From Syntrophomonas sp. (GTDB taxonomy: Bacteria; Bacillota; Syntrophomonadia; Syntrophomonadales; Syntrophomonadaceae), in contig JAENZE010000001.1 in assembly GCA_016841425.1 (NCBI GenBank), positions 124,001-188,000 on the forward strand: a DNA stretch of 64,000 nt, written 5' to 3'. Under the pieces are notes generated by a model. That model was given only the letters and a program-made list of their open reading frames with translations, did no database searches and had not been told where the DNA came from. Shown in pieces: positions 1 through 64,000 of this stretch (positions within the stretch are counted from its first letter, which is position 1; every line of letters starts with the position of its first letter). The position numbers and the translations under genes were made by a program.

Positions 1-101
1 ATTATATTTTGCTTACCGTTATAATCATTGTTATGGTGTTTGCCGATCATATGTGGCAGCAGTTGCCTGTAAACAGTGAGGAACAAACTAGCATCACATA
101 G
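1..101 (+). CDS. 3' end of a probable membrane protein (5' truncated)
   Basis: From base 3 a frame is open to a TAG at 99-101. It encodes a strongly hydrophobic stretch (ILLTVIIIVMVF) followed by a short polar tail ending NSEEQTSIT. This looks like the last transmembrane helix and C-terminal tail of a membrane protein whose body lies before the window. The other two forward frames close or lack such composition. The fragment is too short to name a family. A hydrophobic run in AT-rich DNA could arise by chance, so confidence is moderate to low. Confidence 0.4.
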   Translation, partial: YILLTVIIIVMVFADHMWQQLPVNSEEQTSIT

Positions 102-200
102 GAATTGCATTTCTGGATAAAGATATATATCCGAATCTATCACATCAGAGTATAAGAGCGACAAATCGAAACCTTTCCCTGTCGTAACCCCGAAAATATA

Positions 201-884
201 TTATGGTTGGCTAGCTTTTTTACGGGCTATTTCCTGGTCCTGTTTTTCATAGAGTATTTTACATAAACGGTCAACAACTGAATCGGACAGTTTGGTGACG
301 GGACGACCACTTGTAAGAGCATAATAATAGGTGCGAGAAATTTTTTCAAAAAGCTCTACATTACGATAGGCGTTTTCAATTGATATTCCCAGGCTCAGTG
401 CTCCGTGGTTTTGAATAACATAACAGTTACAGCGGTTATTTAATAAGGATACTAAGTTTTGCGATAACTGATGACTGCCTGATAAGGCATAAGGGATGAT
501 ATCAATAATATGTCCCGTATTTATGGTTACCTCATCAAAAAGAGCCGGAATTGGTTCATTGATCAAAGCGAATATGCTGGCATATACTTGATGCGTATGG
601 ATGATAGCATTAACATCAGGACGGTGTTTATATACTTCTATATGCATTTCTGTTTCAAGGGAAGGCTTAAATTTTCCCTCCAAGACATTCATTTCAAAGT
701 CAACTATGCATATGTCATCGACGTGAATACCAAAGTAGTCCATACTGGTTGGAGTTATTGCTATAGTATTTTCCCCCTCGATCAGTATGGATATATTGCC
801 GCCAGTGCCAACTGTATAGCCTTTCTGCGATAGACGCTGGCTATATTGTAAAACTGATTCTTTGTAAGCGTGATACTTACTCAA
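201..884 (-). CDS. Class II aldolase/adducin family protein
   Basis: A 227-aa cytoplasmic protein of the class II (zinc) aldolase family, which cleaves or forms sugar phosphates; L-fuculose-1-phosphate and L-ribulose-5-phosphate enzymes are the usual relatives. Visible family marks are GTGGNIS at about residues 26-32, a Glu in PSLETEMH (77 or 79), the metal-binding HTH at 96-98 and a third His in QNHG at 160. Length is normal for the family. The start is a TTG with AGAAGGAA about eight bases upstream. No sugar pathway gene is adjacent, so the substrate cannot be inferred; a methylthioribulose-phosphate dehydratase-like role is also possible for this superfamily. Confidence 0.85.
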   Translation of the reverse strand: MSKYHAYKESVLQYSQRLSQKGYTVGTGGNISILIEGENTIAITPTSMDYFGIHVDDICIVDFEMNVLEGKFKPSLETEMHIEVYKHRPDVNAIIHTHQVYASIFALINEPIPALFDEVTINTGHIIDIIPYALSGSHQLSQNLVSLLNNRCNCYVIQNHGALSLGISIENAYRNVELFEKISRTYYYALTSGRPVTKLSDSVVDRLCKILYEKQDQEIARKKASQP

Positions 885-1104
885 TTTTGACGTTCCTTCT
901 TTCCTGTAATTTTTTCAAACTTCTTAAGCATAATATTATCATAATAAAAACTGCTTTTGAAATAGATTCGAAAAACGTCCTCGGGCTCATGATGTTACTG
1001 AACCAGGAAGTAGATGCTCGGAGGTATCACTAAATAGAAAATACTGTGAATCCTGCAGGGCATCCCTTCCCACATATTAATTTTACAGGATTTATAAATA
1101 AGTC

Positions 1105-1740
1105 TTAACGAATAAAGTTCATGAATATTTTAGCTTCTCCTTCTGGTTCTTCTACCTTTCCTTTTCCGTTTTCAATTAGTTTCATAAGCCATGCCATATT
1201 TTTACCAAGCAGTCTCATTATCTGTGCTCCCTCTTCATCCTGTAACGCCTCTCCTGGGCTTGTACCGTGAATAACATTCCAATAATTCGAAGTTGGCATC
1301 AGCATTTCCGAATAATTAATATAGTGATTTAACTGATCAACTGTTGGAACTCCACCAGAACGCCTTACCGCAACAACAGCTGCACCAACCTTGTGTCTCA
1401 GCATTCCATCATTATTAGACGTAACATATATGGCTCTATCTAAAAATGATTTCATAGTTGCCCCAATTGATGAAAAGTGTACCGGTGATCCTAAAATAAT
1501 TCCATCGGCTTCTTTCATTTTTTGAATCCACTCATTAACCTCATCACCTGGAAGTGTACATTTTTCATCTTTATTTATTTTGCATTTACCACAAGCGATA
1601 CATCCCCTAATGGACTTGTTTCCCACATGAACAAGCTCAGTTTCAATACCTTCCTTCTCAAGTTCATTAATAACCATCTTTATTGCATGATAAGTATTTC
1701 CCTCCGGTTTTGGACTGCCATTAAAAGCTACAACTTTCAT
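1105..1740 (-). CDS. NADPH-dependent FMN reductase / iron-sulfur flavoprotein
   Basis: A 211-aa flavodoxin-fold protein of the NAD(P)H-dependent FMN reductase group. The N-terminus carries the phosphate-binding loop GSPKPEGNTYHA (about 9-20), and a cysteine cluster CIACGKCKINKDEKC follows at about 47-61. That cluster is typical of iron-sulfur flavoproteins and related multimeric flavodoxins of anaerobes. A second flavin-contact segment, GSPVHFSSIGATMKSFLDR, lies near 84-102. It is likely a cytoplasmic electron carrier or reductase that uses FMN; the physiological partner is unknown. Start ATG is preceded by GAGGAGG at good distance. It is a single gene with no obvious operon partners. Confidence 0.85.
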   Translation of the reverse strand: MKVVAFNGSPKPEGNTYHAIKMVINELEKEGIETELVHVGNKSIRGCIACGKCKINKDEKCTLPGDEVNEWIQKMKEADGIILGSPVHFSSIGATMKSFLDRAIYVTSNNDGMLRHKVGAAVVAVRRSGGVPTVDQLNHYINYSEMLMPTSNYWNVIHGTSPGEALQDEEGAQIMRLLGKNMAWLMKLIENGKGKVEEPEGEAKIFMNFIR

Positions 1741-1800
1741 TTGTTTTCCTCCTCGTTATTTGTTGAAAAATATTATCTTTACCTTACATAAGATAATGAG

Positions 1801-1902
1801 AATAATGTACTAATATACATTCCAGATGATATACCAAGACCGCCAAAATTTAAAGATGAAGAAGATGTTATTTTATTACTATTAAAATACTGGCGTTATT
1901 AA
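1801..1902 (+). pseudogene. Possible gene fragment, no start codon
   Basis: Between a TAA at 1789-1791 and a TAA at 1900-1902 the frame is open and codes for a protein-like stretch including IPDDIPRPPKFKDEED and ILLLLKYWRY. No ATG, GTG or TTG with a ribosome binding site heads it. It could be the 3' remnant of a lost gene. I do not recognise the family, and chance openness in AT-rich DNA is a real alternative. Confidence 0.2.
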
Positions 1903-1955
1903 AGCTATCGGTCGTGCGGTTTATGTGCCTTTCTGAACAGGGGCAATTTGAAGAG

Positions 1956-1987
1956 AAAAAATGCCTGTAACAATATGTCTACAGGCA
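1956..1987 (-). terminator. Rho-independent terminator of the coat genes
   Basis: Arms TGCCTGTA and TACAGGCA (1962-1969 and 1980-1987) enclose a 10-nt loop. Read on the minus strand the stem is followed by six T residues. It lies about 50 bp past the stop of the downstream coat-protein gene. Confidence 0.8.
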
Positions 1988-2037
1988 AGCGCTGATTAGC
2001 CACAGCTATTCATAATATATTTTATAAGGAGGAAAAT

Positions 2038-2343
2038 TTACGTATGCTGGCTCAATATTGATTGGGATTGATGAAAAGAGGCTTCCAGCTGCTTATTGGG
2101 CTCATCATAAGGATTCATCCAATTCCGGCTGATCATCAAACTGGCCAAAGCTTCATGTTCCATAACTTTTTGACTGACAAAGCTGCTTAAAATTGACCTT
2201 AGTTCTGGAGTTGTAGCAATAAGAGTTGCTGCCAGATAACCTTGAGCACCAGCTGCTGCTGAGGCCATCAGACTATAGGAGAAAGTTTGATCTGCCGGCT
2301 GGTCTGCAGCCGCACCAAAGAACCGATTTATAAGATTGCTCAT
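2038..2343 (-). CDS. CotF-like spore coat protein
   Basis: A small protein (about 101 aa from the preferred start) rich in Ala, Ser and Gln with a helical ferritin-like look, resembling the coat protein F family of spore-formers (DUF892-like bundles such as ASAAAGAQGYLAATLIAT). The preferred start is the ATG at 2343, giving MSNLINRFFG, because CAGGAGGT lies about ten bases upstream inside the previous gene. A start 9 codons earlier would remove that spacing. The gene follows the 71-aa gene with one base between them, so the two are cotranscribed and probably translationally coupled. Expected location is the spore coat or the mother cell. The family assignment is by composition and motif memory only. 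Confidence 0.7.
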   Translation of the reverse strand: MSNLINRFFGAAADQPADQTFSYSLMASAAAGAQGYLAATLIATTPELRSILSSFVSQKVMEHEALASLMISRNWMNPYDEPNKQLEASFHQSQSILSQHT

Positions 2344-2344
2344 G

Positions 2345-2560
2345 CTACTGAATACCTCCTGTAATAACACTATTTTCTGTTAGAAACTGCTGCAGGGTCC
2401 GAATACGGGTTTCACTTGATGCGATACCTGTTTCGGTCATTCTTTTCAGATCCTGGTCATTTATAGCACTGTATACTACTTTAGAAATAGCCAAGCCATT
2501 GGTCTCTGCCCTTAATAGTGTGGTTAAGGCTAGCATCTCATCCTGGCTTAAATTGCGCAT
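2345..2560 (-). CDS. Small helical protein paired with the coat protein gene
   Basis: A 71-aa protein beginning MRNLSQDEMLALTTLLRAE, predicted to be two or three amphipathic helices with no signal peptide or cysteine. The ATG follows GGGAGGT at about 6 bases. It is the first gene of a two-gene unit with the CotF-like protein, which starts one base after its stop codon. Similar small partners accompany CotF-type proteins in spore-forming Firmicutes, so a coat-associated role is inferred from context. I cannot assign a defined domain. Confidence 0.6.
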   Translation of the reverse strand: MRNLSQDEMLALTTLLRAETNGLAISKVVYSAINDQDLKRMTETGIASSETRIRTLQQFLTENSVITGGIQ

Positions 2561-2694
2561 GTTTTACCTCCCTTTATAGTTTTATGCTAAAGCTATTATT
2601 CCTTATAGATATTTTAAATATTAGGGTTTTAAAGTGGAAAAATATTGCTGCTTGAAGTTTAAGGTAATAATTTTAACCTAGGACTCAGACAAAC

Positions 2695-5373
2695 CTAATG
2701 GATAAAGTGAGTTGGTAAATATGAAGCAATATCGGGTTCCTGATAAATATAATAAGGATAAACGTTTTTAACTGGTTCATTTATAAACTTCTCGATTAAT
2801 TCCAGGGATGGTTCGAAGTTCTCATAAAACATAACGATTAAATCTCCAGGGAATGCATTGTATATTGCGGTCCTAAGAGCATCAATTTCAGAGCAAATAA
2901 TTTCTATATTTCCGGTATGAGCACCCCCGCCAAGAACTCCCTGGTAAAGGAGGTCAGCAACTTCACCAGGTTTCCTTCCCCTTAAATCAGTGTCTTCTTT
3001 AATATATATTTGGGAAAAGGTTCGCCCTGATATTTCACCAACCTCGTATATCATTCGATCAATGCGGTCTCCTGGCATTCCAATAACACCTACCAGCCTC
3101 CCGGCATTTAAAGATTTGGCAAATTCGAGAACCGAATGATATCCACTCGGGTTGTGTCCGTAATCAAGTAATACTTGAAAGCCGCCCAGGTCAAATAGAT
3201 TAAATCTTCCTGCGTTAGCGACTGGGTCAGGTTTAAAGGACCGCAATCCCGAGCGTATAGTAGGATTATCTATCCCTAAAGCAAAAAGTCCGGCTACGGC
3301 GGCTAATGAATTTTCGACATTACAGATAGCCTTTCCGTCAAAGGTTATTGGTATTTCATTTATTGAAAGCAAGGGAATAGGCTGATATTGATGATATATC
3401 AATACTATGCCGTTCTCAAATACTACCGCTGTTCCGCCCTGGATAATATGATCCTCAATTAATGGGTTATCCCTATTCCTGGAAAAGTAAATCAGGTTAC
3501 ATTGCACTCTCTGATTGATGTGCACCACCATATCATCATCAGCGTTTAATATCGCATACCCCTGGGGTTTGACCGCCTCAACAATCAATGCTTTTACAAA
3601 GGCCATTTCTTCCAGGGTGTCTATACCATCTAATCCAAGATGATCCTCACTGACATTGACAATAATTCCCACGTCTGCAGTATCATATCCCAGGCCTTTG
3701 CGGATTATTCCACCCCTGGCGGTCTCTAAAACGGCTGTCTCTACCTCCTTGTTATAGAGAACAGAGTGAGCACTCAGAAGTCCCGTATTATCTCCTTTGG
3801 AAACACATTCTTCCCCGATATAGGTGCCGCTGGAACAGGTCATACCCACCTTTTTTCCTGTTAGGGACAGCACATGACTTATCATTCTAGTGACCGTTGT
3901 TTTGCCGTTGCTTCCAGTGATAGAAATAATGGGAATAGAGAATGGGGCACCTTCCGGATAGATAAGGTCAAGAATATCAGCAGCAACGTTTTGGGGCTGG
4001 CCTTCAGCAGGATAAAGATGCATTCTCAAGCCAGGAACGGCATTAACTTCGATTATTGCTCCATTCTGGGGGGTTAAGGGGTGGGAAATGTCATCTATAA
4101 CCATATCGATCCCGGCTACTTCCAAGCCGATAATTTTAGCAGCTTTTACCGCCAGAGCTTTATTCGAAGGATGAATTTCCCGGGTACAATCACGGGCGCT
4201 GCCACCCGTACTCAAATTTCCATTTTCCCTGAGGTAGACTATTTCACCAAACTTGGGCACTGAATCTTCTGTGAGACCTGACCTGGCTAATGATTCTTTA
4301 GCCACTGAATCCAATTTAATTTTTGTTAAAGGTTTTTCATGACCTTCTCCTCTATGGGGATTATTATTCTCCGCCTCCACTAATTCTTTTATAGAATGAA
4401 TCCCATCTCCTAGTATACAGGGAGGCTTTCTTTCTGCCGCAGCGGACACTTTATCTCCCACTACCAAAATCCTATAGTCGTTTCCCGGAATATATTCTTC
4501 CACTATAATCTGATCCGTATATCTGCAAGCTATACGATAGGCTCTTCGAAGCAATTTCTCATTATCAATATTGCTCATCACACCCTTACCCTGGTTTCCG
4601 TTTAAAGGCTTAATTACGATCGGGTAGCCTAATTGCTTTGCCAGAAGAACAGCCTCATCTTCGGAACATGCCATATACCCTTCCGGCACAGGTATGCCAT
4701 TTTCCCGCAGCATAGCATTGGTCACTTCTTTATTTTTGGCAAGGTCAACTGCTATACAACTGGTGGTATCAGGCAGCGAAGCTTCAATCAAACGTAGGTG
4801 TTTTCCATGACCAAGCTGCAGCAAACTATCTTGACCCAGCCGTCTAACCGGAATTTGACGTGTCCTGGCCTCATCCCAGATGGCCTGGGTGCTGGGACCT
4901 AGATCAGATTCTAAAGTGAGACTCCGCAGCCAGTCTAATATTTCTTCGAGGAGGACGGATTCATTCCGGGCCAGAGCTGAAATTATTTCTGCTGCTGCCC
5001 GGCCAAATTCCATAGCGCAGAGTTCATTAATATGTTCATAAACGATATAATATATCGATGGTTCTTCTAAAAATCTGGTTTTACCATAATAGACGGTATA
5101 ACCCATAATACTTTGCAGTTCAAGAGCCAAATGCTCAGTGACATGAGAGAGGAGAGTTCCCTCCTGCAATCGATCGACAAAGCCACCTTCATAGCCGGTA
5201 GAGCAGAAATGGGATTTTAGTCCGGGAAACATATTAAGCAAGCGCTCATTAAAACCGGGCAGCTGCTTTGTAGATATTTCAGCAAATTCTTCGAGATCTA
5301 TCACCATTTTAGTGACTGGTTTATGACAGAATATATTCCTGCCACTATAATTTGTTATCTCCATTATTCTCAC
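2695..5373 (-). CDS. cphA: Cyanophycin synthetase CphA
   Basis: An 892-aa enzyme that makes multi-L-arginyl-poly-L-aspartate from Asp and Arg with ATP, without a ribosome. Three parts are visible: an N-terminal primer/structural region (about 1-160), an ATP-grasp domain (about 210-470, with VIKPLNGNQGKGV and EVNAVPGLRMHLYP) that adds Asp to the backbone, and a Mur-ligase-like domain whose P-loop GSNGKTT is at 487-493 and which attaches Arg. Length fits the family (about 870-900). It is the last gene of the minus-strand iadA-cphB-cphA unit, 36 bp after cphB. The product would be a cytoplasmic nitrogen and carbon store, perhaps deposited before sporulation. No frameshift or missing motif is seen. 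Confidence 0.97.
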   Translation of the reverse strand: MRIMEITNYSGRNIFCHKPVTKMVIDLEEFAEISTKQLPGFNERLLNMFPGLKSHFCSTGYEGGFVDRLQEGTLLSHVTEHLALELQSIMGYTVYYGKTRFLEEPSIYYIVYEHINELCAMEFGRAAAEIISALARNESVLLEEILDWLRSLTLESDLGPSTQAIWDEARTRQIPVRRLGQDSLLQLGHGKHLRLIEASLPDTTSCIAVDLAKNKEVTNAMLRENGIPVPEGYMACSEDEAVLLAKQLGYPIVIKPLNGNQGKGVMSNIDNEKLLRRAYRIACRYTDQIIVEEYIPGNDYRILVVGDKVSAAAERKPPCILGDGIHSIKELVEAENNNPHRGEGHEKPLTKIKLDSVAKESLARSGLTEDSVPKFGEIVYLRENGNLSTGGSARDCTREIHPSNKALAVKAAKIIGLEVAGIDMVIDDISHPLTPQNGAIIEVNAVPGLRMHLYPAEGQPQNVAADILDLIYPEGAPFSIPIISITGSNGKTTVTRMISHVLSLTGKKVGMTCSSGTYIGEECVSKGDNTGLLSAHSVLYNKEVETAVLETARGGIIRKGLGYDTADVGIIVNVSEDHLGLDGIDTLEEMAFVKALIVEAVKPQGYAILNADDDMVVHINQRVQCNLIYFSRNRDNPLIEDHIIQGGTAVVFENGIVLIYHQYQPIPLLSINEIPITFDGKAICNVENSLAAVAGLFALGIDNPTIRSGLRSFKPDPVANAGRFNLFDLGGFQVLLDYGHNPSGYHSVLEFAKSLNAGRLVGVIGMPGDRIDRMIYEVGEISGRTFSQIYIKEDTDLRGRKPGEVADLLYQGVLGGGAHTGNIEIICSEIDALRTAIYNAFPGDLIVMFYENFEPSLELIEKFINEPVKNVYPYYIYQEPDIASYLPTHFIH

Positions 5374-5409
5374 TCTAAATATCCTCCCACGGATATATCT
5401 TCGTTTTTC

Positions 5410-6219
5410 CTAGTGCAGTCTTAAAACTTCTCGTCGTTTAAAATCAAAACCATAACCCTTTGACAAGATGTGCAGACTGGCATTGGTTATGGCTAATATC
5501 TCATCCGGTTTGGTCTCCGAAACGTTAGTACTCTTAATTGACTTACCGTCAATAACAGTAACCGCATTATTGCCAATAACTTCGAAATATTCGTCCGGAA
5601 AAACATGGATACCGGTGTCTTCATCAATACCAATACCTAAAACCCCAGGGTTTCCTGCTACTCCGCATAATAATCGTCCAAGTCTTCCCCTTTGGTCAAA
5701 ATGCTGGTCGATAATTACCTCTTCCAATAGACTTAAACCGGGCGCCATTTTTAAGGTGCATTTTCTGGCCGCATCGTTACTGTTTCCTTCGACAATCATA
5801 GTACTGCTCATTACAGAAGCGCCTGCACTGGTACCAATTACCGCAGTTCCCTCATGAAAGGAACGCTTCAGAGCCTCATAGGCTTTAGTGCCCCCTAAAA
5901 TACTGGTGATTCTTAGCTGATCCCCACCTGTGAAAAAAAATCCAGTGGCATCCATAATCCTCCGAGTGTTGTCGTCCAGATTGGCTTCATCTCTAGTGTT
6001 GATGTTTAAGATATCTGCTCGTTTTACGCCTAACCGCAGAAAGACCGCCCGATATTCTTCACCTACCTCTTCAGGATGTTGGGTAGCGGTAGTTAAAATG
6101 CCAACTCGAGCATCCTCCCCTCCGATAATTTCCACTACCTCCTGGAGAATGCTGCTTTCACCATATCTATCTTCCGCACCGCCAATGATTACTAGATGGC
6201 CTTTCTTAATATGCCGCAT
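5410..6219 (-). CDS. cphB: Cyanophycinase CphB
   Basis: A 269-aa serine exopeptidase of family S51 that cuts cyanophycin to beta-Asp-Arg dipeptides. The nucleophile elbow GTSAGAS places the catalytic Ser at 131, very close to the characterised cyanobacterial enzyme. FFTGGDQLR (95-103) and VIIDQHFDQRGRLGRL (about 169-184) are further family motifs, the latter holding the probable catalytic His. No signal peptide is present, so this is the intracellular type that degrades the cell's own granules. It lies between iadA and cphA on the same strand with about 20-35 bp gaps, which implies one transcript. Confidence 0.96.
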   Translation of the reverse strand: MRHIKKGHLVIIGGAEDRYGESSILQEVVEIIGGEDARVGILTTATQHPEEVGEEYRAVFLRLGVKRADILNINTRDEANLDDNTRRIMDATGFFFTGGDQLRITSILGGTKAYEALKRSFHEGTAVIGTSAGASVMSSTMIVEGNSNDAARKCTLKMAPGLSLLEEVIIDQHFDQRGRLGRLLCGVAGNPGVLGIGIDEDTGIHVFPDEYFEVIGNNAVTVIDGKSIKSTNVSETKPDEILAITNASLHILSKGYGFDFKRREVLRLH

Positions 6220-6237
6220 GCTGCCTCCTTGTTTTTT

Positions 6238-7389
6238 TCATATCTGCTTTTCGAATTTGCCCTTCATTAGTGTTCTTTGATCCTTAATTGCTACCTGACC
6301 TTTCACTAATAGATGGAAGATGCTCAGGTCATTTTTTTTCAGCACCAGAATATCTGCGTCACTACCGGGTGCAAGGCATCCCTTTTGTGGGTACAACTTC
6401 AATACTCTGGCCGTATTCACTGTCACCGTTTTCATCACAGTGCTCAAATCCAGTTTCTTTTCCAAAATGCATTCTCGCAGATCCTTTATTAATTGGTCGA
6501 TCCTACCTACTCCGTTTTCATTGGCTGAGTTCTGGGGAACACTTCCATTTCCGTCCGAGGATATAGTGACTCTATCGGTGCTAATCCCGCTGTTTATCAT
6601 ATATGTCAGGGATTCTGATACACTGAGGCCTATGGTTTCCCCGGCAGTCAGATCAATATTGCCCCCTTTTTGTAACAGTTTCAGGCCTTGAACAAAGGTG
6701 TTTTGACTACGGTTGATATGAGTTGGAACAAACATTCTAATGGGTAAATCAGTTTCATCTATTAACCGAAATAGGGGGTTTAAACCCTCATTGCCATCAC
6801 CAACATGCAAGTGCAGGATACCTGCTTTTCCTCCCAGCATACCGCCGGTATTAGCTTCTGAAGCTAGAGTTCTTAAGTCCTGTAGAGTTGGGTTAAAGGA
6901 ACGATAATCAGATATTGCTATTTCCCCCACCCCGATAACCTTGTCCAGCAATGCCACATCTGATAGTACTCGCCCGGTTAAAGTCTCAGTAGGACTGGCA
7001 TAACTGCCAGTGTAGATAAAAGTCGTAATACCCTCAGCTTCTAATCCTCTTGCTTTGGCTAGAAGTCCGGCAATGCTTCGAGATACACTATCAAAACCCA
7101 GGACTCCAACTAAAGTAGTTACGCCAGCTTGAATCACATCACTGAACATAATTTCAGGGATTCTGCTGATGGGACCTTCTTCTCCTCCTCCACCGGTAAT
7201 ATGGACATGCTGGTCAATGATTCCTGGACATATGATACAGTGATTGCAGTCAATCACTTCCACATCCCAGGGATTTTCGAGCAAGATCTTATCCTTGATA
7301 TCACATATTTTGTCATTTACCACTAGTATATCTCTGATACCTATATCATCAGGTACCATGCAATGTCCATTCTTTAATAACTTAAACAC
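6238..7389 (-). CDS. iadA: Isoaspartyl (beta-aspartyl) dipeptidase
   Basis: A 383-aa amidohydrolase that splits beta-aspartyl dipeptides, here most likely the beta-Asp-Arg released by CphB, to free Asp and Arg. The binuclear metal motif DQHVH holds H61 and H63; GGGGEEG follows. Further ligands are visible as HLHVGDGNEG, PTHINR and ISSDGNGS. E. coli IadA uses a carbamylated Lys in VIGVKCAISD; here the segment reads VIGVGEIAISD, so Glu156 probably bridges the metals. It heads the cyanophycin operon. The start is GTG with GGAGG four bases upstream, a short spacing. Substrate assignment rests on operon context. Confidence 0.93.
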   Translation of the reverse strand: MFKLLKNGHCMVPDDIGIRDILVVNDKICDIKDKILLENPWDVEVIDCNHCIICPGIIDQHVHITGGGGEEGPISRIPEIMFSDVIQAGVTTLVGVLGFDSVSRSIAGLLAKARGLEAEGITTFIYTGSYASPTETLTGRVLSDVALLDKVIGVGEIAISDYRSFNPTLQDLRTLASEANTGGMLGGKAGILHLHVGDGNEGLNPLFRLIDETDLPIRMFVPTHINRSQNTFVQGLKLLQKGGNIDLTAGETIGLSVSESLTYMINSGISTDRVTISSDGNGSVPQNSANENGVGRIDQLIKDLRECILEKKLDLSTVMKTVTVNTARVLKLYPQKGCLAPGSDADILVLKKNDLSIFHLLVKGQVAIKDQRTLMKGKFEKQI

Positions 7390-7724
7390 TGGGCCTCCAG
7401 GTTGTTTTATTTAAATGATGCCCTGCCAATGAAAATTGATGCTTGGCTGGTGGTGTAAAAATATAGTGGCTTTTCCATGTCAACGAGAGTTTCAAAATTT
7501 TCAGCAATGGGGGGGCATTTTACTGTATTTCAAAATCTAAACCCAAATTTAGGATATAAAGCAGGAAGTGAATAAATGTTTCAGTAGCCTGATTTGTTTG
7601 TGGTGAAAGGTTCATAGGTCGGAAAATCCCTGGTGTGTGTACATTGTAATAGTTTCTCGGATCAATTATAATAATACTAGATAAAGTGGACTGATTATAT
7701 CCACTATGCAAGGTGGTTGATATT
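7390..7724. other. Divergent intergenic region between iadA and the Rrf2 gene
   Basis: This 335-bp stretch separates the leftward cyanophycin operon from the rightward Rrf2 gene. The Rrf2 promoter and a short inverted repeat lie at its right end. I see no convincing sigma-A promoter for iadA: a TTGACA occurs on the minus strand near 7480 but no good -10 sits 16-18 bp beyond it. No coding frame with a start signal is apparent. Confidence 0.6.
7644..7705 (+). promoter_or_regulatory. Sigma-A promoter and inverted repeat upstream of the Rrf2 gene
   Basis: TTGTAA at 7644-7649 and TATAAT at 7667-7672 are separated by 17 bp. Just downstream, AGTGGA (7685-7690) and TCCACT (7700-7705) form an inverted repeat with a 9-bp spacer, spanning the expected start of transcription. 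Its position suits an autoregulatory operator, but binding is inferred. Confidence 0.75.
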
Positions 7725-8165
7725 ATGCAGATTACCAGGCAAACCGAGTATGCTATTAGGACCATGTTAGAACTTGCTGCCAGGCCTGCGGGTGATGTGA
7801 TGCAGGTTAAGATAATATCTGAGCGACAGGGTATACCAGTAGAATTTCTGAAAAAGACGGTTCAGCTTTTGGCCCTGGCCGGGTTGGTTAATACTCGTCG
7901 GGGTACCCAGGGCGGAATAATGCTGGCCAGGGTACCGGAGGACATTACCATAGCTGATATTGTTAAGGCCATAGAGGGTCCCATAGCATTCAATATATGT
8001 TTAGAGCCGGGCTATACTTGCCCCAATCGTACTACCTGTCCGGTTTCACCAGTATTGGCCAGGGCACAGGGAGCTTTCCTGCAGGAACTCAAACGGGAAA
8101 GCCTGGCCGATCTGGTTGAAAAAACGGCCTTAATGAAAAGCATGGAGGATGATTTCAATGAGTGA
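7725..8165 (+). CDS. Rrf2-family transcriptional regulator with Fe-S cysteine cluster
   Basis: A 146-aa winged-helix regulator (MQITRQTEYAIRTMLELA at the N-terminus) with the dimerisation helix and a three-cysteine cluster near the C-terminus, CLEPGYTCPNRTTC, in the spacing used by IscR/NsrR-type proteins to hold an iron-sulfur cluster. It therefore probably senses redox state, nitric oxide or Fe-S supply. The ATG at 7725 is chosen because AAGGTGG ends eight bases before it; an in-frame GTG at 7713 would overlap that site. A near-consensus promoter with an inverted repeat lies upstream. The next tiny ORF starts inside its last codons, and a CGGC-domain gene follows. Confidence 0.92.
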   Translation: MQITRQTEYAIRTMLELAARPAGDVMQVKIISERQGIPVEFLKKTVQLLALAGLVNTRRGTQGGIMLARVPEDITIADIVKAIEGPIAFNICLEPGYTCPNRTTCPVSPVLARAQGAFLQELKRESLADLVEKTALMKSMEDDFNE

Positions 8166-8259
8166 AACAAGTTCGAAGAACCAGGAGCGCATGGCCCGAG
8201 TGGTCTTAAGCATTCGTCCCAACCCTCAGCCAATTTTCATAGGTGGGTATGGCCTTTAG
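8158..8259 (+). CDS. Tiny ORF coupled to the Rrf2 gene
   Basis: A 33-codon frame begins at an ATG that overlaps the Rrf2 stop by eight bases and is preceded by GGAGG at nine bases, a better signal than many genes here have. The peptide starts MSETSSKNQERMARVVLSIR and ends in PIFIGGYGL. No family is recognised. It could be a small protein, a leader that controls the next gene, or the start of a gene truncated by deletion. Evidence for translation is only the binding site and the overlap. Confidence 0.35.
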   Translation: MSETSSKNQERMARVVLSIRPNPQPIFIGGYGL

Positions 8260-8320
8260 CAATGGGGGTTAATTAGTACTTGTAGAATACTGATTTATTT
8301 AGCAGGAAAAGAGGGATAGA

Positions 8321-8833
8321 ATGCGTTGGACTGAAGAAGCCCGGATCGAGATTCAAAAAGTACCCGGTTTCGTAAGGAAGATGGCCATCAAAGCGGTAGA
8401 ACATGAGGTTAAGAATCGGGGGCAGGAAGAGGTTAATGTTGATGATGTTCGCCGGAGCCGGGAAAAATATATTAAGTTTGCTGAAAAGAATTCAGAGGAT
8501 AACGGAAAGACGCGTATCGCAATGGTAAGGTGTGAGACCGTGGCCGAGGTATGTCCGGGAATTGCCTGTTTCAAGGCGTTTAATAAACGGAGCCAACATT
8601 TTGAGCAGTACGACGATAATGTCGAAATTCTAGGCTATTTTACCTGCGGAGGTTGTCCGGGGCGAAGGGTTTCCAGGTTAGTTGATACTTTGTTGAAATA
8701 CGATCTGGATGTGGTGCATTTATCATCATGTATGGTGATGGAGGGAGATTATCCTGAATGTCCGCATAAAGAGGAGATAAAAAAGTGCATTGAGAGTAAA
8801 GGGGTCAAGGTAGTCGATGGGACCCATCACTAA
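8321..8833 (+). CDS. PCP-reductase-like plus CGGC-domain metal-binding protein
   Basis: A 170-aa two-domain protein. Residues 1-50 (RWTEEARIEIQKVPGFVRKM and following) resemble the small PCP_red domain first seen in light-independent protochlorophyllide reductase. Residues about 65-170 form a CGGC domain, with FTCGGCPGRR near 107-116 and further cysteines in RCETVAEVCPGIAC, SSCMVMEGDYPEC and KKC. These are probable metal or Fe-S ligands. The exact function of CGGC proteins is not established. Its position after an Fe-S Rrf2 regulator suggests a redox or metal-related role. An ATG with AAAGAGGGA upstream gives the start, and a strong terminator lies about 185 bp downstream. Confidence 0.8.
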   Translation: MRWTEEARIEIQKVPGFVRKMAIKAVEHEVKNRGQEEVNVDDVRRSREKYIKFAEKNSEDNGKTRIAMVRCETVAEVCPGIACFKAFNKRSQHFEQYDDNVEILGYFTCGGCPGRRVSRLVDTLLKYDLDVVHLSSCMVMEGDYPECPHKEEIKKCIESKGVKVVDGTHH

Positions 8834-8992
8834 GCAGTTTTTTACCAGCATTTGGCCCGACATCTGCCTCTGTTTAAGTATTATAATTAAGTTAAGCATA
8901 AATGCTGGGGGGATGAGGGGACGAATTGAGTTTAATGGTTCGGTTCCTCATAATACATACCTGTCTGCTATCGCAGGCAGGGATAAGATGCT

Positions 8993-9499
8993 TTATTCAA
9001 TAACTTTCCTTTTTTTTAAGCCTTGGCAAATCAAGGCTTCTTTTTTTTTATTTTCAAAGTTTAGTTCTGGCTTTAAGGCAGCAGCAGATAGATAAGGGAT
9101 GTTGATGGAATCCAGAAAATCATGAATCCTTTCGAAGATAAGACCGGCAGTAAACCAGAAGGGTAAAAAATCCAAACGGATGAAGCCATCAACTACATAG
9201 GGGCTAGCCCCGGTATAATCCCAGGGGCATAAGCCTATAACATTGTTCAGCATCCATCCGCTTATATATTCAATAAAGAATATTAAAGAAACCCAGATGA
9301 TTCCACGGACGGGCCAGGGAGCTGATCTTATTCTGTCATGTATCGGCTCCATTAATACTGCCATGCCGTAAATGGGAAACATCCACAGGTACGTATATCC
9401 AGTCAGGCTTATCATACCCCGTAGCAGGGAACCGGCCCCGGTAAATGCTATTTCAAATATCCAACCCACGAAACCATAGATAATGAATCTTGTAATCAT
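8993..9499 (-). CDS. CmpB-family putative ABC transporter permease
   Basis: A 168-aa integral membrane protein with about four hydrophobic segments and the family marks FIIYGFVGWIFE at the N-terminus, LLRGMISLTGYTYLWMFPIYG and WDYTGASPYVVDGFIRLDFL. This matches the group labelled putative ABC-transporter type IV / CmpB, whose true transport function is not proven. No ATP-binding subunit is adjacent. No strong ribosome binding site precedes the ATG. The 3' end (LKKRKVIE) lies across a hairpin that serves as a terminator for the opposite strand, so the two convergent units overlap slightly. Confidence 0.75.
   Translation of the reverse strand: MITRFIIYGFVGWIFEIAFTGAGSLLRGMISLTGYTYLWMFPIYGMAVLMEPIHDRIRSAPWPVRGIIWVSLIFFIEYISGWMLNNVIGLCPWDYTGASPYVVDGFIRLDFLPFWFTAGLIFERIHDFLDSINIPYLSAAALKPELNFENKKKEALICQGLKKRKVIE
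9018..9049 (+). terminator. Terminator of the CGGC-protein transcript
   Basis: Arms AAGCCTTG (9018-9025) and CAAGGCTT (9032-9039) with a six-base loop are followed by nine T residues on the plus strand. It is embedded in the 3' coding end of the convergent membrane-protein gene. Confidence 0.85.
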
Positions 9500-9586
9500 A
9501 GCTATAGTTTGTTTAATGCAGGAGATTTGCTTACCTGTTAATTACTGGTATTCACTCAAGATGAGCACGCTGCGCCTGGAACCCCA

Positions 9587-10054
9587 TTAATGCTTATCAA
9601 GGCTTATTTGTTCTTTCGTCTTATGTCTGTAAACCAAACGGGAAGCTATATAACAGATGGCCAGGGCTGCAATAAGGCGGGTTATTTGAACTGGAATAAT
9701 GTAAGCCCCCAGAGCCATCCAGATAATCGTATCTTCCACCAGGCTGTGGCAGATTACCAAAAATAGGTTGATAAGGTAGATTTCATCTGTATCAAGGTAT
9801 CCACTGCGTCCCGAGTCGATAATTACAGCAGCTCCATAACTTATACCCAGAAAGGTACCGGCTAAAAGTGGCAGGTTGCCCGCCTGGGGAAGCTTGAGCA
9901 GCCGGGTGACAGGTGAAGCGAGGGCAGTCAGACGATGCAAAACCTTGTATTCCTGCATAAACTCAACTGCGATCATTATCGAAGTTATTATTAACCCCAG
10001 TTCTACTACCAGTATGAGGCTATTTTTCAAAATTTCCCAACCAACTTCTGCCAT
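9587..10054 (-). CDS. Nucleoside-recognition (Gate) domain membrane protein
   Basis: A 155-aa hydrophobic protein with about four membrane segments, of the nucleoside recognition/Gate domain type found in spore maturation proteins and split transporters. Features include LLAGTFLGISYGAAVIIDSG in the middle and LFLVICHSLVEDTIIWMALG in the second half. It is the second of a pair of half-size proteins on the minus strand (13 bp apart), so the two probably assemble together as one two-part transporter or channel. The substrate is unknown; the family name comes from weak similarity to nucleoside carriers. Confidence 0.75.
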   Translation of the reverse strand: MAEVGWEILKNSLILVVELGLIITSIMIAVEFMQEYKVLHRLTALASPVTRLLKLPQAGNLPLLAGTFLGISYGAAVIIDSGRSGYLDTDEIYLINLFLVICHSLVEDTIIWMALGAYIIPVQITRLIAALAICYIASRLVYRHKTKEQISLDKH

Positions 10055-10067
10055 TATTTATCACCAG

Positions 10068-10484
10068 CTATATTAATAAATTTATCACTATTCCAAATAC
10101 ACAGGCAGCCGCAATACGGATGATAATAAGTGAGAAAACGCTGCTGCCGCTTTTTTTACTGACCGCGGCTTCCACCGGCAGGTCATGGGCTAAGAGCAGC
10201 ATGGCTGCTACGATAGTTAGTTCTCTGGGGCCGAGACCTAAAGGTACTACAGCTCCTAGACCTGCATAGAAGCTGACCACAGCTCCTAGTACAAGGGGCA
10301 GGGCTGCTTCCCCAGGCAGTCCCAAAAAGCTCATAAAGGGAGATAACCAGCCTGACAGCCAGGGTATAACCGGAGTAGAATTGAGCAGAGACACAATTAT
10401 ATAAACCGGCAGTACTATTTTTATAACCAGTTCCCAGGTTAAACTTAATCCCTTTTTAGCCCCACGACTTACAATTTCAAACAT
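10068..10484 (-). CDS. Nucleoside-recognition (Gate) domain membrane protein, partner
   Basis: A 138-aa membrane protein with about four hydrophobic stretches. LTWELVIKIVLPVYIIVSLL near the start and PLVLGAVVSFYAGLGAVVPL in the middle match the Gate-type half proteins. It is the first gene of a two-gene unit with the 155-aa Gate protein. Together they correspond to the two halves of YjiG/YjiH-like or SpmA/SpmB-like pairs. A role in spore maturation or in moving a small solute is possible; neither is shown by the sequence. Confidence 0.7.
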   Translation of the reverse strand: MFEIVSRGAKKGLSLTWELVIKIVLPVYIIVSLLNSTPVIPWLSGWLSPFMSFLGLPGEAALPLVLGAVVSFYAGLGAVVPLGLGPRELTIVAAMLLLAHDLPVEAAVSKKSGSSVFSLIIIRIAAACVFGIVINLLI

Positions 10485-10580
10485 AGCTCAGTATCCATTC
10501 TTCCATCCTTTTGTTTCCCTTAGCAGCAACAGATTAATTATACCTCAAGTAAAGAGCTGCTGCTCAAAATTACAAACGTT

Positions 10581-10595
10581 TCACAGGAACTGTGA
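10581..10595. promoter_or_regulatory. Short inverted repeat upstream of the first MBL gene
   Basis: TCACAG and CTGTGA are separated by GAA, a perfect six-base inverted repeat in the divergent region between the Gate-domain pair and the MBL-fold gene. It could be an operator. No regulator is assigned. Confidence 0.3.
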
Positions 10596-10719
10596 TATCC
10601 AGGCAATAATAAAATGATTTTTCTAAGAGAATTATAGTAATATGGTAATCAGGTACTAATAAATGTTGTCCGCTATAAGCGGGTGGGGTTATGTGATGTT
10701 TTCAGAAGGGAGGAGTATA

Positions 10720-11601
10720 ATGAAGAAACTTACAGATAATGTGATGCTGCTCGGAAATGGGTATTTTAACTACTATATAGTAGGACAAAAAGAAGCAGCC
10801 CTGGTAGAATGCGGGACCAGTGCAGGAGCAGCAATTCTAGCCCGCCAGTGGGCAGAATTGGAGGACCCACCGGATATCAAATACCTGATCGCACTGCATT
10901 CGCATTTTGATCATGCCTGTGGCATTCCAGCCTTGAAGAGGATGTTTCCGGAAGCTCTGGTAGTAGCCAGTAAAACCGGTCAAAAATTACTGGGTAAAGA
11001 CCGGATTGTTAAGGGATTATTTAATTATGATCAGGTAGTAAGCGATAATTACCTGAAAAACGGTCTGCTGGATAAAGAACCGGAACCGCCGGGAGTCGAT
11101 ACTATTGCAGTAGACCTGGCTGTAGGAGGTGGCGACCAAATTGAACTGGGTGGTAGTCTTAGGTTGGATATTATAGACACACCTGGACACAGCATTTGCT
11201 CCATAAGTGCTTATTTGGCAAAGGATCAAGTTATGTTTATATCGGATGCAGCTGGTATCCAAGGGGATGATAACCAGATATCACCGGTATTTTTCCAGGA
11301 TTATGACCTCTATGTGGATACTGTAATAAGGTTAAGGTCATATCCGACCAGGGTGGCCGGGGTAGCGCACGGGGATATCCCGATGGGAGCAGAAGTAGAA
11401 ATTTTTTATCAGGAAAGTCTGGCATCGGCAGCTCGTTGTTTTGATTTAATAAAGAACAAATTGGCAGAAGGCATTGATGAAAAGTTAATAGCTGCTGAGC
11501 TTTACGATATGTTTATCAAGGATGGATTATCTTTTTATCCGGTAGACATGATGACCGGAGCCATGTCCCTTTTGATTGAGAGTGTTAAGAGAAAACTGTA
11601 G
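10720..11601 (+). CDS. MBL-fold metallohydrolase (paralogue 1)
   Basis: A 293-aa metallo-beta-lactamase-fold protein. The motif HSHFDHACG puts the metal ligands at H60, H62, D64 and H65, and the next ligand region is DTPGHSICSISAYL. The C-terminal 60 residues are helical. The start ATG at 10720 is preferred because GGGAGGAG lies just upstream and because the protein then aligns with the paralogue at 12957 (both begin MxKLxDNV). A longer frame from 10663 lacks such a signal. Substrate is unknown; thioester, lactone or phosphodiester hydrolysis are all known for the fold. A strong terminator follows. Confidence 0.88.
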   Translation: MKKLTDNVMLLGNGYFNYYIVGQKEAALVECGTSAGAAILARQWAELEDPPDIKYLIALHSHFDHACGIPALKRMFPEALVVASKTGQKLLGKDRIVKGLFNYDQVVSDNYLKNGLLDKEPEPPGVDTIAVDLAVGGGDQIELGGSLRLDIIDTPGHSICSISAYLAKDQVMFISDAAGIQGDDNQISPVFFQDYDLYVDTVIRLRSYPTRVAGVAHGDIPMGAEVEIFYQESLASAARCFDLIKNKLAEGIDEKLIAAELYDMFIKDGLSFYPVDMMTGAMSLLIESVKRKL

Positions 11602-11634
11602 ATACAGTGATAAAAATTAACATAGAGTTCAAAG

Positions 11635-11666
11635 CCCTGTACTGGCAAGATTAGTACAGGGTTTTT
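11635..11666 (+). terminator. Terminator after MBL paralogue 1
   Basis: Arms CCCTGTACT and AGTACAGGG with a nine-base loop are followed by TTTTT. It separates the first MBL gene from the TetR-thioesterase-MBL unit. Confidence 0.85.
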
Positions 11667-11726
11667 GCATAAAATAGTCTTTGCCAATATTGCAAAAAAG
11701 TGGTTATTTTCACAGAAAAGTATTAA

Positions 11727-11753
11727 TATAATAATAAAAGGAACGACTGTTCC
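11727..11753 (+). promoter_or_regulatory. Promoter -10 and inverted repeat before the TetR gene
   Basis: TATAAT at 11727-11732 is a good -10; the -35 is weak. GGAAC (11740-11744) and GTTCC (11749-11753) form an inverted repeat around GACT at the expected transcription start, a typical place for a TetR-family operator. Autoregulation is inferred. Confidence 0.55.
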
Positions 11754-11771
11754 GTTTTGAGGTGGTGCCAT

Positions 11772-12365
11772 ATGCCTGGGAAAGTGGATAAGATGCAGGT
11801 CAAGCGGCAGCGTATACTGGATTGTTCTATGCAGCTGTTCTTAGAAAAAGGGTATATAAATACCAGTATAAGGGATATTATTGATTCTTCCGGTTATGGG
11901 GCCAGTACTTTCTATCGTTACTTCCAGAGCAGGGAGGAAATATTAAAAACTCTCCTGGCAGAATTCCTGGATACCATCGTCAGGCGGGTAAATAAACTTT
12001 TTGCCTCCCAGGAGAACCTCAGCTTGCGTTTTATTGAAAGTAAACGAGCTGTACTGGAAGTATTTATTGAGAATCAGCAAATGGCCGAGATATACAGCCG
12101 GTCGGCTGGCATAAGTCCCGAGATAGACAGTTTTCTACACTGTTTTGATCAGCAATATATCGGGTATAGCTCCAATAACATCAGATATGGAATCGAAAAA
12201 GGTATTTTTAAGGATCAGCCGGTACTTCCTATAGCACATGCTATTCTGGGGACCATAAAATACGCAGTATATAGATGGATCGTATTAAACGAAATAGATG
12301 CCGAAGAAATGATGGAGTTAGTCTTATCTTTTCACGAATCCCTGGCAGCAGGTATGTTGAGATAA
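11772..12365 (+). CDS. TetR/AcrR-family transcriptional regulator
   Basis: A 197-aa regulator with the N-terminal helix-turn-helix seen as RQRILDCSMQLFLEKGY, TSIRDIIDSSGYGASTFYRY and FQSREEILKTLL (about residues 10-60). The remaining two thirds is the variable ligand-binding and dimerisation region. The ATG at 11772 is used because TGAGGTGG precedes it at proper distance; the in-frame TTG at 11757 sits before that site. It heads a unit with a hotdog thioesterase and the second MBL protein, so it may control acyl-thioester or related metabolism. An inverted repeat lies at its promoter. Confidence 0.9.
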   Translation: MPGKVDKMQVKRQRILDCSMQLFLEKGYINTSIRDIIDSSGYGASTFYRYFQSREEILKTLLAEFLDTIVRRVNKLFASQENLSLRFIESKRAVLEVFIENQQMAEIYSRSAGISPEIDSFLHCFDQQYIGYSSNNIRYGIEKGIFKDQPVLPIAHAILGTIKYAVYRWIVLNEIDAEEMMELVLSFHESLAAGMLR

Positions 12366-12423
12366 AAGGAGTACATAGGAAGAACATTCCAGGTTCAACA
12401 GACTAATTGGAAAGGGGACGCCT

Positions 12424-12909
12424 ATGAGAAAACTTAATCCAGAGCATACAACTGGTATTATTCATATGCTAAATAATGCTCCCTATTTTAAGCTGTTGTC
12501 TATAATAGTTCAGGATATTGGCCAGGGTTATGCAGTTATGACTTCTGAGGTGAGCGAAAAGCACTTCACACCTTTTGGGGGTATTCATGGAGGCGCTTAT
12601 GCTTCTATGCTGGACTCGGCAGCTTACTGGGCTGCTTACGCTTCGGTGGATGAGGATGCGGGCATGACCTCATTGGATCTAAGTGTAAATATGCTGGCAC
12701 CAGCTAAGGCCGGCCAGCTGTTTATCCGGGGTGATCTGCTAAGAGCAGGGCGAACAATATGTCTGACCGAGGCTTCAATATACAATAGCGAAAGGCGCTT
12801 ATTGGCCCATGCAGTATCGAAAATTATGGTGGTGCCAGGTATGCAGACCATCCAACAGGCAGCTCAATTCAGTGGTCTGCAGGATATACCACCCAAATTC
12901 ATTAGGTGA
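12424..12909 (+). CDS. PaaI-family hotdog thioesterase
   Basis: A 161-aa hotdog-fold protein of the PaaI/YdiI type that hydrolyses acyl- or aryl-CoA thioesters in the cytoplasm. The diagnostic segment FGGIHGGAYASMLDSAAYWAA (about residues 56-76) contains the HGG turn and the acidic residue at the start of the central helix. SLDLSVNMLAPAK and RTICLTEASIY fit the following strands. It lies between the TetR regulator and MBL paralogue 2, with short gaps, suggesting one transcript. The natural CoA ester cannot be named; syntrophic fatty-acid or aromatic metabolism would be a plausible setting. Confidence 0.85.
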   Translation: MRKLNPEHTTGIIHMLNNAPYFKLLSIIVQDIGQGYAVMTSEVSEKHFTPFGGIHGGAYASMLDSAAYWAAYASVDEDAGMTSLDLSVNMLAPAKAGQLFIRGDLLRAGRTICLTEASIYNSERRLLAHAVSKIMVVPGMQTIQQAAQFSGLQDIPPKFIR

Positions 12910-12956
12910 TAGATAATTAGATGTTCAAAAGTCTTTACGGGGAGGAGTTATTTCCT

Positions 12957-13841
12957 ATGATGCGAAAGCTTTCAGATAATGTCCTGATGATGGGTAACCG
13001 GCATTTTAATTATGTTGTGGTGGGAAAGGAACGGGCAGCCATCATAGAATGTGGTGTCAGCGGGGGGGTGGTAAGTTTTCGGCAGGACTGGCAACAGTTG
13101 CCTAACCCTCCACAAATTCAATATATACTGGCCATGCATGAACATTTTGATCATGTCTGCGGCATTCCAGCCTTAAGAGATATGTTTCCCCAGATACCGA
13201 TTGTAGCTCACCCTAAAACAGCCCGGGTGCTGAAAAAGGCTGCCGTAATACAAGATTTTTTCCAGCAGGATGATAAGATGTCTACAGTATTGAAAAACTG
13301 GGGAGCTATTGAGGATAAACCAGTATCCCCGGAGGTGGATCTTATCTCAATAGACGATTACGTTAGTGAAGGCGATGTCATCCAAGTAGATGATGGCATA
13401 GCTTTGAAGGTAATGGAAACACCAGGACACAGCCCGGGATCTATAGCTGTTTATCTGAAGAAAGAACAGCTGATGTGTCTGTCCGACACAGGAGGATACC
13501 AGATTAGAGACGACTTCATTTTTCCTATATTTTTTCAAAGCTTTGAAATGTATATGGAGAGTATTGAAAGGATGAGTACTTACCCTACTCGTATCCTGGC
13601 TCTGCCCCATGGACAGATATGGACTGGAATATCTGTTCATTTATTTTATCGCAGGGCCAAGGAATCGGCCCAAAAAGCTTTTAAATTCATACGGCGTATG
13701 CTGGAAGAGGGACTGGAAACAGAAGAGATCGAAAATCGCTTGTATAAACGATACTACCGTGATGACCTGATGATCTACACCTCGGAAAACATTAATCTGT
13801 GTGTTAAGCTGCTGGTACAAAGAGTTAAAGAATGCCTCTAA
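12957..13841 (+). CDS. MBL-fold metallohydrolase (paralogue 2)
   Basis: A 294-aa MBL-fold hydrolase clearly paralogous to the protein at 10720: both share the MxKLxDNV start, the HFNY/YFNY segment, HFDHxCGIPAL and a PGHS motif (ETPGHSPGSIAVYL here). Ligands are H61, H63, D65 and H66. The ATG at 12957 is chosen because GGGGAGGAG precedes it at nine bases; the upstream ATG at 12921 lacks a site. It closes the TetR-thioesterase-MBL unit. The C-terminal helices end at residue 294 without truncation. Two related hydrolases on either side of one regulator suggest duplication with possible division of substrate. Confidence 0.88.
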   Translation: MMRKLSDNVLMMGNRHFNYVVVGKERAAIIECGVSGGVVSFRQDWQQLPNPPQIQYILAMHEHFDHVCGIPALRDMFPQIPIVAHPKTARVLKKAAVIQDFFQQDDKMSTVLKNWGAIEDKPVSPEVDLISIDDYVSEGDVIQVDDGIALKVMETPGHSPGSIAVYLKKEQLMCLSDTGGYQIRDDFIFPIFFQSFEMYMESIERMSTYPTRILALPHGQIWTGISVHLFYRRAKESAQKAFKFIRRMLEEGLETEEIENRLYKRYYRDDLMIYTSENINLCVKLLVQRVKECL

Positions 13842-13860
13842 AGTCAATGGAAAATTAAAT

Positions 13861-13931
13861 AATGGTTCCTGGCACCATTAATTAACTTATTCTGGCCTGA
13901 CGAGCTTGGTTAAGTTTGGTACCTGGTACCA
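13861..13931. repeat. Pair of short TGGTNCCTGGNACCA palindromes
   Basis: TGGTTCCTGGCACCA (13863-13877) and TGGTACCTGGTACCA (13917-13931) are 13/15 identical and each is self-complementary or nearly so. A degenerate third copy on the other strand lies at 56113-56126. They look like members of a small dispersed palindromic repeat. Confidence 0.5.
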
Positions 13932-13935
13932 TAAT

Positions 13936-13964
13936 AAAAACCCGGGAGTAATTCCCGGGTTTTT
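13936..13964. terminator. Bidirectional terminator between MBL paralogue 2 and glnA
   Basis: A 12-bp perfect stem, AAAAACCCGGGA against TCCCGGGTTTTT, with loop GTAAT. T-rich tails exist in both directions, so it can end both the plus-strand MBL unit and the minus-strand glnA. Confidence 0.9.
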
Positions 13965-13999
13965 GTTATGTAATAATTCCTTATTGATTAAATCAATTA

Positions 14000-15433
14000 T
14001 TATAAGTCATAATAGAGCTCGAATTCCATAGGATGAGGTATGCTGTTGACCTTATTGGCTTCAGCTCGTTTGGCTGCGATCCAGATTTCGATTAGTTTGG
14101 GGGGGAATACTCCACCGGCCAGTAAGAATTCATGGTCTTTTTCCAGAGCATCCAGGGCCTCTTCCAAAGACTTGGGAAGAGACTTGATTTTAGACTGCTC
14201 TTCAGGAGATAGTTTATATAGATTTACATCATAGGGACCGAATCCTTCTGCCATAGGATCTATCTGATTTTTAATTCCGTCCAGACCAGCCATTAGAATA
14301 GCAGCAAAACCCAGATATGGATTACAGGTAGCATCCGAAGAACGGAATTCAAAGCGTTTCGTTTCCGGGGTCTTAGCATAGGCAGGTATTCTGATTACCG
14401 CACTACGATTGGAAGTAGCAAAACAGATACTCACCGGCGCTTCATATCCTGGCACCAGCCTTTTGTAAGAATTGGTGCTGGGGTTAGTAAAAGCTAATAC
14501 CGCCGGGGCATGTTTTAACAATCCGCCTATGAAATAAAGGGCATCTTTACTGAGCGCAGCATAACCGTTCTCATCATAAAACAGGGGTTCACCGTTTTTG
14601 AACAGGTGCATATGTACATGCATACCGTTGCCGGCTTCTCCATAGAGAGGTTTGGGTAAAAAAGTAGCTGTCTTACCTTCCTGGAAAGCCAGATTCTTGA
14701 TAAGGTACTTGGCCAACATGGTTTTATCAGCCATTTCCCGCATCGGACCGAACTCTACCTCGATTTCGACCTGGCCTGGTCCACCAACTTCGTGATGGTG
14801 GTATTTAACCGGAATATCATTCTCTTCCATAAGCAAACACATACGAGCCCTCAAATCATACAGGATGTCCTGGGGAGGAGCAATATGATAGCCGCCTTTA
14901 AGCGGTATCTTGTAACCCAGATTCTGATATTCCTGATCACCACTGTTCCAGATGGCCTGTTCGGCATCAATAGAAAAGCCGGTTTTCTGCGGTTCACAGG
15001 AATAGGTAACATTATCGAAAATGTTAAATTCATATTCTGGACCAATCCGCAGTTCATCTGCAATACCAGTAGATGCCATATACTCTTCGGCTTTAATTGC
15101 AATCGCCCGAGGATCTTGCTCGAATCTGTAGTTATCCGGCTCTGCGATAACAAATACATCTCCGATCATGCTCAAAGTTGGTACGTCAGTGAAGGGGTCA
15201 TAAACCGCTGTAGTGATGTCAGGGATGAAAACCATGTCGCTCTTTTCTACCGGAGCAAAACCATAGTTGGACCCATCAAACCCTATGCCGTATTTTAAGG
15301 TGTCGGGTGTGAAACGACCAACAGGGATACCCAGGTGGCGCCATCTACCTAATAAATCGATCATCTTGAAATCAATCATCTGAATCTTGTTCTCACTGCA
15401 AAACGCCGTTACCTCATCATAACTATGGAACAT
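14000..15433 (-). CDS. glnA: Glutamine synthetase, type I
   Basis: A 477-aa glutamine synthetase that condenses ammonia and glutamate with ATP. Family segments include DGSNYGF near residue 53, IGPEYEFNIF (about 130), HHHEVGGPGQVEIE (about 215-228), NGMHVHMHL (about 265-273), NRSAVIRIP and RFEFRSSDATCNPYL. Length is longer than the 444-aa Bacillus form and closer to the beta-type size. NLYKLSPEE aligns with the adenylylation loop, but whether it is modified cannot be told. The enzyme is cytoplasmic and normally a dodecamer. It is monocistronic, with its own promoter, and near a cyanophycin operon that stores the nitrogen it assimilates. Confidence 0.97.
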   Translation of the reverse strand: MFHSYDEVTAFCSENKIQMIDFKMIDLLGRWRHLGIPVGRFTPDTLKYGIGFDGSNYGFAPVEKSDMVFIPDITTAVYDPFTDVPTLSMIGDVFVIAEPDNYRFEQDPRAIAIKAEEYMASTGIADELRIGPEYEFNIFDNVTYSCEPQKTGFSIDAEQAIWNSGDQEYQNLGYKIPLKGGYHIAPPQDILYDLRARMCLLMEENDIPVKYHHHEVGGPGQVEIEVEFGPMREMADKTMLAKYLIKNLAFQEGKTATFLPKPLYGEAGNGMHVHMHLFKNGEPLFYDENGYAALSKDALYFIGGLLKHAPAVLAFTNPSTNSYKRLVPGYEAPVSICFATSNRSAVIRIPAYAKTPETKRFEFRSSDATCNPYLGFAAILMAGLDGIKNQIDPMAEGFGPYDVNLYKLSPEEQSKIKSLPKSLEEALDALEKDHEFLLAGGVFPPKLIEIWIAAKRAEANKVNSIPHPMEFELYYDL

Positions 15434-15471
15434 ATATAAGCCTCCTTTGCCTCATATATAAATACCTGGAA

Positions 15472-15500
15472 ATTATAACAAACATATCACGAATTGGTAA
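15472..15500 (-). promoter_or_regulatory. glnA promoter
   Basis: On the minus strand TTACCA (-35) and TATAAT (-10, 15472-15477) are 17 bp apart, about 40 bp ahead of the glnA start. GCATAAT is repeated in tandem just upstream (about 15530-15543). No clear GlnR-type box is seen. Confidence 0.65.
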
Positions 15501-15671
15501 AGCATTTTATATACAGAATACAATATAATGCATAATGCATAATGAATCCCACCTGGAATAATATTCTTACTGTTGTCGGGGCATATCTCCCGCAGGGCCT
15601 TAATAAAATGTAGTACATATAAAAATCTGAGTTAGATAAATAGTCCTGGGGGTGTTTTTATAAACAAAAAG

Positions 15672-16364
15672 TTGATTAAGATAATCGTCCCTGTAGCAGT
15701 CCTCCTGTTAGCTTTCGGCCTGGCATTCAACACCCTGCGGGATATGTATGTAAAATCCCGTCTGGAAGCTCAGGTGGAACTGAGTAAAGCGCTGGCCAAT
15801 ATGGAGAAAATTGCTGAATACAGATATAACCTGAAATCAGGTTTTGCAGTTGAAGGACGGGAGGAGGTGATAAGTGAGGTAGAAGGAGAGAAAAGCGGGG
15901 CAAAAACTCATATAAAGGGGGAGATGGTTAACACACCTGTAGATATTTATTATATTGACCGTACCATCTATAATTATGACTCTCTCTCAGAAAAATGGCT
16001 GATTATTGAAAGTGATACTACTAATTCCGAAGAATTGCTTATATCAGAACTTAATCCCTTGAGCAATTTCCGAATCAGGGCACCAGGCACTGTTGAAAAA
16101 ATTGGTTTTGAGAAAATCGATGGTACGGAATGTTTGGTAGCAGCTTGTAAGACTGGAGTTAAAAATGAACTTCTGGATAACTTCTGGCAGGATTTCGATT
16201 ACCAGTTCTGGATTGATTATAATAAGGGTTTGATTAAAAAGGCTAGAGTAGAAGCTAAGAACAAAGATTCTTTTGAGACCATTTTGAAGATTGAGGTTGT
16301 TTTTGAGGATATAAATAAGAAGATTGGTATAGAGAAACCGGATGTTACAGAAAAGAAGGAGTAA
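15672..16364 (+). CDS. Membrane-anchored protein of unknown function
   Basis: About 230 aa: a single N-terminal membrane segment (IIVPVAVLLLAFGLAF), a short helical linker (LEAQVELSKALANMEKIAE) and a beta-rich outer domain with VDIYYIDRTIYNY, LIIESD and QFWIDYNKGLIKKARVEA. The pattern recalls LolA/LppX-like lipid- or peptide-binding folds, but I do not recognise the family. No ATG is available: TTG at 15672 lies about 20 bases from the GGGGGTG site, while an in-frame ATA at 15660 has ideal spacing, so a rare start codon is possible. It stands alone between glnA and hpt, followed by a weak hairpin at 16371-16396. Confidence 0.6.
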   Translation: MIKIIVPVAVLLLAFGLAFNTLRDMYVKSRLEAQVELSKALANMEKIAEYRYNLKSGFAVEGREEVISEVEGEKSGAKTHIKGEMVNTPVDIYYIDRTIYNYDSLSEKWLIIESDTTNSEELLISELNPLSNFRIRAPGTVEKIGFEKIDGTECLVAACKTGVKNELLDNFWQDFDYQFWIDYNKGLIKKARVEAKNKDSFETILKIEVVFEDINKKIGIEKPDVTEKKE

Positions 16365-16370
16365 TAAAAT

Positions 16371-16396
16371 GCAGGGGCTTTCATCGAAGTCCCTGC
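16371..16396 (+). terminator. Weak hairpin after the membrane-anchored protein
   Basis: Arms GCAGGGGCTT and AAGTCCCTGC with one wobble pair and a six-base loop. It lacks a proper T-run, so termination is doubtful. Confidence 0.35.
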
Positions 16397-16486
16397 CTTA
16401 CTATTTGGTGTGTTTTGAATTCAGGCTAGCAAACTATGGGAATAAGGTATAGGACAGGAATATTTTACCAACATTTAACAGCTCCG

Positions 16487-16515
16487 TTGCGTCATGAGGC
16501 AGGAGTTGTTATAAT
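16487..16515 (+). promoter_or_regulatory. Sigma-A promoter of hpt-guaA
   Basis: TTGCGT (16487-16492) and TATAAT (16510-16515) are 17 bp apart. The predicted transcript begins near 16522, which rules out the longer hpt reading frame and supports the TTG start at 16541. Confidence 0.7.
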
Positions 16516-16540
16516 CTCCTTATATAAGGGGGGATTGTTT

Positions 16541-17083
16541 TTGAATCTCGAGGAAGTAGATGTTTTATATACAGCGGAAGAAATTCGGGAAAAAGTAAAG
16601 GAATTAGGAAGCAAAATTTCTGCTGATTATGAAGGGGAAGGCTTGTTGGTAGTAGGGATATTGAAAGGTGCCTTTGTTTTTATGGCAGATTTAATTCGAG
16701 AAATTGATATCCCAATGGAACTTGATTTTATGAGTGTTTCCAGTTATGGTTCGTCTTCTGAAACATCCGGAGAAGTTAGGATAATGAAGGATCTTGACTT
16801 CTCTATAGAGGGAAAAAATGTACTGGTTGTAGAAGATATTGTAGATACTGGCTTAACTCTGAATTATATCAGCAAGATACTAAAACAAAGAGGGTGCAGC
16901 AGCGTTAAAATTTGCTGTCTGCTGGATAAGCCTTCACGCCGGCGCAGCCCGGTTATACCTGATTATATAGGCTATACTATACCAGACCAATTTGTAGTAG
17001 GATATGGGCTAGATTATTCTGGACATTACCGCAATTATCCGGCAGTATGTATTTTAAAGCCATCAGTATATAAGAATGATTAG
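16541..17083 (+). CDS. hpt: Hypoxanthine phosphoribosyltransferase
   Basis: A 180-aa purine salvage enzyme that joins hypoxanthine or guanine to PRPP, giving IMP or GMP. The PRPP-binding signature VVEDIVDTG is at residues 96-104; [11 protein letters not shown] and [13 protein letters not shown] (flexible loop) precede it, and the C-terminal [13 protein letters not shown] is the base-binding end. The TTG at 16541 is chosen because AAGGGGGGA lies seven bases upstream, it follows the promoter, and the resulting length is standard. It is cotranscribed with guaA, ten bases downstream, linking guanine salvage with GMP synthesis. Confidence 0.95.
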
Positions 17084-17093
17084 GGGTGCAGCA

Positions 17094-18629
17094 ATGAACA
17101 ACGAACTAGTACTGGTACTTGATTTTGGAGGTCAGTATAATCAGTTAATAGCCAGGCGAGTACGGGAATTATCAGTATATAGTGAAATGGTTCCCTTTAA
17201 TATTAGCTATGAAGAGGTAACGGCCAAAAAGCCCGGAGGCATAATTTTAACCGGGGGGCCGGAAAGTGTCCATGTGGAAAACGCGCCCGCCTGTGATCCG
17301 AGGATTTTTGCAATGGGAGTTCCGGTACTGGGTATTTGTTATGGAATGCAGCTTTTGGCTCAGCATTACGGGGGGAGAGTGACCGGAGGACATATCCGGG
17401 AATACGGGCGCAGCATGCTGCAGGTTACTGAGCCGGATGATCTACTATTCAGCGGTCTTGAACAGGACATGCAGGTATGGATGAGTCATGGCGATTCCAT
17501 TGAAGAGCTTCCACCTGGATTCAAGGGAACAGCCACTACCAATAACTGTCCATTTGCTGCTATGAGTAATCCGAAGCTAGGTTTATATGGGGTCCAGTTT
17601 CATCCCGAGGTAAAACACACGATTTTTGGTATGGATATATTAAAAAAGTTTCTATTTGATGTTTGTGGTTTAAAAGGTGAATGGGATTTGGGTGATTTTA
17701 TCGGGGAAACGGTGGAAGATATTCGTCAAAAAGTAGGCGACAGAAAAATACTATGTGCTTTAAGCGGTGGGGTAGACTCGTCTGTTGCCGCAACCCTGGT
17801 ACACAAAGCGGTGGGAGATCAGCTGGTCTGTGTATTTGTTGATAATGGTTTGCTGAGAAAAGATGAACCAGAACAGGTTGTGAAGACTTTTCGAGATCAA
17901 ATGAAGATGAATCTTATTGCAGTGGATGCAGAGGAACGTTTTCTTAATAAGCTGGCCGGGGTTAAAGATCCGGAGCAAAAACGTAAGATAATTGGGGAAG
18001 AATTTATCCGCGTTTTTGAAGAAGAAAAAAATAAACTGGGTGATATAGATTATCTGGTACAGGGGACTATTTATCCTGATATCATTGAGAGTGGGACGAG
18101 TACTGCCCATACTATAAAAAGCCACCATAATGTGGGCGGATTACCTGAAGATATGGATTTTAAGTTGATAGAACCGCTTAGATTGCTTTTTAAAGATGAG
18201 GTCAGGCTTATGGGGGAGAAACTAGGTATTCCGCATGAGATACTCTGGAGACAGCCCTTTCCCGGACCGGGTCTAGGTGTTCGGGTATTGGAGGAGATAA
18301 CATGGGAGAAGCTCCACCTTTTGAAAGAAGCGGACGCTATAGTAAGGGAAGAGATAAAAAACGCCGGGCTTGAAAACGATATCTGGCAGGCTTTTGCGGT
18401 ACTGCCTCCGGTAAGAAGTGTTGGAGTCATGGGTGATGCCCGTACTTATGCTTATCCGGTAATCATTCGGGCGGTAGTAAGTGACGATGCCATGACTGCA
18501 GAATGGGCCAGGCTGCCTTATGAATTGTTAGACATTATGGCTCGCAGGATTGTAAATGAAGTCAATGGTATCAACCGGGTGGCCTATGATATAACCAGCA
18601 AACCACCTGGTACTATTGAGTGGGAATAA
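17094..18629 (+). CDS. guaA: GMP synthase (glutamine-hydrolysing)
   Basis: A 511-aa bifunctional enzyme converting XMP to GMP with ATP and glutamine. The N-terminal class I amidotransferase has the catalytic Cys82 in GICYGMQ and the His-Glu pair in QFHPEV. The ATP pyrophosphatase domain carries SGGVDS at 224-229, and the C-terminal dimerisation domain ends in PPGTIEWE as expected. The ATG at 17094 follows AGGGGTG; an upstream in-frame codon at 17076 overlaps hpt. It is the second gene of the hpt-guaA unit and is followed by a hairpin terminator. Confidence 0.98.
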
Positions 18630-18708
18630 GTTGAAACTTACTCCTTGTCACAGAAAAGCATGCAGAGAGTTATCAGAAATTAATTGAAAATCCGAAAAAA
18701 TATTGTAA

Positions 18709-18746
18709 TGTGCTATACTGGTTTTCCAGCATAGCACATTCTTATT
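18709..18746 (+). terminator. Terminator of hpt-guaA
   Basis: Arms TGTGCTAT (18709-18716) and ATAGCACA (18731-18738), extended inside by CTGG and CCAG, are followed by a T-rich tail. Confidence 0.75.
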
Positions 18747-18839
18747 TCTAAAATGTATTTATTTAGGGGTATCTCAAAACAATACTGTATAAAATCATTA
18801 ATAAGAAATTTCATTTAGAATGCGGAGGCGGATAAACAA

Positions 18840-18988
18840 TGAAACAGTAGTACGAATCATTATTTGAAAATTACGGTGAGAAATATGACAACGAAATTTT
18901 GCCCAAGGAATATTGGGTGAATGTGATTTTATTCGAAGCCGAACTGGATTATAACAATGAGCTAAGGCTCGCCACTCACGGCAAGCCT
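18840..18988 (+). pseudogene. Decayed 5' fragment of a SAM-dependent methyltransferase gene
   Basis: GGAGGCGG precedes an ATG that opens MKQ, then a TAG, then YESLFENYGEKYDNE in the same frame. The reading then shifts by one base to give QGILGECDFI and shifts back to EAELDYNNE. Joined across these lesions the text matches the N-terminus of small class I methyltransferases, in which LFENYGKKYD is followed by QGTxGECDFIE. The SAM-binding region that should come next is missing and the frame stops at 18988. It is thus a remnant with a nonsense codon, two frameshifts and a deletion, at the left edge of the restriction island. Family identity is from memory of that N-terminus. Confidence 0.6.
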
Positions 18989-19252
18989 TAACTCATTCTT
19001 GGTTTCCAGCAAACTAACGAAAATAATTATTGTCACTAATAGAACATGACTAATAAAATTCCTGAAAACATATTGATTTTACCTAACTGATTGTGTTAAT
19101 ATTCTCTCAGGACATGAAAAAGCTTCCAAAAACAGCGGCAACTGTTCTCAGAAGCTCTCTCGTTTAAATACTTGTATAGCTGGCTTATTATCGCACAATG
19201 CGGTTGGTTTGTCAACGGGAGCCTGTCACTTTGGTAGAAAGGAGGACAAACC
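18989..19252. other. Non-coding left flank of the restriction island
   Basis: AT-rich sequence with several imperfect hairpins (for example AGCTT near 19120 against AAGCT near 19153). No convincing promoter with both boxes, tRNA, or attachment repeat could be identified, although the island promoter must lie here. Confidence 0.4.
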
Positions 19253-19456
19253 ATGCGCTTTTATGTGAATAAAAATGCTCAGAACAATGGTGATCATGAG
19301 GTCCATCGTGCAACTTGCAGTTGGCTCCCGGAACCTCAGAATCGCCAATATCTGGGTGATTTTGCGGCATCGCAACGGGCGGTTCAAGAAGCGAAGAAGT
19401 ACTACAACCAAGTAAATGGATGTTACTACTGCTGTCCGGAAAGCCATACTTCTTAA
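19253..19456 (+). CDS. 67-aa cysteine-containing protein of the type I RM locus
   Basis: A 67-aa protein with conserved-looking layout: MRFYVNKNAQNNGDHEVH, then ATCSWLPEPQNRQYLGDF, then AVQEAKKYYNQVNGCYYCC and a final ESHTS. C22, C57, C60 and C61 with nearby His could bind a metal. I recall related small proteins beside type I restriction systems and other defence loci, but no function is known to me. GAAAGGAGG gives a strong start. It leads the operon before the half hsdS, with a GC-rich hairpin between them. A regulatory or anti-restriction-like role would be a guess. Confidence 0.65.
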   Translation: MRFYVNKNAQNNGDHEVHRATCSWLPEPQNRQYLGDFAASQRAVQEAKKYYNQVNGCYYCCPESHTS

Positions 19457-19471
19457 CCGAAGTTGAATAAA

Positions 19472-19497
19472 GCCCGCCTCATTTGGGCGGGCCTTTT
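19472..19497 (+). terminator. Hairpin between the 67-aa gene and half hsdS
   Basis: GCCCGCC (19472-19478) pairs with GGCGGGC (19486-19492) and is followed by CTTTTCTCT. It is a probable terminator or attenuator that lowers transcription of the downstream hsd genes. Confidence 0.65.
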
Positions 19498-19518
19498 CTC
19501 TCTAAAGAGGTGACACAT

Positions 19519-20106
19519 ATGCAATATATAAATCTTTCCGAAATTGCGGAAATTCAAAGTGGGCTGGTTGTTAGCCGAAAAGAGGTAAAATTTGATTCAG
19601 AGCAGTTCATAGAATATATGAGACTTAATTTGCGTTCCATTAATGAGGATGGGAGCATCAATGAAGAATCTTTAGATCGATATTTTGCAAATGAAAAACT
19701 TGAAGAACAGTTTATAACTACCCCAAATGATATTATTGTTCGCCTATTTCCTCCGTTTCGTCCGGCACTAATAACGGAATCTCTAATTGGCTTGGTGGTG
19801 CCGTCACAGTTTGCAATTATTCGGCTCAAGTCAAATGGCGTTATTCCTGAGTTCTTATGTTGTTATCTTTCTCATCGCAGCATGTTGGAATTTTTGGCAA
19901 TTAAAGAAAGCGGACGAGCTTCTAAAGGAATTAAAATATCAACGATATCCGAGATAGAAATACCTTTGCTTCCCTTGGATAAGCAGAAAACAATTGCTGC
20001 TTATGGTGAGATACATATAAAGCGAAAGCAGCTTTACTTGGACCTTATTCAGCAGTATGACCTAAAGATGGAAGCTGTTATAAATAGAGAAATTGGAGGA
20101 AAATAG
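19519..20106 (+). CDS. Half-size type I specificity subunit (HsdS-like)
   Basis: A 195-aa protein with one target-recognition domain and one helical conserved region, about half a normal HsdS. NLSEIAEIQSG at the N-terminus and EIEIPLLPLDKQKTIAAY followed by the helix HIKRKQLYLDLIQQYDLKME are typical of one S-subunit repeat. The ATG at 19519 is used because AAAGAGGTG lies before it. It overlaps the hsdM ribosome binding site region and is cotranscribed. Half subunits can dimerise to recognise a symmetric target, or exchange with the full hsdS downstream. A truncated relic is the other possibility, but the frame is intact. Confidence 0.7.
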   Translation: MQYINLSEIAEIQSGLVVSRKEVKFDSEQFIEYMRLNLRSINEDGSINEESLDRYFANEKLEEQFITTPNDIIVRLFPPFRPALITESLIGLVVPSQFAIIRLKSNGVIPEFLCCYLSHRSMLEFLAIKESGRASKGIKISTISEIEIPLLPLDKQKTIAAYGEIHIKRKQLYLDLIQQYDLKMEAVINREIGGK

Positions 20107-20107
20107 C

Positions 20108-21712
20108 ATGGGAACTACCAAAAAAGGTATAGAAAACACTTTGATGAAATGTGCAGATACACTCCGCGACACCATTGATGCGGCAAACTACAAGGATTAT
20201 ATTCTGCCGCTAATGTTTCTCAAATATTTAAGCGACCACTATATCGAAGCTTTAGAAGCATTAGAAGCTGAATATGAGCAAAAGACCAATAAGATAAAGA
20301 AAGAGGCGTGGATAGAGCGCCAAAAGAGGTATCTTCCTTTTACCATTGCTTCTGATAGCAATTTTAAGACTTTATACGAGCAACGTCACTCTGAAAAAAT
20401 TGGTCAGCTTATCAATGAGGCGATGCGACAAATTGAAAACGATAACAGTCAGCAATTTGGTGGAGTGCTTAGCACAGTTGACTATAATAGCGAGAATGCA
20501 TTGGGAACACGCGAACACAAAAATTCTCTTCTTCGCACGTTGCTTGAAGACTTAATATCATTAGACTTGAAGCCTAAAAGCATTGAAACAAAGGAAGATC
20601 AAGTTCCTGCTGATGTAATTGGTGATGCCTACGAATATATGATAGGACAGTTTGCAAGCATGGCTGGAAAGAAGGCAGGAAGCTTCTATACTCCTGCCGC
20701 TGTATCCGAAATAATGGCCCGTTTAGTAGATGTGCAGCCGGGAGACCGGGTGTATGACCCAACCTGCGGATCGGGCTCCTTGCTGATTAAAGCGGCGAAG
20801 AAACAAATCGATCCCAAAACCGGTACCAATAATGTATCCATATTTGGGCAGGAGGTAAATGGCTCCTCCGTTGCAATGGCGCGAATGAATATGTATATTC
20901 ATGAAATTCGCGATGCGAAGCTTGCGTGGGGCGATACGCTTGCCAATCCGATATTTAAGGATGATGATGGCAACCTGATGCTGTTTGATACCATTGTTGC
21001 CAATATGCCTTTCTCCAAAGACAAATGGGCTGCAGGTTTTAATCCTGGTGGTGAATCAACAGGGAAGGGCAAAAAAGAATTTAAAATGGAAGCAAAGCTG
21101 GATAAGTTCCATCGCTTTGACTGGGGCGTACCTCCTGCCAGCAAAGGAGACTGGGCATTTTTGCTCCATATGATTCACAGTCTTGCGGTAAGTGGCAGAA
21201 TTGCGGCAATCGCTCCGCATGGTGTTTTATTTCGCGGCGCATCGGAAGGGATTATAAGAAAAAGAGTAATTGAAGAAAATATTTTGGATGCGGTCATTGG
21301 TCTGCCTGAAAATGTATTCTATGGCACAAGTATCCCGGCTTGTATTTTGGTATTCAAAAAGAACCGCAAAAATAGAGATGTCTTGTTTATTGATGCAAGT
21401 AAGAAAGACGAGGAAGGTAACTTTCGCTATGTAAAAGGCACTAATCAAAATGAGCTGACCGAAAAACATATTCAGGATATTGTGACTGCCTATAAAAAAC
21501 GGCAGGATGCTCCAAAGTTTGCCCATGCAGCATCTTTGGAGGAGATAAAAGAAAACGATTACAATCTCAACATTCCGCGCTATGTAGATACCTTTGAGGA
21601 AGAGCCTCTTGTGAATATTGAGCAGGTGAACGCAAACATTGCCCGCTTGAAAATGGAAATTGCAGAGGCCGAAAAGAAAATGGATGAGTATTTGAAGGAG
21701 CTGGGTTTATGA
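20108..21712 (+). CDS. hsdM: Type I DNA adenine methyltransferase HsdM
   Basis: A 534-aa N6-adenine methyltransferase, the modification subunit of a type I restriction system. The N-terminal helical HsdM domain (about 5-150) is followed by the methylase fold: SAM-binding motif DPTCGSG at 217-223 and catalytic motif NMPF at 299-302. The usual form of the latter is NPPF, so Pro2 is Met here, a variant seen in some HsdM. Start ATG at 20108 follows GGAGG; a frame five codons longer would place the start before that site. The stop overlaps the dinD start as ATGA. It acts with HsdS to protect host DNA and with HsdR to restrict. Confidence 0.95.
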   Translation: MGTTKKGIENTLMKCADTLRDTIDAANYKDYILPLMFLKYLSDHYIEALEALEAEYEQKTNKIKKEAWIERQKRYLPFTIASDSNFKTLYEQRHSEKIGQLINEAMRQIENDNSQQFGGVLSTVDYNSENALGTREHKNSLLRTLLEDLISLDLKPKSIETKEDQVPADVIGDAYEYMIGQFASMAGKKAGSFYTPAAVSEIMARLVDVQPGDRVYDPTCGSGSLLIKAAKKQIDPKTGTNNVSIFGQEVNGSSVAMARMNMYIHEIRDAKLAWGDTLANPIFKDDDGNLMLFDTIVANMPFSKDKWAAGFNPGGESTGKGKKEFKMEAKLDKFHRFDWGVPPASKGDWAFLLHMIHSLAVSGRIAAIAPHGVLFRGASEGIIRKRVIEENILDAVIGLPENVFYGTSIPACILVFKKNRKNRDVLFIDASKKDEEGNFRYVKGTNQNELTEKHIQDIVTAYKKRQDAPKFAHAASLEEIKENDYNLNIPRYVDTFEEEPLVNIEQVNANIARLKMEIAEAEKKMDEYLKELGL

Positions 21713-22566
21713 GCAATATTGCTAAATACAGTGATCAGACCTTTGAAAGCATCAAGCATATTAATGAATTGGGGCAGGAGTTTTGGTTTGCACGGGAACT
21801 GCAGAGTGTTTTAGAATACACGGAATGGCGCAACTTCACAAATATTATTGATAAAGCCAAGATAGCCTGTATGAACAGTGGGGCAGACATCGATGACCAT
21901 TTTGTTGATGTCAACAAAATGGTTGTAATCGGTTCAGGGGCTGAGCGTGAAATTGATGATATAATGCTCTCTCGCTATGCTTGTTATTTGATTGTCATGA
22001 ACGGTGATCCACGTAAAGAAGTCATTGCTGTTGGACAGACTTACTTTGCAGTTAAAACAAGACAGCAGGAATTGATTGAAAACTATGAGCAGCTAAGCGA
22101 AGATCAAAAACGCTTGGCGATTCGAAATGAGATGATTGCCCATAACAAATCGTTGGCTGAGGCAGCGCAGATGGCCGGCGTAGAAACCCAGCGAGAATAT
22201 GCAATTTTTCAAAACAAAGGATATCAGGGATTGTATGGCGGTCTTGGTGTGCGTGAAATACACACTCGCAAGGGACTTAAGAAAAGCTAAAAAATCCTTG
22301 ACCATATGGGCAGCACCGAATTGGCGGCGAATTTGTTCCGGGCTACGCAAACGGATGATAAGCTCCGGCGGGAAAACATAATCGGGAAACAGGCTGCTTA
22401 TGAAACGCACTATGAGGTGGGTGTAAAAGTTCGCCAGACCATTAAAGAGCTGGGTGGAACCATGCCGGAGGATCTTCCCACGCCCGAAAAGAGCATTAAG
22501 CAAATAGAACGAGAACCCGAGAAGAAACGTTTGGCTGATGGTGAAACTCAAAACGATAAAGAGTAG
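21709..22566 (+). pseudogene. dinD: DNA damage-inducible protein D gene with an in-frame stop
   Basis: The frame encodes the BRO-N-like DinD protein (WFARELQSVLEYTEWRNF near 24-41, ending in YQGLYGGLGVREIHTRKGL). It is interrupted by TAA at 22288-22290 after GLKKS. Without any shift the same frame goes on with KILDHMGSTELAANLFRATQ and TIKELGGTMPEDLPTPEKS to a stop at 22564-22566. DinD relatives have KKSQKILDHMG here, so a CAA to TAA change explains the stop. The N-terminal 193 aa could still be made, and an ATG at 22306 could restart the rest. It sits in translational overlap with hsdM. DinD-type genes are often carried in such islands. Confidence 0.85.
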
Positions 22567-22587
22567 ATATAAGGTGGATGTGATAAG

Positions 22588-23868
22588 ATGCGTCAAGATA
22601 TAAAGGATAGATTAAAAAAAATAAATAACAATGAAGTTCCTAATGGCTTTCAACGAACAAAAGCGGGGCTGATGCCTAATGATTGGGTGCCAATACACAC
22701 AGCAGGTGAGATATTTGTTAATCATACAGATAAAAAGCACGATGGGACGGCTACTGTTTTATCTGCTACACAAGACAGGGGTATCGTTCCTCGCAGCGAA
22801 GTAGATATCGATATTAAATATGCTGAAAAAAATCTCTCTGGATATAAGAAGGTCAATCCCGGAAACTTTATTATAAGTTTACGTTCATTTCAAGGCGGAA
22901 TTGAGTATTCCGAGTATGAAGGATTGGTTAGTCCAGCCTATACTGTTCTCAAACGTATTATGCCCTTAATTGATGATTACTATAAAAACTACTTTAAAAC
23001 AAATGATTTTATAAACAGATTAAATTCTGCTACATATGGCATTCGAGATGGAAAGCAAATTGGCTATCAGGATTTCAAAACCTTGATTCTGCACTATCCT
23101 CCCCTCGCCGAACAAGATAAAGTTGCTGAAATACTTAACCATTGCGACAATATGATTGAGCTAAAACAACAGCTTATTGAAGAAGAGCGCAGCCGCAAAA
23201 AGTGGCTGATGCAGAATTTGCTTGATCCTGATAGCGGGGTTAGGTTGCCGGGGTTTGAGGGTGAATGGCTCCCAATTTTTTTAGGTCAAGTGGGGGCATT
23301 TTCGAAAGGCACAGGAATATCCAATGATGATTGCAAAACGGGTAAATACCCTTGCATCAAGTATGGTGATATTTATATGTCGTTTGAAGAATATTTCACA
23401 CTACCCGTTTCTTATACAAAAGAAGAAATCGCCATGCTGTCGCCTAAAATATCCAATGGAGCATTACTTTTTACAGCTTCTGGCGAGGATAGATTGGAAA
23501 TTGGGAAATGTATAGCATATTTGGGATGTAATTCTTTGGCCGTGGGCGGCGATATAGTAATCTGTTTGCCGAACATTGAAGAGTACGATCCTCAGTTTTT
23601 AGCATACCAACAAAATACAGAAGATTTGATAAAGCAAAAGTCTGTATTAGCCCAAGGATATTCTATTGTGCATCTTTATAGCGAACAGATCAAAAAATTG
23701 AAAATTTGTGTTCCACCAACAAAGAGAGAACAAATAGCTATTTCAAACTTGTTATCTGCTGTTGATGATAAAGTAAGATTGTTGGAGCAAGAACTCAACC
23801 AATGGCAGCAGAAGAAAAAAGCCCTGATGCAGCTATTACTAACCGGCATCATGCGAGTTTCAGTTTAA
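22588..23868 (+). CDS. hsdS: Type I restriction specificity subunit HsdS
   Basis: A 426-aa specificity subunit with the usual two target-recognition domains (about 25-170 and 225-380) separated by conserved helices. The first repeat ends LILHYPPLAEQDKVAEILNH and the second LKICVPPTKREQIAISNLLS, each followed by a coiled-coil (VRLLEQELNQWQQKKKALMQ at the C-terminus). Each TRD reads one half of a split target; the target cannot be predicted by eye. AAGGTGG precedes the ATG. It lies between the broken dinD and hsdR and makes the locus competent with hsdM. A separate half hsdS occurs at 19519. Confidence 0.94.
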   Translation: MRQDIKDRLKKINNNEVPNGFQRTKAGLMPNDWVPIHTAGEIFVNHTDKKHDGTATVLSATQDRGIVPRSEVDIDIKYAEKNLSGYKKVNPGNFIISLRSFQGGIEYSEYEGLVSPAYTVLKRIMPLIDDYYKNYFKTNDFINRLNSATYGIRDGKQIGYQDFKTLILHYPPLAEQDKVAEILNHCDNMIELKQQLIEEERSRKKWLMQNLLDPDSGVRLPGFEGEWLPIFLGQVGAFSKGTGISNDDCKTGKYPCIKYGDIYMSFEEYFTLPVSYTKEEIAMLSPKISNGALLFTASGEDRLEIGKCIAYLGCNSLAVGGDIVICLPNIEEYDPQFLAYQQNTEDLIKQKSVLAQGYSIVHLYSEQIKKLKICVPPTKREQIAISNLLSAVDDKVRLLEQELNQWQQKKKALMQLLLTGIMRVSV

Positions 23869-23880
23869 GGAGGTGCCAGA

Positions 23881-26800
23881 ATGCCAAGCCATACCATATT
23901 CAATGAGCGGCCCGAATCGCAGGAACGGGCGCTGAAAGTGCTCGAAAAATTGGGATATACAAGAGTATCAAGGGGCGACGCGGAGCAAAAGCGCGGGTCC
24001 AGAAAAGCTGTACTGTTTGAAGGCGAGCTGGAAGCATTTCTTAGCAAGCGTACATTTCCTTATGGCAGCGAACAGCGCTTTTTCTCCGGGGGCTCCATTG
24101 CAGCAGCCATTCGCGCCATGCATGTGCAGAATGCCGCCGGGCTTTATGCCGCCAACAAAGAAATCTACGAGATGCTTTGCTCTGGAAAGAGTCTGGAGGA
24201 ATCTCTGCCGGACAGCACCAAGCAGTCGTTTGATATCGACTATATTGATTTTGAGTACCCGGAAAACAACATTTTTCAGGTAACAGATGAATTTGAAGTG
24301 GAGCGTCCGAACGGAAAATTTACTCGTCCAGATATTGTGGTGTTGGTGAACGGTATTCCCCTTGTGGTGATTGAATGCAAAAAATCAAGCGTGGATGTGA
24401 TGGAGGGCGTTGTCCAGAACATCCGCAACTGGGGCAATGAGTACATACCTCAGCTTTTTCAATACACACAGCTTGTCATGGCGATGAATCCCGACAAGGT
24501 GTTATATGGTACCTGCGGCACGGCGGCAAAGTATTTTGTTTCCTGGCATGAGGATAAAGACAGTAAAGACTGGCAGCACGAGTGGTGCCGCAAGTGTTCT
24601 CCTGATGGGCAGATCAAAGAACAGGATCGCGCATTGGTTTCACTGCTTCACCCGGAAAGATTACTGGACTTGATTCGGAATTTCATCATCTATGATAACA
24701 ATGTCAAAAAAATTGCTCGATACAAGCAGTATTTTGCCGTGAAAAAGTGCATGAAACGTATTTTGCTACAGGACGACGCCAGCACTCGAAACGGTGTGGT
24801 GTGGCATACACAGGGTTCAGGCAAAACGCTCACAATGATTATGCTGACTAAGATTATCCTGCGGGAGAGCGCCTACAAGGACAGCCCTATCCGCAATCCG
24901 CACTTTATAATGGTAACGGATCGCATTAATTTGGATAAGCAAATTCGGGACAACTTCATTAATACAAAAATGAGCCCACATCGTGCCAAAACCGGCAAGG
25001 GGTTAATTGAATTGTTGGATGATGAGGGAAATACCGTTATAACAGCACTGGTGAATAAGTTTGAGGCGGCAATTAAGAAGAACTACCGCAATGAAAGTGA
25101 AAATCTGTTCTTGTTTATTGATGAAGGGCATAGGACGCAATATGGTAAGCTCAACGCCTATATGAACCGAGTTTTACCCAATGCCGTCAAAATTGCGTTT
25201 ACCGGAACACCGCTGCTAAAGAAATCAAAGCAAGGCGGAAAAGAGGCGATAGAAAGCGCCAAAAACACATATGCGAAGTTTGGGCCATTGATTGACAAGT
25301 ACAGCTTGCAGGATGCCATTGACGATAAGGTCACCGTTCCCATTGTTTATGAAGGGCGTGTTATTCCACAGAAAGTCACCAGTGAGCAAATTAATGCCCA
25401 TCTCAAATATATTACTGTTGGACTGACAGAGGATGAACGAAAAGATTTAGAAAAGAAATACAGTCGTTTTGTCGCCATATCTCAGACTAAACAGCGGTTG
25501 AGCATGGTGGCGTTTGATTTACATGAGCATTTTATCAATTATGTGAAGCCCAAGGGTTTTAAGGCCATGCTCACTTGCTCTTCACGAGCGGTGGCGGTTG
25601 AGATATTCTATATGCTTAAAAGCCTGGGGGGGTTGAGTCCGGCGGTCGTGATCACTCCGAATACTCAAAAAGAGGGAGACGACGAAGAAAATACAAAAGA
25701 GACCGACAGGATTATTGCTGATTTTTTCAGAAAAGAAGTCGATCCGCTCTATAAAAACAATTATGAGACCTATGAAGATGCGGTGACAGGCGCTTTTATT
25801 GAAAAAGACGGTGATATTGATTTATTGATCGTTAAAGACAAGTTGCTTACGGGCTTTGATGCGCCAATCGCCGCTGTTTTATATGTTGATAAACCGCTTA
25901 GAGACCATACCTTGCTTCAAGCGATTGCGCGGGTAAATCGAGTGTATGAAGAAAAAGACTTTGGATTGATCGTAGATTATATTGGTATTTTTAAAAAGCT
26001 TAACTCTGCGTTGGATATATATAGCGACGAGAAATCCGGCATGGATGGATTTGACAGTACGGATATAGGGACAGCTATATCGGCTGTATCAGAACAACAA
26101 ACGAGACTCGAAGACTCCCACAAAGCATTATGGCAAATATTTGATGGCATCGATGAGAACGAACCCAGCGCTAATGTTTGGCAGGAGCGGTTGCGGGAGT
26201 ACGATATGCGAAAAGACTTTTACACAAAGCTTGCATCTTTTGCGAAACTGGTGGACTTCTTATATTCCAGTCACGATTTATTTGAAGCGGTTAGCTATGA
26301 TCAAAGCGAAGTGTATAGGAAAGACTATCTGTTTTTCAAGAAGTTGAAAGACAGCGTATCATTACGTTTCAATGACAGCGTGGATTTTTCAAAATATGAG
26401 AATGGTGTTCGCCAGTTGCTTAATACCTATGTCAATGCCGAAGATGCTAAGATTATCATTGAACCTTTGGACATTCTAAACAAGGACAAGATGGAAGAAC
26501 AGCTTGCGCGCCTGGGGTCAAAAGAAGCCAAGGCAGAAGCTATTCAAACCAGGCAGGTAGAAGTCCTTGAGAGCAGGAGGTATGAGGATCCTATTCAATC
26601 CATGACTTTTATGGATCGTATCAATGAGACAATCAGCGACTATATGGCTGAACGCGACAGTGAAAAGTATCTTTCCGAGATGGAAAAAATTGCGGAAGAC
26701 TATCGGGAAGGCCGCAGTACCATAGAATATCCGGAACTTATTGTTGATGATGGCGCAGCCAAGACTTTTTATGGTTCGATTAATAGCGGGGTAAAAAAAG

Positions 26801-27048
26801 CAATAGGCGCATCTCCTGATAACAAGTTAAAAGAATCATTGGGACAATTAGCACTCGAGGTGAAGTCGATTATTGCGGAGAATGCGAAACGAGATTGGCG
26901 GGACAATGTGGTTGTGCATCGGAATATTAAAAAGCATCTGGATGATTTGCTGTTTGACTTTATTGAAGACAATGAGCTTAATTGGTCATTAGACACCATC
27001 GATATTGTAATTGATGAAATTATGATGGCAGCTAAGAAGGTGTATTAG
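23881..27048 (+). CDS. hsdR: Type I restriction enzyme HsdR
   Basis: A 1055-aa motor and nuclease subunit that translocates DNA with ATP and cleaves far from the target. The N-terminal PD-(D/E)xK nuclease has D151, E165 and K167 (ECKK). The helicase core shows Walker A QGSGKT at 311-316, the DEAD-box variant DEGH at 414-417, FTGTPL shortly after, and a later DKLLTGFDAP and QAIARVNR. The C-terminal third is helical and contacts HsdM. All catalytic motifs are present and no frameshift is seen, so restriction should be active. AAGGAGG lies 12 bases before hsdR start; the gene follows hsdS by 12 bp. Confidence 0.97.
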   Translation: MPSHTIFNERPESQERALKVLEKLGYTRVSRGDAEQKRGSRKAVLFEGELEAFLSKRTFPYGSEQRFFSGGSIAAAIRAMHVQNAAGLYAANKEIYEMLCSGKSLEESLPDSTKQSFDIDYIDFEYPENNIFQVTDEFEVERPNGKFTRPDIVVLVNGIPLVVIECKKSSVDVMEGVVQNIRNWGNEYIPQLFQYTQLVMAMNPDKVLYGTCGTAAKYFVSWHEDKDSKDWQHEWCRKCSPDGQIKEQDRALVSLLHPERLLDLIRNFIIYDNNVKKIARYKQYFAVKKCMKRILLQDDASTRNGVVWHTQGSGKTLTMIMLTKIILRESAYKDSPIRNPHFIMVTDRINLDKQIRDNFINTKMSPHRAKTGKGLIELLDDEGNTVITALVNKFEAAIKKNYRNESENLFLFIDEGHRTQYGKLNAYMNRVLPNAVKIAFTGTPLLKKSKQGGKEAIESAKNTYAKFGPLIDKYSLQDAIDDKVTVPIVYEGRVIPQKVTSEQINAHLKYITVGLTEDERKDLEKKYSRFVAISQTKQRLSMVAFDLHEHFINYVKPKGFKAMLTCSSRAVAVEIFYMLKSLGGLSPAVVITPNTQKEGDDEENTKETDRIIADFFRKEVDPLYKNNYETYEDAVTGAFIEKDGDIDLLIVKDKLLTGFDAPIAAVLYVDKPLRDHTLLQAIARVNRVYEEKDFGLIVDYIGIFKKLNSALDIYSDEKSGMDGFDSTDIGTAISAVSEQQTRLEDSHKALWQIFDGIDENEPSANVWQERLREYDMRKDFYTKLASFAKLVDFLYSSHDLFEAVSYDQSEVYRKDYLFFKKLKDSVSLRFNDSVDFSKYENGVRQLLNTYVNAEDAKIIIEPLDILNKDKMEEQLARLGSKEAKAEAIQTRQVEVLESRRYEDPIQSMTFMDRINETISDYMAERDSEKYLSEMEKIAEDYREGRSTIEYPELIVDDGAAKTFYGSINSGVKKAIGASPDNKLKESLGQLALEVKSIIAENAKRDWRDNVVVHRNIKKHLDDLLFDFIEDNELNWSLDTIDIVIDEIMMAAKKVY

Positions 27049-27050
27049 GC

Positions 27051-27776
27051 ATGGAAATATACCACGTTCTTTTGCCGGAGCTAAAAACTACAATACCTGT
27101 TTTGGTTGAGCGCAAAAAAATGAAAACCTGCCGATTAAAAGTGTTTCCAGATAAAACAGTTAAATTCTCTGTCCCAGAGAGTACATCACAATTATGGATT
27201 GAACAATATCTCAATAGTAAAAACGAATGGCTGAGCAAGAAAATGCAAGTTTTTGAGCAAACAAAAGGATATGCCGCGACAGATGAAATCCGCAGTGGTA
27301 TTTCTATCCGCTACGTGGGAGAGGACTTGGTTTTTTCTGTTTCTCAAAGTAACAAGAGTGGGGTGTATAAAGAAGGGAAGAATCTTCATATCTGTACGCC
27401 TGATATAAATGATCAGGACAGACTTTTTGCACAGTTTGACAAATGGTGGCGAAAAGAGTCCCTTAAGGTTCTCAATACTCAAGTTGAAAAACTGTACCCG
27501 ATTGTAGAGAAATATAAGGTCAACAGGCCAATAGTAATGCTTCGGAAAATGAAAACTTTGTGGGGAAGTTGTAGCCCGCAAAGAGGTATAATTACGTTTA
27601 ACCAATACCTCACGAAAGCGACCCCGGCTTGCATTGAATATGTGGTTCTACATGAACTTATACACTTTCTGTACCCAAACCATAGCAAACAGTTTTATGA
27701 TTTTCTCAGCAACTATATGCCGGATTGGAAGGAACGTAAAAAAATACTGGACCAAGATGTAGTTCATGGATTATAA
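27051..27776 (+). CDS. YgjP-like (DUF45/M48-type) metallopeptidase-fold protein
   Basis: A 241-aa protein whose C-terminal half has the zinc motif HELIHF plus the third ligand in NHSKQFYDFL and PDWKERKKIL, the signature of the YgjP/SprT-like DUF45 family. RKMKTLWGSCSPQRGIITFN just before the motif is also characteristic. The N-terminal half is beta-rich and less conserved. Family members are frequent as the last gene of type I restriction operons, but their job there is not established. It begins two bases after the hsdR stop, so it is cotranscribed. Peptidase activity is assumed from the motif only. Confidence 0.88.
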   Translation: MEIYHVLLPELKTTIPVLVERKKMKTCRLKVFPDKTVKFSVPESTSQLWIEQYLNSKNEWLSKKMQVFEQTKGYAATDEIRSGISIRYVGEDLVFSVSQSNKSGVYKEGKNLHICTPDINDQDRLFAQFDKWWRKESLKVLNTQVEKLYPIVEKYKVNRPIVMLRKMKTLWGSCSPQRGIITFNQYLTKATPACIEYVVLHELIHFLYPNHSKQFYDFLSNYMPDWKERKKILDQDVVHGL

Positions 27777-27916
27777 TAATGTGATTTAAAATAAGCTGAT
27801 TCGAGCAAAAGCTATGATGTTATTTTGATACTAATAATAGACGAGCCAGAAATAACAGAGCAAAGCTAAACAAATAAGTTTGATATTTGTTCTGTAAGTG
27901 GGAATAAGAATATAAA

Positions 27917-27973
27917 GGGTCAGGTATAACTCCACTTAATTCATCGTCAGTTAAGTTGAGTTAAACTTGACCC
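27917..27973. repeat. Imperfect 23-bp inverted repeat at the right edge of the island
   Basis: GGGTCAGGTATAACTCCACT... at 27917-27939 is the reverse complement of 27951-27973 with three mismatches, around an 11-nt loop. The GGGTCA and TTGACCC ends resemble dispersed palindromic repeats seen with REP-associated transposases. It sits between the restriction operon and the actin-like gene and could also slow convergent transcripts. Confidence 0.7.
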
Positions 27974-27983
27974 CGAAATAATA

Positions 27984-28868
27984 TCAGGTATTGTGTTTGG
28001 AAGCACACATTTTGTAGAAGCCACGGGCATTAGCGAATACCGGGTCATTGCTTACTATAACCACTGGAAAATACGAGCGCAGGTATTTTTGCAGCAGTAT
28101 TGCTCCTCCTCCGCTCAAAATAACAATATTTTTTTTCAGATTGCGGCTTAACCATTTCCGGGATAAATCGCCTATGATTCTGCGGGTGAATTCTATCAGC
28201 ATATCTTCCTTGATGTCTTCTATGGTCATATCCTCGTCACCCATGGCATTAGTAAGCTCCAGAATACCGTAAGATAAGGTTCCTGAATCCCTATCCAAAA
28301 GTTTTTCGCTGGCTACAGTACAGAAATTAATAGTACGGGAGCCAATGTCTATAACCCGGATAATATCTTTTTTGGAAAAATTCCGGTTGTTTATTATTTT
28401 ACCGTTTTCATCAAGTACATAATCCCAGTAGGCTCCTTCACCTTCAGCAGCTATGTTGATGTTTTGAACATTCACCTGGCGGTACTCCTGGTTAATTCTT
28501 ACCTGGTAATTGCCGCTAAGGAAGGTGAGTATCTCACTTATATTTTCAGGTGTATACTGCTGAATTGGTATGCCGGTGTTAACGGTAAAATTATCCTGGT
28601 CTTCAATGGTGAGGGCCAGGGCTGATAAAAATAAAACCCTGGTTTCTAACTGTACTTTGCTGCTTAATAGTATCTGCCGACCAAAAAAGCTTTCCTCAAC
28701 CAGATCCGCAATAAAGTATTTTTCTCCATCAATCTCAACCTCGTAGTTACCCCCAAAAGTAATCTTACGATCTCTCCATTCACCTACCCGGGCTTTGAAT
28801 TCCAATTTATTTCTAGCCGTCACGACTTTTACTGAATCACGACCTACATCGATACCAATACATTTCAC
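27984..28868 (-). CDS. Actin-like ATPase of the ParM/StbA-Alp type
   Basis: A 294-aa actin-fold protein. The phosphate-1 loop GIDVGRDSVKVV (about 4-15), the second phosphate loop VIDIGSRTINFC (about 171-182) and the adenosine motif ILSGGGAILL (about 252-261) are all visible, as in ParM and bacterial actin-like segregation proteins. It should bind ATP and polymerise in the cytoplasm. No ParR-like adaptor, replication gene or centromere repeat is nearby, so plasmid segregation is unsupported. It is the last gene of a minus-strand group with two glycosyltransferases, which hints at a role in placing or assembling a surface structure. Good start: GGAAAGG before ATG. Confidence 0.85.
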   Translation of the reverse strand: MKCIGIDVGRDSVKVVTARNKLEFKARVGEWRDRKITFGGNYEVEIDGEKYFIADLVEESFFGRQILLSSKVQLETRVLFLSALALTIEDQDNFTVNTGIPIQQYTPENISEILTFLSGNYQVRINQEYRQVNVQNINIAAEGEGAYWDYVLDENGKIINNRNFSKKDIIRVIDIGSRTINFCTVASEKLLDRDSGTLSYGILELTNAMGDEDMTIEDIKEDMLIEFTRRIIGDLSRKWLSRNLKKNIVILSGGGAILLQKYLRSYFPVVIVSNDPVFANARGFYKMCASKHNT

Positions 28869-28976
28869 CTTTCCAATCCCCCTTTAGGAAACATAGGGAA
28901 GATCCTCCTGTTCCCAATCTTGTCAAACCAGTATCTTGCTGGAGAGGAGATTCTCCTCCTTTTCTGAACCCATTCC

Positions 28977-29861
28977 TCAATCCATATTAAAATAAGAAAA
29001 AAACCAATCATCATTGTGTATACACTTATTGTTCAGGGCTAACCGCTGTTCCCAGACATCACTGCTGATAACCTCCGCCATGACCTGGCCAAAATTGACA
29101 GTTTCTTTTACCGCCTCAATGGTGCGGGCCATTCGTTCTTCGTTGTACAACTTAAATGCCAACCTTAAATAGTTGTATACTATATTTTCTTCAAGTACCG
29201 GGTATGGTTTGATGTTCCTGAACTTATGCAATATACGTACTTCGGGATTAAGATACACCTTATAGCCCCGCAGCCATAACCTTATGCTCAGGTCGATATC
29301 TTCCAGTCCTACAACTTTATACCCGCTATCGAATCCTTCTAATTCCCGAAAGGTCTCTGCCCTTATCGTTAATCCAGCTCCTCCTATCAGAGGGACCGGA
29401 GTAAGGCCATCAACCGGCCGGGTTATCCAGCGGGGCCGTAGCCTCTTATCCAATACCAGACCGTAAACATCCGGATGGCTTGGATTGAAGCTGCCTATCG
29501 CCGGAGACAGCACGGTTAAGGAAGGATCCTCAAAAGAGCTAATGAGTTTATCAAGCCAGTATTTATCCGGTATCATGTGTGCATCAAGAAATACTAGAAT
29601 ATCACCCCGGGCAGAGTTTACAGCTAGATTTCTGGCGGCGGCAGGACCTAATCCATCTGTGCTGATTAAAGTGATGTTACGGTTAAACAAGTCTTTCAAA
29701 AAATCAGCCGAATGGTCAGTAGACCCATCATCTACTACAATAATCTCGTAAGGAACATCGGTTTTAGTGACATTAATATGATCAATGGTCTGTTTGAGGT
29801 TATGACCTTCGTTCCTGGATATTACAATAATTGATGCTACGGTGCTTTTCCTAAGACTCAA
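28977..29861 (-). CDS. Family 2 glycosyltransferase (A)
   Basis: A 294-aa GT-A fold transferase. ASIIVISRNEGHNL starts the nucleotide-binding core, IIVVDDGSTDHSADFL follows, and FLDAHM (about 91-96) is the metal-binding DxD/DxH site. GAGLTIRAETFRELEGFDSG and VGLEDIDLSIRLWLRGYKV complete the acceptor and catalytic region. It lacks transmembrane helices and is probably cytoplasmic or membrane-associated. Start is TTG with GGAGAT upstream, and it overlaps the previous gene's stop by four bases. It is a paralogue of the transferase at 30244 of equal length. The sugar and acceptor are unknown; DxH sites occur in polypeptide GalNAc transferase-like enzymes. Confidence 0.9.
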   Translation of the reverse strand: MSLRKSTVASIIVISRNEGHNLKQTIDHINVTKTDVPYEIIVVDDGSTDHSADFLKDLFNRNITLISTDGLGPAAARNLAVNSARGDILVFLDAHMIPDKYWLDKLISSFEDPSLTVLSPAIGSFNPSHPDVYGLVLDKRLRPRWITRPVDGLTPVPLIGGAGLTIRAETFRELEGFDSGYKVVGLEDIDLSIRLWLRGYKVYLNPEVRILHKFRNIKPYPVLEENIVYNYLRLAFKLYNEERMARTIEAVKETVNFGQVMAEVISSDVWEQRLALNNKCIHNDDWFFSYFNMD

Positions 29862-30232
29862 CCTTTATCATCTCCCTGTAATCCAGTCCGGGACCTGATA
29901 GATTGGCCGGTGATAATGATATCCAAACTCTGATTCCTGGCTGAATTATGAACCCTGAAACACCTTGGATCAACCTCTTGCTTAACTCCATCACTGGTCT
30001 GAATCACTTGATCTATTTGCATTTCATATAATTCTCCAGATGCCTTAGCTGCTATCCGATCGAAACTATTCGATTCAGGAGCAGAATGAATATCCTGAAA
30101 TGCTTCGCTATCAATTGCTGTATTTGCCACTGCTGTATCTTCAGCCCGGGGAAGTAGTATTTCCTGCTCTGATTCATACATCTTGTTAATCTGGTTCTTG
30201 AGTAAACTTATCAACTCATCATATAACTTCAT
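29858..30232 (-). CDS. Unknown protein between the two glycosyltransferases
   Basis: A 124-aa acidic protein without signal peptide or membrane segment. The N-terminal 30 residues form a helix (LYDELISLLKNQINKMYESE); a low-complexity middle follows, and the C-terminal part is VDPRCFRVHNSARNQSLDII. No family is recognised. Its stop overlaps the start of glycosyltransferase A and its start is 11 bp after glycosyltransferase B, so it is firmly in their operon. It might be an adaptor or an acceptor for the transferases; the Ser/Thr content of the middle would allow glycosylation, which is speculation. Confidence 0.7.
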   Translation of the reverse strand: MKLYDELISLLKNQINKMYESEQEILLPRAEDTAVANTAIDSEAFQDIHSAPESNSFDRIAAKASGELYEMQIDQVIQTSDGVKQEVDPRCFRVHNSARNQSLDIIITGQSIRSRTGLQGDDKG

Positions 30233-30243
30233 TTTTTCCCCCC

Positions 30244-31128
30244 TCAGAAAGGTATAGCGAATTTAGCAAAAAACCAATCATCATCATAAATACGTTCAAG
30301 TAAATAATTTTTTCTCTGTTCCATTGATTCGCTTAATAGTATTTTAGCCAGAGTACGGGCGGTGTGTTGTTTATTACCCAGAGTCTCAATTATCCTGGCA
30401 ATCCTGTCTTCATTAAAGTGGCTCACAGCAATACGCACCCGGTTATAATGAAAATCAATGGGATCTACTTTATAGGGGGGTATTTTGCGGAAATGGTGCC
30501 CGATTTTAACTAGCGGGTTAACGAATATCTTATAACCAAACAGCCATATTTTTAAAGAAATCTCCACGTCTTCATATCCCCAGGAATTAAATCCCCGATC
30601 GAAACCGTGAACTTCATCAAAAACGCTTTTGCGAACAGCGAAGCATGCACCTGGTGCCAAAGGTACTTCCCTAATACTGGAAGGACGTTCTAACCACTTT
30701 ATCTCCAGGTTACTATCCCAAGTTTGGCCATAACCTACCGGGCGCTGAGGATCAAAAGGGCCGATGCCGGGACAGGCAGCACTGACTTCTGGATCATCAA
30801 AAGTTTCCAGCAGAGTATCAAGCCATCCTTTTTGCATAATGATGTGACTATCGCAGAATATCAATATTTCCGCCCCGTCAGCTGATTCAGCTCCCAGGTT
30901 GCGGGCCTGTGCAGCACCTATTCCCTTGGTAGCAATAAGGGTAATGTTTTTATAATCAGGGTATTGTTTGCGCAGGAAATGGCAGGATTGATCCCGTGAA
31001 CCATCGTCAATAACGATGATAGAAGCTTTTTTACGGGCTTCGGTCCTGAGCATAAAATCCACTGTCTGTTGTGGCCTGATATTTTCGTTTCTACAGGGTA
31101 TTATTATAGCTACTCTTCGATTTTTCAC
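30244..31128 (-). CDS. Family 2 glycosyltransferase (B)
   Basis: A 294-aa GT-A transferase, paralogous to the one at 28977. VAIIIPCRNEN opens the fold, SIIVIDDGSRDQS follows, and ILIFCDSHII contains the metal-binding DSH. The SWGYEDVEISLKIWLFGYKI segment matches its paralogue. The start is taken as the GTG at 31128 because AAGGAAGG lies six bases upstream; a longer frame from 31176 has no such site, and the GTG gives the same 294-aa length as the paralogue. It is the first gene of a GT-unknown-GT-actin unit. A perfect palindrome lies about 80 bp upstream. Confidence 0.9.
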   Translation of the reverse strand: MKNRRVAIIIPCRNENIRPQQTVDFMLRTEARKKASIIVIDDGSRDQSCHFLRKQYPDYKNITLIATKGIGAAQARNLGAESADGAEILIFCDSHIIMQKGWLDTLLETFDDPEVSAACPGIGPFDPQRPVGYGQTWDSNLEIKWLERPSSIREVPLAPGACFAVRKSVFDEVHGFDRGFNSWGYEDVEISLKIWLFGYKIFVNPLVKIGHHFRKIPPYKVDPIDFHYNRVRIAVSHFNEDRIARIIETLGNKQHTARTLAKILLSESMEQRKNYLLERIYDDDWFFAKFAIPF

Positions 31129-31204
31129 AGTATTCCTTCCTTCGATCTTAAACCTTACTGTCGATACTGAATACACCTATCCACAGGAAGGGGCTTTAAG
31201 CTTA

Positions 31205-31228
31205 CTGGCTGATATAATTATCAGCCAG
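31205..31228. promoter_or_regulatory. Perfect 24-nt palindrome upstream of the glycosyltransferase unit
   Basis: CTGGCTGATA and TATCAGCCAG enclose TAAT. It lies about 77 bp before the GTG start of glycosyltransferase B. There is no T-run on either side, so an operator or mRNA hairpin is more likely than a terminator. Confidence 0.5.
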
Positions 31229-31311
31229 GGCCAGCTGAAACCCTGTTCTTCTGGGGTACTGGGGATAGGATTATATGGAAGATCCAGTCTATTGTAAATT
31301 ATTAGGATGAC

Positions 31312-31333
31312 GGGTATGCTTGATAGCATACCC
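31312..31333 (-). terminator. Hairpin after the 124-aa duplicated-domain gene
   Basis: GGGTATGC and GCATACCC with a six-base loop, just past the stop at 31342 on the minus strand. The following sequence is not T-rich, so it may stabilise or only partly terminate. Confidence 0.45.
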
Positions 31334-31341
31334 ATCATTAT

Positions 31342-31716
31342 CTAATCAACAGGGGTAGCGGTTCCAATATACGGTGAAGCTGTACCGATTACAGCGGCAT
31401 TCTGCAGGTAGAATACTTTTACTATAACATTGATATCAGATGGCAGCGGTCCGAGAATAAACTCTCCACAATCATCGGTAATAGCGTGCCCGATTGATTC
31501 CAGATCACAGGTAGTAATCGGATCATCCAGGGGATTGAGCATTCTGAAGAACTTTACTACTGCTGCAGGCGCAGGAGTTCCATCCGGGAAGCGAACTATA
31601 CCATGAACAACCTTTCTTTCATCAGGGACCAGGAAGAAATCAGCATCAAATTGCTGGGCGTCATCTGGAAAATCACTGGTGGTATTAATTATGAAACGGG
31701 TCAAACGATAACCCAT
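31342..31716 (-). CDS. Stand-alone copy of the SBBP protein's C-terminal domain
   Basis: A 124-aa protein that repeats almost exactly the last 120 residues of the large SBBP protein upstream: shared stretches include QQFDADFFLV, HGxVRFPDGTPAPAAVVKFF, SIGHAITDDCGEF and PYIGTATP. The central part looks like a carboxypeptidase-regulatory or transthyretin-like beta sandwich (VVKFFRMLNPLDDPITTCDL). No signal peptide is seen. ATG follows AAAGGAGGT. High DNA similarity to the neighbour indicates a recent duplication. Such small domains occur in proteins of spore or cell surfaces in Firmicutes; that location is inferred. Confidence 0.75.
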   Translation of the reverse strand: MGYRLTRFIINTTSDFPDDAQQFDADFFLVPDERKVVHGIVRFPDGTPAPAAVVKFFRMLNPLDDPITTCDLESIGHAITDDCGEFILGPLPSDINVIVKVFYLQNAAVIGTASPYIGTATPVD

Positions 31717-31850
31717 ACTATACCTCCTTTCAAAAACATTTTGATAATAACTTATGATAAAATAGTGTATTCTGTTACCTAAAAATTCTAATTGAATAAC
31801 ATTTTACCCAGAAGTGTCAAAAATTGCTTATTTACGTCTACAGCGTAACA

Positions 31851-34376
31851 TTAGTCTAAAGAATCAATGGGCGTAGCCGTTCCAATATACGGTACTGGTG
31901 TTCCAAATGCAGCAGCATTATTCAGGAAGAATATCTTGATAATCACGTTTACGTCTGGCGATAGCGGACCCAGGAGGAACTCACCACAATCATCGGTGAT
32001 AGCGTGCCCGATTGATTCCAAATTACAGGTAGTAATCGGATCATCCTCGGGATCGAGCATTCTGAAGAATTTTACTACAGCCGCAGGTGCCGGAGTTCCA
32101 TCCGGGAACCGTACCGTACCATGAATGACCTTCCTGTCATCAAGTACCAGGAAGAAGTCAGCATCAAACTGCTGGGCATCATCCGGGAAGTCATCCGTTG
32201 TATTGATTACATAGCGTACCAGGCGGTAGACACCTCCGGATGGTGGTGAGGGCGGCTGGAAGTCAAATTTGGTGACGAAACCGTCTGAAAAGCCCATAAA
32301 ACCGGGCATTGTTTCTTGAAAAGCTCCGGGTGTTACTGGGAAATTCTCGGAGAAAGTTATTCCGGTTAAAAAAACGTTCCCCAGATCGTCGAGTGCCATG
32401 CCCTGGGCAATATCCTGATTAAGCCCACCCAGGAAAGTTGAATAAAGCAGTGATGAACCAGTGGAATTGAATTTTGAGAGAAAGGCATCAGTGTTACCAC
32501 CATAAGAACTCTGGTAGGCATCAGGGGTAACCGGGAAGTTTAAAGAGTTAGTTGACCCGGTAACATAGACATTGGCCGATTCATCCAGCAGGATGGCCAA
32601 GCCTTGATCATCTCCAGTACTGCCACCAATAAAAGTTGACCAAATCAGATCAGAACCATCCTGATTGAGCTTGGTGACCGTCACATCAAAATAACCCTGC
32701 AGCACTTCCTGATAAGCTCCTGGGGTGGTGGGGAAATCAGGAGAATTACTGTACCCGCAGACATATGCAAAACGGTCGGGATCAAGAGTGATTGAAATGG
32801 ATCGATCATGAATGCTGCCGCCGAGATAGGTTGAATACAGTAAGGATGTAGCATCGGTATTGATTTTTGTAATAAAACCACAGGTATCTCCAGCGAATAC
32901 TGACTGGTATGCCCCGGCGGTTACCGGAAAGTCATTGGATAAGGTGAACCCACACAAATAAGCGTTTTTATCAGCATCGACAGCAATAGATCTACACGCA
33001 TCCATGTTGCTGCCGCCGATATAAGTGCAGTAAACAATAGCAGATGCAGCACTATTTATTTTTATTATATACCCATCACTCATTCCGCCTAACGTAGGCT
33101 GTACAGCACCTGGCGTCACAGGAAGGTTGGTTGAGCTGGTCTCGCCGGCTGCATAGATGTCTTCATCACTATCCAGTGCAAGACTATATAGATAGTCAAA
33201 GCCATCTCCACCAAAGGCTAATGACCATATTAATGCATCCCCGGTAGAATTAATTTTGGTCAAGAACGTGCTGGTATTTACTAAGGGAGGAGGAACTACG
33301 GTTACTGGAAAATCTGTGGATGTCGTCATACCGCCTATAATAACATTTAAAGCTGTGTCTAAAACCATGGCATTAGCCATATCGACTCCGCTTCCGCCAA
33401 GGTAAGTTGACCATACTAGAGAGCTGCCAGAAGTGTCCATCTTGGTTATAAATGCATCGTAAGCTCCTGCATTAGCGGGTTGAAATGATCCGGGGGTAGT
33501 GGGAAAATTATCTGAGAAGGTTGCACCGCTAATATAGGCATATCCGGAACTATCTACTGCTATGGTACGTCCCTGATCATTGTCAGTACCTCCTAGATAG
33601 GTAGAATAATCAAGTCCGGGATCAATAAGCAGTGAATAAGAAGGGTCATAGTCCTCGGAAATGCTAAATTTATAAACATATTCGCTATTTGATATCCTAT
33701 CCAGTACAAAATGACCTGCCAGCTCTACCTGTTTTCCATTAATATTCTGAAAACATAAAGGGGCGTAATCGGTTATAGTGCCTATACAGCTTAGGATTTG
33801 CAAATTACCTTTTTCATCTATTATAATATCGTCGGCTCCAGCATAAGCAAAACGAATATTATTAATGTCTGCTCCAGGTTTGGCGATAAATTCGTATTTT
33901 ATCTGTCCCTTCTTACCCTTTATCGACATGTTGATACCCGGCCAGAGATCACGGTAGCTGATCTGCTGATAGACAGGAATCCCGGTAAACCATTTGCTGG
34001 TATCCTGGCCGGGAAAGAAATTAACTCGGGTAGCGCACTCCTGTTCTGCAAGAATTGTGACACCCGGGTTGGCGTCAATGAAGCGCATTGATAGCACCAG
34101 ACCTATATCCTGACCGGTAGAATCACTTTTCGTCTCCGAACTCCACGTTTGTGGTTGCAGTGAAGCATGACGGTGAGTAGGTTTAATAAATGCAAAAAAT
34201 ATTTCACCCTTATTAAAATGAACTGCAGAATTTGCCCCCCGACTATAATACAATGAAGGAATTTTACTCTGGCCTTTATTGGGAATAAAGCTCATTGGAA
34301 TATCTTTTGCTTCATTGGCAATAGTTGTGTTACATAATGATCCTTCCTGTACTGGCTCGAATTTGTTAGTGAACAA
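31851..34376 (-). CDS. SBBP-repeat beta-propeller protein with duplicated tail domain
   Basis: About 841 aa. The N-terminal 230 residues resemble the DUF7948 region that precedes SBBP repeats (FIPNKGQ, VHFNKGEIFFAF, YRDLWPGINMSIKGKKGQIKYEF). Next come about nine repeats of roughly 55 aa with the pattern LGG..D...AIAVDSSGYAYISG.T.S.NFP.TPGA(F/Y)Q, expected to fold as beta-propellers. The last 120 aa are the domain found alone in the next gene. No signal peptide is evident. The TTG at 34376 is the likely start because GGAGGTGA lies seven bases upstream; the ATG at 34394 would precede that site. A surface or spore-coat role is likely but unproven. Confidence 0.85.
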   Translation of the reverse strand: MFTNKFEPVQEGSLCNTTIANEAKDIPMSFIPNKGQSKIPSLYYSRGANSAVHFNKGEIFFAFIKPTHRHASLQPQTWSSETKSDSTGQDIGLVLSMRFIDANPGVTILAEQECATRVNFFPGQDTSKWFTGIPVYQQISYRDLWPGINMSIKGKKGQIKYEFIAKPGADINNIRFAYAGADDIIIDEKGNLQILSCIGTITDYAPLCFQNINGKQVELAGHFVLDRISNSEYVYKFSISEDYDPSYSLLIDPGLDYSTYLGGTDNDQGRTIAVDSSGYAYISGATFSDNFPTTPGSFQPANAGAYDAFITKMDTSGSSLVWSTYLGGSGVDMANAMVLDTALNVIIGGMTTSTDFPVTVVPPPLVNTSTFLTKINSTGDALIWSLAFGGDGFDYLYSLALDSDEDIYAAGETSSTNLPVTPGAVQPTLGGMSDGYIIKINSAASAIVYCTYIGGSNMDACRSIAVDADKNAYLCGFTLSNDFPVTAGAYQSVFAGDTCGFITKINTDATSLLYSTYLGGSIHDRSISITLDPDRFAYVCGYSNSPDFPTTPGAYQEVLQGYFDVTVTKLNQDGSDLIWSTFIGGSTGDDQGLAILLDESANVYVTGSTNSLNFPVTPDAYQSSYGGNTDAFLSKFNSTGSSLLYSTFLGGLNQDIAQGMALDDLGNVFLTGITFSENFPVTPGAFQETMPGFMGFSDGFVTKFDFQPPSPPSGGVYRLVRYVINTTDDFPDDAQQFDADFFLVLDDRKVIHGTVRFPDGTPAPAAVVKFFRMLDPEDDPITTCNLESIGHAITDDCGEFLLGPLSPDVNVIIKIFFLNNAAAFGTPVPYIGTATPIDSLD

Positions 34377-34712
34377 TATTTCACCTCCTTGCATATATAA
34401 GCCATGATTTTGTTAATGCCATGACTACAATAAGGTATTCGAAATAATTGTCATTTGCTACCAAAAAAGCAAAGAAAAGTGAATTAGTGGTTAATAAACT
34501 TTCCAATAAGAGTATTTAAGAGAGGGTACTGACTGAAAATTCAAGAAAGACGGCAAATAAGTTAGGTATGGTTCGATTTACTTGGGATAAAAAATCATAA
34601 TATGTCCTTGTTTGTGAAGACTCCTGTAAACAAAATAACACCGGGATGTCGCCTATGGATATCCCGGTGCATTCATGTCGATAGTATTCAGTTGAGATGG
34701 ATGAGCTTATGA
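34377..34712. other. Intergenic region between the SBBP gene and the GerMN gene
   Basis: This 336-bp stretch has the GerMN terminator at its right end. The rest is AT-rich with no open frame carrying a start signal and no promoter I would defend for the SBBP gene. Confidence 0.6.
34628..34669 (-). terminator. Terminator of the GerMN lipoprotein gene
   Basis: CACCGGGAT (34639-34647) pairs with ATCCCGGTG (34661-34669). On the minus strand the stem is followed by TTATTTTGTTT. Confidence 0.75.
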
Positions 34713-35264
34713 TTAAGAATTAGGTCGCAGGATGATGCTCTCATCTCTTTCCAGCGGTTGACTGGTATCCCAGTGGCCCAGCAGAGAATCAACTTTTTCT
34801 CCTTCTACCAGGATTTGTACCCTGTCAATATCGCTTATTTCTGTCAGAGAATTTACTAATGACATAATGGTCATACTCTCGCCGGTACTTCCTCCCCAGT
34901 GCTTGGATACGATCTCCTGTGAGAAATCAACCATAGCGGCGCCATCTTCTACTTTTACCGAGAGGAGCCTGGTCTCCGGAGGAATAGTAGGATACAAACT
35001 TTCATCGGCTGGCCCAGCTATTAATTCCTGTACAATCAATGACGGAAGCTGATCCTGTTCTTCAATTTCTACAGTACGCTTCTCGGCAACTAAACCGTTT
35101 GCATCGGCTCCTGCAAAATAAAGAGTCAGCTCCTGTTCGGTCACTGCTGGAGGCTGATTCTTATCAGAATCTCCTGGTTCATCGGACGGATTACATCCGA
35201 TGATAAAGAGCCCTAAAATTAAGAGACCGCTTAAAAAGAGGACTTTGAATTTATGGCGTTTCAT
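34713..35264 (-). CDS. GerMN-domain lipoprotein
   Basis: A 183-aa exported lipoprotein. The signal peptide (KRHKFKVLFLSGLLILGLF) ends in a lipobox IIGC with Cys24 as the lipidated residue, followed by an acidic linker. Residues about 45-180 form a GerMN domain (LTLYFAGADANGL, PSLIVQELIAGP, VKVEDGAAMVDFSQE), known from the sporulation protein GerM and related germination or sporulation lipoproteins. It would sit on the outer face of the membrane. A TATAAT lies about 35 bp upstream on the minus strand and GAAAGGAG precedes the ATG. It is the most upstream gene of the surface-like minus-strand block. Confidence 0.85.
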   Translation of the reverse strand: MKRHKFKVLFLSGLLILGLFIIGCNPSDEPGDSDKNQPPAVTEQELTLYFAGADANGLVAEKRTVEIEEQDQLPSLIVQELIAGPADESLYPTIPPETRLLSVKVEDGAAMVDFSQEIVSKHWGGSTGESMTIMSLVNSLTEISDIDRVQILVEGEKVDSLLGHWDTSQPLERDESIILRPNS

Positions 35265-35343
35265 AATTTATCTCCTTTCGAATAGTTCTTCTTTACCATT
35301 ATATACGCTAATTGTCCAAATAATCATACACTCTAGTTAGAAA

Positions 35344-35423
35344 GTGGACACGGGGACGGTTCTCTTGTCCACTTTTTCTTTTTCCACACAGAAAGTGGAC
35401 AAGAGAACCGTCCCCGTGTCCAC
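35344..35423. repeat. REPIN-like pair of 29-nt hairpin repeats (type A)
   Basis: Two copies of a 29-nt element lie in inverted orientation at 35344-35372 and 35395-35423. Each has a 7-bp stem GTGGACA/TGTCCAC around the loop CGGGGACGGTTCTCT. The pair forms one large cruciform. Identical elements flank the transposase gene at 59841 and 60754. Confidence 0.9.
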
Positions 35424-35522
35424 TGTGGGGTATACTTTTTCTCTTCGCAGGCAAAAATTATTTACAGAAAATAGGCATATTTAGACTGGATAGATATAAA
35501 CAAGAAATGAGGGGATTTTTTC

Positions 35523-35615
35523 ATGGCAAAGAGGGCAGTAAGCAGTGTTAAGGAGGATGGCAGTGGAAGATCTAATAAGACAGTTGGCAGCCCGGGTAGT
35601 AAGCAGGCTGGATAA
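35523..35615 (+). CDS. Possible 30-codon ORF overlapping the next small gene
   Basis: ATG at 35523 follows TGAGGGGA by about eight bases and opens a 30-aa basic peptide (MAKRAVSSVKEDGSGRSNKT and on). It overlaps the 57-aa gene in another frame. It may be a leader peptide or chance. Confidence 0.2.
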   Translation: MAKRAVSSVKEDGSGRSNKTVGSPGSKQAG

Positions 35616-35736
35616 TCTGGAAGCAGAAACCGATTTCGAATATCTCTTGAATTTGTCTGATCCCGACTTGCGCAGTGAAGCGGTAGAGCTTTATGATGGT
35701 ATATGCAGACTAAGAGAGAAGCTCCAGGAGCTGTAG
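35563..35736 (+). CDS. Small helical protein of unknown function
   Basis: A 57-aa highly charged helical protein (MEDLIRQLAARVVSRLDNLE, then FEYLLNLSDPDLRSEAVELY and REKLQEL). The GTG at 35563 is chosen because AAGGAGG ends six bases before it; the ATG at 35557 touches the binding site. It is not homologous to anything I recognise. It is boxed in by two palindromic repeat pairs and its stop codon touches the second one, so that hairpin may serve as its terminator. Real coding is supported by the strong binding site and non-random composition. Confidence 0.5.
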   Translation: MEDLIRQLAARVVSRLDNLEAETDFEYLLNLSDPDLRSEAVELYDGICRLREKLQEL

Positions 35737-35813
35737 GGCCACAGGGGGACGTTTTTGTTGTGGCCTTCTCTAATTGCTTAAAAGGCCACAACAAAAACGT
35801 CCCCCTGTGGCCC
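35736..35813. repeat. REPIN-like pair of related hairpin repeats (type B)
   Basis: A perfect 30-bp inverted repeat with an 18-bp spacer. Each arm is itself a hairpin: stem GGCCACA/TGTGGCC around the loop GGGGGACGTTTTTGT. Stem and loop lengths (7-15-7) equal those of type A, and 11 of 15 loop bases agree, while the stem is different but still paired. Confidence 0.9.
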
Positions 35814-35848
35814 TCTCCCCCTGTTTCCGATCCATAGAAAATCCCTGG

Positions 35849-35877
35849 TTGACACCGGATACATGCTTTGTTAATAT
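35849..35877 (+). promoter_or_regulatory. Sigma-A promoter of the purine-histidine cluster
   Basis: Consensus TTGACA (35849-35854) and TAATAT (35872-35877) with 17-bp spacing. Transcription would begin near 35884, leaving a leader of about 210 nt before purE. Confidence 0.85.
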
Positions 35878-35904
35878 CAAAGTGTAACTAAATACACAGA
35901 TAAA

Positions 35905-36002
35905 AACGCGAAAGTGTGTCTAGGGTTCCGCATACATTGCATGGACTGGTCCGAGTGACACAGGCGCTTGTCAAGCGCTACACCGTATAGGGATAAAAGC
36001 CC
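35905..36002 (+). ncRNA. ykkC-family riboswitch, probably the PRPP subtype
   Basis: The leader contains the conserved ykkC blocks in order: GTGTGTCTAGGGTTCCG, GGACTGGTCCGAGTGACAC and finally GGGATAAAAGCCC (35990-36002). This architecture is shared by guanidine-I, ppGpp and PRPP aptamers. Placement directly upstream of purE and a purine operon matches the PRPP class, which turns genes on when PRPP is high. No guanine aptamer is present in tandem. The last CCC also starts the terminator stem that follows, so ligand-bound aptamer and terminator should exclude each other. Subtype is inferred from context, not proven. Confidence 0.85.
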
Positions 36003-36050
36003 AGGCGGACAGGTTTCGGTTACGAAACTGCCCGCCTGGGTATTCTATTT
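35999..36050 (+). terminator. Riboswitch-controlled terminator
   Basis: GCCCAGGCGG (35999-36008) pairs with CCGCCTGGG (36032-36040), with an inner stem GTTTCG/CGAAAC, then a U-rich tail. Its 5' arm overlaps the aptamer's last helix, consistent with on/off switching before purE. Confidence 0.85.
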
Positions 36051-36095
36051 TAAAAGGGAGGTTAGTTTTTTTCATTAATAAGGGGGGTGTAATAG

Positions 36096-36611
36096 ATGCC
36101 TGATATCGGAATCATAATGGGCAGCGATTCTGATCTTAACATAATGAAGGAAGCCGGAGAAATCCTGGAGGAATTCGGTGTCAGCTACGAATATACCATA
36201 TGTTCTGCTCACCGCCTGCCGGAAGAAACTGCTGAATATGCTAAAAACGCTTCCAGTAAGGGTATGAAGGTAATCATTGCTGGTGCCGGGGGAGCAGCTC
36301 ATCTGCCGGGAGTTATCGCGGCATATACTGTTGTGCCAGTAGTTGGGGTTCCTATAAAAAGCAGCACTTTATCAGGAATTGACTCGCTATATTCAATAGT
36401 ACAAATGCCTAAAGGAATTCCAGTGGCTACGGTAGCCATCAATGGCAGTGCTAATGCTGCACTGTTAGCTGTACAGGTTCTTGCAGTAAGTGATGATGAT
36501 TTAAAAACGGCTTTGTTCAATTACCGACAGCGAATGGCTGATGGAGTGCTCCAAAAGGATAAAAAGCTTACGGAAATAGGAGTACAAGCGTATTTGGAGG
36601 ATAAGAAATAA
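36096..36611 (+). CDS. purE: N5-carboxyaminoimidazole ribonucleotide mutase PurE
   Basis: A 171-aa class I-like PurE that forms CAIR in purine synthesis. MGSDSDL, CSAHRLPEET and AGAGGAAHLPGVIAAYT are the expected motifs, followed by GVPIKSSTLSGIDSLYSIVQ. It is the first gene after the riboswitch, with AGGGGGGT before the ATG. Class I PurE normally needs PurK to make N5-CAIR, but purK is absent from this cluster; it may lie elsewhere or be dispensable at high CO2. The enzyme is cytoplasmic and octameric in the family. Confidence 0.96.
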   Translation: MPDIGIIMGSDSDLNIMKEAGEILEEFGVSYEYTICSAHRLPEETAEYAKNASSKGMKVIIAGAGGAAHLPGVIAAYTVVPVVGVPIKSSTLSGIDSLYSIVQMPKGIPVATVAINGSANAALLAVQVLAVSDDDLKTALFNYRQRMADGVLQKDKKLTEIGVQAYLEDKK

Positions 36612-36634
36612 GTATTTCGGGAGGATCTTAATCG

Positions 36635-37930
36635 ATGATAGATAGATATACTCTTCCTCGTATGGGAGCTATATGGTCAGAGGAGAATAAACTGCGAAAT
36701 TGGCTGAATATCGAAATAGCTGCTTGTGAAGGGCAAGCCCTTATTGGAAGCATTCCTGAAGCTGCAGTAGCAGTTATTCGCGAACGGGCTGACTTTGATA
36801 TCAAGAGAGTTAAAGAAATAGAAGATGAAGTACACCATGATGTTATTGCTTTTTTAACCAACGTTGCTGAATATGTGGGGGATGAGTCCAAGTACATACA
36901 CCTGGGTATGACTTCTTCTGATATTCTCGATACTGGATTGGCATTACAAATGAGGGATGCAGCGGATCTGATTTTGGAAAAGCTATTTAAGCTAAAAGAA
37001 CTGGTAGAAGAGAAGGCCAGGAAATATAAATATACTTTGAATATTGGACGAACTCATGGTATTCATGGAGAACCTACTACCTTTGGCCTGAAAATGGCCT
37101 TGTGGTATACCGAGATAGATCGTAATATCAAAAGACTGCAGGAGGCCAGGGAAGTAGTCTCCTGCGGTGCTATATCTGGAGCGGTAGGAAATTATGCTCA
37201 TTTGGATCCCCGGGTAGAAGAATATGTGTGTCAGAAGTTGGACCTCAAGCCCTGCCTGGTTTCAACCCAAATAATCCAAAGGGACCGCCATGCTCAATTT
37301 ATGACTACCCTGGCGGTAATTGCCAGTTCTCTTGAAAAAATGGCTACTGAGATTAGAAATCTGCAGCGAACAGAAATACTGGAAGCTGAAGAACCTTTTC
37401 GCAAGGGACAAAAAGGCTCGTCTGCTATGCCCCATAAAAGAAATCCCATGATGAGTGAGAGGGTAGCCGGGTTGTCCCGGGTTATCAGGGGACATGCCAT
37501 GGCGGCCTTGGAAAATGTAGCCCTGTGGCATGAACGGGATTTAACGCATTCATCAGTGGAAAGAGTCATTATTCCGGACAGTTGTGTACTCCTGGACTAC
37601 ATCCTGGAAAAATTCTGCGCTATTGTGGCTGGTCTGGTTATATATGAGGATAATATGATGGAAAATATTAATCGGACCCGGGGACTGATATTTTCTCAGG
37701 AACTCATGCTAACCCTGGTTAACAAAGGAATGCTCAGGGAAGATGCCTACCGTCTGGTACAAGGTCACGCCATGCGTAGTTGGGAGGAAAAGCTTGATTA
37801 CAAGGATCTCATACTACAAGATAGGGAAATTATGAATTTTATAAGCAGTTCAGAAATAGAGGTCATTTTTGACCTGAAGATTTATACCAACCATGTTGAT
37901 TATATATATAAACGCTGCGGACTAGCTTAA
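36635..37930 (+). CDS. purB: Adenylosuccinate lyase
   Basis: A 431-aa member of the fumarase/aspartase superfamily that removes fumarate from SAICAR and from adenylosuccinate. The signature GSSAMPHKRNP (about 262-272) holds the mobile catalytic loop; TSSDILDTG and GRTHGIHGEPTTFG supply the catalytic His residues. Length matches Firmicute PurB. It follows purE by 23 bp with GGGAGGA before the ATG. Because it works in both the IMP and AMP branches, its control by the cluster's PRPP leader affects both. Confidence 0.97.
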   Translation: MIDRYTLPRMGAIWSEENKLRNWLNIEIAACEGQALIGSIPEAAVAVIRERADFDIKRVKEIEDEVHHDVIAFLTNVAEYVGDESKYIHLGMTSSDILDTGLALQMRDAADLILEKLFKLKELVEEKARKYKYTLNIGRTHGIHGEPTTFGLKMALWYTEIDRNIKRLQEAREVVSCGAISGAVGNYAHLDPRVEEYVCQKLDLKPCLVSTQIIQRDRHAQFMTTLAVIASSLEKMATEIRNLQRTEILEAEEPFRKGQKGSSAMPHKRNPMMSERVAGLSRVIRGHAMAALENVALWHERDLTHSSVERVIIPDSCVLLDYILEKFCAIVAGLVIYEDNMMENINRTRGLIFSQELMLTLVNKGMLREDAYRLVQGHAMRSWEEKLDYKDLILQDREIMNFISSSEIEVIFDLKIYTNHVDYIYKRCGLA

Positions 37931-37951
37931 CAGCATAGGGAGGAAAGGGTA

Positions 37952-38665
37952 ATGGAAAAAAAGGAAAAGCTGTACGAAGGGAAAGCCAAGCAGATATACG
38001 CGGTTGAAGATGAGCGTTATCTCATTATGACCTACAAAGATGAGGCTACGGCCTTTGATGGAGCCAAAAAAGGAATCATTGAGAATAAAGGAATAGTAAA
38101 TAACCGGGTGTCCTGCCTGCTTTTTAAAATGCTGGAAGAAAGAGGGATAGAAACTCATCTGGTAGAGCAGATAGATGATAGAAATGTAATGGTGAAACGC
38201 CTAAATATGCTGCCGGTGGAGGTAGTGCTTCGAAACGTGGTGGCCGGAAGTTTATCCAAGCGATTGGGCATGGAAGAGGGAACCGCACTATCAGAACCAA
38301 TAGTGGAGCTTTATTATAAGAACGATGACCTGCACGATCCCATGATCAATGAATACCATGCCCGAGTTTTAGGTTGGGCTACCCTGGAACAGCTGGAAGA
38401 TATGCAAAAACAGGGCCTGGAGATTAATCAGATCCTGTTAAAGTTCTTTGATGATATTGGTGTGATACTGGTTGATTTCAAACTGGAGTTTGGGGTTTAC
38501 GACGGAAGAATAGTTTTGGGGGACGAAATATCCCCGGACAGCTGCCGGCTATGGGACAAAGTCAGTCTGGAGAAGCTGGATAAAGATCGTTTCCGCCGGG
38601 ATATGGGCGGAGAAGCAGAGGCTTATCAGGAAGTTGTGACAAGGATTGAAAAGGTGCTGGGATAA
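37952..38665 (+). CDS. purC: SAICAR synthetase
   Basis: A 237-aa ATP-dependent ligase that joins aspartate to CAIR. KLYEGKAKQIY at the N-terminus is the nucleotide-binding strand; VVLRNVVAGSL and LVDFKLEFG and EISPDSCRLWD are standard motifs. Length is typical for bacterial PurC. GGGAGGAAAGG precedes the ATG, 21 bp after purB. No anomalies are seen. Confidence 0.97.
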   Translation: MEKKEKLYEGKAKQIYAVEDERYLIMTYKDEATAFDGAKKGIIENKGIVNNRVSCLLFKMLEERGIETHLVEQIDDRNVMVKRLNMLPVEVVLRNVVAGSLSKRLGMEEGTALSEPIVELYYKNDDLHDPMINEYHARVLGWATLEQLEDMQKQGLEINQILLKFFDDIGVILVDFKLEFGVYDGRIVLGDEISPDSCRLWDKVSLEKLDKDRFRRDMGGEAEAYQEVVTRIEKVLG

Positions 38666-38699
38666 GCAACCTACTAATGGTATAGGAGGAGGCATAAAG

Positions 38700-38951
38700 G
38701 TGTTTAAAGCCAATATTTTCGTAACATTAAAGAACGGTGTGCTGGACCCCCAAGGGGAAGCGGTTAAAAAGTCATTAAAAGTTCTGGATTACGGACAGGT
38801 TGAAGAAGTGCGTATCGGGAAGTATATCGAAGTATGGCTGGAGGGCGGTGACCGTGATTCGGCCCTGAAAGAACTGGAAGAGATGAGTGATAGACTGCTT
38901 GCTAATCCGGTCATTGAAGACTACCGGGTCGAAATTGTGGAGGTAGAATAG
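38700..38951 (+). CDS. purS: Phosphoribosylformylglycinamidine synthase subunit PurS
   Basis: An 83-aa small subunit that bridges PurQ and PurL in the three-part FGAM synthase. The fold is one ferredoxin-like beta-alpha unit: [18 protein letters not shown], then [20 protein letters not shown] and [10 protein letters not shown]. The start is GTG at 38700, chosen because AGGAGGAGG lies nine bases upstream; a longer frame from 38646 overlaps purC and gives an abnormal extension. Two bases separate it from purQ. Confidence 0.95.
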
Positions 38952-38953
38952 CC

Positions 38954-39655
38954 ATGAAATTTGGGATAATAGTGTTTCCCGGTTCGAACTGCGACGCGGA
39001 TTGTTATCATGTTATAAAAGAAGTAATGAATCAGCCGGTTGAGTACATTTGGCACAAAGAAAATACTGTGGCTGGCTTTGATGCACTTATCCTACCCGGC
39101 GGCTTCTCTTATGGGGACTACTTGCGTACCGGTGCCATAGCCCGCTTTTCGCCGATAATGCCGGCGGTAATAGATTTTGCAGAACAGGGAGGACTGGTTA
39201 TTGGTATTTGCAATGGTTTTCAAATACTTCTGGAAGCCGGGTTATTACCTGGAGCCATGCTGAGAAACCGCAGCCTGAAGTTTATCTGCAAACCGGTTTT
39301 TCTGAAGGTCAATCGGGCTGATACCCCGTTTACCAACCACATGAAAGTCGACCAGGTGGTTCGGATACCGGTAGCTCATGGGGAAGGAAATTATTTCTGT
39401 GATCAAAATACCCTGCAGAGCCTGAAAGATAATGGTCAGATTATATTTACCTACTGCAGTGAAGATGGACAGGAGCTTCCAGAATTTAATCCCAACGGCT
39501 CACTGGCCAACATAGCCGGAATATGTAATATAAAGGGTAACGTACTGGGAATGATGCCCCACCCGGAGAGATGTTCGGAAGAGATTCTGGGAGGCCGAGA
39601 TGGCTTTTATATATTTGATTCAATGATTAATTGGCTTGAGGAGGTGGGGAAATAA
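38954..39655 (+). CDS. purQ: Phosphoribosylformylglycinamidine synthase subunit PurQ
   Basis: A 233-aa class I glutamine amidotransferase that supplies ammonia to PurL. The nucleophile Cys is in GICNGFQIL (about 84-92), and the His-Glu pair in MMPHPER near 195-201. FPGSNCDAD and [12 protein letters not shown] are further family marks. It overlaps the purL start by one base (TAATG), which indicates coupled translation and equal amounts of the subunits. Confidence 0.97.
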
Positions 39656-41856
39656 TGAAGGAAATGACCTATAAAGAGATGGGACTTCTAGACGAAGAAT
39701 ATGAGCAGATAAAGGAGATACTGGGCCGCCAGCCTAATTATCTGGAGCTAGGTATGTTTTCAGTAATGTGGTCCGAGCATTGCGGGTATAAAAATTCTCG
39801 TCCGTTGTTAAAGAATTTCCCTACTGAAGGACCCCAGGTTATACAGGGCCCGGGAGAAAATGCCGGGGTAGTTGATATCGGCGATGGGCAGGCACTGGTT
39901 TTTAAAATTGAGAGCCACAATCATCCATCTGCTATAGAACCGTATCAAGGAGCAGCCACCGGGGTAGGTGGGATTGTTCGGGATATCTTCACCATGGGAG
40001 CCAGACCTATTGCCTCATTGAACTCCCTGCGTTTTGGGAATCTGGATGATGAACGGGTAAAACAGCTTTTTTCTGGTGTAGTAGCGGGGATTGGAGATTA
40101 TGGCAACTGTCTGGGTATACCTACCGTTGGCGGCGAAGTATATTTTAATCCCGCTTACCAGGGCAATCCACTGGTAAACGCTATGTGCGTTGGCCTGGTA
40201 AATAAGGAAGAGATAGCCTATGCTACTGCCAGTGAGATAGGCAGCCCTCTCATGCTGGTAGGAGCCAGGACAGGCCGGGACGGTATTCATGGTGCCACCT
40301 TTGCTTCCGAGGAACTAAGCGAAGCTTCTCAGGAAAAAAGACCTTCAGTGCAGGTAGGAGACCCGTTCATGGAGAAACTGCTGATTGAAGCCTGTTTGGA
40401 ATTAATAAAAGAGGATTTGGTGGCTGGAATGCAGGACCTGGGTGCGGCAGGCCTAACCAGTTCTATAGCTGAATCTGCCAGTAAAAAGGGGCGGGGGGTA
40501 ATAGTTGACGTATCCCGGGTACCTCGCCGAGAAACAGGCATGATACCCTATGAAGTAATGCTGTCAGAATCCCAGGAGAGGATGCTTATTGTACCCCGGG
40601 AAGGCAAAGAAGGCAGAATCGGGGAGATATTTGATAAGTGGGGACTGGATGCAACTGTTATCGGTGAAGTGACTGATGATGGGATGTTTAAAGTTTTTGA
40701 AGGGTCTGTTCTGGTGGGCGCAGTACCGGTAGAAGCTTTGACCGAAGGCTGCCCGGTATATGTGCGAAAGGGACTGGAGCCGCCCTATTACAGAGAATGC
40801 CATGATTTCAATATAGATAACCTGGCTGAATGCGATGCCGGGGAGGCTTTAAGCAAGCTGCTGGCTTCACCTAATATCGCTAGTAAAAAGTGGGTATATA
40901 ATCAATATGATCATCAGGTAATGACCAACTCGGCAATAGTGCCTGGTGATGCTGATGCTGCAGTACTTAGAATCAAGGGCTATCAAAAAGGGGTTGCCCT
41001 GGCTACCGACTGCAATGGCCGCATGGTTTACCTGGATCCTTATCAGGGAGGGATGATGGCGGTATGTGAAGGAGCACGCAATCTTGCCTGTGTAGGAGCT
41101 AAACCTCTAGCGCTTACCAACTGCCTCAATTTTGGGAGTCCCGAGAATCCACATATATACTGGCAGATGCAGGAAGCTATTAAAGGTATGTCCGAAGCAG
41201 CTAAAGTACTGGGTACACCGGTAGTTAGCGGCAATGTGAGCCTGTATAATGAAACTGTTGACGGAGCCATATTTCCTACTCCCGTGGTAGGTATGGTAGG
41301 ATTATTAGAAGATATTGATAAACGCTGCCAGATGGCTTTCCAGGATGAAGGTGATCTGATAATACTTCTGGGTAGGGCTAGAGAGGAACTGGGCGGATCT
41401 GAATATTTGTTTGTCTGCCATGGGGTAGAAAAAGGGTCAGTACCAGAGATCGATCTGGAAGAGGAAAAGAATTTAATAAATCTGTTGCTAAGTCTTACGG
41501 AAGCGGATCTGGTAAAATCCTGCCATGATATTTCGGAAGGCGGCCTGGCAGCAGCCCTGGCCGAATCCTCCATCAAAGGTAGTACTGGCTTTAATGTAGA
41601 TTTAGATTTTAAGGGGAGCAGGAAAGACCGGTTTCTCTTCTCAGAAGCGCCCAGCCGGGTAGTGGCTAGCCTGGACGAAAAGGATCTGACTGCGGTAAGA
41701 AACTTATCGGCTCAGTTTGGTATAGAAATAAGCATACTCGGTAAAGTGGGCGGAAATAAGATGATTTTCAATGACCATGGTATAGAATTCATCAACCTGG
41801 AAGTGCAGGATGCTGCAAAGATCTGGGGGGAGGCCATAGAATGCCACATGAAATAG
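39655..41856 (+). CDS. purL: Phosphoribosylformylglycinamidine synthase subunit PurL
   Basis: A 733-aa small-type PurL that converts FGAR to FGAM with ATP and PurQ-derived ammonia. [20 protein letters not shown] near 83-102 and [15 protein letters not shown] are the nucleotide-binding region; two AIRS-like halves are apparent (second begins near 400). The small size fits with separate purS and purQ in the same operon. Its 3' end overlaps purF by 16 bp. No frameshift is present. Confidence 0.97.
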
Positions 41857-43232
41857 GTGATAAGTTTAAAGACGAATGTGGGGTGTTCGGGGTCTTTTTG
41901 AACGAGCCGGAGAATGATACTGATGCAGCCACTACTGCTTTTTATGGTCTTTATGCTCTACAGCATCGGGGACAGGAGAGTGCCGGGATAGCAGTATCCA
42001 ATGGCCATAAAATTCAGCTGCACAAAGGCATGGGACTGGTTACTGATGTAATCAAACCGGATATTATTAAAAAGCTGCAGGGCAATATAGCTATAGCTCA
42101 TGTTCGCTATTCGACCACCGGAGAAAGCAGTATAGTCAATGCCCAGCCCATGGTTTTTCATTATTTGCAGGGAATGCTGGGGGTGGCTCATAACGGCAAC
42201 CTGACTAATACGGTTGAATTGAGAAAACAGCTGGCTACCTATGGTTCGGTATTCCAAACTACTACCGACACGGAACTGGTGGCTAATCTTCTGGCCCGCT
42301 ATTCACAGGATAAGCTGGAAGATGGTCTTACCAAATGTATGATAGATTTAAAAGGAGCATTTGCCCTGATAATACTAACTGAAGATCGTATGGTAGGAGT
42401 TCGTGACCATATGGGGATCCGACCGTTATGCCTGGGAGACTATCAGGGCAACTATGTGCTGGCATCTGAATCAGCAGCCCTGGATACCATTGGAGCTCAA
42501 TTTATTAGGGATATCAAGCCTGGAGAGATTGTTATAATTGATAAAAATGGGTTGAAATCCAGCCAGGTGGTAAATTCTCCCCGCTGTGCCCACTGTGTGT
42601 TTGAATACATCTATTTTGCCAGGCCCGATAGCACCATGGATGGCTTAAATGTATACCAGGCCCGAAGGGAAATGGGTAAACAGCTGGCCCGAGAAAGCGA
42701 TATAGATGCGGATATGGTTATTTCGGTACCTGATTCCGGCACAGCTGCTGCATTGGGTTATGCCGAAGAATCTGGAATTCCTTTTCAGGATGGCTTGATG
42801 AAAAATCGCTATGTGGGCAGGACATTTATACAACCAACCCAGAGTATGAGAGAATTAAGCGTTCGTCTTAAGCTGAATGCAGTCGGTAAAATAGTATCTG
42901 GGAAAAAATTGATAATGGTGGATGATTCCATTGTAAGAGGAACCACCAGTAAACAGATCGTGCAGATGCTCAGGGATGCGGGTGCCAAAGAAGTGCACAT
43001 GGCAGTATCTTCACCCCCTACAAAATATCCCTGTTATTACGGTATAGATACCTCTCGCCGAGAAGAACTGATTGCCAGCAAGCTTGAAGTTGAAGAGATA
43101 CAGCAGTTCATAGGGGCTGATAGCTTGAATTATCTCAGCCGGGAAGGAATGTTCAAGGCTATGGGAGGCAACTCTGAGAAATACTGTGATGCATGCTTTA
43201 GTGGTTTTTATCCGGCTGGAGTAGAAAGTTAG
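41841..43232 (+). CDS. purF: Amidophosphoribosyltransferase
   Basis: A 463-aa first enzyme of purine synthesis, making phosphoribosylamine from PRPP and glutamine. The catalytic Cys is residue 13 (ECGVFG), so a short propeptide must be removed, as in Bacillus Pur[13 protein letters not shown] and the PRPP loop [15 protein letters not shown] are clear. Cysteines near the C-terminus ([11 protein letters not shown]) match the oxygen-labile 4Fe-4S type, in line with an anaerobe. It is the PRPP-committing step, so control by a PRPP riboswitch is apt. The start overlaps purL. Confidence 0.97.
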
Positions 43233-43318
43233 CTTGAGACGATTTGTAATTGGGTAAGGCAATAGAGATTGGGACACCTGAAGAGGTGACCGGTTATCAT
43301 TGGGTTGGGAGGTTTAAC

Positions 43319-44356
43319 ATGGAGAAAACCGGGCTAAGTTATAAAGATGCCGGAGTCGATATAGATGCTGCAAACCAATCAGTGGATATGATCAAGAAAT
43401 GGGTAGGCATGACCAGCAGACCGGAGGTGCTTACCGAGATAGGCTCTTTTGGCGGGCTTTTTGCCCTGGATACAGCCAGGTATAAAGAGCCGGTTCTAGT
43501 CTCCGGGACTGATGGTGTGGGTACTAAATTAAAAATAGCTCAGATGACAGGAATTAGTGATACTGTGGGTATAGATCTGGTGGCCATGTGTGTCAATGAC
43601 ATACTGGTACACGGGGCCGAACCCTTATTCTTTTTAGATTATATAGCGGTAGGTGAGCTAAAACCGGAGCTTATAGAATCTCTGGTTAAAGGTGTAAGCC
43701 AGGGCTGCCTGCAGGCAGGATGTGCATTAATCGGAGGCGAAACTGCAGAGATGCCAGGACTTTATGATGCAGACGAATATGATCTGGCAGGTTTTGCAGT
43801 AGGAGTAGTAGAACGTTCAAAAATAATAGATGGAAAAAAGATCAAGGATGAAGACGTGATCATCGCTCTTCCATCAACGGGTATACATTCTAACGGGTAT
43901 TCACTGGCGCGTAAAGTACTGCTGGAACGAGCAGGTCTTAAAATGGATGATTATATCGAGGAATTGGGAAATACCCTGGGTGAAGTCCTCTTAACGCCTA
44001 CTCGCATTTATGTAAAAACAGTTCTTGCCCTGCTGGAGGAAGTTGAAGTACATGGCATGGCTCATATAACCGGAGGAGGAATTGTAGAAAATCTGCAGCG
44101 TATTCTTCCCGAAGGAATAGGAGCGGTAATAGAGACTTCCCAGGTCACGGTGCCTACGATATTCGACCTGATGCAAAACCTGGGCCAGATACCGAAGGAA
44201 GAAATGTATCGTACCTTTAATATGGGTATCGGTTATATCCTGGTCATTTCCCCTGATAAGTTCAGTACCGCCCTAAAGCACTTGCGCGATAAAGGGGAAA
44301 AGCCGATAATTATAGGGAGAATTACCAGCCAGGAAAAAGGGGTGGTGGTGAAATGA
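43319..44356 (+). CDS. purM: Phosphoribosylformylglycinamidine cyclo-ligase
   Basis: A 345-aa AIR synthetase that closes the imidazole ring with [23 protein letters not shown] near the N-terminus, [25 protein letters not shown] and [18 protein letters not shown] are typical. The ATG at 43319 follows GGGAGG and gives the usual length; an open frame continues upstream to 43250 without a matching site. Its stop overlaps the purN start (ATGA). Confidence 0.97.
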
Positions 44357-44997
44357 AGCAGCTCATGGAAGCCAAGCACCTCAGGCTAGCGGTATTGGCA
44401 TCTGGTAGAGGAAGTAATTTTGACGCTATATGTGAAGCGATAGATAAAAAGGTACTGGATGCTGAAATCTCAGTTTTAATTAGTGACAACCCCAATGCCC
44501 CGGCCCTGCAAAAAGCAGCTGCCAGAGGCATTGAGGCCTTACATATTAACCCCCGGGAGTTTGCCGGACGTGATGACTATGAAGCGGTTCTGGTTCGCGA
44601 ACTAAGGGCAAGAAACGCAGACCTGGTGATCCTGGCCGGTTATATGAGGCTGGTGGGAAAGGTATTCTTGTCTGCCTTTGAAAACCGGGTACTAAATATT
44701 CATCCGGCCCTCTTGCCTTCTTTCCAGGGCCTGCATGCGCAGCAGCAAGCCCTTGATTATGGGGTCAGAATCAGTGGCTGTACAGTGCATATCGTTGACG
44801 AAGGAATGGATACCGGACCTATTATCCTGCAAAAGGAAGTGCCGGTTTATGACACAGATAATGAGGAGACCCTCTCTGAGAGGATACTTCTGGAAGAACA
44901 CCAGATATACCAGCAGGCCTTGCAGCTGATAGCTGAAGGCCGGGTATGGATAGAAGGAAGAAGGGTATTCATACAAAAACAATCCGGGGAGGCTTAA
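44353..44997 (+). CDS. purN: Phosphoribosylglycinamide formyltransferase
   Basis: A 214-aa folate-dependent GAR transformylase. [11 protein letters not shown] starts the fold; [20 protein letters not shown] and [19 protein letters not shown] contain the catalytic His and Asp. Length is slightly above the common 200 because of an N-terminal [11 protein letters not shown]. The start overlaps purM by four bases. The same frame remains open for about 40 codons after the TAA, up to a stop inside purH; I regard that as accidental. Confidence 0.95.
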
Positions 44998-45091
44998 GCT
45001 GACCTGGTTCATTATTTGGCGAGGCATGAATGTTCAGTTATTCAGGCCCTGGCCGCCTACAATAGTTTTATGATAAAGGGGGAGCCCGTCT

Positions 45092-46612
45092 ATGAAGAGA
45101 GCCTTAATAAGTGTTTCTAATAAGGATGGAATTGTAGATTTTGCTCGGGGCCTGGAAGAAATAGGCTTCGAAATAGTATCTACTGGCGGAACATATCAGA
45201 CTCTGCAGGACGCAGGGGTAAAGGTTATGAAAGTATCTGAACTTACCGGGTTTCCAGAAATCCTGGATGGAAGGGTAAAGACCCTGCATCCTAAAGTGCA
45301 TGGTGGTATTTTAGCCCGGCGTACGGATGATCATCTGCAGCAGCTGCAAGATAATGAAATCGATACCATAGATATGATCTGTGTTAATCTCTATCCCTTC
45401 CGGGAAACAGTTAGCAAAGAACAGGTGAGTCTGGAAGATGCCATAGAGAACATCGATATTGGCGGCCCTACCATGATCAGGTCAGCGGCCAAGAATTACC
45501 ATGATGTAATCGTAATAGTCAAGCCCGAGCTCTACCAACCGGTTTTAAAGACCCTGCAGGAACAGGGTGACCTAGGCTTAGATATGCGATTAAAGCTGGC
45601 TCTGGAAGCTTTCAGCCATACTGCCTCCTATGATGCCATGATAACTGCTTATCTCTCAAAGATAACGGGCACCGTTTTTGGTGATAATTTCGTACTGGCT
45701 GGTGAAAAGGTATATGAACTGCGTTATGGGGAAAATCCTCACCAGAGAGCATGTTTTTATCGTAATATGACTCCTGGTACCGGTTTGCCTGATGCTGTGC
45801 AGTTAAATGGCAAAGAATTATCATACAACAATATTATTGATGTGCAGGCGGCCTGGGCGCTGGCCAAGGAGTTTTCTGATCCAGCCTGTGTGATCATTAA
45901 ACATACCAATCCCTGCGGTACCGCAGTAGGAAATGAACTGAGCGAAGCATATGACCGGGCTTTTGACGGAGATCCGGTTTCAGCTTTCGGGGGCATTATT
46001 GCTTTCAATAGGACCGTAGATGCAAAAACAGCCGAAAAAGCAGCCGGTCCTTTCATGGAAGCTATCATTGCTCCTGGTTATGAAGAAGCAGCCCTGACAA
46101 TACTGCAGAGCAAGAAGAATCTGCGGGTTCTGGAACTCCCTATTAACCATGGAGAAGGTTTGCAGCTCAGGACGGTGGAAGGGGGATTTGTGCTGCAGGA
46201 TCCTGATACCGACGATGTCGGTCCTGCTGATCTTAAAGTAGTGACTGATACTGCTCCCACCGATGAACAGATTAAGGATTTGCTCTTCGCCTGGAAAGTA
46301 GTCAAGCATGTTAAATCCAATGCTATTGTAGTGGCCAAAGACCACATGACACTGGGAGTCGGAGCAGGACAGATGAACCGGGTTGGCTCAGCTCTTATTG
46401 CTCTGGAGCAGGGTGGTGAGAAATGCCAGGGGGCGGTCATGGCTTCCGATGCCTTTTTCCCGTTTAAAGATACAGTGGAAATGGCTTCCCGCTACGGGAT
46501 TAAGGCCATTATACAGCCAGGAGGTTCTATAAGAGATCAAGAGAGCATTGATGAATGTAATCGTCAGGGAATTGCTATGGTGTTTACAGATATACGGCAT
46601 TTTAGACACTAA
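45092..46612 (+). CDS. purH: Bifunctional AICAR formyltransferase / IMP cyclohydrolase
   Basis: A 506-aa enzyme that catalyses the last two steps to IMP. The N-terminal cyclohydrolase (about 1-195) begins [20 protein letters not shown]; the C-terminal AICAR transformylase has [11 protein letters not shown] and [14 protein letters not shown] made as a by-product by HisH/HisF also enters here, linking it with the downstream his genes. AAAGGGGGAG lies before the ATG. The 94-bp gap after purN is the largest within the pur part. Confidence 0.97.
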
Positions 46613-46655
46613 GAGATAAAAGCATAAGCCGAGTTTAGAACAGGGAGGTTTAAAA

Positions 46656-47933
46656 TTGGGTAAGAAAGTACTGCTTATTGGGCAAGGGGGCAGGGAACAC
46701 GCCCTGGCCTGGAAAATTGCTCAGAGCCCGGACCTGGAGAGGTTGTATGCTGCTCCTGGCAACCCGGGTATGGCTGAGTTGTGTGAATGCATTAATATTG
46801 AGGCCCATGACGTAGAAAAATTGCTGCAATTTGCACTGGCAGAGAATATCGATCTCACGGTAGTAGGCCCCGAGGCTCCTTTGATGGCAGGTATTGTAGA
46901 TCGGTTTTGCGAAAATGGCCTTACTATCTTTGGACCTACTGCAGCTGCAGCAAAATTAGAAGGAAGCAAGGTTTTTACCAAGAACCTCTTTAACAAATAT
47001 AGTATTCCAACGGCTAAATATGATATCTTCAGTGATATTGAACAAGCCCGGGAGCATATTAAAACCTATACTGACCTGGGAAAACCGGTGGTAATAAAAG
47101 CGGACGGGCTGGCCGCAGGTAAAGGCGTAGTTGTGGCAGCAGATTATCAAGAAGCCAGCCAGGCTATTGATTCCATAATGAGAGATAAAGAGTTTGGCAC
47201 AGCCGGTGACAAGGTGGTTATAGAAGAATGCCTTTTCGGACAGGAGGTCAGCTTTTTTGCTATCAGTGATGGAAAGAATTTCGTACCACTGGTATCAGCT
47301 CAAGACCACAAACAGGTATTTGATAATGATCAAGGCCCCAATACCGGCGGCATGGGTGCGTACTGCAACCCTCCCATTTATACTCCGGAGCTGCATGCGG
47401 TAGTTCTGGATACTATTATTGCCCCGGTAGTTGAAGCGATGGCTGCCGAAGGGACTCCTTACCAGGGAGTATTATATGCTGGATTGATGATTACTGAAGA
47501 AGGTCCCAAGGTGCTGGAGTTTAATGCCCGGTTCGGAGACCCGGAAACGCAGGCGGTAATGCCCTTGATAAAAAGTGATATCCTTCCGCTGCTGGAGGCA
47601 GCAGCCCAGGGCCGTTTAGAAAACTATCAGGTTCAAATCGATACTGGAACCTGCATATGCGTAGTTCTGGCTTCAGGAGGCTATCCGGGCAGTTATGAAA
47701 AAGGCAAAATGATACAGGGGATTGATCAAGTAGATCCGGATACCCTTATTTTTCATGCAGGGACTGTTAAGAGAGACAATGGTTTTTATACCAGCGGTGG
47801 CCGGGTACTAGCCGTGGTTAGCCGGGGCGAAAATATTAAAAACGCCATTGATAAGGTTTACCAGGAAGTTAAGAAGATTAATTTCGATAACATGCATTAT
47901 CGTACTGACATTGGGAGAAAAGCACTGATATAG
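46656..47933 (+). CDS. purD: Phosphoribosylamine-glycine ligase
   Basis: A 425-aa ATP-grasp ligase that makes GAR. VLLIGQGGREHALAWKI is the N-terminal Rossmann motif; KADGLAAGKGVVVA and GPNTGGMGAYCNPP are ATP-grasp and substrate regions, and EFNARFGDPETQAV is the metal-binding segment. The start is TTG with CAGGGAGG seven bases upstream; no ATG is available nearby. It ends the pur block. Confidence 0.97.
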   Translation: MGKKVLLIGQGGREHALAWKIAQSPDLERLYAAPGNPGMAELCECINIEAHDVEKLLQFALAENIDLTVVGPEAPLMAGIVDRFCENGLTIFGPTAAAAKLEGSKVFTKNLFNKYSIPTAKYDIFSDIEQAREHIKTYTDLGKPVVIKADGLAAGKGVVVAADYQEASQAIDSIMRDKEFGTAGDKVVIEECLFGQEVSFFAISDGKNFVPLVSAQDHKQVFDNDQGPNTGGMGAYCNPPIYTPELHAVVLDTIIAPVVEAMAAEGTPYQGVLYAGLMITEEGPKVLEFNARFGDPETQAVMPLIKSDILPLLEAAAQGRLENYQVQIDTGTCICVVLASGGYPGSYEKGKMIQGIDQVDPDTLIFHAGTVKRDNGFYTSGGRVLAVVSRGENIKNAIDKVYQEVKKINFDNMHYRTDIGRKALI

Positions 47934-47944
47934 GAGTAGATAAT

Positions 47945-48478
47945 ATGAATCCCAATCTAATTCCCTTTATAAGGGTAGGAGCATTCATAGCCCTGGCAGC
48001 TATGCTGCTGTACCTGCCGACCCGGGAATTTTTAAAAACAACTTTTATGCTGGGAATACCTTTTATCTTTATCCTGGCTTTTATGAAAAAGACCAGAAGG
48101 TACTCTTTACCCTGGATAACAGCTATAATACTAGCGGTTGTTACAGTAGGTGGATACATATACATGCTGACCGATTTGCCGCAGCGAATAGCCACCCATC
48201 AGATTGTCATTGATGGAACTGCATTGCTGACTGATGGTGAGTATGAGGCTGCTGCGGACAAATTCAGCGAACTTGAACAGTATGGCGATATAAATACTAT
48301 GGATGAAAAACTAGCCCTGGTAGAAAAGGAAAAAGACGCTGCCTTTCTGCTGGAGCAGGCCAAGGTGCTGGTGCAATCCGGAGAAAAGGATCAAGCCCTG
48401 GTGCTTCTCGAATCTGTGCCTTCAGATACCAGAGCCCATAAGGAAGCAGCCGGACTGATAAAAACTTTAGAGGAGTAG
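47945..48478 (+). CDS. Membrane protein with a helical repeat tail, unknown function
   Basis: A 177-aa protein with three hydrophobic segments in the first 90 residues (FIRVGAFIALAAMLLYL, TFMLGIPFIFILAF, ITAIILAVVTVGGYIYML). A soluble tail with TPR-like helices follows (YEAAADKFSELEQYGDINTM, then AAFLLEQAKVLVQSGEKDQA). No family is recognised. It is embedded between purD and the HD gene with 11-bp gaps, so it is cotranscribed with purine and histidine genes. A link with those pathways is not evident; it may be a passenger. Confidence 0.7.
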   Translation: MNPNLIPFIRVGAFIALAAMLLYLPTREFLKTTFMLGIPFIFILAFMKKTRRYSLPWITAIILAVVTVGGYIYMLTDLPQRIATHQIVIDGTALLTDGEYEAAADKFSELEQYGDINTMDEKLALVEKEKDAAFLLEQAKVLVQSGEKDQALVLLESVPSDTRAHKEAAGLIKTLEE

Positions 48479-48488
48479 GAGTAAGCGG

Positions 48489-49151
48489 ATGGTTACACTT
48501 GAACAGGTCAAAGCAAATACTATGGTACAGGCCTACATGAGGCTGGGCAATGAGTACATCGGAACCCTGGGAGCCATTGAACATAATCTAAACCATGCGG
48601 AATATGTTTCCATGCTTAGTCACGAAATACTTAAGAAACTCGGTTTCTCCGAAAGACAGTCTGAGCTAGGGGCAATAGCGGGTTACCTGCATGATATAGG
48701 CAATCTGGTTAATCGCTATGGGCACGGTATGTCTGGTGCCCTGCTGGCGTTTGATACCTTGATGGAGATGGGTATGGATCCAGCAGAAATTGCGGCTGTT
48801 ATGGGAGCCATAGGAAATCATGAGGAGCACGCAGGAGGTAACAGCGTTAATGTTATAGGAGCAGCTTTGATACTAGCTGATAAGTCGGATGTGCACCGTT
48901 CCCGGGTTAGAAAACATGAGATTTCTTCCTTTACTCCAAGGGATAGAGTAAACTATGCAGTAACCGATACTAACCTCCTGATCGATGCAGATAATAAACT
49001 TATTTCTTTGAAAATCGATATTGATACGGAAGTATGTTCAGTTATGGAGTATTTTGAGATATTTCTAACCAAAATGCTAATGTGCAGACGGGCAGCTCAA
49101 TACCTCAATTGTGAATTTGCGCTGCTGGTAAACAATAACCGACTGTTATAA
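48489..49151 (+). CDS. HD-domain phosphohydrolase
   Basis: A 220-aa HD-superfamily protein. Probable metal ligands are the His in LNHAEYVSMLSHEI, HDIGN (about 62-66), NHEEHAG (about 115-121) and the Asp in ILADKSDVHRSRVR. The C-terminal domain of about 65 residues is beta-rich. HD enzymes remove phosphate from nucleotides and other phosphomonoesters or diesters. It sits between purD and hisZ. The cluster lacks a recognisable histidinol-phosphate phosphatase, so this gene is one candidate, and a nucleotide phosphatase is another; neither is shown. Confidence 0.8.
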   Translation: MVTLEQVKANTMVQAYMRLGNEYIGTLGAIEHNLNHAEYVSMLSHEILKKLGFSERQSELGAIAGYLHDIGNLVNRYGHGMSGALLAFDTLMEMGMDPAEIAAVMGAIGNHEEHAGGNSVNVIGAALILADKSDVHRSRVRKHEISSFTPRDRVNYAVTDTNLLIDADNKLISLKIDIDTEVCSVMEYFEIFLTKMLMCRRAAQYLNCEFALLVNNNRLL

Positions 49152-49164
49152 GGAGCAGATAAAG

Positions 49165-50316
49165 ATGAGAAATAGGCAAATTCCAAGAGGATTGCGTGAT
49201 TTACTGCCGGAAGAAGCAAAAGTGATGAGAAGCATGGAGAAAAAGGCCGCCCAGCTTTTTTCCAGCTATGCTTATGAAGAAGTTATGACACCAACTTTCG
49301 AGTTTCTCGAAGTGATTGAAGCAGGAAGAGGCAGCAGAAGGGAAGACTTATTTCTCTTCATGGACCGGGAGGGAGGCATCCTGTCCCTGCGGCCAGAAGT
49401 AACCGGGTCTATTGCCCGCATGGCATCTACCCACCTGCATGATGCTGATTTTCCTCGTCGGCTTTTCTATACCGCTAATGTATTTCGTCATGTGCAGCCC
49501 CAGTTGGCTCAATATCGGGAATTTAGACAGACCGGGGTAGAACTGCTGGGAGCAGCCGGCGTATGGGCAGATGCCGAGGTGGTAAATATTGCAGTAAAAC
49601 TGCTGGAACGGATGGGTTTGGATAGATTTAAGATAAGTATCAATCAACTTCCTATATTTAACAGTATTCTGGACGACAGCGGCCTGAATGCTGAGGATCG
49701 GACTCTGGTTCGAAAACTGGTGGAGGATAAAGACCTGGTTGCACTGTCCAGCCTCTTAGAAGAGCTTCATATAGAAGATGATTTAAAAGATACTATTGCC
49801 GCCCTGCCAGTTTTACACGGGGGGCTGGAAGTGGTTCATCACATACCTTATGTAGAAAAAAACCGCAATGCATCAGCAGCAGTAGAAGAGCTGATGAAAC
49901 TATACGATGCGTTAAAAATATATGGGGTTACATCTAATATTGTAGTAGATATGGGTGTACTTAGAAATCTAGATTATTATACCGGTCTGGTGTTTGAGGG
50001 TTATTCATCCAAACTGGGCTACGGCCTTCTGGGAGGAGGGCGCTATGATAACCTGCTCGGGCAGTTTGGATTGACCTGTCCCGCTACAGGTTTTGCCCTG
50101 CACATGGATCGCCTGGCTCTAGTTTTAAAATGCCGGGATGAAGAACAGGATCGGTATCTGGTGGGTGGAAATAATTATCCAGCCATGATAGAAAAATCAG
50201 AGCAACTGAGAGAACAGGGGTTCATTGTAGAAATGGATCTGGGGGAACACAGTCAAGCCCAGCTGGAGAAGAGAATCAGCGGACTAGATAATTGGACCCT
50301 CTTGTATTTGGAATAG
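49165..50316 (+). CDS. hisZ: ATP phosphoribosyltransferase regulatory subunit
   Basis: A 383-aa class II aminoacyl-tRNA synthetase paralogue that binds short HisG and makes it sensitive to histidine. RGLRDLLPEEAKVMRSME, SLRPEVTGSIARMA and REFRQTGVELLG are histidyl-tRNA synthetase-like core motifs. YGLLGGGRYDNLLGQFG is motif 3-like. The anticodon-binding domain of a true HisRS is lacking or reduced, which fits HisZ. It begins the his portion, 13 bp after the HD gene, and is followed by short hisG. Confidence 0.95.
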   Translation: MRNRQIPRGLRDLLPEEAKVMRSMEKKAAQLFSSYAYEEVMTPTFEFLEVIEAGRGSRREDLFLFMDREGGILSLRPEVTGSIARMASTHLHDADFPRRLFYTANVFRHVQPQLAQYREFRQTGVELLGAAGVWADAEVVNIAVKLLERMGLDRFKISINQLPIFNSILDDSGLNAEDRTLVRKLVEDKDLVALSSLLEELHIEDDLKDTIAALPVLHGGLEVVHHIPYVEKNRNASAAVEELMKLYDALKIYGVTSNIVVDMGVLRNLDYYTGLVFEGYSSKLGYGLLGGGRYDNLLGQFGLTCPATGFALHMDRLALVLKCRDEEQDRYLVGGNNYPAMIEKSEQLREQGFIVEMDLGEHSQAQLEKRISGLDNWTLLYLE

Positions 50317-50357
50317 GGGTACCACAGAGTTTTCCCGTATATATTAGGAGGAGAAAG

Positions 50358-51014
50358 ATGCAGCAGGAATATTTAACTATTGCTTTATCAAAAGGAACCC
50401 TACTTAACCCAACTGTCGAACTGCTTCAAAAGGCTGGTCTGCCGGTCAGCGGATTGAGTGAAGACAGTCGCAATATGGTTTTTTCTTATGAGGATGAGGG
50501 TATTAAATATCTGATGTGCCGTCCTACTGATGTACCCACTTATGTAGAACAGGGTGCCGCTGATCTGGGAATAGTAGGTAAAGATGTCATTGTGGAACAG
50601 GCTAAAGACGTTTTCGAAATGGTAGATTTACAGTACGGTTACTGCCGCTTTGTGGTTGCAGTACCTGCCTATATGAAAGACAAACATATCCGGGAACTCA
50701 ATTATCGGAGAGTTGCCAGCAAATTCCCCCTGATAGCAGAGAAATTCTTCCGCGAACAGGGACTGCAGGTAGATGTTATCAAGCTGCATGGTAACGTAGA
50801 ACTTGCACCGTTGATGGGTCTGGCGGATATGATTGTAGACCTGGTTTCCACCGGGAGGACTCTTAAAGAGAATAACCTGGTAGAGCTGGTGAAAATAATG
50901 GATTCGACGACCAGGCTTATTTGTAATCGGGTCAGTTATAGGACTAAACACGAAAACATTCAGCCGCTTATAGAAAATATGCAGAAAATAGTGAAGGGTG
51001 GGGACAGCACATGA
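50358..51014 (+). CDS. hisG: ATP phosphoribosyltransferase, short form
   Basis: A 218-aa catalytic subunit that joins PRPP and ATP, the first step of histidine synthesis. The C-terminal regulatory domain of long HisG is missing, as expected when HisZ is present. TIALSKGTLLNPTVELLQKA, AADLGIVGKDVI and DMIVDLVSTGRTLKEN (PRPP loop) are clear. ATG at 50358 follows TTAGGAGGAG; a longer frame from 50292 overlaps hisZ. Its stop overlaps hisD by four bases. Confidence 0.97.
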   Translation: MQQEYLTIALSKGTLLNPTVELLQKAGLPVSGLSEDSRNMVFSYEDEGIKYLMCRPTDVPTYVEQGAADLGIVGKDVIVEQAKDVFEMVDLQYGYCRFVVAVPAYMKDKHIRELNYRRVASKFPLIAEKFFREQGLQVDVIKLHGNVELAPLMGLADMIVDLVSTGRTLKENNLVELVKIMDSTTRLICNRVSYRTKHENIQPLIENMQKIVKGGDST

Positions 51015-52303
51015 GATTGCGCAGAATCAAAGCCTCAAGTCAGGACTTACAAACTTTTCTACAATCTAATTATGATGATATGAAAAAGTATGAAGATATA
51101 GTACGGGAGATTGGTCAGGAAGTGAAACAACGGGGCAATCAGGCGGTATTTGATTTCAACTTGAAATTTGATGGTGCCCCCATAAACGAAGCAAATTTTA
51201 TGGTTAGTGAAGCAGAGTTTGAAGCAGCCTATGATGATGTAGATGATGAGTATATTTTTGCGCTGCGGGCGGCCATTGATAACATAGCCGAGTTTCATTC
51301 CCGGCAGTTGAGAAATTCCTGGATGGAACCTGACCAGAGAGGTTGCATATTGGGGCAGATATATCGCCCCCTGGAAAGAGTGGGGATTTATGTGCCAGGA
51401 GGTACGGCAGCTTATCCTTCTTCGGTGCTGATGAATGCCATACCGGCACAGGTAGCGGGCGTAGAACAGATAGTGATGGTAAGTCCACCCGGGCAGGATG
51501 GTAAGATGAATCCTTATACCTTGGTAGCAGCTAATGAACTGGGTCTCCAGGAAGTATATAAGATGGGTGGCGCCCATGCCATTTTCGCTCTGGCCTGGGG
51601 AACTGATACGATAAGAAAGGTAGACTTGATAAGCGGACCAGGTAATATATATGTGACCCTGGCCAAGAAAATGGTTTATGGAGATGTAAATATCGATATG
51701 CTGGCTGGTCCGAGTGAGATACTGATCCTGGCCGATGAGTATGCCAACCCGGCATATTTAGCAGCAGATATGATGTCTCAAGCTGAACATGATGTACTCG
51801 CTAGAAGTATTCTGGTCAGTAATGATCCAGGATTATTAGATCGGGTAGAAGAGGAACTAAACCGGCAGATACAGGACCTTTCCCGCCGGGATATTGTTGA
51901 GCAGGCCCTCAACAGCTATGGGGCATTGATACTAGCAGATAATATGAAGGAAGCGTGTGAGGTCGCCAATCTCATAGCACCGGAACATTTAGAACTTATG
52001 GTTGAACATCCCTTTGATCTGCTCAGCAAAATAAAAAATGCCGGAGCAATTTTTATGGGCCGTTATACCCCTGAACCAGTTGGAGACTATTTTGCCGGCC
52101 CCAACCATATACTCCCTACCGGGGGAACTGCCCGGTTTTATTCGCCAGTCAGTGTCGATACTTTTATCAAGGCTTCCAGCTTGATATATTACTCGGAACA
52201 AGGAATAAAAGAGGATGCCGACGAAATTATTAAGCTGGCCCAGGTTGAGGGACTTAGTGCTCATGCTAATTCGGTGAGAGTTAGAAAGGATAGTGATAAT
52301 TGA
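51011..52303 (+). CDS. hisD: Histidinol dehydrogenase
   Basis: A 430-aa zinc- and NAD-dependent enzyme that oxidises histidinol to histidine in two steps. YVPGGTAAYPSSVLMNAIPA, KMGGAHAIFALAWGTDTI, SGPGNIYVTLAKK and DMMSQAEHD (with the Gln and His zinc ligands) are present, and APEHLEL follows later. Length is standard. It overlaps both hisG and hisB, so translation of the three is coupled. Confidence 0.97.
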   Translation: MRLRRIKASSQDLQTFLQSNYDDMKKYEDIVREIGQEVKQRGNQAVFDFNLKFDGAPINEANFMVSEAEFEAAYDDVDDEYIFALRAAIDNIAEFHSRQLRNSWMEPDQRGCILGQIYRPLERVGIYVPGGTAAYPSSVLMNAIPAQVAGVEQIVMVSPPGQDGKMNPYTLVAANELGLQEVYKMGGAHAIFALAWGTDTIRKVDLISGPGNIYVTLAKKMVYGDVNIDMLAGPSEILILADEYANPAYLAADMMSQAEHDVLARSILVSNDPGLLDRVEEELNRQIQDLSRRDIVEQALNSYGALILADNMKEACEVANLIAPEHLELMVEHPFDLLSKIKNAGAIFMGRYTPEPVGDYFAGPNHILPTGGTARFYSPVSVDTFIKASSLIYYSEQGIKEDADEIIKLAQVEGLSAHANSVRVRKDSDN

Positions 52304-52896
52304 TGGAAAGAGTAAGAACAGCGGAAGTACAAAGAAAAACCAGTGAAACAGAAGTTTTGCTGCAGTTAGACCTGGATGGAACAGGCAGCCATCAAATCGA
52401 TACCGAGATTCCGTTCTTAAGCCATATGCTCACTTTACTTTCACTGCATAGTCTTTGTGATTTAAAGGTTACTGCCCGGGGAGACATCGAAGTAGATGAC
52501 CATCATACCGTAGAAGATATTGGGATATGTTTGGGGCAGGCATTGGATCAGGCCCTAAGGGAAAAAAGAGGTATCCGCAGGTATGGGGAAGCAACCATAC
52601 CAATGGATGAAGCTTTGAGCAGGGTAGTGTTAGATCTATCCGGCCGATCAGCGTTAATTTATAATGTCGAATTAGAAAGGAACTCAATTGGGAATTTTGC
52701 CACGGAAAATGCCCAGGAGTTCTTTAAGGCAGTAGCCAATAGCGCTCGGATGGGTATACATATTGATGTTATAAGAGGAACTAATTCCCATCATATACTA
52801 GAATCAATTTTTAAAGCATTTGCCCGCGCTTTAAAGGCGGCCGTAGAAATAGAACCGCGTATGGAAGGAATATGGTCATCCAAAGGTAAGCTTTAA
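52303..52896 (+). CDS. hisB: Imidazoleglycerol-phosphate dehydratase
   Basis: A 197-aa single-function IGP dehydratase (no phosphatase domain). The two metal-binding motifs HHTVEDIG and HHILESIFKAFARAL are present, plus PMDEALSRVVLDLSGR. The ATG overlaps the hisD stop as TGATG. Histidinol-phosphate phosphatase must therefore be supplied by another gene. AGGA lies upstream at acceptable distance. Confidence 0.96.
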   Translation: MERVRTAEVQRKTSETEVLLQLDLDGTGSHQIDTEIPFLSHMLTLLSLHSLCDLKVTARGDIEVDDHHTVEDIGICLGQALDQALREKRGIRRYGEATIPMDEALSRVVLDLSGRSALIYNVELERNSIGNFATENAQEFFKAVANSARMGIHIDVIRGTNSHHILESIFKAFARALKAAVEIEPRMEGIWSSKGKL

Positions 52897-52942
52897 AAGA
52901 ACAGAAGTAATTAGGTAAGGTTTAAGTCCGGGGGGAGTAAAT

Positions 52943-53548
52943 TTGATAGCTATAATAGACTATGGGGTTGGCAATCTGGCCAGTGTCAGGAATGCTTTTA
53001 TAAAGCTTGGTTTTGAAGCAGCTATAACCAGCAGCAGTGAGGAAATACTGAAGGCGGACCGGGTAGTGCTTCCGGGAGTTGGCGCTTTTGCTGATGCTAT
53101 GGATAACCTGCGCCGCTATGGACTGGATGGTACAGTAAAACAAGTGGTACAGCAGGGCACACCATTTTTGGGTGTATGTTTGGGTTTGCATTTGCTTTTC
53201 ACTCAAGGTGAGGAACACGGTATACACGAAGGTTTGGATATTATGAAAGGCCGGGTAGTGAAATTTCAGCTGCCACGTCAATACAAGGTGCCGCACATGG
53301 GCTGGAATCAAGTTTGGCCCAGGGAAGACAGCCGGCTGTTTAGAGGCCTGCCTGCAGGCAGCCACTTCTATTTTGTACATTCCTATTATGTGCTTCCAGA
53401 TGATGATGCGGTTATAGCTGCCCACAGTGATTATGGAATGGATTTTGTGTGTGCGGTGGAACATAAAAATATATTTGCCACCCAGTTTCATCCCGAGAAA
53501 TCAGGGCAGGTAGGGTTGCAGGTGCTGCAGAACTTTGCCAGTCTTTGA
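52943..53548 (+). CDS. hisH: Imidazole glycerol phosphate synthase, glutaminase subunit
   Basis: A 201-aa class I glutamine amidotransferase that feeds ammonia to HisF. IAIIDYGVGNLASVRNAF opens the fold, LPGVGAFADAM follows, the nucleophile Cys is in GVCLGLHLLF and the His-Glu pair in FHPEKSG. The start is TTG at 52943, with GGGGGAG close upstream. A gap of 216 bp without a recognisable gene separates it from hisA. Confidence 0.96.
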   Translation: MIAIIDYGVGNLASVRNAFIKLGFEAAITSSSEEILKADRVVLPGVGAFADAMDNLRRYGLDGTVKQVVQQGTPFLGVCLGLHLLFTQGEEHGIHEGLDIMKGRVVKFQLPRQYKVPHMGWNQVWPREDSRLFRGLPAGSHFYFVHSYYVLPDDDAVIAAHSDYGMDFVCAVEHKNIFATQFHPEKSGQVGLQVLQNFASL

Positions 53549-53764
53549 TGATAGCCTGATAAAGATATTCAGACTCGTTGGTGGCCGGTCTTTAGTTAGA
53601 AGAATACCAAACTGCACGTTTCTGTTAGGATAAAGCCATGCAGCGAAGTCTCTGAATGCTTGCCCGCTGTACTCTGTTTAAGACAGATCCTCCCTGGCCA
53701 GGTGATACTAATCTTAAGCCTTTTGAAACTGGCCGAGTAAAAATTATGATGAGGTGTAGTAAAG

Positions 53765-54493
53765 ATGATTATATATCCCGCTATTGACCTTAAAGATGGC
53801 CAGTGTGTTAGGCTGGTACAGGGCAGAGCCGATGCCAAGACTGTATACTCCAATACTCCTGCCCAGGTGGCAGCATCCTTTCAAAAGCAGGGAGCGGCCT
53901 ATCTTCATGTTGTCGATTTAGACGGAGCATTTACCGGCAGTCCTCAAAATGCAGCTGCCATTGAAGCAATTGCAGCCAGTATCAATATTCCTTTCCAGGT
54001 AGGAGGAGGACTACGCAGTGTAGATGATGTGCAGAGGGTATTGGATTTAGGTGCCACCCGGGCTATTGTGGGGACTAGCGCCGTAAAGAGTCCGGATTTT
54101 GTAAAAAAACTGCTGGATCGTTTTGGGACCGAGCAGATAGTACTGGGCATAGATGCCCGAGAGGGTATGGTTGCGGTAGAGGGATGGGTAGAGACATCTG
54201 CCTTAAGCGCCTTGGAATTCGGGGATAGTATGAAGAACATAGGGGTTACTACCTGTGTCTTTACTGATATCAGCCGCGATGGCCTTTTAAATGGCCCTAA
54301 CCTGGATTCGACCCGGCAGATGGCTGAAAAAACCGGTCTTAAAATCATTGCTTCAGGAGGGGTATCCAGCCCGCAGAATATAAAGGATCTTAAGGCTGTC
54401 GAACCCTTCGGAGTGGTGGGTGCGATTATCGGCAAAGCATTATATGATGGTAAAATAAATCTATTGCAGGCACTAGAAGCCGCAGACGATTGA
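53765..54493 (+). CDS. hisA: ProFAR isomerase (HisA)
   Basis: A 242-aa TIM-barrel isomerase. YPAIDLKDGQCVRL carries the first catalytic Asp and FTDISRDGLLNGPN the second. VGGGLRSVDDVQRVLDLGA is the phosphate-binding half. ATG follows a weak GAGGTG. No fusion with TrpF activity can be judged from sequence. Confidence 0.96.
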   Translation: MIIYPAIDLKDGQCVRLVQGRADAKTVYSNTPAQVAASFQKQGAAYLHVVDLDGAFTGSPQNAAAIEAIAASINIPFQVGGGLRSVDDVQRVLDLGATRAIVGTSAVKSPDFVKKLLDRFGTEQIVLGIDAREGMVAVEGWVETSALSALEFGDSMKNIGVTTCVFTDISRDGLLNGPNLDSTRQMAEKTGLKIIASGGVSSPQNIKDLKAVEPFGVVGAIIGKALYDGKINLLQALEAADD

Positions 54494-54524
54494 TCAAGAT
54501 GTAAAAGCTTGAGGAGGGGAGCAT

Positions 54525-55277
54525 ATGCTGGCCAAGCGAATAATTCCCTGTCTGGATGTTCATGAGGGCAGAGTAGTAAAAGGGATTAATTTTGTAAACC
54601 TGCAGGATGCAGGAGACCCGGTAGAACTGGCCGCGTTCTATGATCGGGAAGGTGCTGATGAATTGGTTTTTCTTGATATCAGCGCATCCCACGAAGGCAG
54701 AAAAACTATGATCGATGTAGTGCGGGAGACGGCCCGACAGGTATTTATACCTTTCGCAGTAGGCGGTGGGATTGGGAATATCGATGACATCCGCAGCATA
54801 CTGATTGCTGGAGCAGACAAAGTATCGATCAATTCGTCAGCAGTAAGAAATCCGGCTCTGATTGGAGAAGGAGCACTGAAATTCGGAAGCCAGTGTATAG
54901 TAGTGGCTATCGACGCCCGTATGAAGGGCGACAGATGGGAAGTATATATAAACGGGGGAAGAGTACCCACCGGCCTGGATGCTGTAGAGTGGGCTCAGAA
55001 GGCTGAAAGGCTGGGAGCAGGAGAGATTCTGCTAACCAGTATGGATAAGGATGGAACTAAAGATGGCTACGACCTGAAACTGACTCATGCCATCAGTGAT
55101 TCAGTCGGCATACCGGTTATAGCTTCAGGGGGAGCAGGAAATCTGCAGCACCTCTATGAGGGGATAGAATATGGCCTAGCAGATGCGGTTTTGTGTGCAT
55201 CCATTTTTCATTATCGTGAATGTACCATAGAGGAAGCAAAAAAATATTTAAAAGAAAAAGGAGTTCCGGTCAGATAA
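54525..55277 (+). CDS. hisF: Imidazole glycerol phosphate synthase, cyclase subunit
   Basis: A 250-aa TIM barrel that uses ammonia from HisH to form IGP and [24 protein letters not shown] and [16 protein letters not shown] hold the two catalytic Asp residues; [17 protein letters not shown] and [12 protein letters not shown] are phosphate sites. GAGGAGGGG precedes the ATG. The stop overlaps the hisIE start by one base. The AICAR released is a substrate of PurH from the same transcript. Confidence 0.97.
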
Positions 55278-55930
55278 TGATAGAAAAAATTGATTTTCAA
55301 AAACAGGGGGGACTAATTCCGGCAGTTGTTCAGGACTATACCAGCGGTCAGGTACTTATGCTGGCTTACATGAATAAAGAAGCCCTCACCAGGACGATTG
55401 AAACAGGTAAGACCTGGTTTTACTCCCGCAGCCGGCAGGAACTGTGGATGAAAGGGGAAAGCTCAGGCCACGTGCAGGAAGTTAAAGAGATATTATATGA
55501 TTGTGATGAAGATTCGGTGTTAATAAAAGTACAACAGACCGGGGTGGCTTGCCATACCGGGCATTATTCCTGCTTTTTCAGAAATATGGCCGGTCAGGAA
55601 GTGGAAGAACAGGTTTTTGATATGAACCGGATTTATGAGTCTGCCGCAAGCAGCCCGGCTATATTATACGAGCTTTATGAAATTATTAAGGACCGCCAGA
55701 TTAAAATGCCGGAAGGATCTTATACTACTTACCTGTTCAAACAGGGATTGGATAAGATTCTTAAAAAGGTAGGGGAGGAGAATGCAGAAGTTATCATAGC
55801 GGCCAAGAACCGAGAAAAATCGGAAGTTATATATGAAACCTCGGATTTAATATATCATCTTCTGGTTCTATTGGTGGAACAGGGAGTCGATCTGGGAGAA
55901 ATATTTGCTGAACTAAAATCACGCCGATGA
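55277..55930 (+). CDS. hisI: Bifunctional phosphoribosyl-AMP cyclohydrolase / PRA-ATP pyrophosphatase
   Basis: A 217-aa fusion of two histidine enzymes (HisI and HisE). The N-terminal cyclohydrolase has [20 protein letters not shown] and [15 protein letters not shown] followed by ACHTGHYSC, the metal-binding region. From about 118 the pyrophosphatase helices follow ([33 protein letters not shown]). The ATG at 55277 overlaps the hisF stop. It is the last gene of the cluster; hisC is absent here. Confidence 0.96.
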
Positions 55931-56223
55931 GTTACAAAGACGGTTCCCTTGATTATTAGGGAGCTTATAAGAAATGTAGAATTAATTTATACATGTGATG
56001 ATTAAGCTGACCCATAAGCAATCTTGATGGTTGATAATTAGGCTTGCTGCCTTAGCAACAGGGGCAGTGACAATATAGACTTACCCGGAAGGGTACCTCT
56101 GTACTTAAATAGAGTGCCAGGTAGCATCAGGATTGAGGCTTGACCGGGGACAGCAACTGTTTATCACAGAGGGAGCAATGTCTCGAACGCCAGCAGCAGC
56201 ATCTGTGCTCCTAAGAAAAAGTA
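55931..56223. other. Convergent intergenic region after hisI
   Basis: The 293-bp gap between hisI and the CBS protein holds a weak hairpin just after hisI (TCCCT near 55945 with AGGGA near 55960). A degenerate copy of the TGGTNCCTGGNACCA palindrome occurs at 56113-56126 on the other strand. No coding frame with a start signal is seen. Confidence 0.45.
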
Positions 56224-57540
56224 TTATACGGGTCGATTTTCTTCAGCCGGGTAAACTCGAATCCGGTCAATCCGCATCCCTTTCATTTTAACAACCTCCA
56301 ACCTGCTGCTGCCCACATACACCACATCTCCTTCGTGGGGCTTTTTCCCAATTTTCTCTAATACCAGACCCGCCAGAGTGTTGTATTCATCACTGTCAGA
56401 TACATTCAACCCCAGTTTTTCCACCACGTCGTCTATGATCATCCGGCCGCTCACCAGCAGCGACCCATCTTCTTCTCGTTCCAAATCGGGGTCTTCATGA
56501 TCGAATTCATCCTGTATTTCTCCCACTAGTTCCTCGAGTACATTTTCCAGGGTTACTATGCCAGCAATTTCACCATATTCGCCTATTACTATAGCTAAAT
56601 GCTGGTGATGGCGCTGAAACTCGGTCAGCATACGATCTAAGGTCATACTTTCCGGTATAAAAAGGGCTTCACGCTTAATATCACTGATGTTAGATACTTT
56701 TTCCATATCCATGTAGATCAGGTCTTTAATATTGACTACTCCTAATAATCGGTCCGGGTTGCCTTCACAAAGCGGAAAGCGAGTATGACCTGCTTCCCGG
56801 GCCCGTTCGATATTTTCATGAACACTTATGGTGGTATCCAGATATACCACTTCCGGGCGGGGTACCATAATATCATAAGCGACCAGCCTTTCAAAACGGA
56901 ACACATTTTGCAGCAAATCTTTTTCAACCTGTCTGATCTGGCCGTCATTATAGCTATCTGTAATAATCATGCTTATTTCTTCTTCAGTATGGGTTAGAGC
57001 TCCTTCGGTGTTAGGCTGAAAACCCATCCAGGTGACTACCCGGTTGGCAGAATTATTTAAAAGCGCCACCGCAGGATAAAATATTCGGTAAAAAATGCGC
57101 ATGGTCGGCGCGAGTTTAAGAGATACGGACTCTGCTCTCTGTATAGAAAACGTTTTGGGGGCTTGTTCTCCGAACACCACATGAGCAAAAGTGATCAGAC
57201 TGAATGCTATAATAAATGAGATAGAACTTAGCAGGGTATCAGATGTTAGGCCCCAGTTAAAAAACAAGGGTCGGATCAGGTCACCTATGGCTGGCTCTCC
57301 CAGCCATCCTAAGCCGAGACTGGCCAGGGTTATACCCAGTTGACTCACAGAGAGATAGGCATCGATATTTTCTATACATTCCCGTACCGCCAGAGCCTTT
57401 TTATTACCTTCCGCGATTAACTGGGATATTCGGGTAGGCCTTACTTTTACAAATGCAAACTCTGCTGCCACAAAAACCCCGTTAAGAATAATCAGGATTA
57501 GGGCACCTGATATTTTTATTATACTCATCAACAATTCCAA
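56224..57540 (-). CDS. CNNM/CBS-domain (CorC/HlyC) membrane protein
   Basis: A 438-aa member of the hemolysin C/CorC family, now associated with magnesium and cobalt efflux or homeostasis. The N-terminal CNNM domain has about four membrane segments (IIKISGALILIILNGVFVAAE, QLGITLASLGLGWLGEPA). Two CBS domains follow (MVPRPEVVYLDTTISVHEN; FIPESMTLDRMLTEFQRH) and a CorC_HlyC domain closes it (DEYNTLAGLVLEKIG). The frame starts with TTG at 57540; an ATG four codons later (57528) is an alternative. It is monocistronic. Confidence 0.93.
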   Translation of the reverse strand: MELLMSIIKISGALILIILNGVFVAAEFAFVKVRPTRISQLIAEGNKKALAVRECIENIDAYLSVSQLGITLASLGLGWLGEPAIGDLIRPLFFNWGLTSDTLLSSISFIIAFSLITFAHVVFGEQAPKTFSIQRAESVSLKLAPTMRIFYRIFYPAVALLNNSANRVVTWMGFQPNTEGALTHTEEEISMIITDSYNDGQIRQVEKDLLQNVFRFERLVAYDIMVPRPEVVYLDTTISVHENIERAREAGHTRFPLCEGNPDRLLGVVNIKDLIYMDMEKVSNISDIKREALFIPESMTLDRMLTEFQRHHQHLAIVIGEYGEIAGIVTLENVLEELVGEIQDEFDHEDPDLEREEDGSLLVSGRMIIDDVVEKLGLNVSDSDEYNTLAGLVLEKIGKKPHEGDVVYVGSSRLEVVKMKGMRIDRIRVYPAEENRPV

Positions 57541-57863
57541 TAAACTTCATCCTTCCAGGTCAAATTAATGGTTAAGGGATAAGCATAGTCTGCCCTTTAA
57601 TACTTAGAGTGATGACTGATTAATATGTACCAGCTTAAAGACTTGTATTCATAATATCAGATTTTATGGGCATATTTAACTATTTTCCTTATCCAGGTTA
57701 CAATTTGTAAGGCCCTGGGAGTAAAAACATCCAAATAAATTAACTATCAACAAGAACATATCCAAAAGAGAAAGGATATACATATATTAGGTATTAGATT
57801 TATATGTGGCAATAAAGGATAATTCTGCATTAACAGTTTGTCGCCCAGGCGGGGGGAAAATAA
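57541..57863. other. Divergent intergenic region
   Basis: This 323-bp AT-rich stretch lies between the leftward CBS gene and the rightward 117-aa gene. I find no promoter with both boxes at proper spacing that I would defend, no hairpin and no further coding frame. Confidence 0.5.
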
Positions 57864-58217
57864 ATGATAACATCGTTTAAACAATATATTAAAGTACCCA
57901 GGGTTAAGCCGGATTTTTACAATTGTCCTGACAGCTTCAGCTTTAAAGATTTGTTAGCTATATTCTTTACGCTGGGGTTCTTCTATGCATGTTATAAGGC
58001 CTTAACTCAACCTCAAGCATTAGAACTTGTCAAAGCTATTGCTTATCTGATGGCAATAATACTGGGTGGATATTTTGGACATGAGATAACTGCTGCAATA
58101 ATTCATGAAAAATACAAGACTAATAACTACGGTTATAGCAACAGTTACTCCTATGAAAATGAGATGAGCTGTGGCACTTCGGGTCAGGAAAATTCGGGTA
58201 TTGATGCTCAAATTTGA
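57864..58217 (+). CDS. Small two-helix membrane protein, unknown
   Basis: A 117-aa protein with two membrane segments (LLAIFFTLGFFYACYKAL about 30-47; AIAYLMAIILGGYFGHEITA about 59-78). A Tyr/Asn/Ser-rich tail follows, including NNYGYSNSYSYENEMS. I recognise no family. GGGGGG precedes the ATG at about eight bases. It is a single gene between a CBS-domain protein and a sodium/proton antiporter, so an ion-related role is only a guess. Confidence 0.65.
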   Translation: MITSFKQYIKVPRVKPDFYNCPDSFSFKDLLAIFFTLGFFYACYKALTQPQALELVKAIAYLMAIILGGYFGHEITAAIIHEKYKTNNYGYSNSYSYENEMSCGTSGQENSGIDAQI

Positions 58218-58248
58218 GCCGAGGGTGGGTCAATAACTGGCAAATAGG

Positions 58249-59820
58249 TTATTCATCACGGGTTTTTTGTCGCAGGGTATCAAGCTCATAATCTATCCTG
58301 GCACTTAGCACCTGCAGATCTTTGTCATCAATCATGCCACGTCGCATAGCTTCCTGCAGGGCGCTTTTCTCCGTCTGCAAAGCCTGGATACGGGCCTTAT
58401 TCTCCAGGTTCATACTTAAAATAATCTCGTTCTGGTTCATGGTATCCAGAAGTTGTTCTATATCCTCCAGCCTTTCCGTATATTCCTGGTGAAGAACATC
58501 GTAGGTGCTGGAAGTTATTGATTTATTATTTCTTAAGCGCTGCAGTTCCTTTATCGCTGCTTCACCGGCTAGAAGCTGACTGGCCAGGCGACCATATTCA
58601 GCTAGCAGTGTGACTTTGTTAGCAAGCCCCAGACTTCTGATTAATGGTTTGATACTAAGACCCTGAACCAGCAGAGATACCAGGACTACTCCAAAGGTAA
58701 GCACCAGAAGTTCACCCCGGTAAGGGAAATTGGTACCAAGACCTAATACCAGGGCCATGGGAATGGCTCCCCGTAATCCACCCCAGAAGAGCACATGCTG
58801 CCAGCTGAAAGGAATATCCCCCTTGAACCTGTTTACCAGTGGCGATAACAGGTAAACTGCTGCTGCTCTGCCCACAAGAACTACCGGTATTGCCAGCAAT
58901 ATATCGGTTCCTCGCTGGGTAAGGTCAAATAGAGCAACTTCAAAACCTACCAGCAAAAATACTATAGAATTAACTGCAAAGGCCAGATACTCCCAAAAAG
59001 AATTCACAGCCAGACGAGTAGAAGCACTCATACCAGTTCGCATTCCATAGCTGCCCATCACCAGTCCCGCAGTCACTACCGCTATTACCCCTGATACATG
59101 CAGGGTTTCAGCGCTTAAATAGGCGCCAAATGCTGCTATGGTGGTAAGCATGATTTCAAACAAATGGTCATCATATTCTCGGGTCAGCCGTGAAGCCACA
59201 AAACCAATACCCCCTCCCACTAGTACACCTCCAAAAACCACCAGGATAAAGGACTGAATCCCCCCCAGTATAGAGATTTCTTGACCAGAGGCATAGTTAA
59301 CCAGCAGGGTAAATAAGACTATTGCTACGCCATCGTTAAAAAGACTTTCAGATTCCATAATCAGGGAAAGACGCTTGCCTACGCCCAGTTCTTTAAAAAT
59401 AGCAATAACGGATATGGGATCAGTAGGCGATATCAGTGCTCCAAATACTAAACCTACTGCCAGTGGGATATGGAGTAACCAGGAGATGGAATAACCCACT
59501 ACTATAGTAGAAATAAGTGTACCAACCAGAGCAAAAATCGTAATAGGCAGAGCATTTTCTTTTAAAAGTCTGGCCCGGATATTAATGGCAGATTCAAATA
59601 AAAGAGGAGGCAGAAAAACCGTGAATAAGATATGCGGTTCCAGCTCTATCTGGGGTAGGACATGAAAAGGCGCGATTATTAAACCGGTTATAACCAGGGC
59701 CAGAGCATAAGGTATCCTTATAAAACGTCCTACCATAGCCACCATAGTAGCTATAACCATGAGCCAGAAAAAGGCTGTAAAGTTGAAAGCACCGGTTTCA
59801 GCTATTGAGAAAATAAAAAT
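58249..59820 (-). CDS. CPA1-family sodium/proton antiporter
   Basis: About 523 aa with a dozen membrane segments and a C-terminal cytoplasmic coiled region. GALISPTDPISVIAIFKELG and ESLFNDGVAIVLFTLL are the CPA1 signature motifs holding the ion-binding Asp. The first ATG (59760) has no ribosome binding site and would cut the first helix. The same frame stays open upstream, coding AETGAFNFTAFFWL, to an ATT at 59820 preceded by GGGAAGTGA at six bases, so a rare ATT start is favoured. It exchanges sodium (or potassium) for protons across the membrane. Confidence 0.88.
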   Translation of the reverse strand: MFIFSIAETGAFNFTAFFWLMVIATMVAMVGRFIRIPYALALVITGLIIAPFHVLPQIELEPHILFTVFLPPLLFESAINIRARLLKENALPITIFALVGTLISTIVVGYSISWLLHIPLAVGLVFGALISPTDPISVIAIFKELGVGKRLSLIMESESLFNDGVAIVLFTLLVNYASGQEISILGGIQSFILVVFGGVLVGGGIGFVASRLTREYDDHLFEIMLTTIAAFGAYLSAETLHVSGVIAVVTAGLVMGSYGMRTGMSASTRLAVNSFWEYLAFAVNSIVFLLVGFEVALFDLTQRGTDILLAIPVVLVGRAAAVYLLSPLVNRFKGDIPFSWQHVLFWGGLRGAIPMALVLGLGTNFPYRGELLVLTFGVVLVSLLVQGLSIKPLIRSLGLANKVTLLAEYGRLASQLLAGEAAIKELQRLRNNKSITSSTYDVLHQEYTERLEDIEQLLDTMNQNEIILSMNLENKARIQALQTEKSALQEAMRRGMIDDKDLQVLSARIDYELDTLRQKTRDE

Positions 59821-59840
59821 ATTAAATCACTTCCCTTGGG

Positions 59841-59869
59841 GTGGACACGGGGACGGTTCTCTTGTCCAC
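59841..59869 (+). repeat. REP hairpin (type A), left flank of the transposase
   Basis: A 29-nt element with stem GTGGACA/TGTCCAC and loop CGGGGACGGTTCTCT, identical to the copies at 35344-35423. It lies 49 bp past the transposase stop. Confidence 0.9.
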
Positions 59870-59917
59870 CTTTCCACCTTTTGACGTAACTATATGGTAT
59901 GGTTTGCGGATTGAAAC

Positions 59918-60715
59918 TCATTTTTTCTTACATATCTTATGAACAGTACTTTTACTCAAATTAAACAGATCGGCTATTTTTCGAATCGAAGAGTTTGACC
60001 CCTGGTGTATGTCTTTAATAAGACTATCTCGAATTTCCCTATTTTCTCTAGAATTTATATCTTCTAACTTGATTCCATTTTCATCTAAATAGTGTACTAC
60101 ATATTCAGAGTCTATTTCACTATCAAAATCCATATTATCTGAACAATCCAAGAAAACCTCATCTGTTGCCTGTTCCGAAAACTGAATAAACAATTTCTGT
60201 GCTATGTTTACAGAATGTTCAGAAAACATTTCTAAAATTCTATCTATTTTGATAATTCTCGAATACTCTGTATTTATATCCAGATACGAGTTATAGCTGC
60301 TCCACCTATAATCACGCATATCGTTTACCAGTCCGGCCTTTATTGGATTCCTATGAATATACCTGATGGCAGCTAACAGATAGGCGTCTGTTTCTATAGG
60401 TTCGCTTTTGTATCTGTCTTGAAAAAGGTGACCTGTTCTTTTATACTTGCGGTTATAGTAATATACATAGGAGGTATTTATTATTTTCATTATTTGTGAT
60501 AATTCTTCATTCATTTCATCTATTAACAAGTGAACATGGTTATCCATTAAACAAAAACCATAGATAAGCCATTTGCTTTGTGGGTTTTTACGCTCCAGGA
60601 TTTGAATAAATTTTTCTCGGTCCTTATCGTCGGTAAAGATATTTTTCTTCTCATTTCCTCTTATCATAACGTGGTAAATTCCACTGGAACTTTTAATTCG
60701 TATACTTCTTGTCAT
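59918..60715 (-). CDS. REP-associated tyrosine transposase (RAYT, IS200-like)
   Basis: A 265-aa single-strand transposase of the Y1 HUH type. The HUH pair is H60 and H62 (DNHVHLL), and the catalytic Tyr is among YVYYYN (83-88); GHLFQDRYKSEPIE and RYIHRNPIKAGLV are typical. The C-terminus adds a helix-turn-helix (SSIRKIADLFNLSKSTVHKI). The ATG at 60715 follows GGGTGAT; a GTG three codons earlier is also in frame. Inverted copies of a 29-nt hairpin flank the gene, and no other IS ends are visible. RAYTs are domesticated enzymes that spread REP/REPIN sequences. Confidence 0.93.
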   Translation of the reverse strand: MTRSIRIKSSSGIYHVMIRGNEKKNIFTDDKDREKFIQILERKNPQSKWLIYGFCLMDNHVHLLIDEMNEELSQIMKIINTSYVYYYNRKYKRTGHLFQDRYKSEPIETDAYLLAAIRYIHRNPIKAGLVNDMRDYRWSSYNSYLDINTEYSRIIKIDRILEMFSEHSVNIAQKLFIQFSEQATDEVFLDCSDNMDFDSEIDSEYVVHYLDENGIKLEDINSRENREIRDSLIKDIHQGSNSSIRKIADLFNLSKSTVHKICKKK

Positions 60716-60753
60716 AACTATCACCCACTTATATGATATCAGCTATTCGGAAA

Positions 60754-60782
60754 GTGGACAAGAGAACCGTCCCCGTGTCCAC
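60754..60782 (-). repeat. REP hairpin (type A), right flank of the transposase
   Basis: Exact reverse complement of the element at 59841-59869, 38 bp upstream of the transposase start. Together the two enclose the gene as an inverted pair. Confidence 0.9.
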
Positions 60783-60790
60783 CTAAACCA

Positions 60791-60819
60791 GAAAAAACAA
60801 AAGAGGGTTCAAACCCTCT
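60791..60819 (-). terminator. Terminator of tRNA-Leu
   Basis: AGAGGGTT and AACCCTCT (60802-60819) form a tight stem, followed on the minus strand by TTTTGTTTTTT, just past the tRNA CCA end. Confidence 0.8.
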
Positions 60820-60828
60820 ATTTTTCTA

Positions 60829-60913
60829 TGGTGCGGATGAAGGGACTCGAACCCCCACGCCTCGCAGCGCCAGATCCTAAGTCTGGTGCGTCTGCCAATT
60901 CCGCCACATCCGC
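60829..60913 (-). tRNA. tRNA-Leu (anticodon TAG)
   Basis: 85 nt on the minus strand. The acceptor stem GCGGATG pairs with CATCCGC and the CCA end is encoded. The anticodon arm reads CCAGACTTAGGATCTGG with anticodon TAG. A long variable arm follows, as in class II tRNAs, and the T arm contains GGTTCGAGTCC. Confidence 0.97.
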
Positions 60914-60933
60914 ATGAAAAGTGTTGTCTTATG

Positions 60934-60954
60934 GGGTCGGCGACCCTCTGTCAA
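60934..60954 (-). promoter_or_regulatory. tRNA-Leu promoter region with a 13-nt palindrome
   Basis: On the minus strand a consensus TTGACA lies at 60949-60954; the -10 17 bp away (TAAGAC) is poor. The spacer holds GGGTCGGCGACCC (60934-60946), a perfect inverted repeat around one base. Confidence 0.45.
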
Positions 60955-61110
60955 CTAACGTCAGGATACAATAATTCTAACGTACTTAACTATTATATGG
61001 GGATTTGATTATGCTGTCAATTCCATGAATATGGTTGCATATCGACTTCTGAGCCTCGGAGGTGTATGATTAAGCTGTAAGTAAGAGATAAACCGCCAGG
61101 AGGTGAGCAT

Positions 61111-61281
61111 GTGTTTGGCTTAATAGGTAACTTTGGACCCTGGGAATTAGGCTTTATTTTGGTAATTGTATTAATAATATTTGGACCTGGGAAGCTTCCC
61201 CAACTGGGCGATTCAGTTGGCAAAGCTTTGAGCAACTTCCGCAAAGCACGGGAGGATGATGAAAAGGCGATTGAGGATTAG
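61111..61281 (+). CDS. tatA: Twin-arginine translocase subunit TatA/TatE
   Basis: A 56-aa TatA-type protein. One N-terminal membrane helix (PWELGFILVIVLIIFG) is followed by the hinge FGPGKLPQLG, an amphipathic helix (DSVGKALSNFRKA) and an acidic tail EDDEKAIED. It would oligomerise in the membrane to let folded Tat substrates cross. Start is GTG at 61111, seven bases after AGGAGGTGA. It is alone; no tatC is adjacent. A strong terminator follows at 61325. Confidence 0.93.
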   Translation: MFGLIGNFGPWELGFILVIVLIIFGPGKLPQLGDSVGKALSNFRKAREDDEKAIED

Positions 61282-61324
61282 GCTTATTAACTATAAGGTG
61301 AGATAAGAATAAATAAAGCCATAC

Positions 61325-61357
61325 AAAAGCCACGAGCTCTGCCACCGTGGCTTTTTT
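61325..61357 (+). terminator. Terminator of tatA
   Basis: AAAAGCCACG and CGTGGCTTTT with an 11-base loop, followed by further T residues. Confidence 0.88.
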
Positions 61358-61512
61358 GCTTCTATTGAAGGAATATGAGGCCGATCAGATAGTAATCATG
61401 AAGTAAAAATTAGCACGATACAAACTGAAGTAAGAAATTAGGCAAGCTTATTCAGCATTAAACTCTTGCCGGAGGACTATCTGCTTTACCTTTCAAGTGA
61501 TTATGTCTAACT

Positions 61513-61929
61513 CTAAATTACTGGATTCAACCCGGGATCGTAAGGCTTTATATCCAGAACCGGTGTACCGTCCAGCATATCAACCCCTTTTATCATCACC
61601 TGGTTTCCTTCCACCCTCAGCAGTTCTACAATCGATAACCCTATTCCATTAGGGCGATGGGGTGAACGGGTAGCGAAAACCCCACGGGGTCCTGGACTGC
61701 CGCCCCTCGGTCTATCAACGAGCAGTTCATAGCCGGAAGATTGATCAAAATGAAATAATACAATTATATAAGAATACTTATCCAGATTCAGCAGACCGGT
61801 GCTGAATTCCTCTTTTATTTCGATTACTGCTTCCAGGTCAGGGACATGGATGCTCTGTTGCGGAATTTCAGCTGTAGTCTTAAATGGTGAACGGACATGA
61901 CCGATGGGCCGGAATATTATCTCATCCAT
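61513..61929 (-). CDS. trmO: tRNA N6-threonylcarbamoyladenosine methyltransferase TrmO family
   Basis: A 138-aa protein of the YaeB/TsaA (TrmO) family, which N6-methylates t6A37 in some threonine tRNAs using SAM. FRPIGHVRSPF near the N-terminus, YIIVLFHFDQSSGYELLVDR and GVFATRSPHRPNGIGLSIVE are the family motifs. The small size without the C-terminal extension of E. coli TrmO is common in Firmicutes and archaea, so catalytic equivalence is likely but not certain. The ATG at 61929 is preferred because GAAAGGAG lies upstream. The gene is monocistronic, converging with tatA. Confidence 0.87.
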   Translation of the reverse strand: MDEIIFRPIGHVRSPFKTTAEIPQQSIHVPDLEAVIEIKEEFSTGLLNLDKYSYIIVLFHFDQSSGYELLVDRPRGGSPGPRGVFATRSPHRPNGIGLSIVELLRVEGNQVMIKGVDMLDGTPVLDIKPYDPGLNPVI

Positions 61930-62035
61930 ATGCGTACTCCTTTCGGGGCAGGTATTCACAACAGATTAAAACTGATTAATTAAGATATCAAGGAAAACTG
62001 GCAACACTGGCACGCTGTTATTTTATGTGCATTTA

Positions 62036-63196
62036 TTAAATTTTACGATTTATTCTATTTAACAGGCTGCCCCGCTTAATAGTATCAATTCCGAATTTAC
62101 TCTTCATATCATCTATTATTTGATCTAGAGTATCGTTTTCATCTACAAAAAGAGCCGGTTGTTCTATAGTCCGGTCATTCAATTTGCTGCAGTTTAGTCC
62201 TAACAAACGAAGACATTCTCCTGCCAGGCCGGATTTGTGGTACAGATTAAGGGCTATTTTATAGATGGTAAGGTCAGCATCCACGCCTTGCTGCAGGGTC
62301 TGGCTGCGGGTCAAGGTCTGGAAGTCGGGGGTGCGCATTTTGATGGTAACGGTATGGGCTATAAGCGAGGCATGTCTTACTCGGTAAGCTACCTGACAGC
62401 TCAATTCCAGCAGCAGGTGCTCGATTTCTTTTTGGTCGTCCAGGTCCTGAGGGAAGGTTATTTCATTTCCAATAGACTTTTGTTCTGACCTTGATAACAC
62501 CGGTCTGGAATCCTGCCCCCTGCAGAGTTGGATATAAAAGTCGGTATTTGATCCTAGAATCGCTTCCAACTTGAAGCGCGGATATAACAGCAGGTCGGAA
62601 GCAGTAGCAATACCTGCCTGCTTTAATCGTTGAGCAGTTTTGCTGCCTATCCCCCATATCTCGTTTACAGGAAGCAAGGGTAAAATTTCCCTTACCTGCT
62701 CCTCGCCCAATTCCAATAGACCATTTGGTTTGCCGAGATTAGTGGCCAATTTAGCCAGGAATTTATTGGCTGCAATACCTACTGATATCAACAGGCCAGT
62801 CTCCTCCCATACATCTTGTTTTATCAATTGAGCGATTTGAGTAGAGCTGCCGAACAAACTATGGCAGCCGGAAACGTCGAGGAAAGCCTCGTCTATGGAA
62901 AGGGGCTCTATAACAGGCGAGTACCTATGAAGAATGGCAAAGACCTGTTGTGAAGCCTTAATATATTTAGGAATGTCGGGTGGGAGAAAAATGGCCTGCG
63001 GGCAAAGCCGGTAGGCCTGGTTTGCAGGCATGGCCGAATATATTCCATACTTCCTGGCTTCATATGAACAGGTAGAAACCACGCCCCGACTTCCAGGACG
63101 TCCACCAACGATGACCGGTTTTCCACGCAGAGCAGGTTGATCCCGCTGTTCAACTGAAGCATAAAAAGCGTCTAGATCGCAGTGAAGGATGTCCAT
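62036..63196 (-). CDS. dinB: DNA polymerase IV
   Basis: A 386-aa Y-family translesion polymerase. Catalytic acids are D7 in HCDLDAFYASVE and D102/E103 in SIDEAFLDVSG. The helix-hairpin-helix thumb (VNEIWGIGSKTAQRLKQAGI) and little finger follow. The C-terminus lacks an obvious beta-clamp motif of the QLxLF kind, although EQPALFVDE is near. An SOS box at its promoter implies induction by DNA damage. The start ATG follows a poor ribosome binding site. Error-prone bypass of lesions is the expected role. Confidence 0.95.
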   Translation of the reverse strand: MDILHCDLDAFYASVEQRDQPALRGKPVIVGGRPGSRGVVSTCSYEARKYGIYSAMPANQAYRLCPQAIFLPPDIPKYIKASQQVFAILHRYSPVIEPLSIDEAFLDVSGCHSLFGSSTQIAQLIKQDVWEETGLLISVGIAANKFLAKLATNLGKPNGLLELGEEQVREILPLLPVNEIWGIGSKTAQRLKQAGIATASDLLLYPRFKLEAILGSNTDFYIQLCRGQDSRPVLSRSEQKSIGNEITFPQDLDDQKEIEHLLLELSCQVAYRVRHASLIAHTVTIKMRTPDFQTLTRSQTLQQGVDADLTIYKIALNLYHKSGLAGECLRLLGLNCSKLNDRTIEQPALFVDENDTLDQIIDDMKSKFGIDTIKRGSLLNRINRKI

Positions 63197-63206
63197 AACT
63201 ATACCT

Positions 63207-63231
63207 CGAACAGATGTTTGAATTAATTATA
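63207..63231 (-). promoter_or_regulatory. LexA (DinR) box and -10 of dinB
   Basis: CGAACAGATGTTTG (63207-63220) fits the Gram-positive LexA consensus CGAACRNRYGTTYG. It lies directly downstream of a minus-strand TATAAT (63226-63231), where binding would block transcription. Confidence 0.85.
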
Positions 63232-63320
63232 CTATAGACCGAAAGGGGTAACCAGGGCGAAAAAATTCTGCAGCATCTTGTGCAAAATTCCACTTTGTGT
63301 GACATGTTTGATGCAATTTG

Positions 63321-63349
63321 TTGATAAATAAGGACACAGGTCGTATAAT
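63321..63349 (+). promoter_or_regulatory. Sigma-A promoter of the NERD-domain gene
   Basis: TTGATA (63321-63326) and TATAAT (63344-63349) at 17-bp spacing, about 100 bp upstream of the GTG start. Confidence 0.7.
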
Positions 63350-63452
63350 TCTAAAAAAAAAATGGTAATTTAGGTTAATATTTATGGCATATCTTTGTTA
63401 TAATAAAAATGATATATCCACCAGGAAAACTGAATAAGGAAAGGAGCGACAC

Positions 63453-64000
63453 GTGAGTACGATATTGATACTGTCTCCGATAATCCTGGTTGCGATAGCT
63501 GCGGTCATATTTATCCTGGCGGTAAAGTCAAGGGATAAAAAGAATGAAACCCAGAGAAAGATCATGCAGAGTGGAGACAGAGGGGAACTAAAAGTTCAAC
63601 AAGTATTATCTAATTTGGAGAATCCGAAATCGCGTTATAGAGTCTATCATAACATCAAACTGGGGCCCGATGATGAGCATACTAATGAATACGATACTTT
63701 AGTAGTAGGGCCTAATGGAATATTCCACATAGAAACCAAGAATTACGGCGGAGAACGCGGTGGAATAATTGATGTTGACAGCAATGGGAATTGGATCCTG
63801 CATAAAAAAAGCGGATACTCCAAGATCATTACCAATCCTGCAGGACAGCTTGATTCACACGAATATCGTCTGCAGGGCTTTCTGAAAAAAGTAGTAGGTG
63901 TAAGAAATTTGCCTACGCAGGGGATTGTGGTGTTATCATGTGATAACATTACGGTACGTTATAATAAAAAATTAGAAAATGAATTAACGGTTTTAGGCCG
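63453..64000 (+). CDS. NERD-domain (nuclease-related) membrane protein, 3' truncated
   Basis: The frame starts at GTG 63453, with AAGGAG seven bases upstream, and runs past the window end. An N-terminal membrane helix (ILSPIILVAIAAVIFILAV) is followed by a NERD domain: GDRGELKVQQVL, then NEYDTLVVGPNGIFHIETKN. The E, D and ExK residues match the nuclease-like core. Such proteins are membrane-anchored with a probable DNA-processing activity that is not characterised. At least 182 residues are visible. Proximity to dinB is divergent and may be incidental. Confidence 0.85.
   Translation, partial: MSTILILSPIILVAIAAVIFILAVKSRDKKNETQRKIMQSGDRGELKVQQVLSNLENPKSRYRVYHNIKLGPDDEHTNEYDTLVVGPNGIFHIETKNYGGERGGIIDVDSNGNWILHKKSGYSKIITNPAGQLDSHEYRLQGFLKKVVGVRNLPTQGIVVLSCDNITVRYNKKLENELTVLG

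Follow-up and report, generated by a model that had tools for sequence, protein, structure and literature searches.

A probable singlet PRPP riboswitch heads a purine-histidine gene cluster in Syntrophomonas, where histidine genes lacking their own repressor appear to share its transcript

The stretch of DNA analyzed here (the window) comprises 64,000 nucleotides from Syntrophomonas sp. and carries, at positions 36096-55930, a cluster of eleven pur genes, two unassigned genes, and eight his genes, all on the + strand and mostly separated by short gaps. This is the purine-histidine cluster of about 20 kb described in a first-pass annotation of the sequence, and its first gene, as stated there, is purE (a TIGR01162 match). 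Between 35849 and 36053 lie a promoter, a leader of about 25 nt, an aptamer with the ykkC fold, and a terminator hairpin whose end is about 55 nt from purE. Residue numbers in the following list are those of the Thermoanaerobacter mathranii PRPP aptamer structure, as fixed by the wild-type and G96A primers in PMC6031431.

35849..35877, + strand: sigma-A-type promoter TTGACA-17-TAATAT with an extended -10 TG, kept in the leaders of the family
35908..36026, + strand: putative PRPP (ykkC subtype 2b) aptamer region, from the match to a PRPP model built outside the family
35909..35912, + strand: P0 5' strand, CGAA (model alignment)
35913 and 35914, + strand: ligand contacts A5 and G6, after the P0 5' strand (primer numbering, PMC6031431)
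35955..35956, + strand: G48 and pyrimidine 49, the latter U35956 (sequence; PMC6031431)
35981..35984, + strand: C75-A76-C77-C78, binding pocket (sequence; PMC6031431)
36004, + strand: G96, which selects PRPP over ppGpp (sequence, primer numbering)
within 36009..36018, + strand: contacts A101 (36009), A103 (36011), G104 (36012), and G105 (36013) (sequence, model alignment)
36015-36018, + strand: P0 3' strand, UUCG (model alignment)
36000..36040, + strand: intrinsic terminator hairpin, its 5' arm being the 3' strand of P3 and P0; the stem covaries in 67 leaders
36041..36053, + strand: U-rich, interrupted terminator tail UAUUCUAUUUUA (sequence, leader comparison)
36096..47933, + strand: purE, purB, purC, purS, purQ, purL, purF, purM, purN, purH, and purD (NCBIfam)
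47945..48478, + strand: gene for a membrane/TPR-like protein, kept at this place in the family
48489..49151, + strand: gene for an HD-domain protein, kept at this place in the family
49152..49164, + strand: 13-nt gap from the HD gene to hisZ, the site of hisR in most relatives
49165..55930, + strand: hisZ, hisG, hisD, hisB, hisH, hisA, hisF, and hisIE

The promoter consists of a -35 element at 35849-35854 and, after a 17-nt spacer, a -10 element at 35872-35877 with the TG upstream of it. Its consensus character had already been recognized, and the same promoter, in both place and sequence, precedes the aptamer in most Syntrophomonadaceae. Directly 5' of it is a perfect inverted repeat (35735-35814, arms of 33 nt, loop of 14 nt) of which the genome has about eight complete copies and several partial ones. 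MicroRNA-family matches to this repeat in a relaxed Rfam scan were dismissed as an artefact of its perfect symmetry. The genome also has nine matches to Y1 (IS200-like/RAYT-type) transposases, one of them at 59918-60724; a link between these and the repeat is a guess.

Rfam family RF00442 matched 35909-36009 with 65.5 bits (E 2.2e-9 over the 64-kb window; gathering cut-off, 63 bits). This family takes in the guanidine-I, ppGpp, and PRPP aptamers together, and none of the three had a family of its own in the hit list of this Rfam release (nor did PRPP or ppGpp in a relaxed scan), so Rfam alone cannot decide the ligand. Relatives came from a family search that covered 54 Syntrophomonadaceae genomes, from a wider class group, from the phylum, and from a pattern scan of named genomes. 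Against the window, a PRPP model (18 leaders outside the family of the window, picked by downstream pur genes or PRPP-type residues) scored 107.1 bits, a ppGpp-like model (13 leaders) 75.4 bits, and a guanidine-I model (17 leaders, three of them from the family of the window) 57.6 bits. The PRPP model placed the aptamer at 35908-36026 (E 3.9e-31), its sole match in the window, and together with the RF00442 hit it bears out the ykkC assignment of the first-pass annotation, for which a clearly higher guanidine-I or ppGpp score was to count against PRPP; the outcome was the opposite. Held-out leaders sorted correctly, the guanidine-type L005, L006, and L170 scoring highest with the guanidine model and the ppGpp-like L089 with the ppGpp model, which indicates that the comparison discriminates among the three classes.

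The residues that distinguish these classes in published structures gave a concordant picture. All 13 of the T. mathranii pocket and marker residues checked were identical in the window or within class, and P0 was present as CGAA/UUCG together with A5, G6, A103, G104, and G105. Position 49 is a pyrimidine, as in PRPP aptamers, and not the A46 that guanidine-I aptamers carry at the equivalent position (PMC6031431). Position 96 is a G, which is found in more than 97% of PRPP aptamers, whereas ppGpp aptamers are reported to have A, C, or U there or to lack the nucleotide (PMC6031431). Since the G96A change alone converts the T. mathranii aptamer to a ppGpp aptamer (PMC6031431), G36004 is the key residue here. 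Among 60 distinct related leaders, retrieved with a search pattern that left both positions free, all 60 had U or C at position 49 and G at position 96.

The proposal that a ppGpp riboswitch (subtype 2a) activates the purine and histidine genes during the stringent response draws on the second-best model score, on the many positions and the large part of the fold that ppGpp and PRPP aptamers have in common, and on histidine synthesis being an amino acid pathway. It is nonetheless very improbable, given a ppGpp score 32 bits under that of the PRPP model, the PRPP-type G at position 96, and a gene context that does not fit: of eight genes tested downstream of the ppGpp-like leaders, six could be named (leuA, two ilvE, citramalate synthase, and two gltB), as expected for that class, and none of these is a pur gene, whereas purE follows the leader in the window. 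The name of RF00442, and a match to it that lies barely over the cut-off, would suggest a guanidine-I riboswitch. We give this identification next to no credence, because it received the lowest of the three model scores, because true guanidine-I members in the same bacterial family reach 75-88 bits with RF00442 and carry the marker A rather than U, and because the leader is followed by purine genes and not by guanidine exporters or carboxylases.

For the aptamer helices, 98.4% of the predicted pairs were standard in 70 distinct aligned sequences, and double changes occurred at 11 of 29 pairs, which none of 500 shuffles equaled; this alignment was fitted to the model, so the statistics favor the model. 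Sliding the pairing partners abolished the covariation signal. P0 paired in 99.6% of cases across the 70 sequences, and being nearly invariant it contributed little covariation of its own. The terminator arms (36000-36015 and 36025-36040) form a stem of -31.5 kcal/mol, and the sequence of the 5' arm, CCCAGGCGGACAGGTTTCG, is also the 3' strand of P3 and P0, in agreement with the overlap between terminator and last aptamer helix reported earlier. The partner arm covaries with it, one pair being C-G, U-A, U-G, or G-C among the leaders. Because the arm is shared, the terminator and the ligand-bound aptamer should be mutually exclusive, which predicts an ON switch; such behavior has been measured for the singlet riboswitch of Heliobacterium modesticaldum purB (PMC5912903). 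The U-tract is weaker than in many relatives, and its interruption may make termination leaky.

Rfam found neither a purine (guanine) aptamer nor a T-box or any further riboswitch in the window, the purine riboswitch being absent at a relaxed threshold as well, so the earlier statement that no guanine aptamer stands in tandem holds. The leader shares the PRPP aptamer half and the terminator logic of the tandem guanine-PRPP riboswitch of the Bacillus megaterium codA leader (PMC5912903), but without a guanine aptamer upstream it would form no IMPLY gate. It resembles much more fully the singlet PRPP riboswitches of H. modesticaldum purB and T. mathranii (PMC5912903, PMC6031431), with which it has in common the fold, P0, the checked specificity residues, a terminator overlapping P3 and P0, the ON logic, downstream purine genes (here purE and ten further pur genes), and the lack of a guanine aptamer. 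On model scores and structure-derived residues, the PRPP reading put forward in the first-pass annotation is upheld, and the purE leader is very probably a singlet ykkC subtype 2b PRPP riboswitch acting as an ON switch by transcription antitermination. Both the class and the mechanism are known (Sherlock 2018; Knappenberger 2018), and singlet PRPP riboswitches before purine genes have been published (PMC5912903); the reading is correct but not novel. Unlike those examples, in this case the ligand is read from sequence and the downstream unit also holds the his operon.

In most of the Syntrophomonadaceae genomes sampled, the aptamer sits 5' of purE. Another 24 loci of the family extend far enough for comparison, and each has, on a single strand, the aptamer, then the pur genes (fewer in some loci), the HD gene, and hisZ. 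Three genomes of sister families show the same arrangement; the unit purEBCSQLFMNHD-membrane/TPR-HD-hisZGDBHAFIE is conserved across the order. The membrane/TPR-like and HD genes (47945-49151) are retained family-wide between purD and hisR or hisZ. Some relatives have split pur genes and two PRPP aptamers (L046 in G045, at 821-865 and 18920-18967; L037 and L039 in G046), one before purE-purM-... and the other before purB or a purL remnant-purF-hisF.

Sixteen of the 24 loci have hisR, encoding a TrpR-family histidine repressor, between the HD gene and hisZ, in most cases 15-36 nt past the HD gene. A stretch of about 320 nt before hisZ in relatives, considered as a possible leader, proved to be this gene. 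A 2022 survey of HisR noted hisR beside his genes in some Syntrophomonadaceae, and its main text makes no mention of purine genes or PRPP (PMC9413887). Unlike these hisR-bearing loci, the cluster in the window belongs to a genome and a genus without hisR: family searches, on which our genome-wide statements rest, found none in five genomes of the genus (completeness, 99-100%), nor in another genus and some single genomes. In a sister genome (L034, 5687-5897), short GGGGACACACC-type repeats occupy the place of hisR, suggesting a repeat-associated loss of the gene.

No T-box or other leader was detected by Rfam before hisZ in seven relatives' loci, and a scan of relatives' clusters for HisR operators (published consensus cacTTTAn6TAAAgtg) gave scores no better than those of shuffled sequence. 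PurR was discarded as an additional regulator, since no B. subtilis-type PurR scored above cut-off in the genome, where only weaker phosphoribosyltransferase-type matches were seen. With neither a T-box nor a nearby internal promoter found, PRPP is the only visible regulatory input for these his genes.

The leader might instead govern the pur genes only, with a separate promoter, located within the HD or membrane-protein gene, driving the his genes. Internal promoters are common in long operons, and hisR just before hisZ in relatives implies some separate control of his there (PMC9413887). We consider this arrangement rather unlikely, as just 13 nt precede hisZ, a promoter scan found no forward site in 47003-49300 and fewer sites than in shuffles, and the window has no T-box, nor any of the five genus genomes a hisR. 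Possible promoters within coding sequence and the hisH-hisA gap of 216-217 nt (53549-53764) count against co-transcription of the his genes; the gap has no RNA family match and is similar or larger elsewhere in the genus (L032, L034, L184).

Judging from contiguity, from scans that revealed no other regulators, and from the loss of hisR, the his genes without their own repressor appear to share a transcript with the pur genes. In the mechanism that we infer, nascent RNA without PRPP would fold into the hairpin 36000-36040, drawing the 3' strands of P3 and P0 into its 5' arm, and halt transcription; PRPP bound in the P3/P0/P1a pocket would hold P0 and P3 and block the hairpin, letting polymerase enter purE and presumably read through the whole unit of about 20 kb as far as hisIE. 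PurF and HisG both use PRPP as a substrate; an excess of PRPP would therefore turn on both pathways that consume it. Tentatively, and with somewhat less than even confidence, we suggest that a single PRPP riboswitch serves this genus as the sole dedicated regulator of histidine as well as purine synthesis, that it took over his once HisR was lost, and that PRPP supply, not histidine, sets his transcription. A literature search of partial coverage returned nothing linking PRPP riboswitches to the control of histidine genes.

The purE leader, which would pass for a guanidine-I riboswitch under the Rfam name, confirms and extends a known riboswitch class, and dozens of related leaders could be used as training data. 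The new point is small: histidine genes that have lost their own repressor apparently lie on a PRPP-switched transcript. Such an arrangement would make PRPP a shared signal for the PurF and HisG pathways and may represent a natural case of a riboswitch widening its reach after the loss of a protein repressor.
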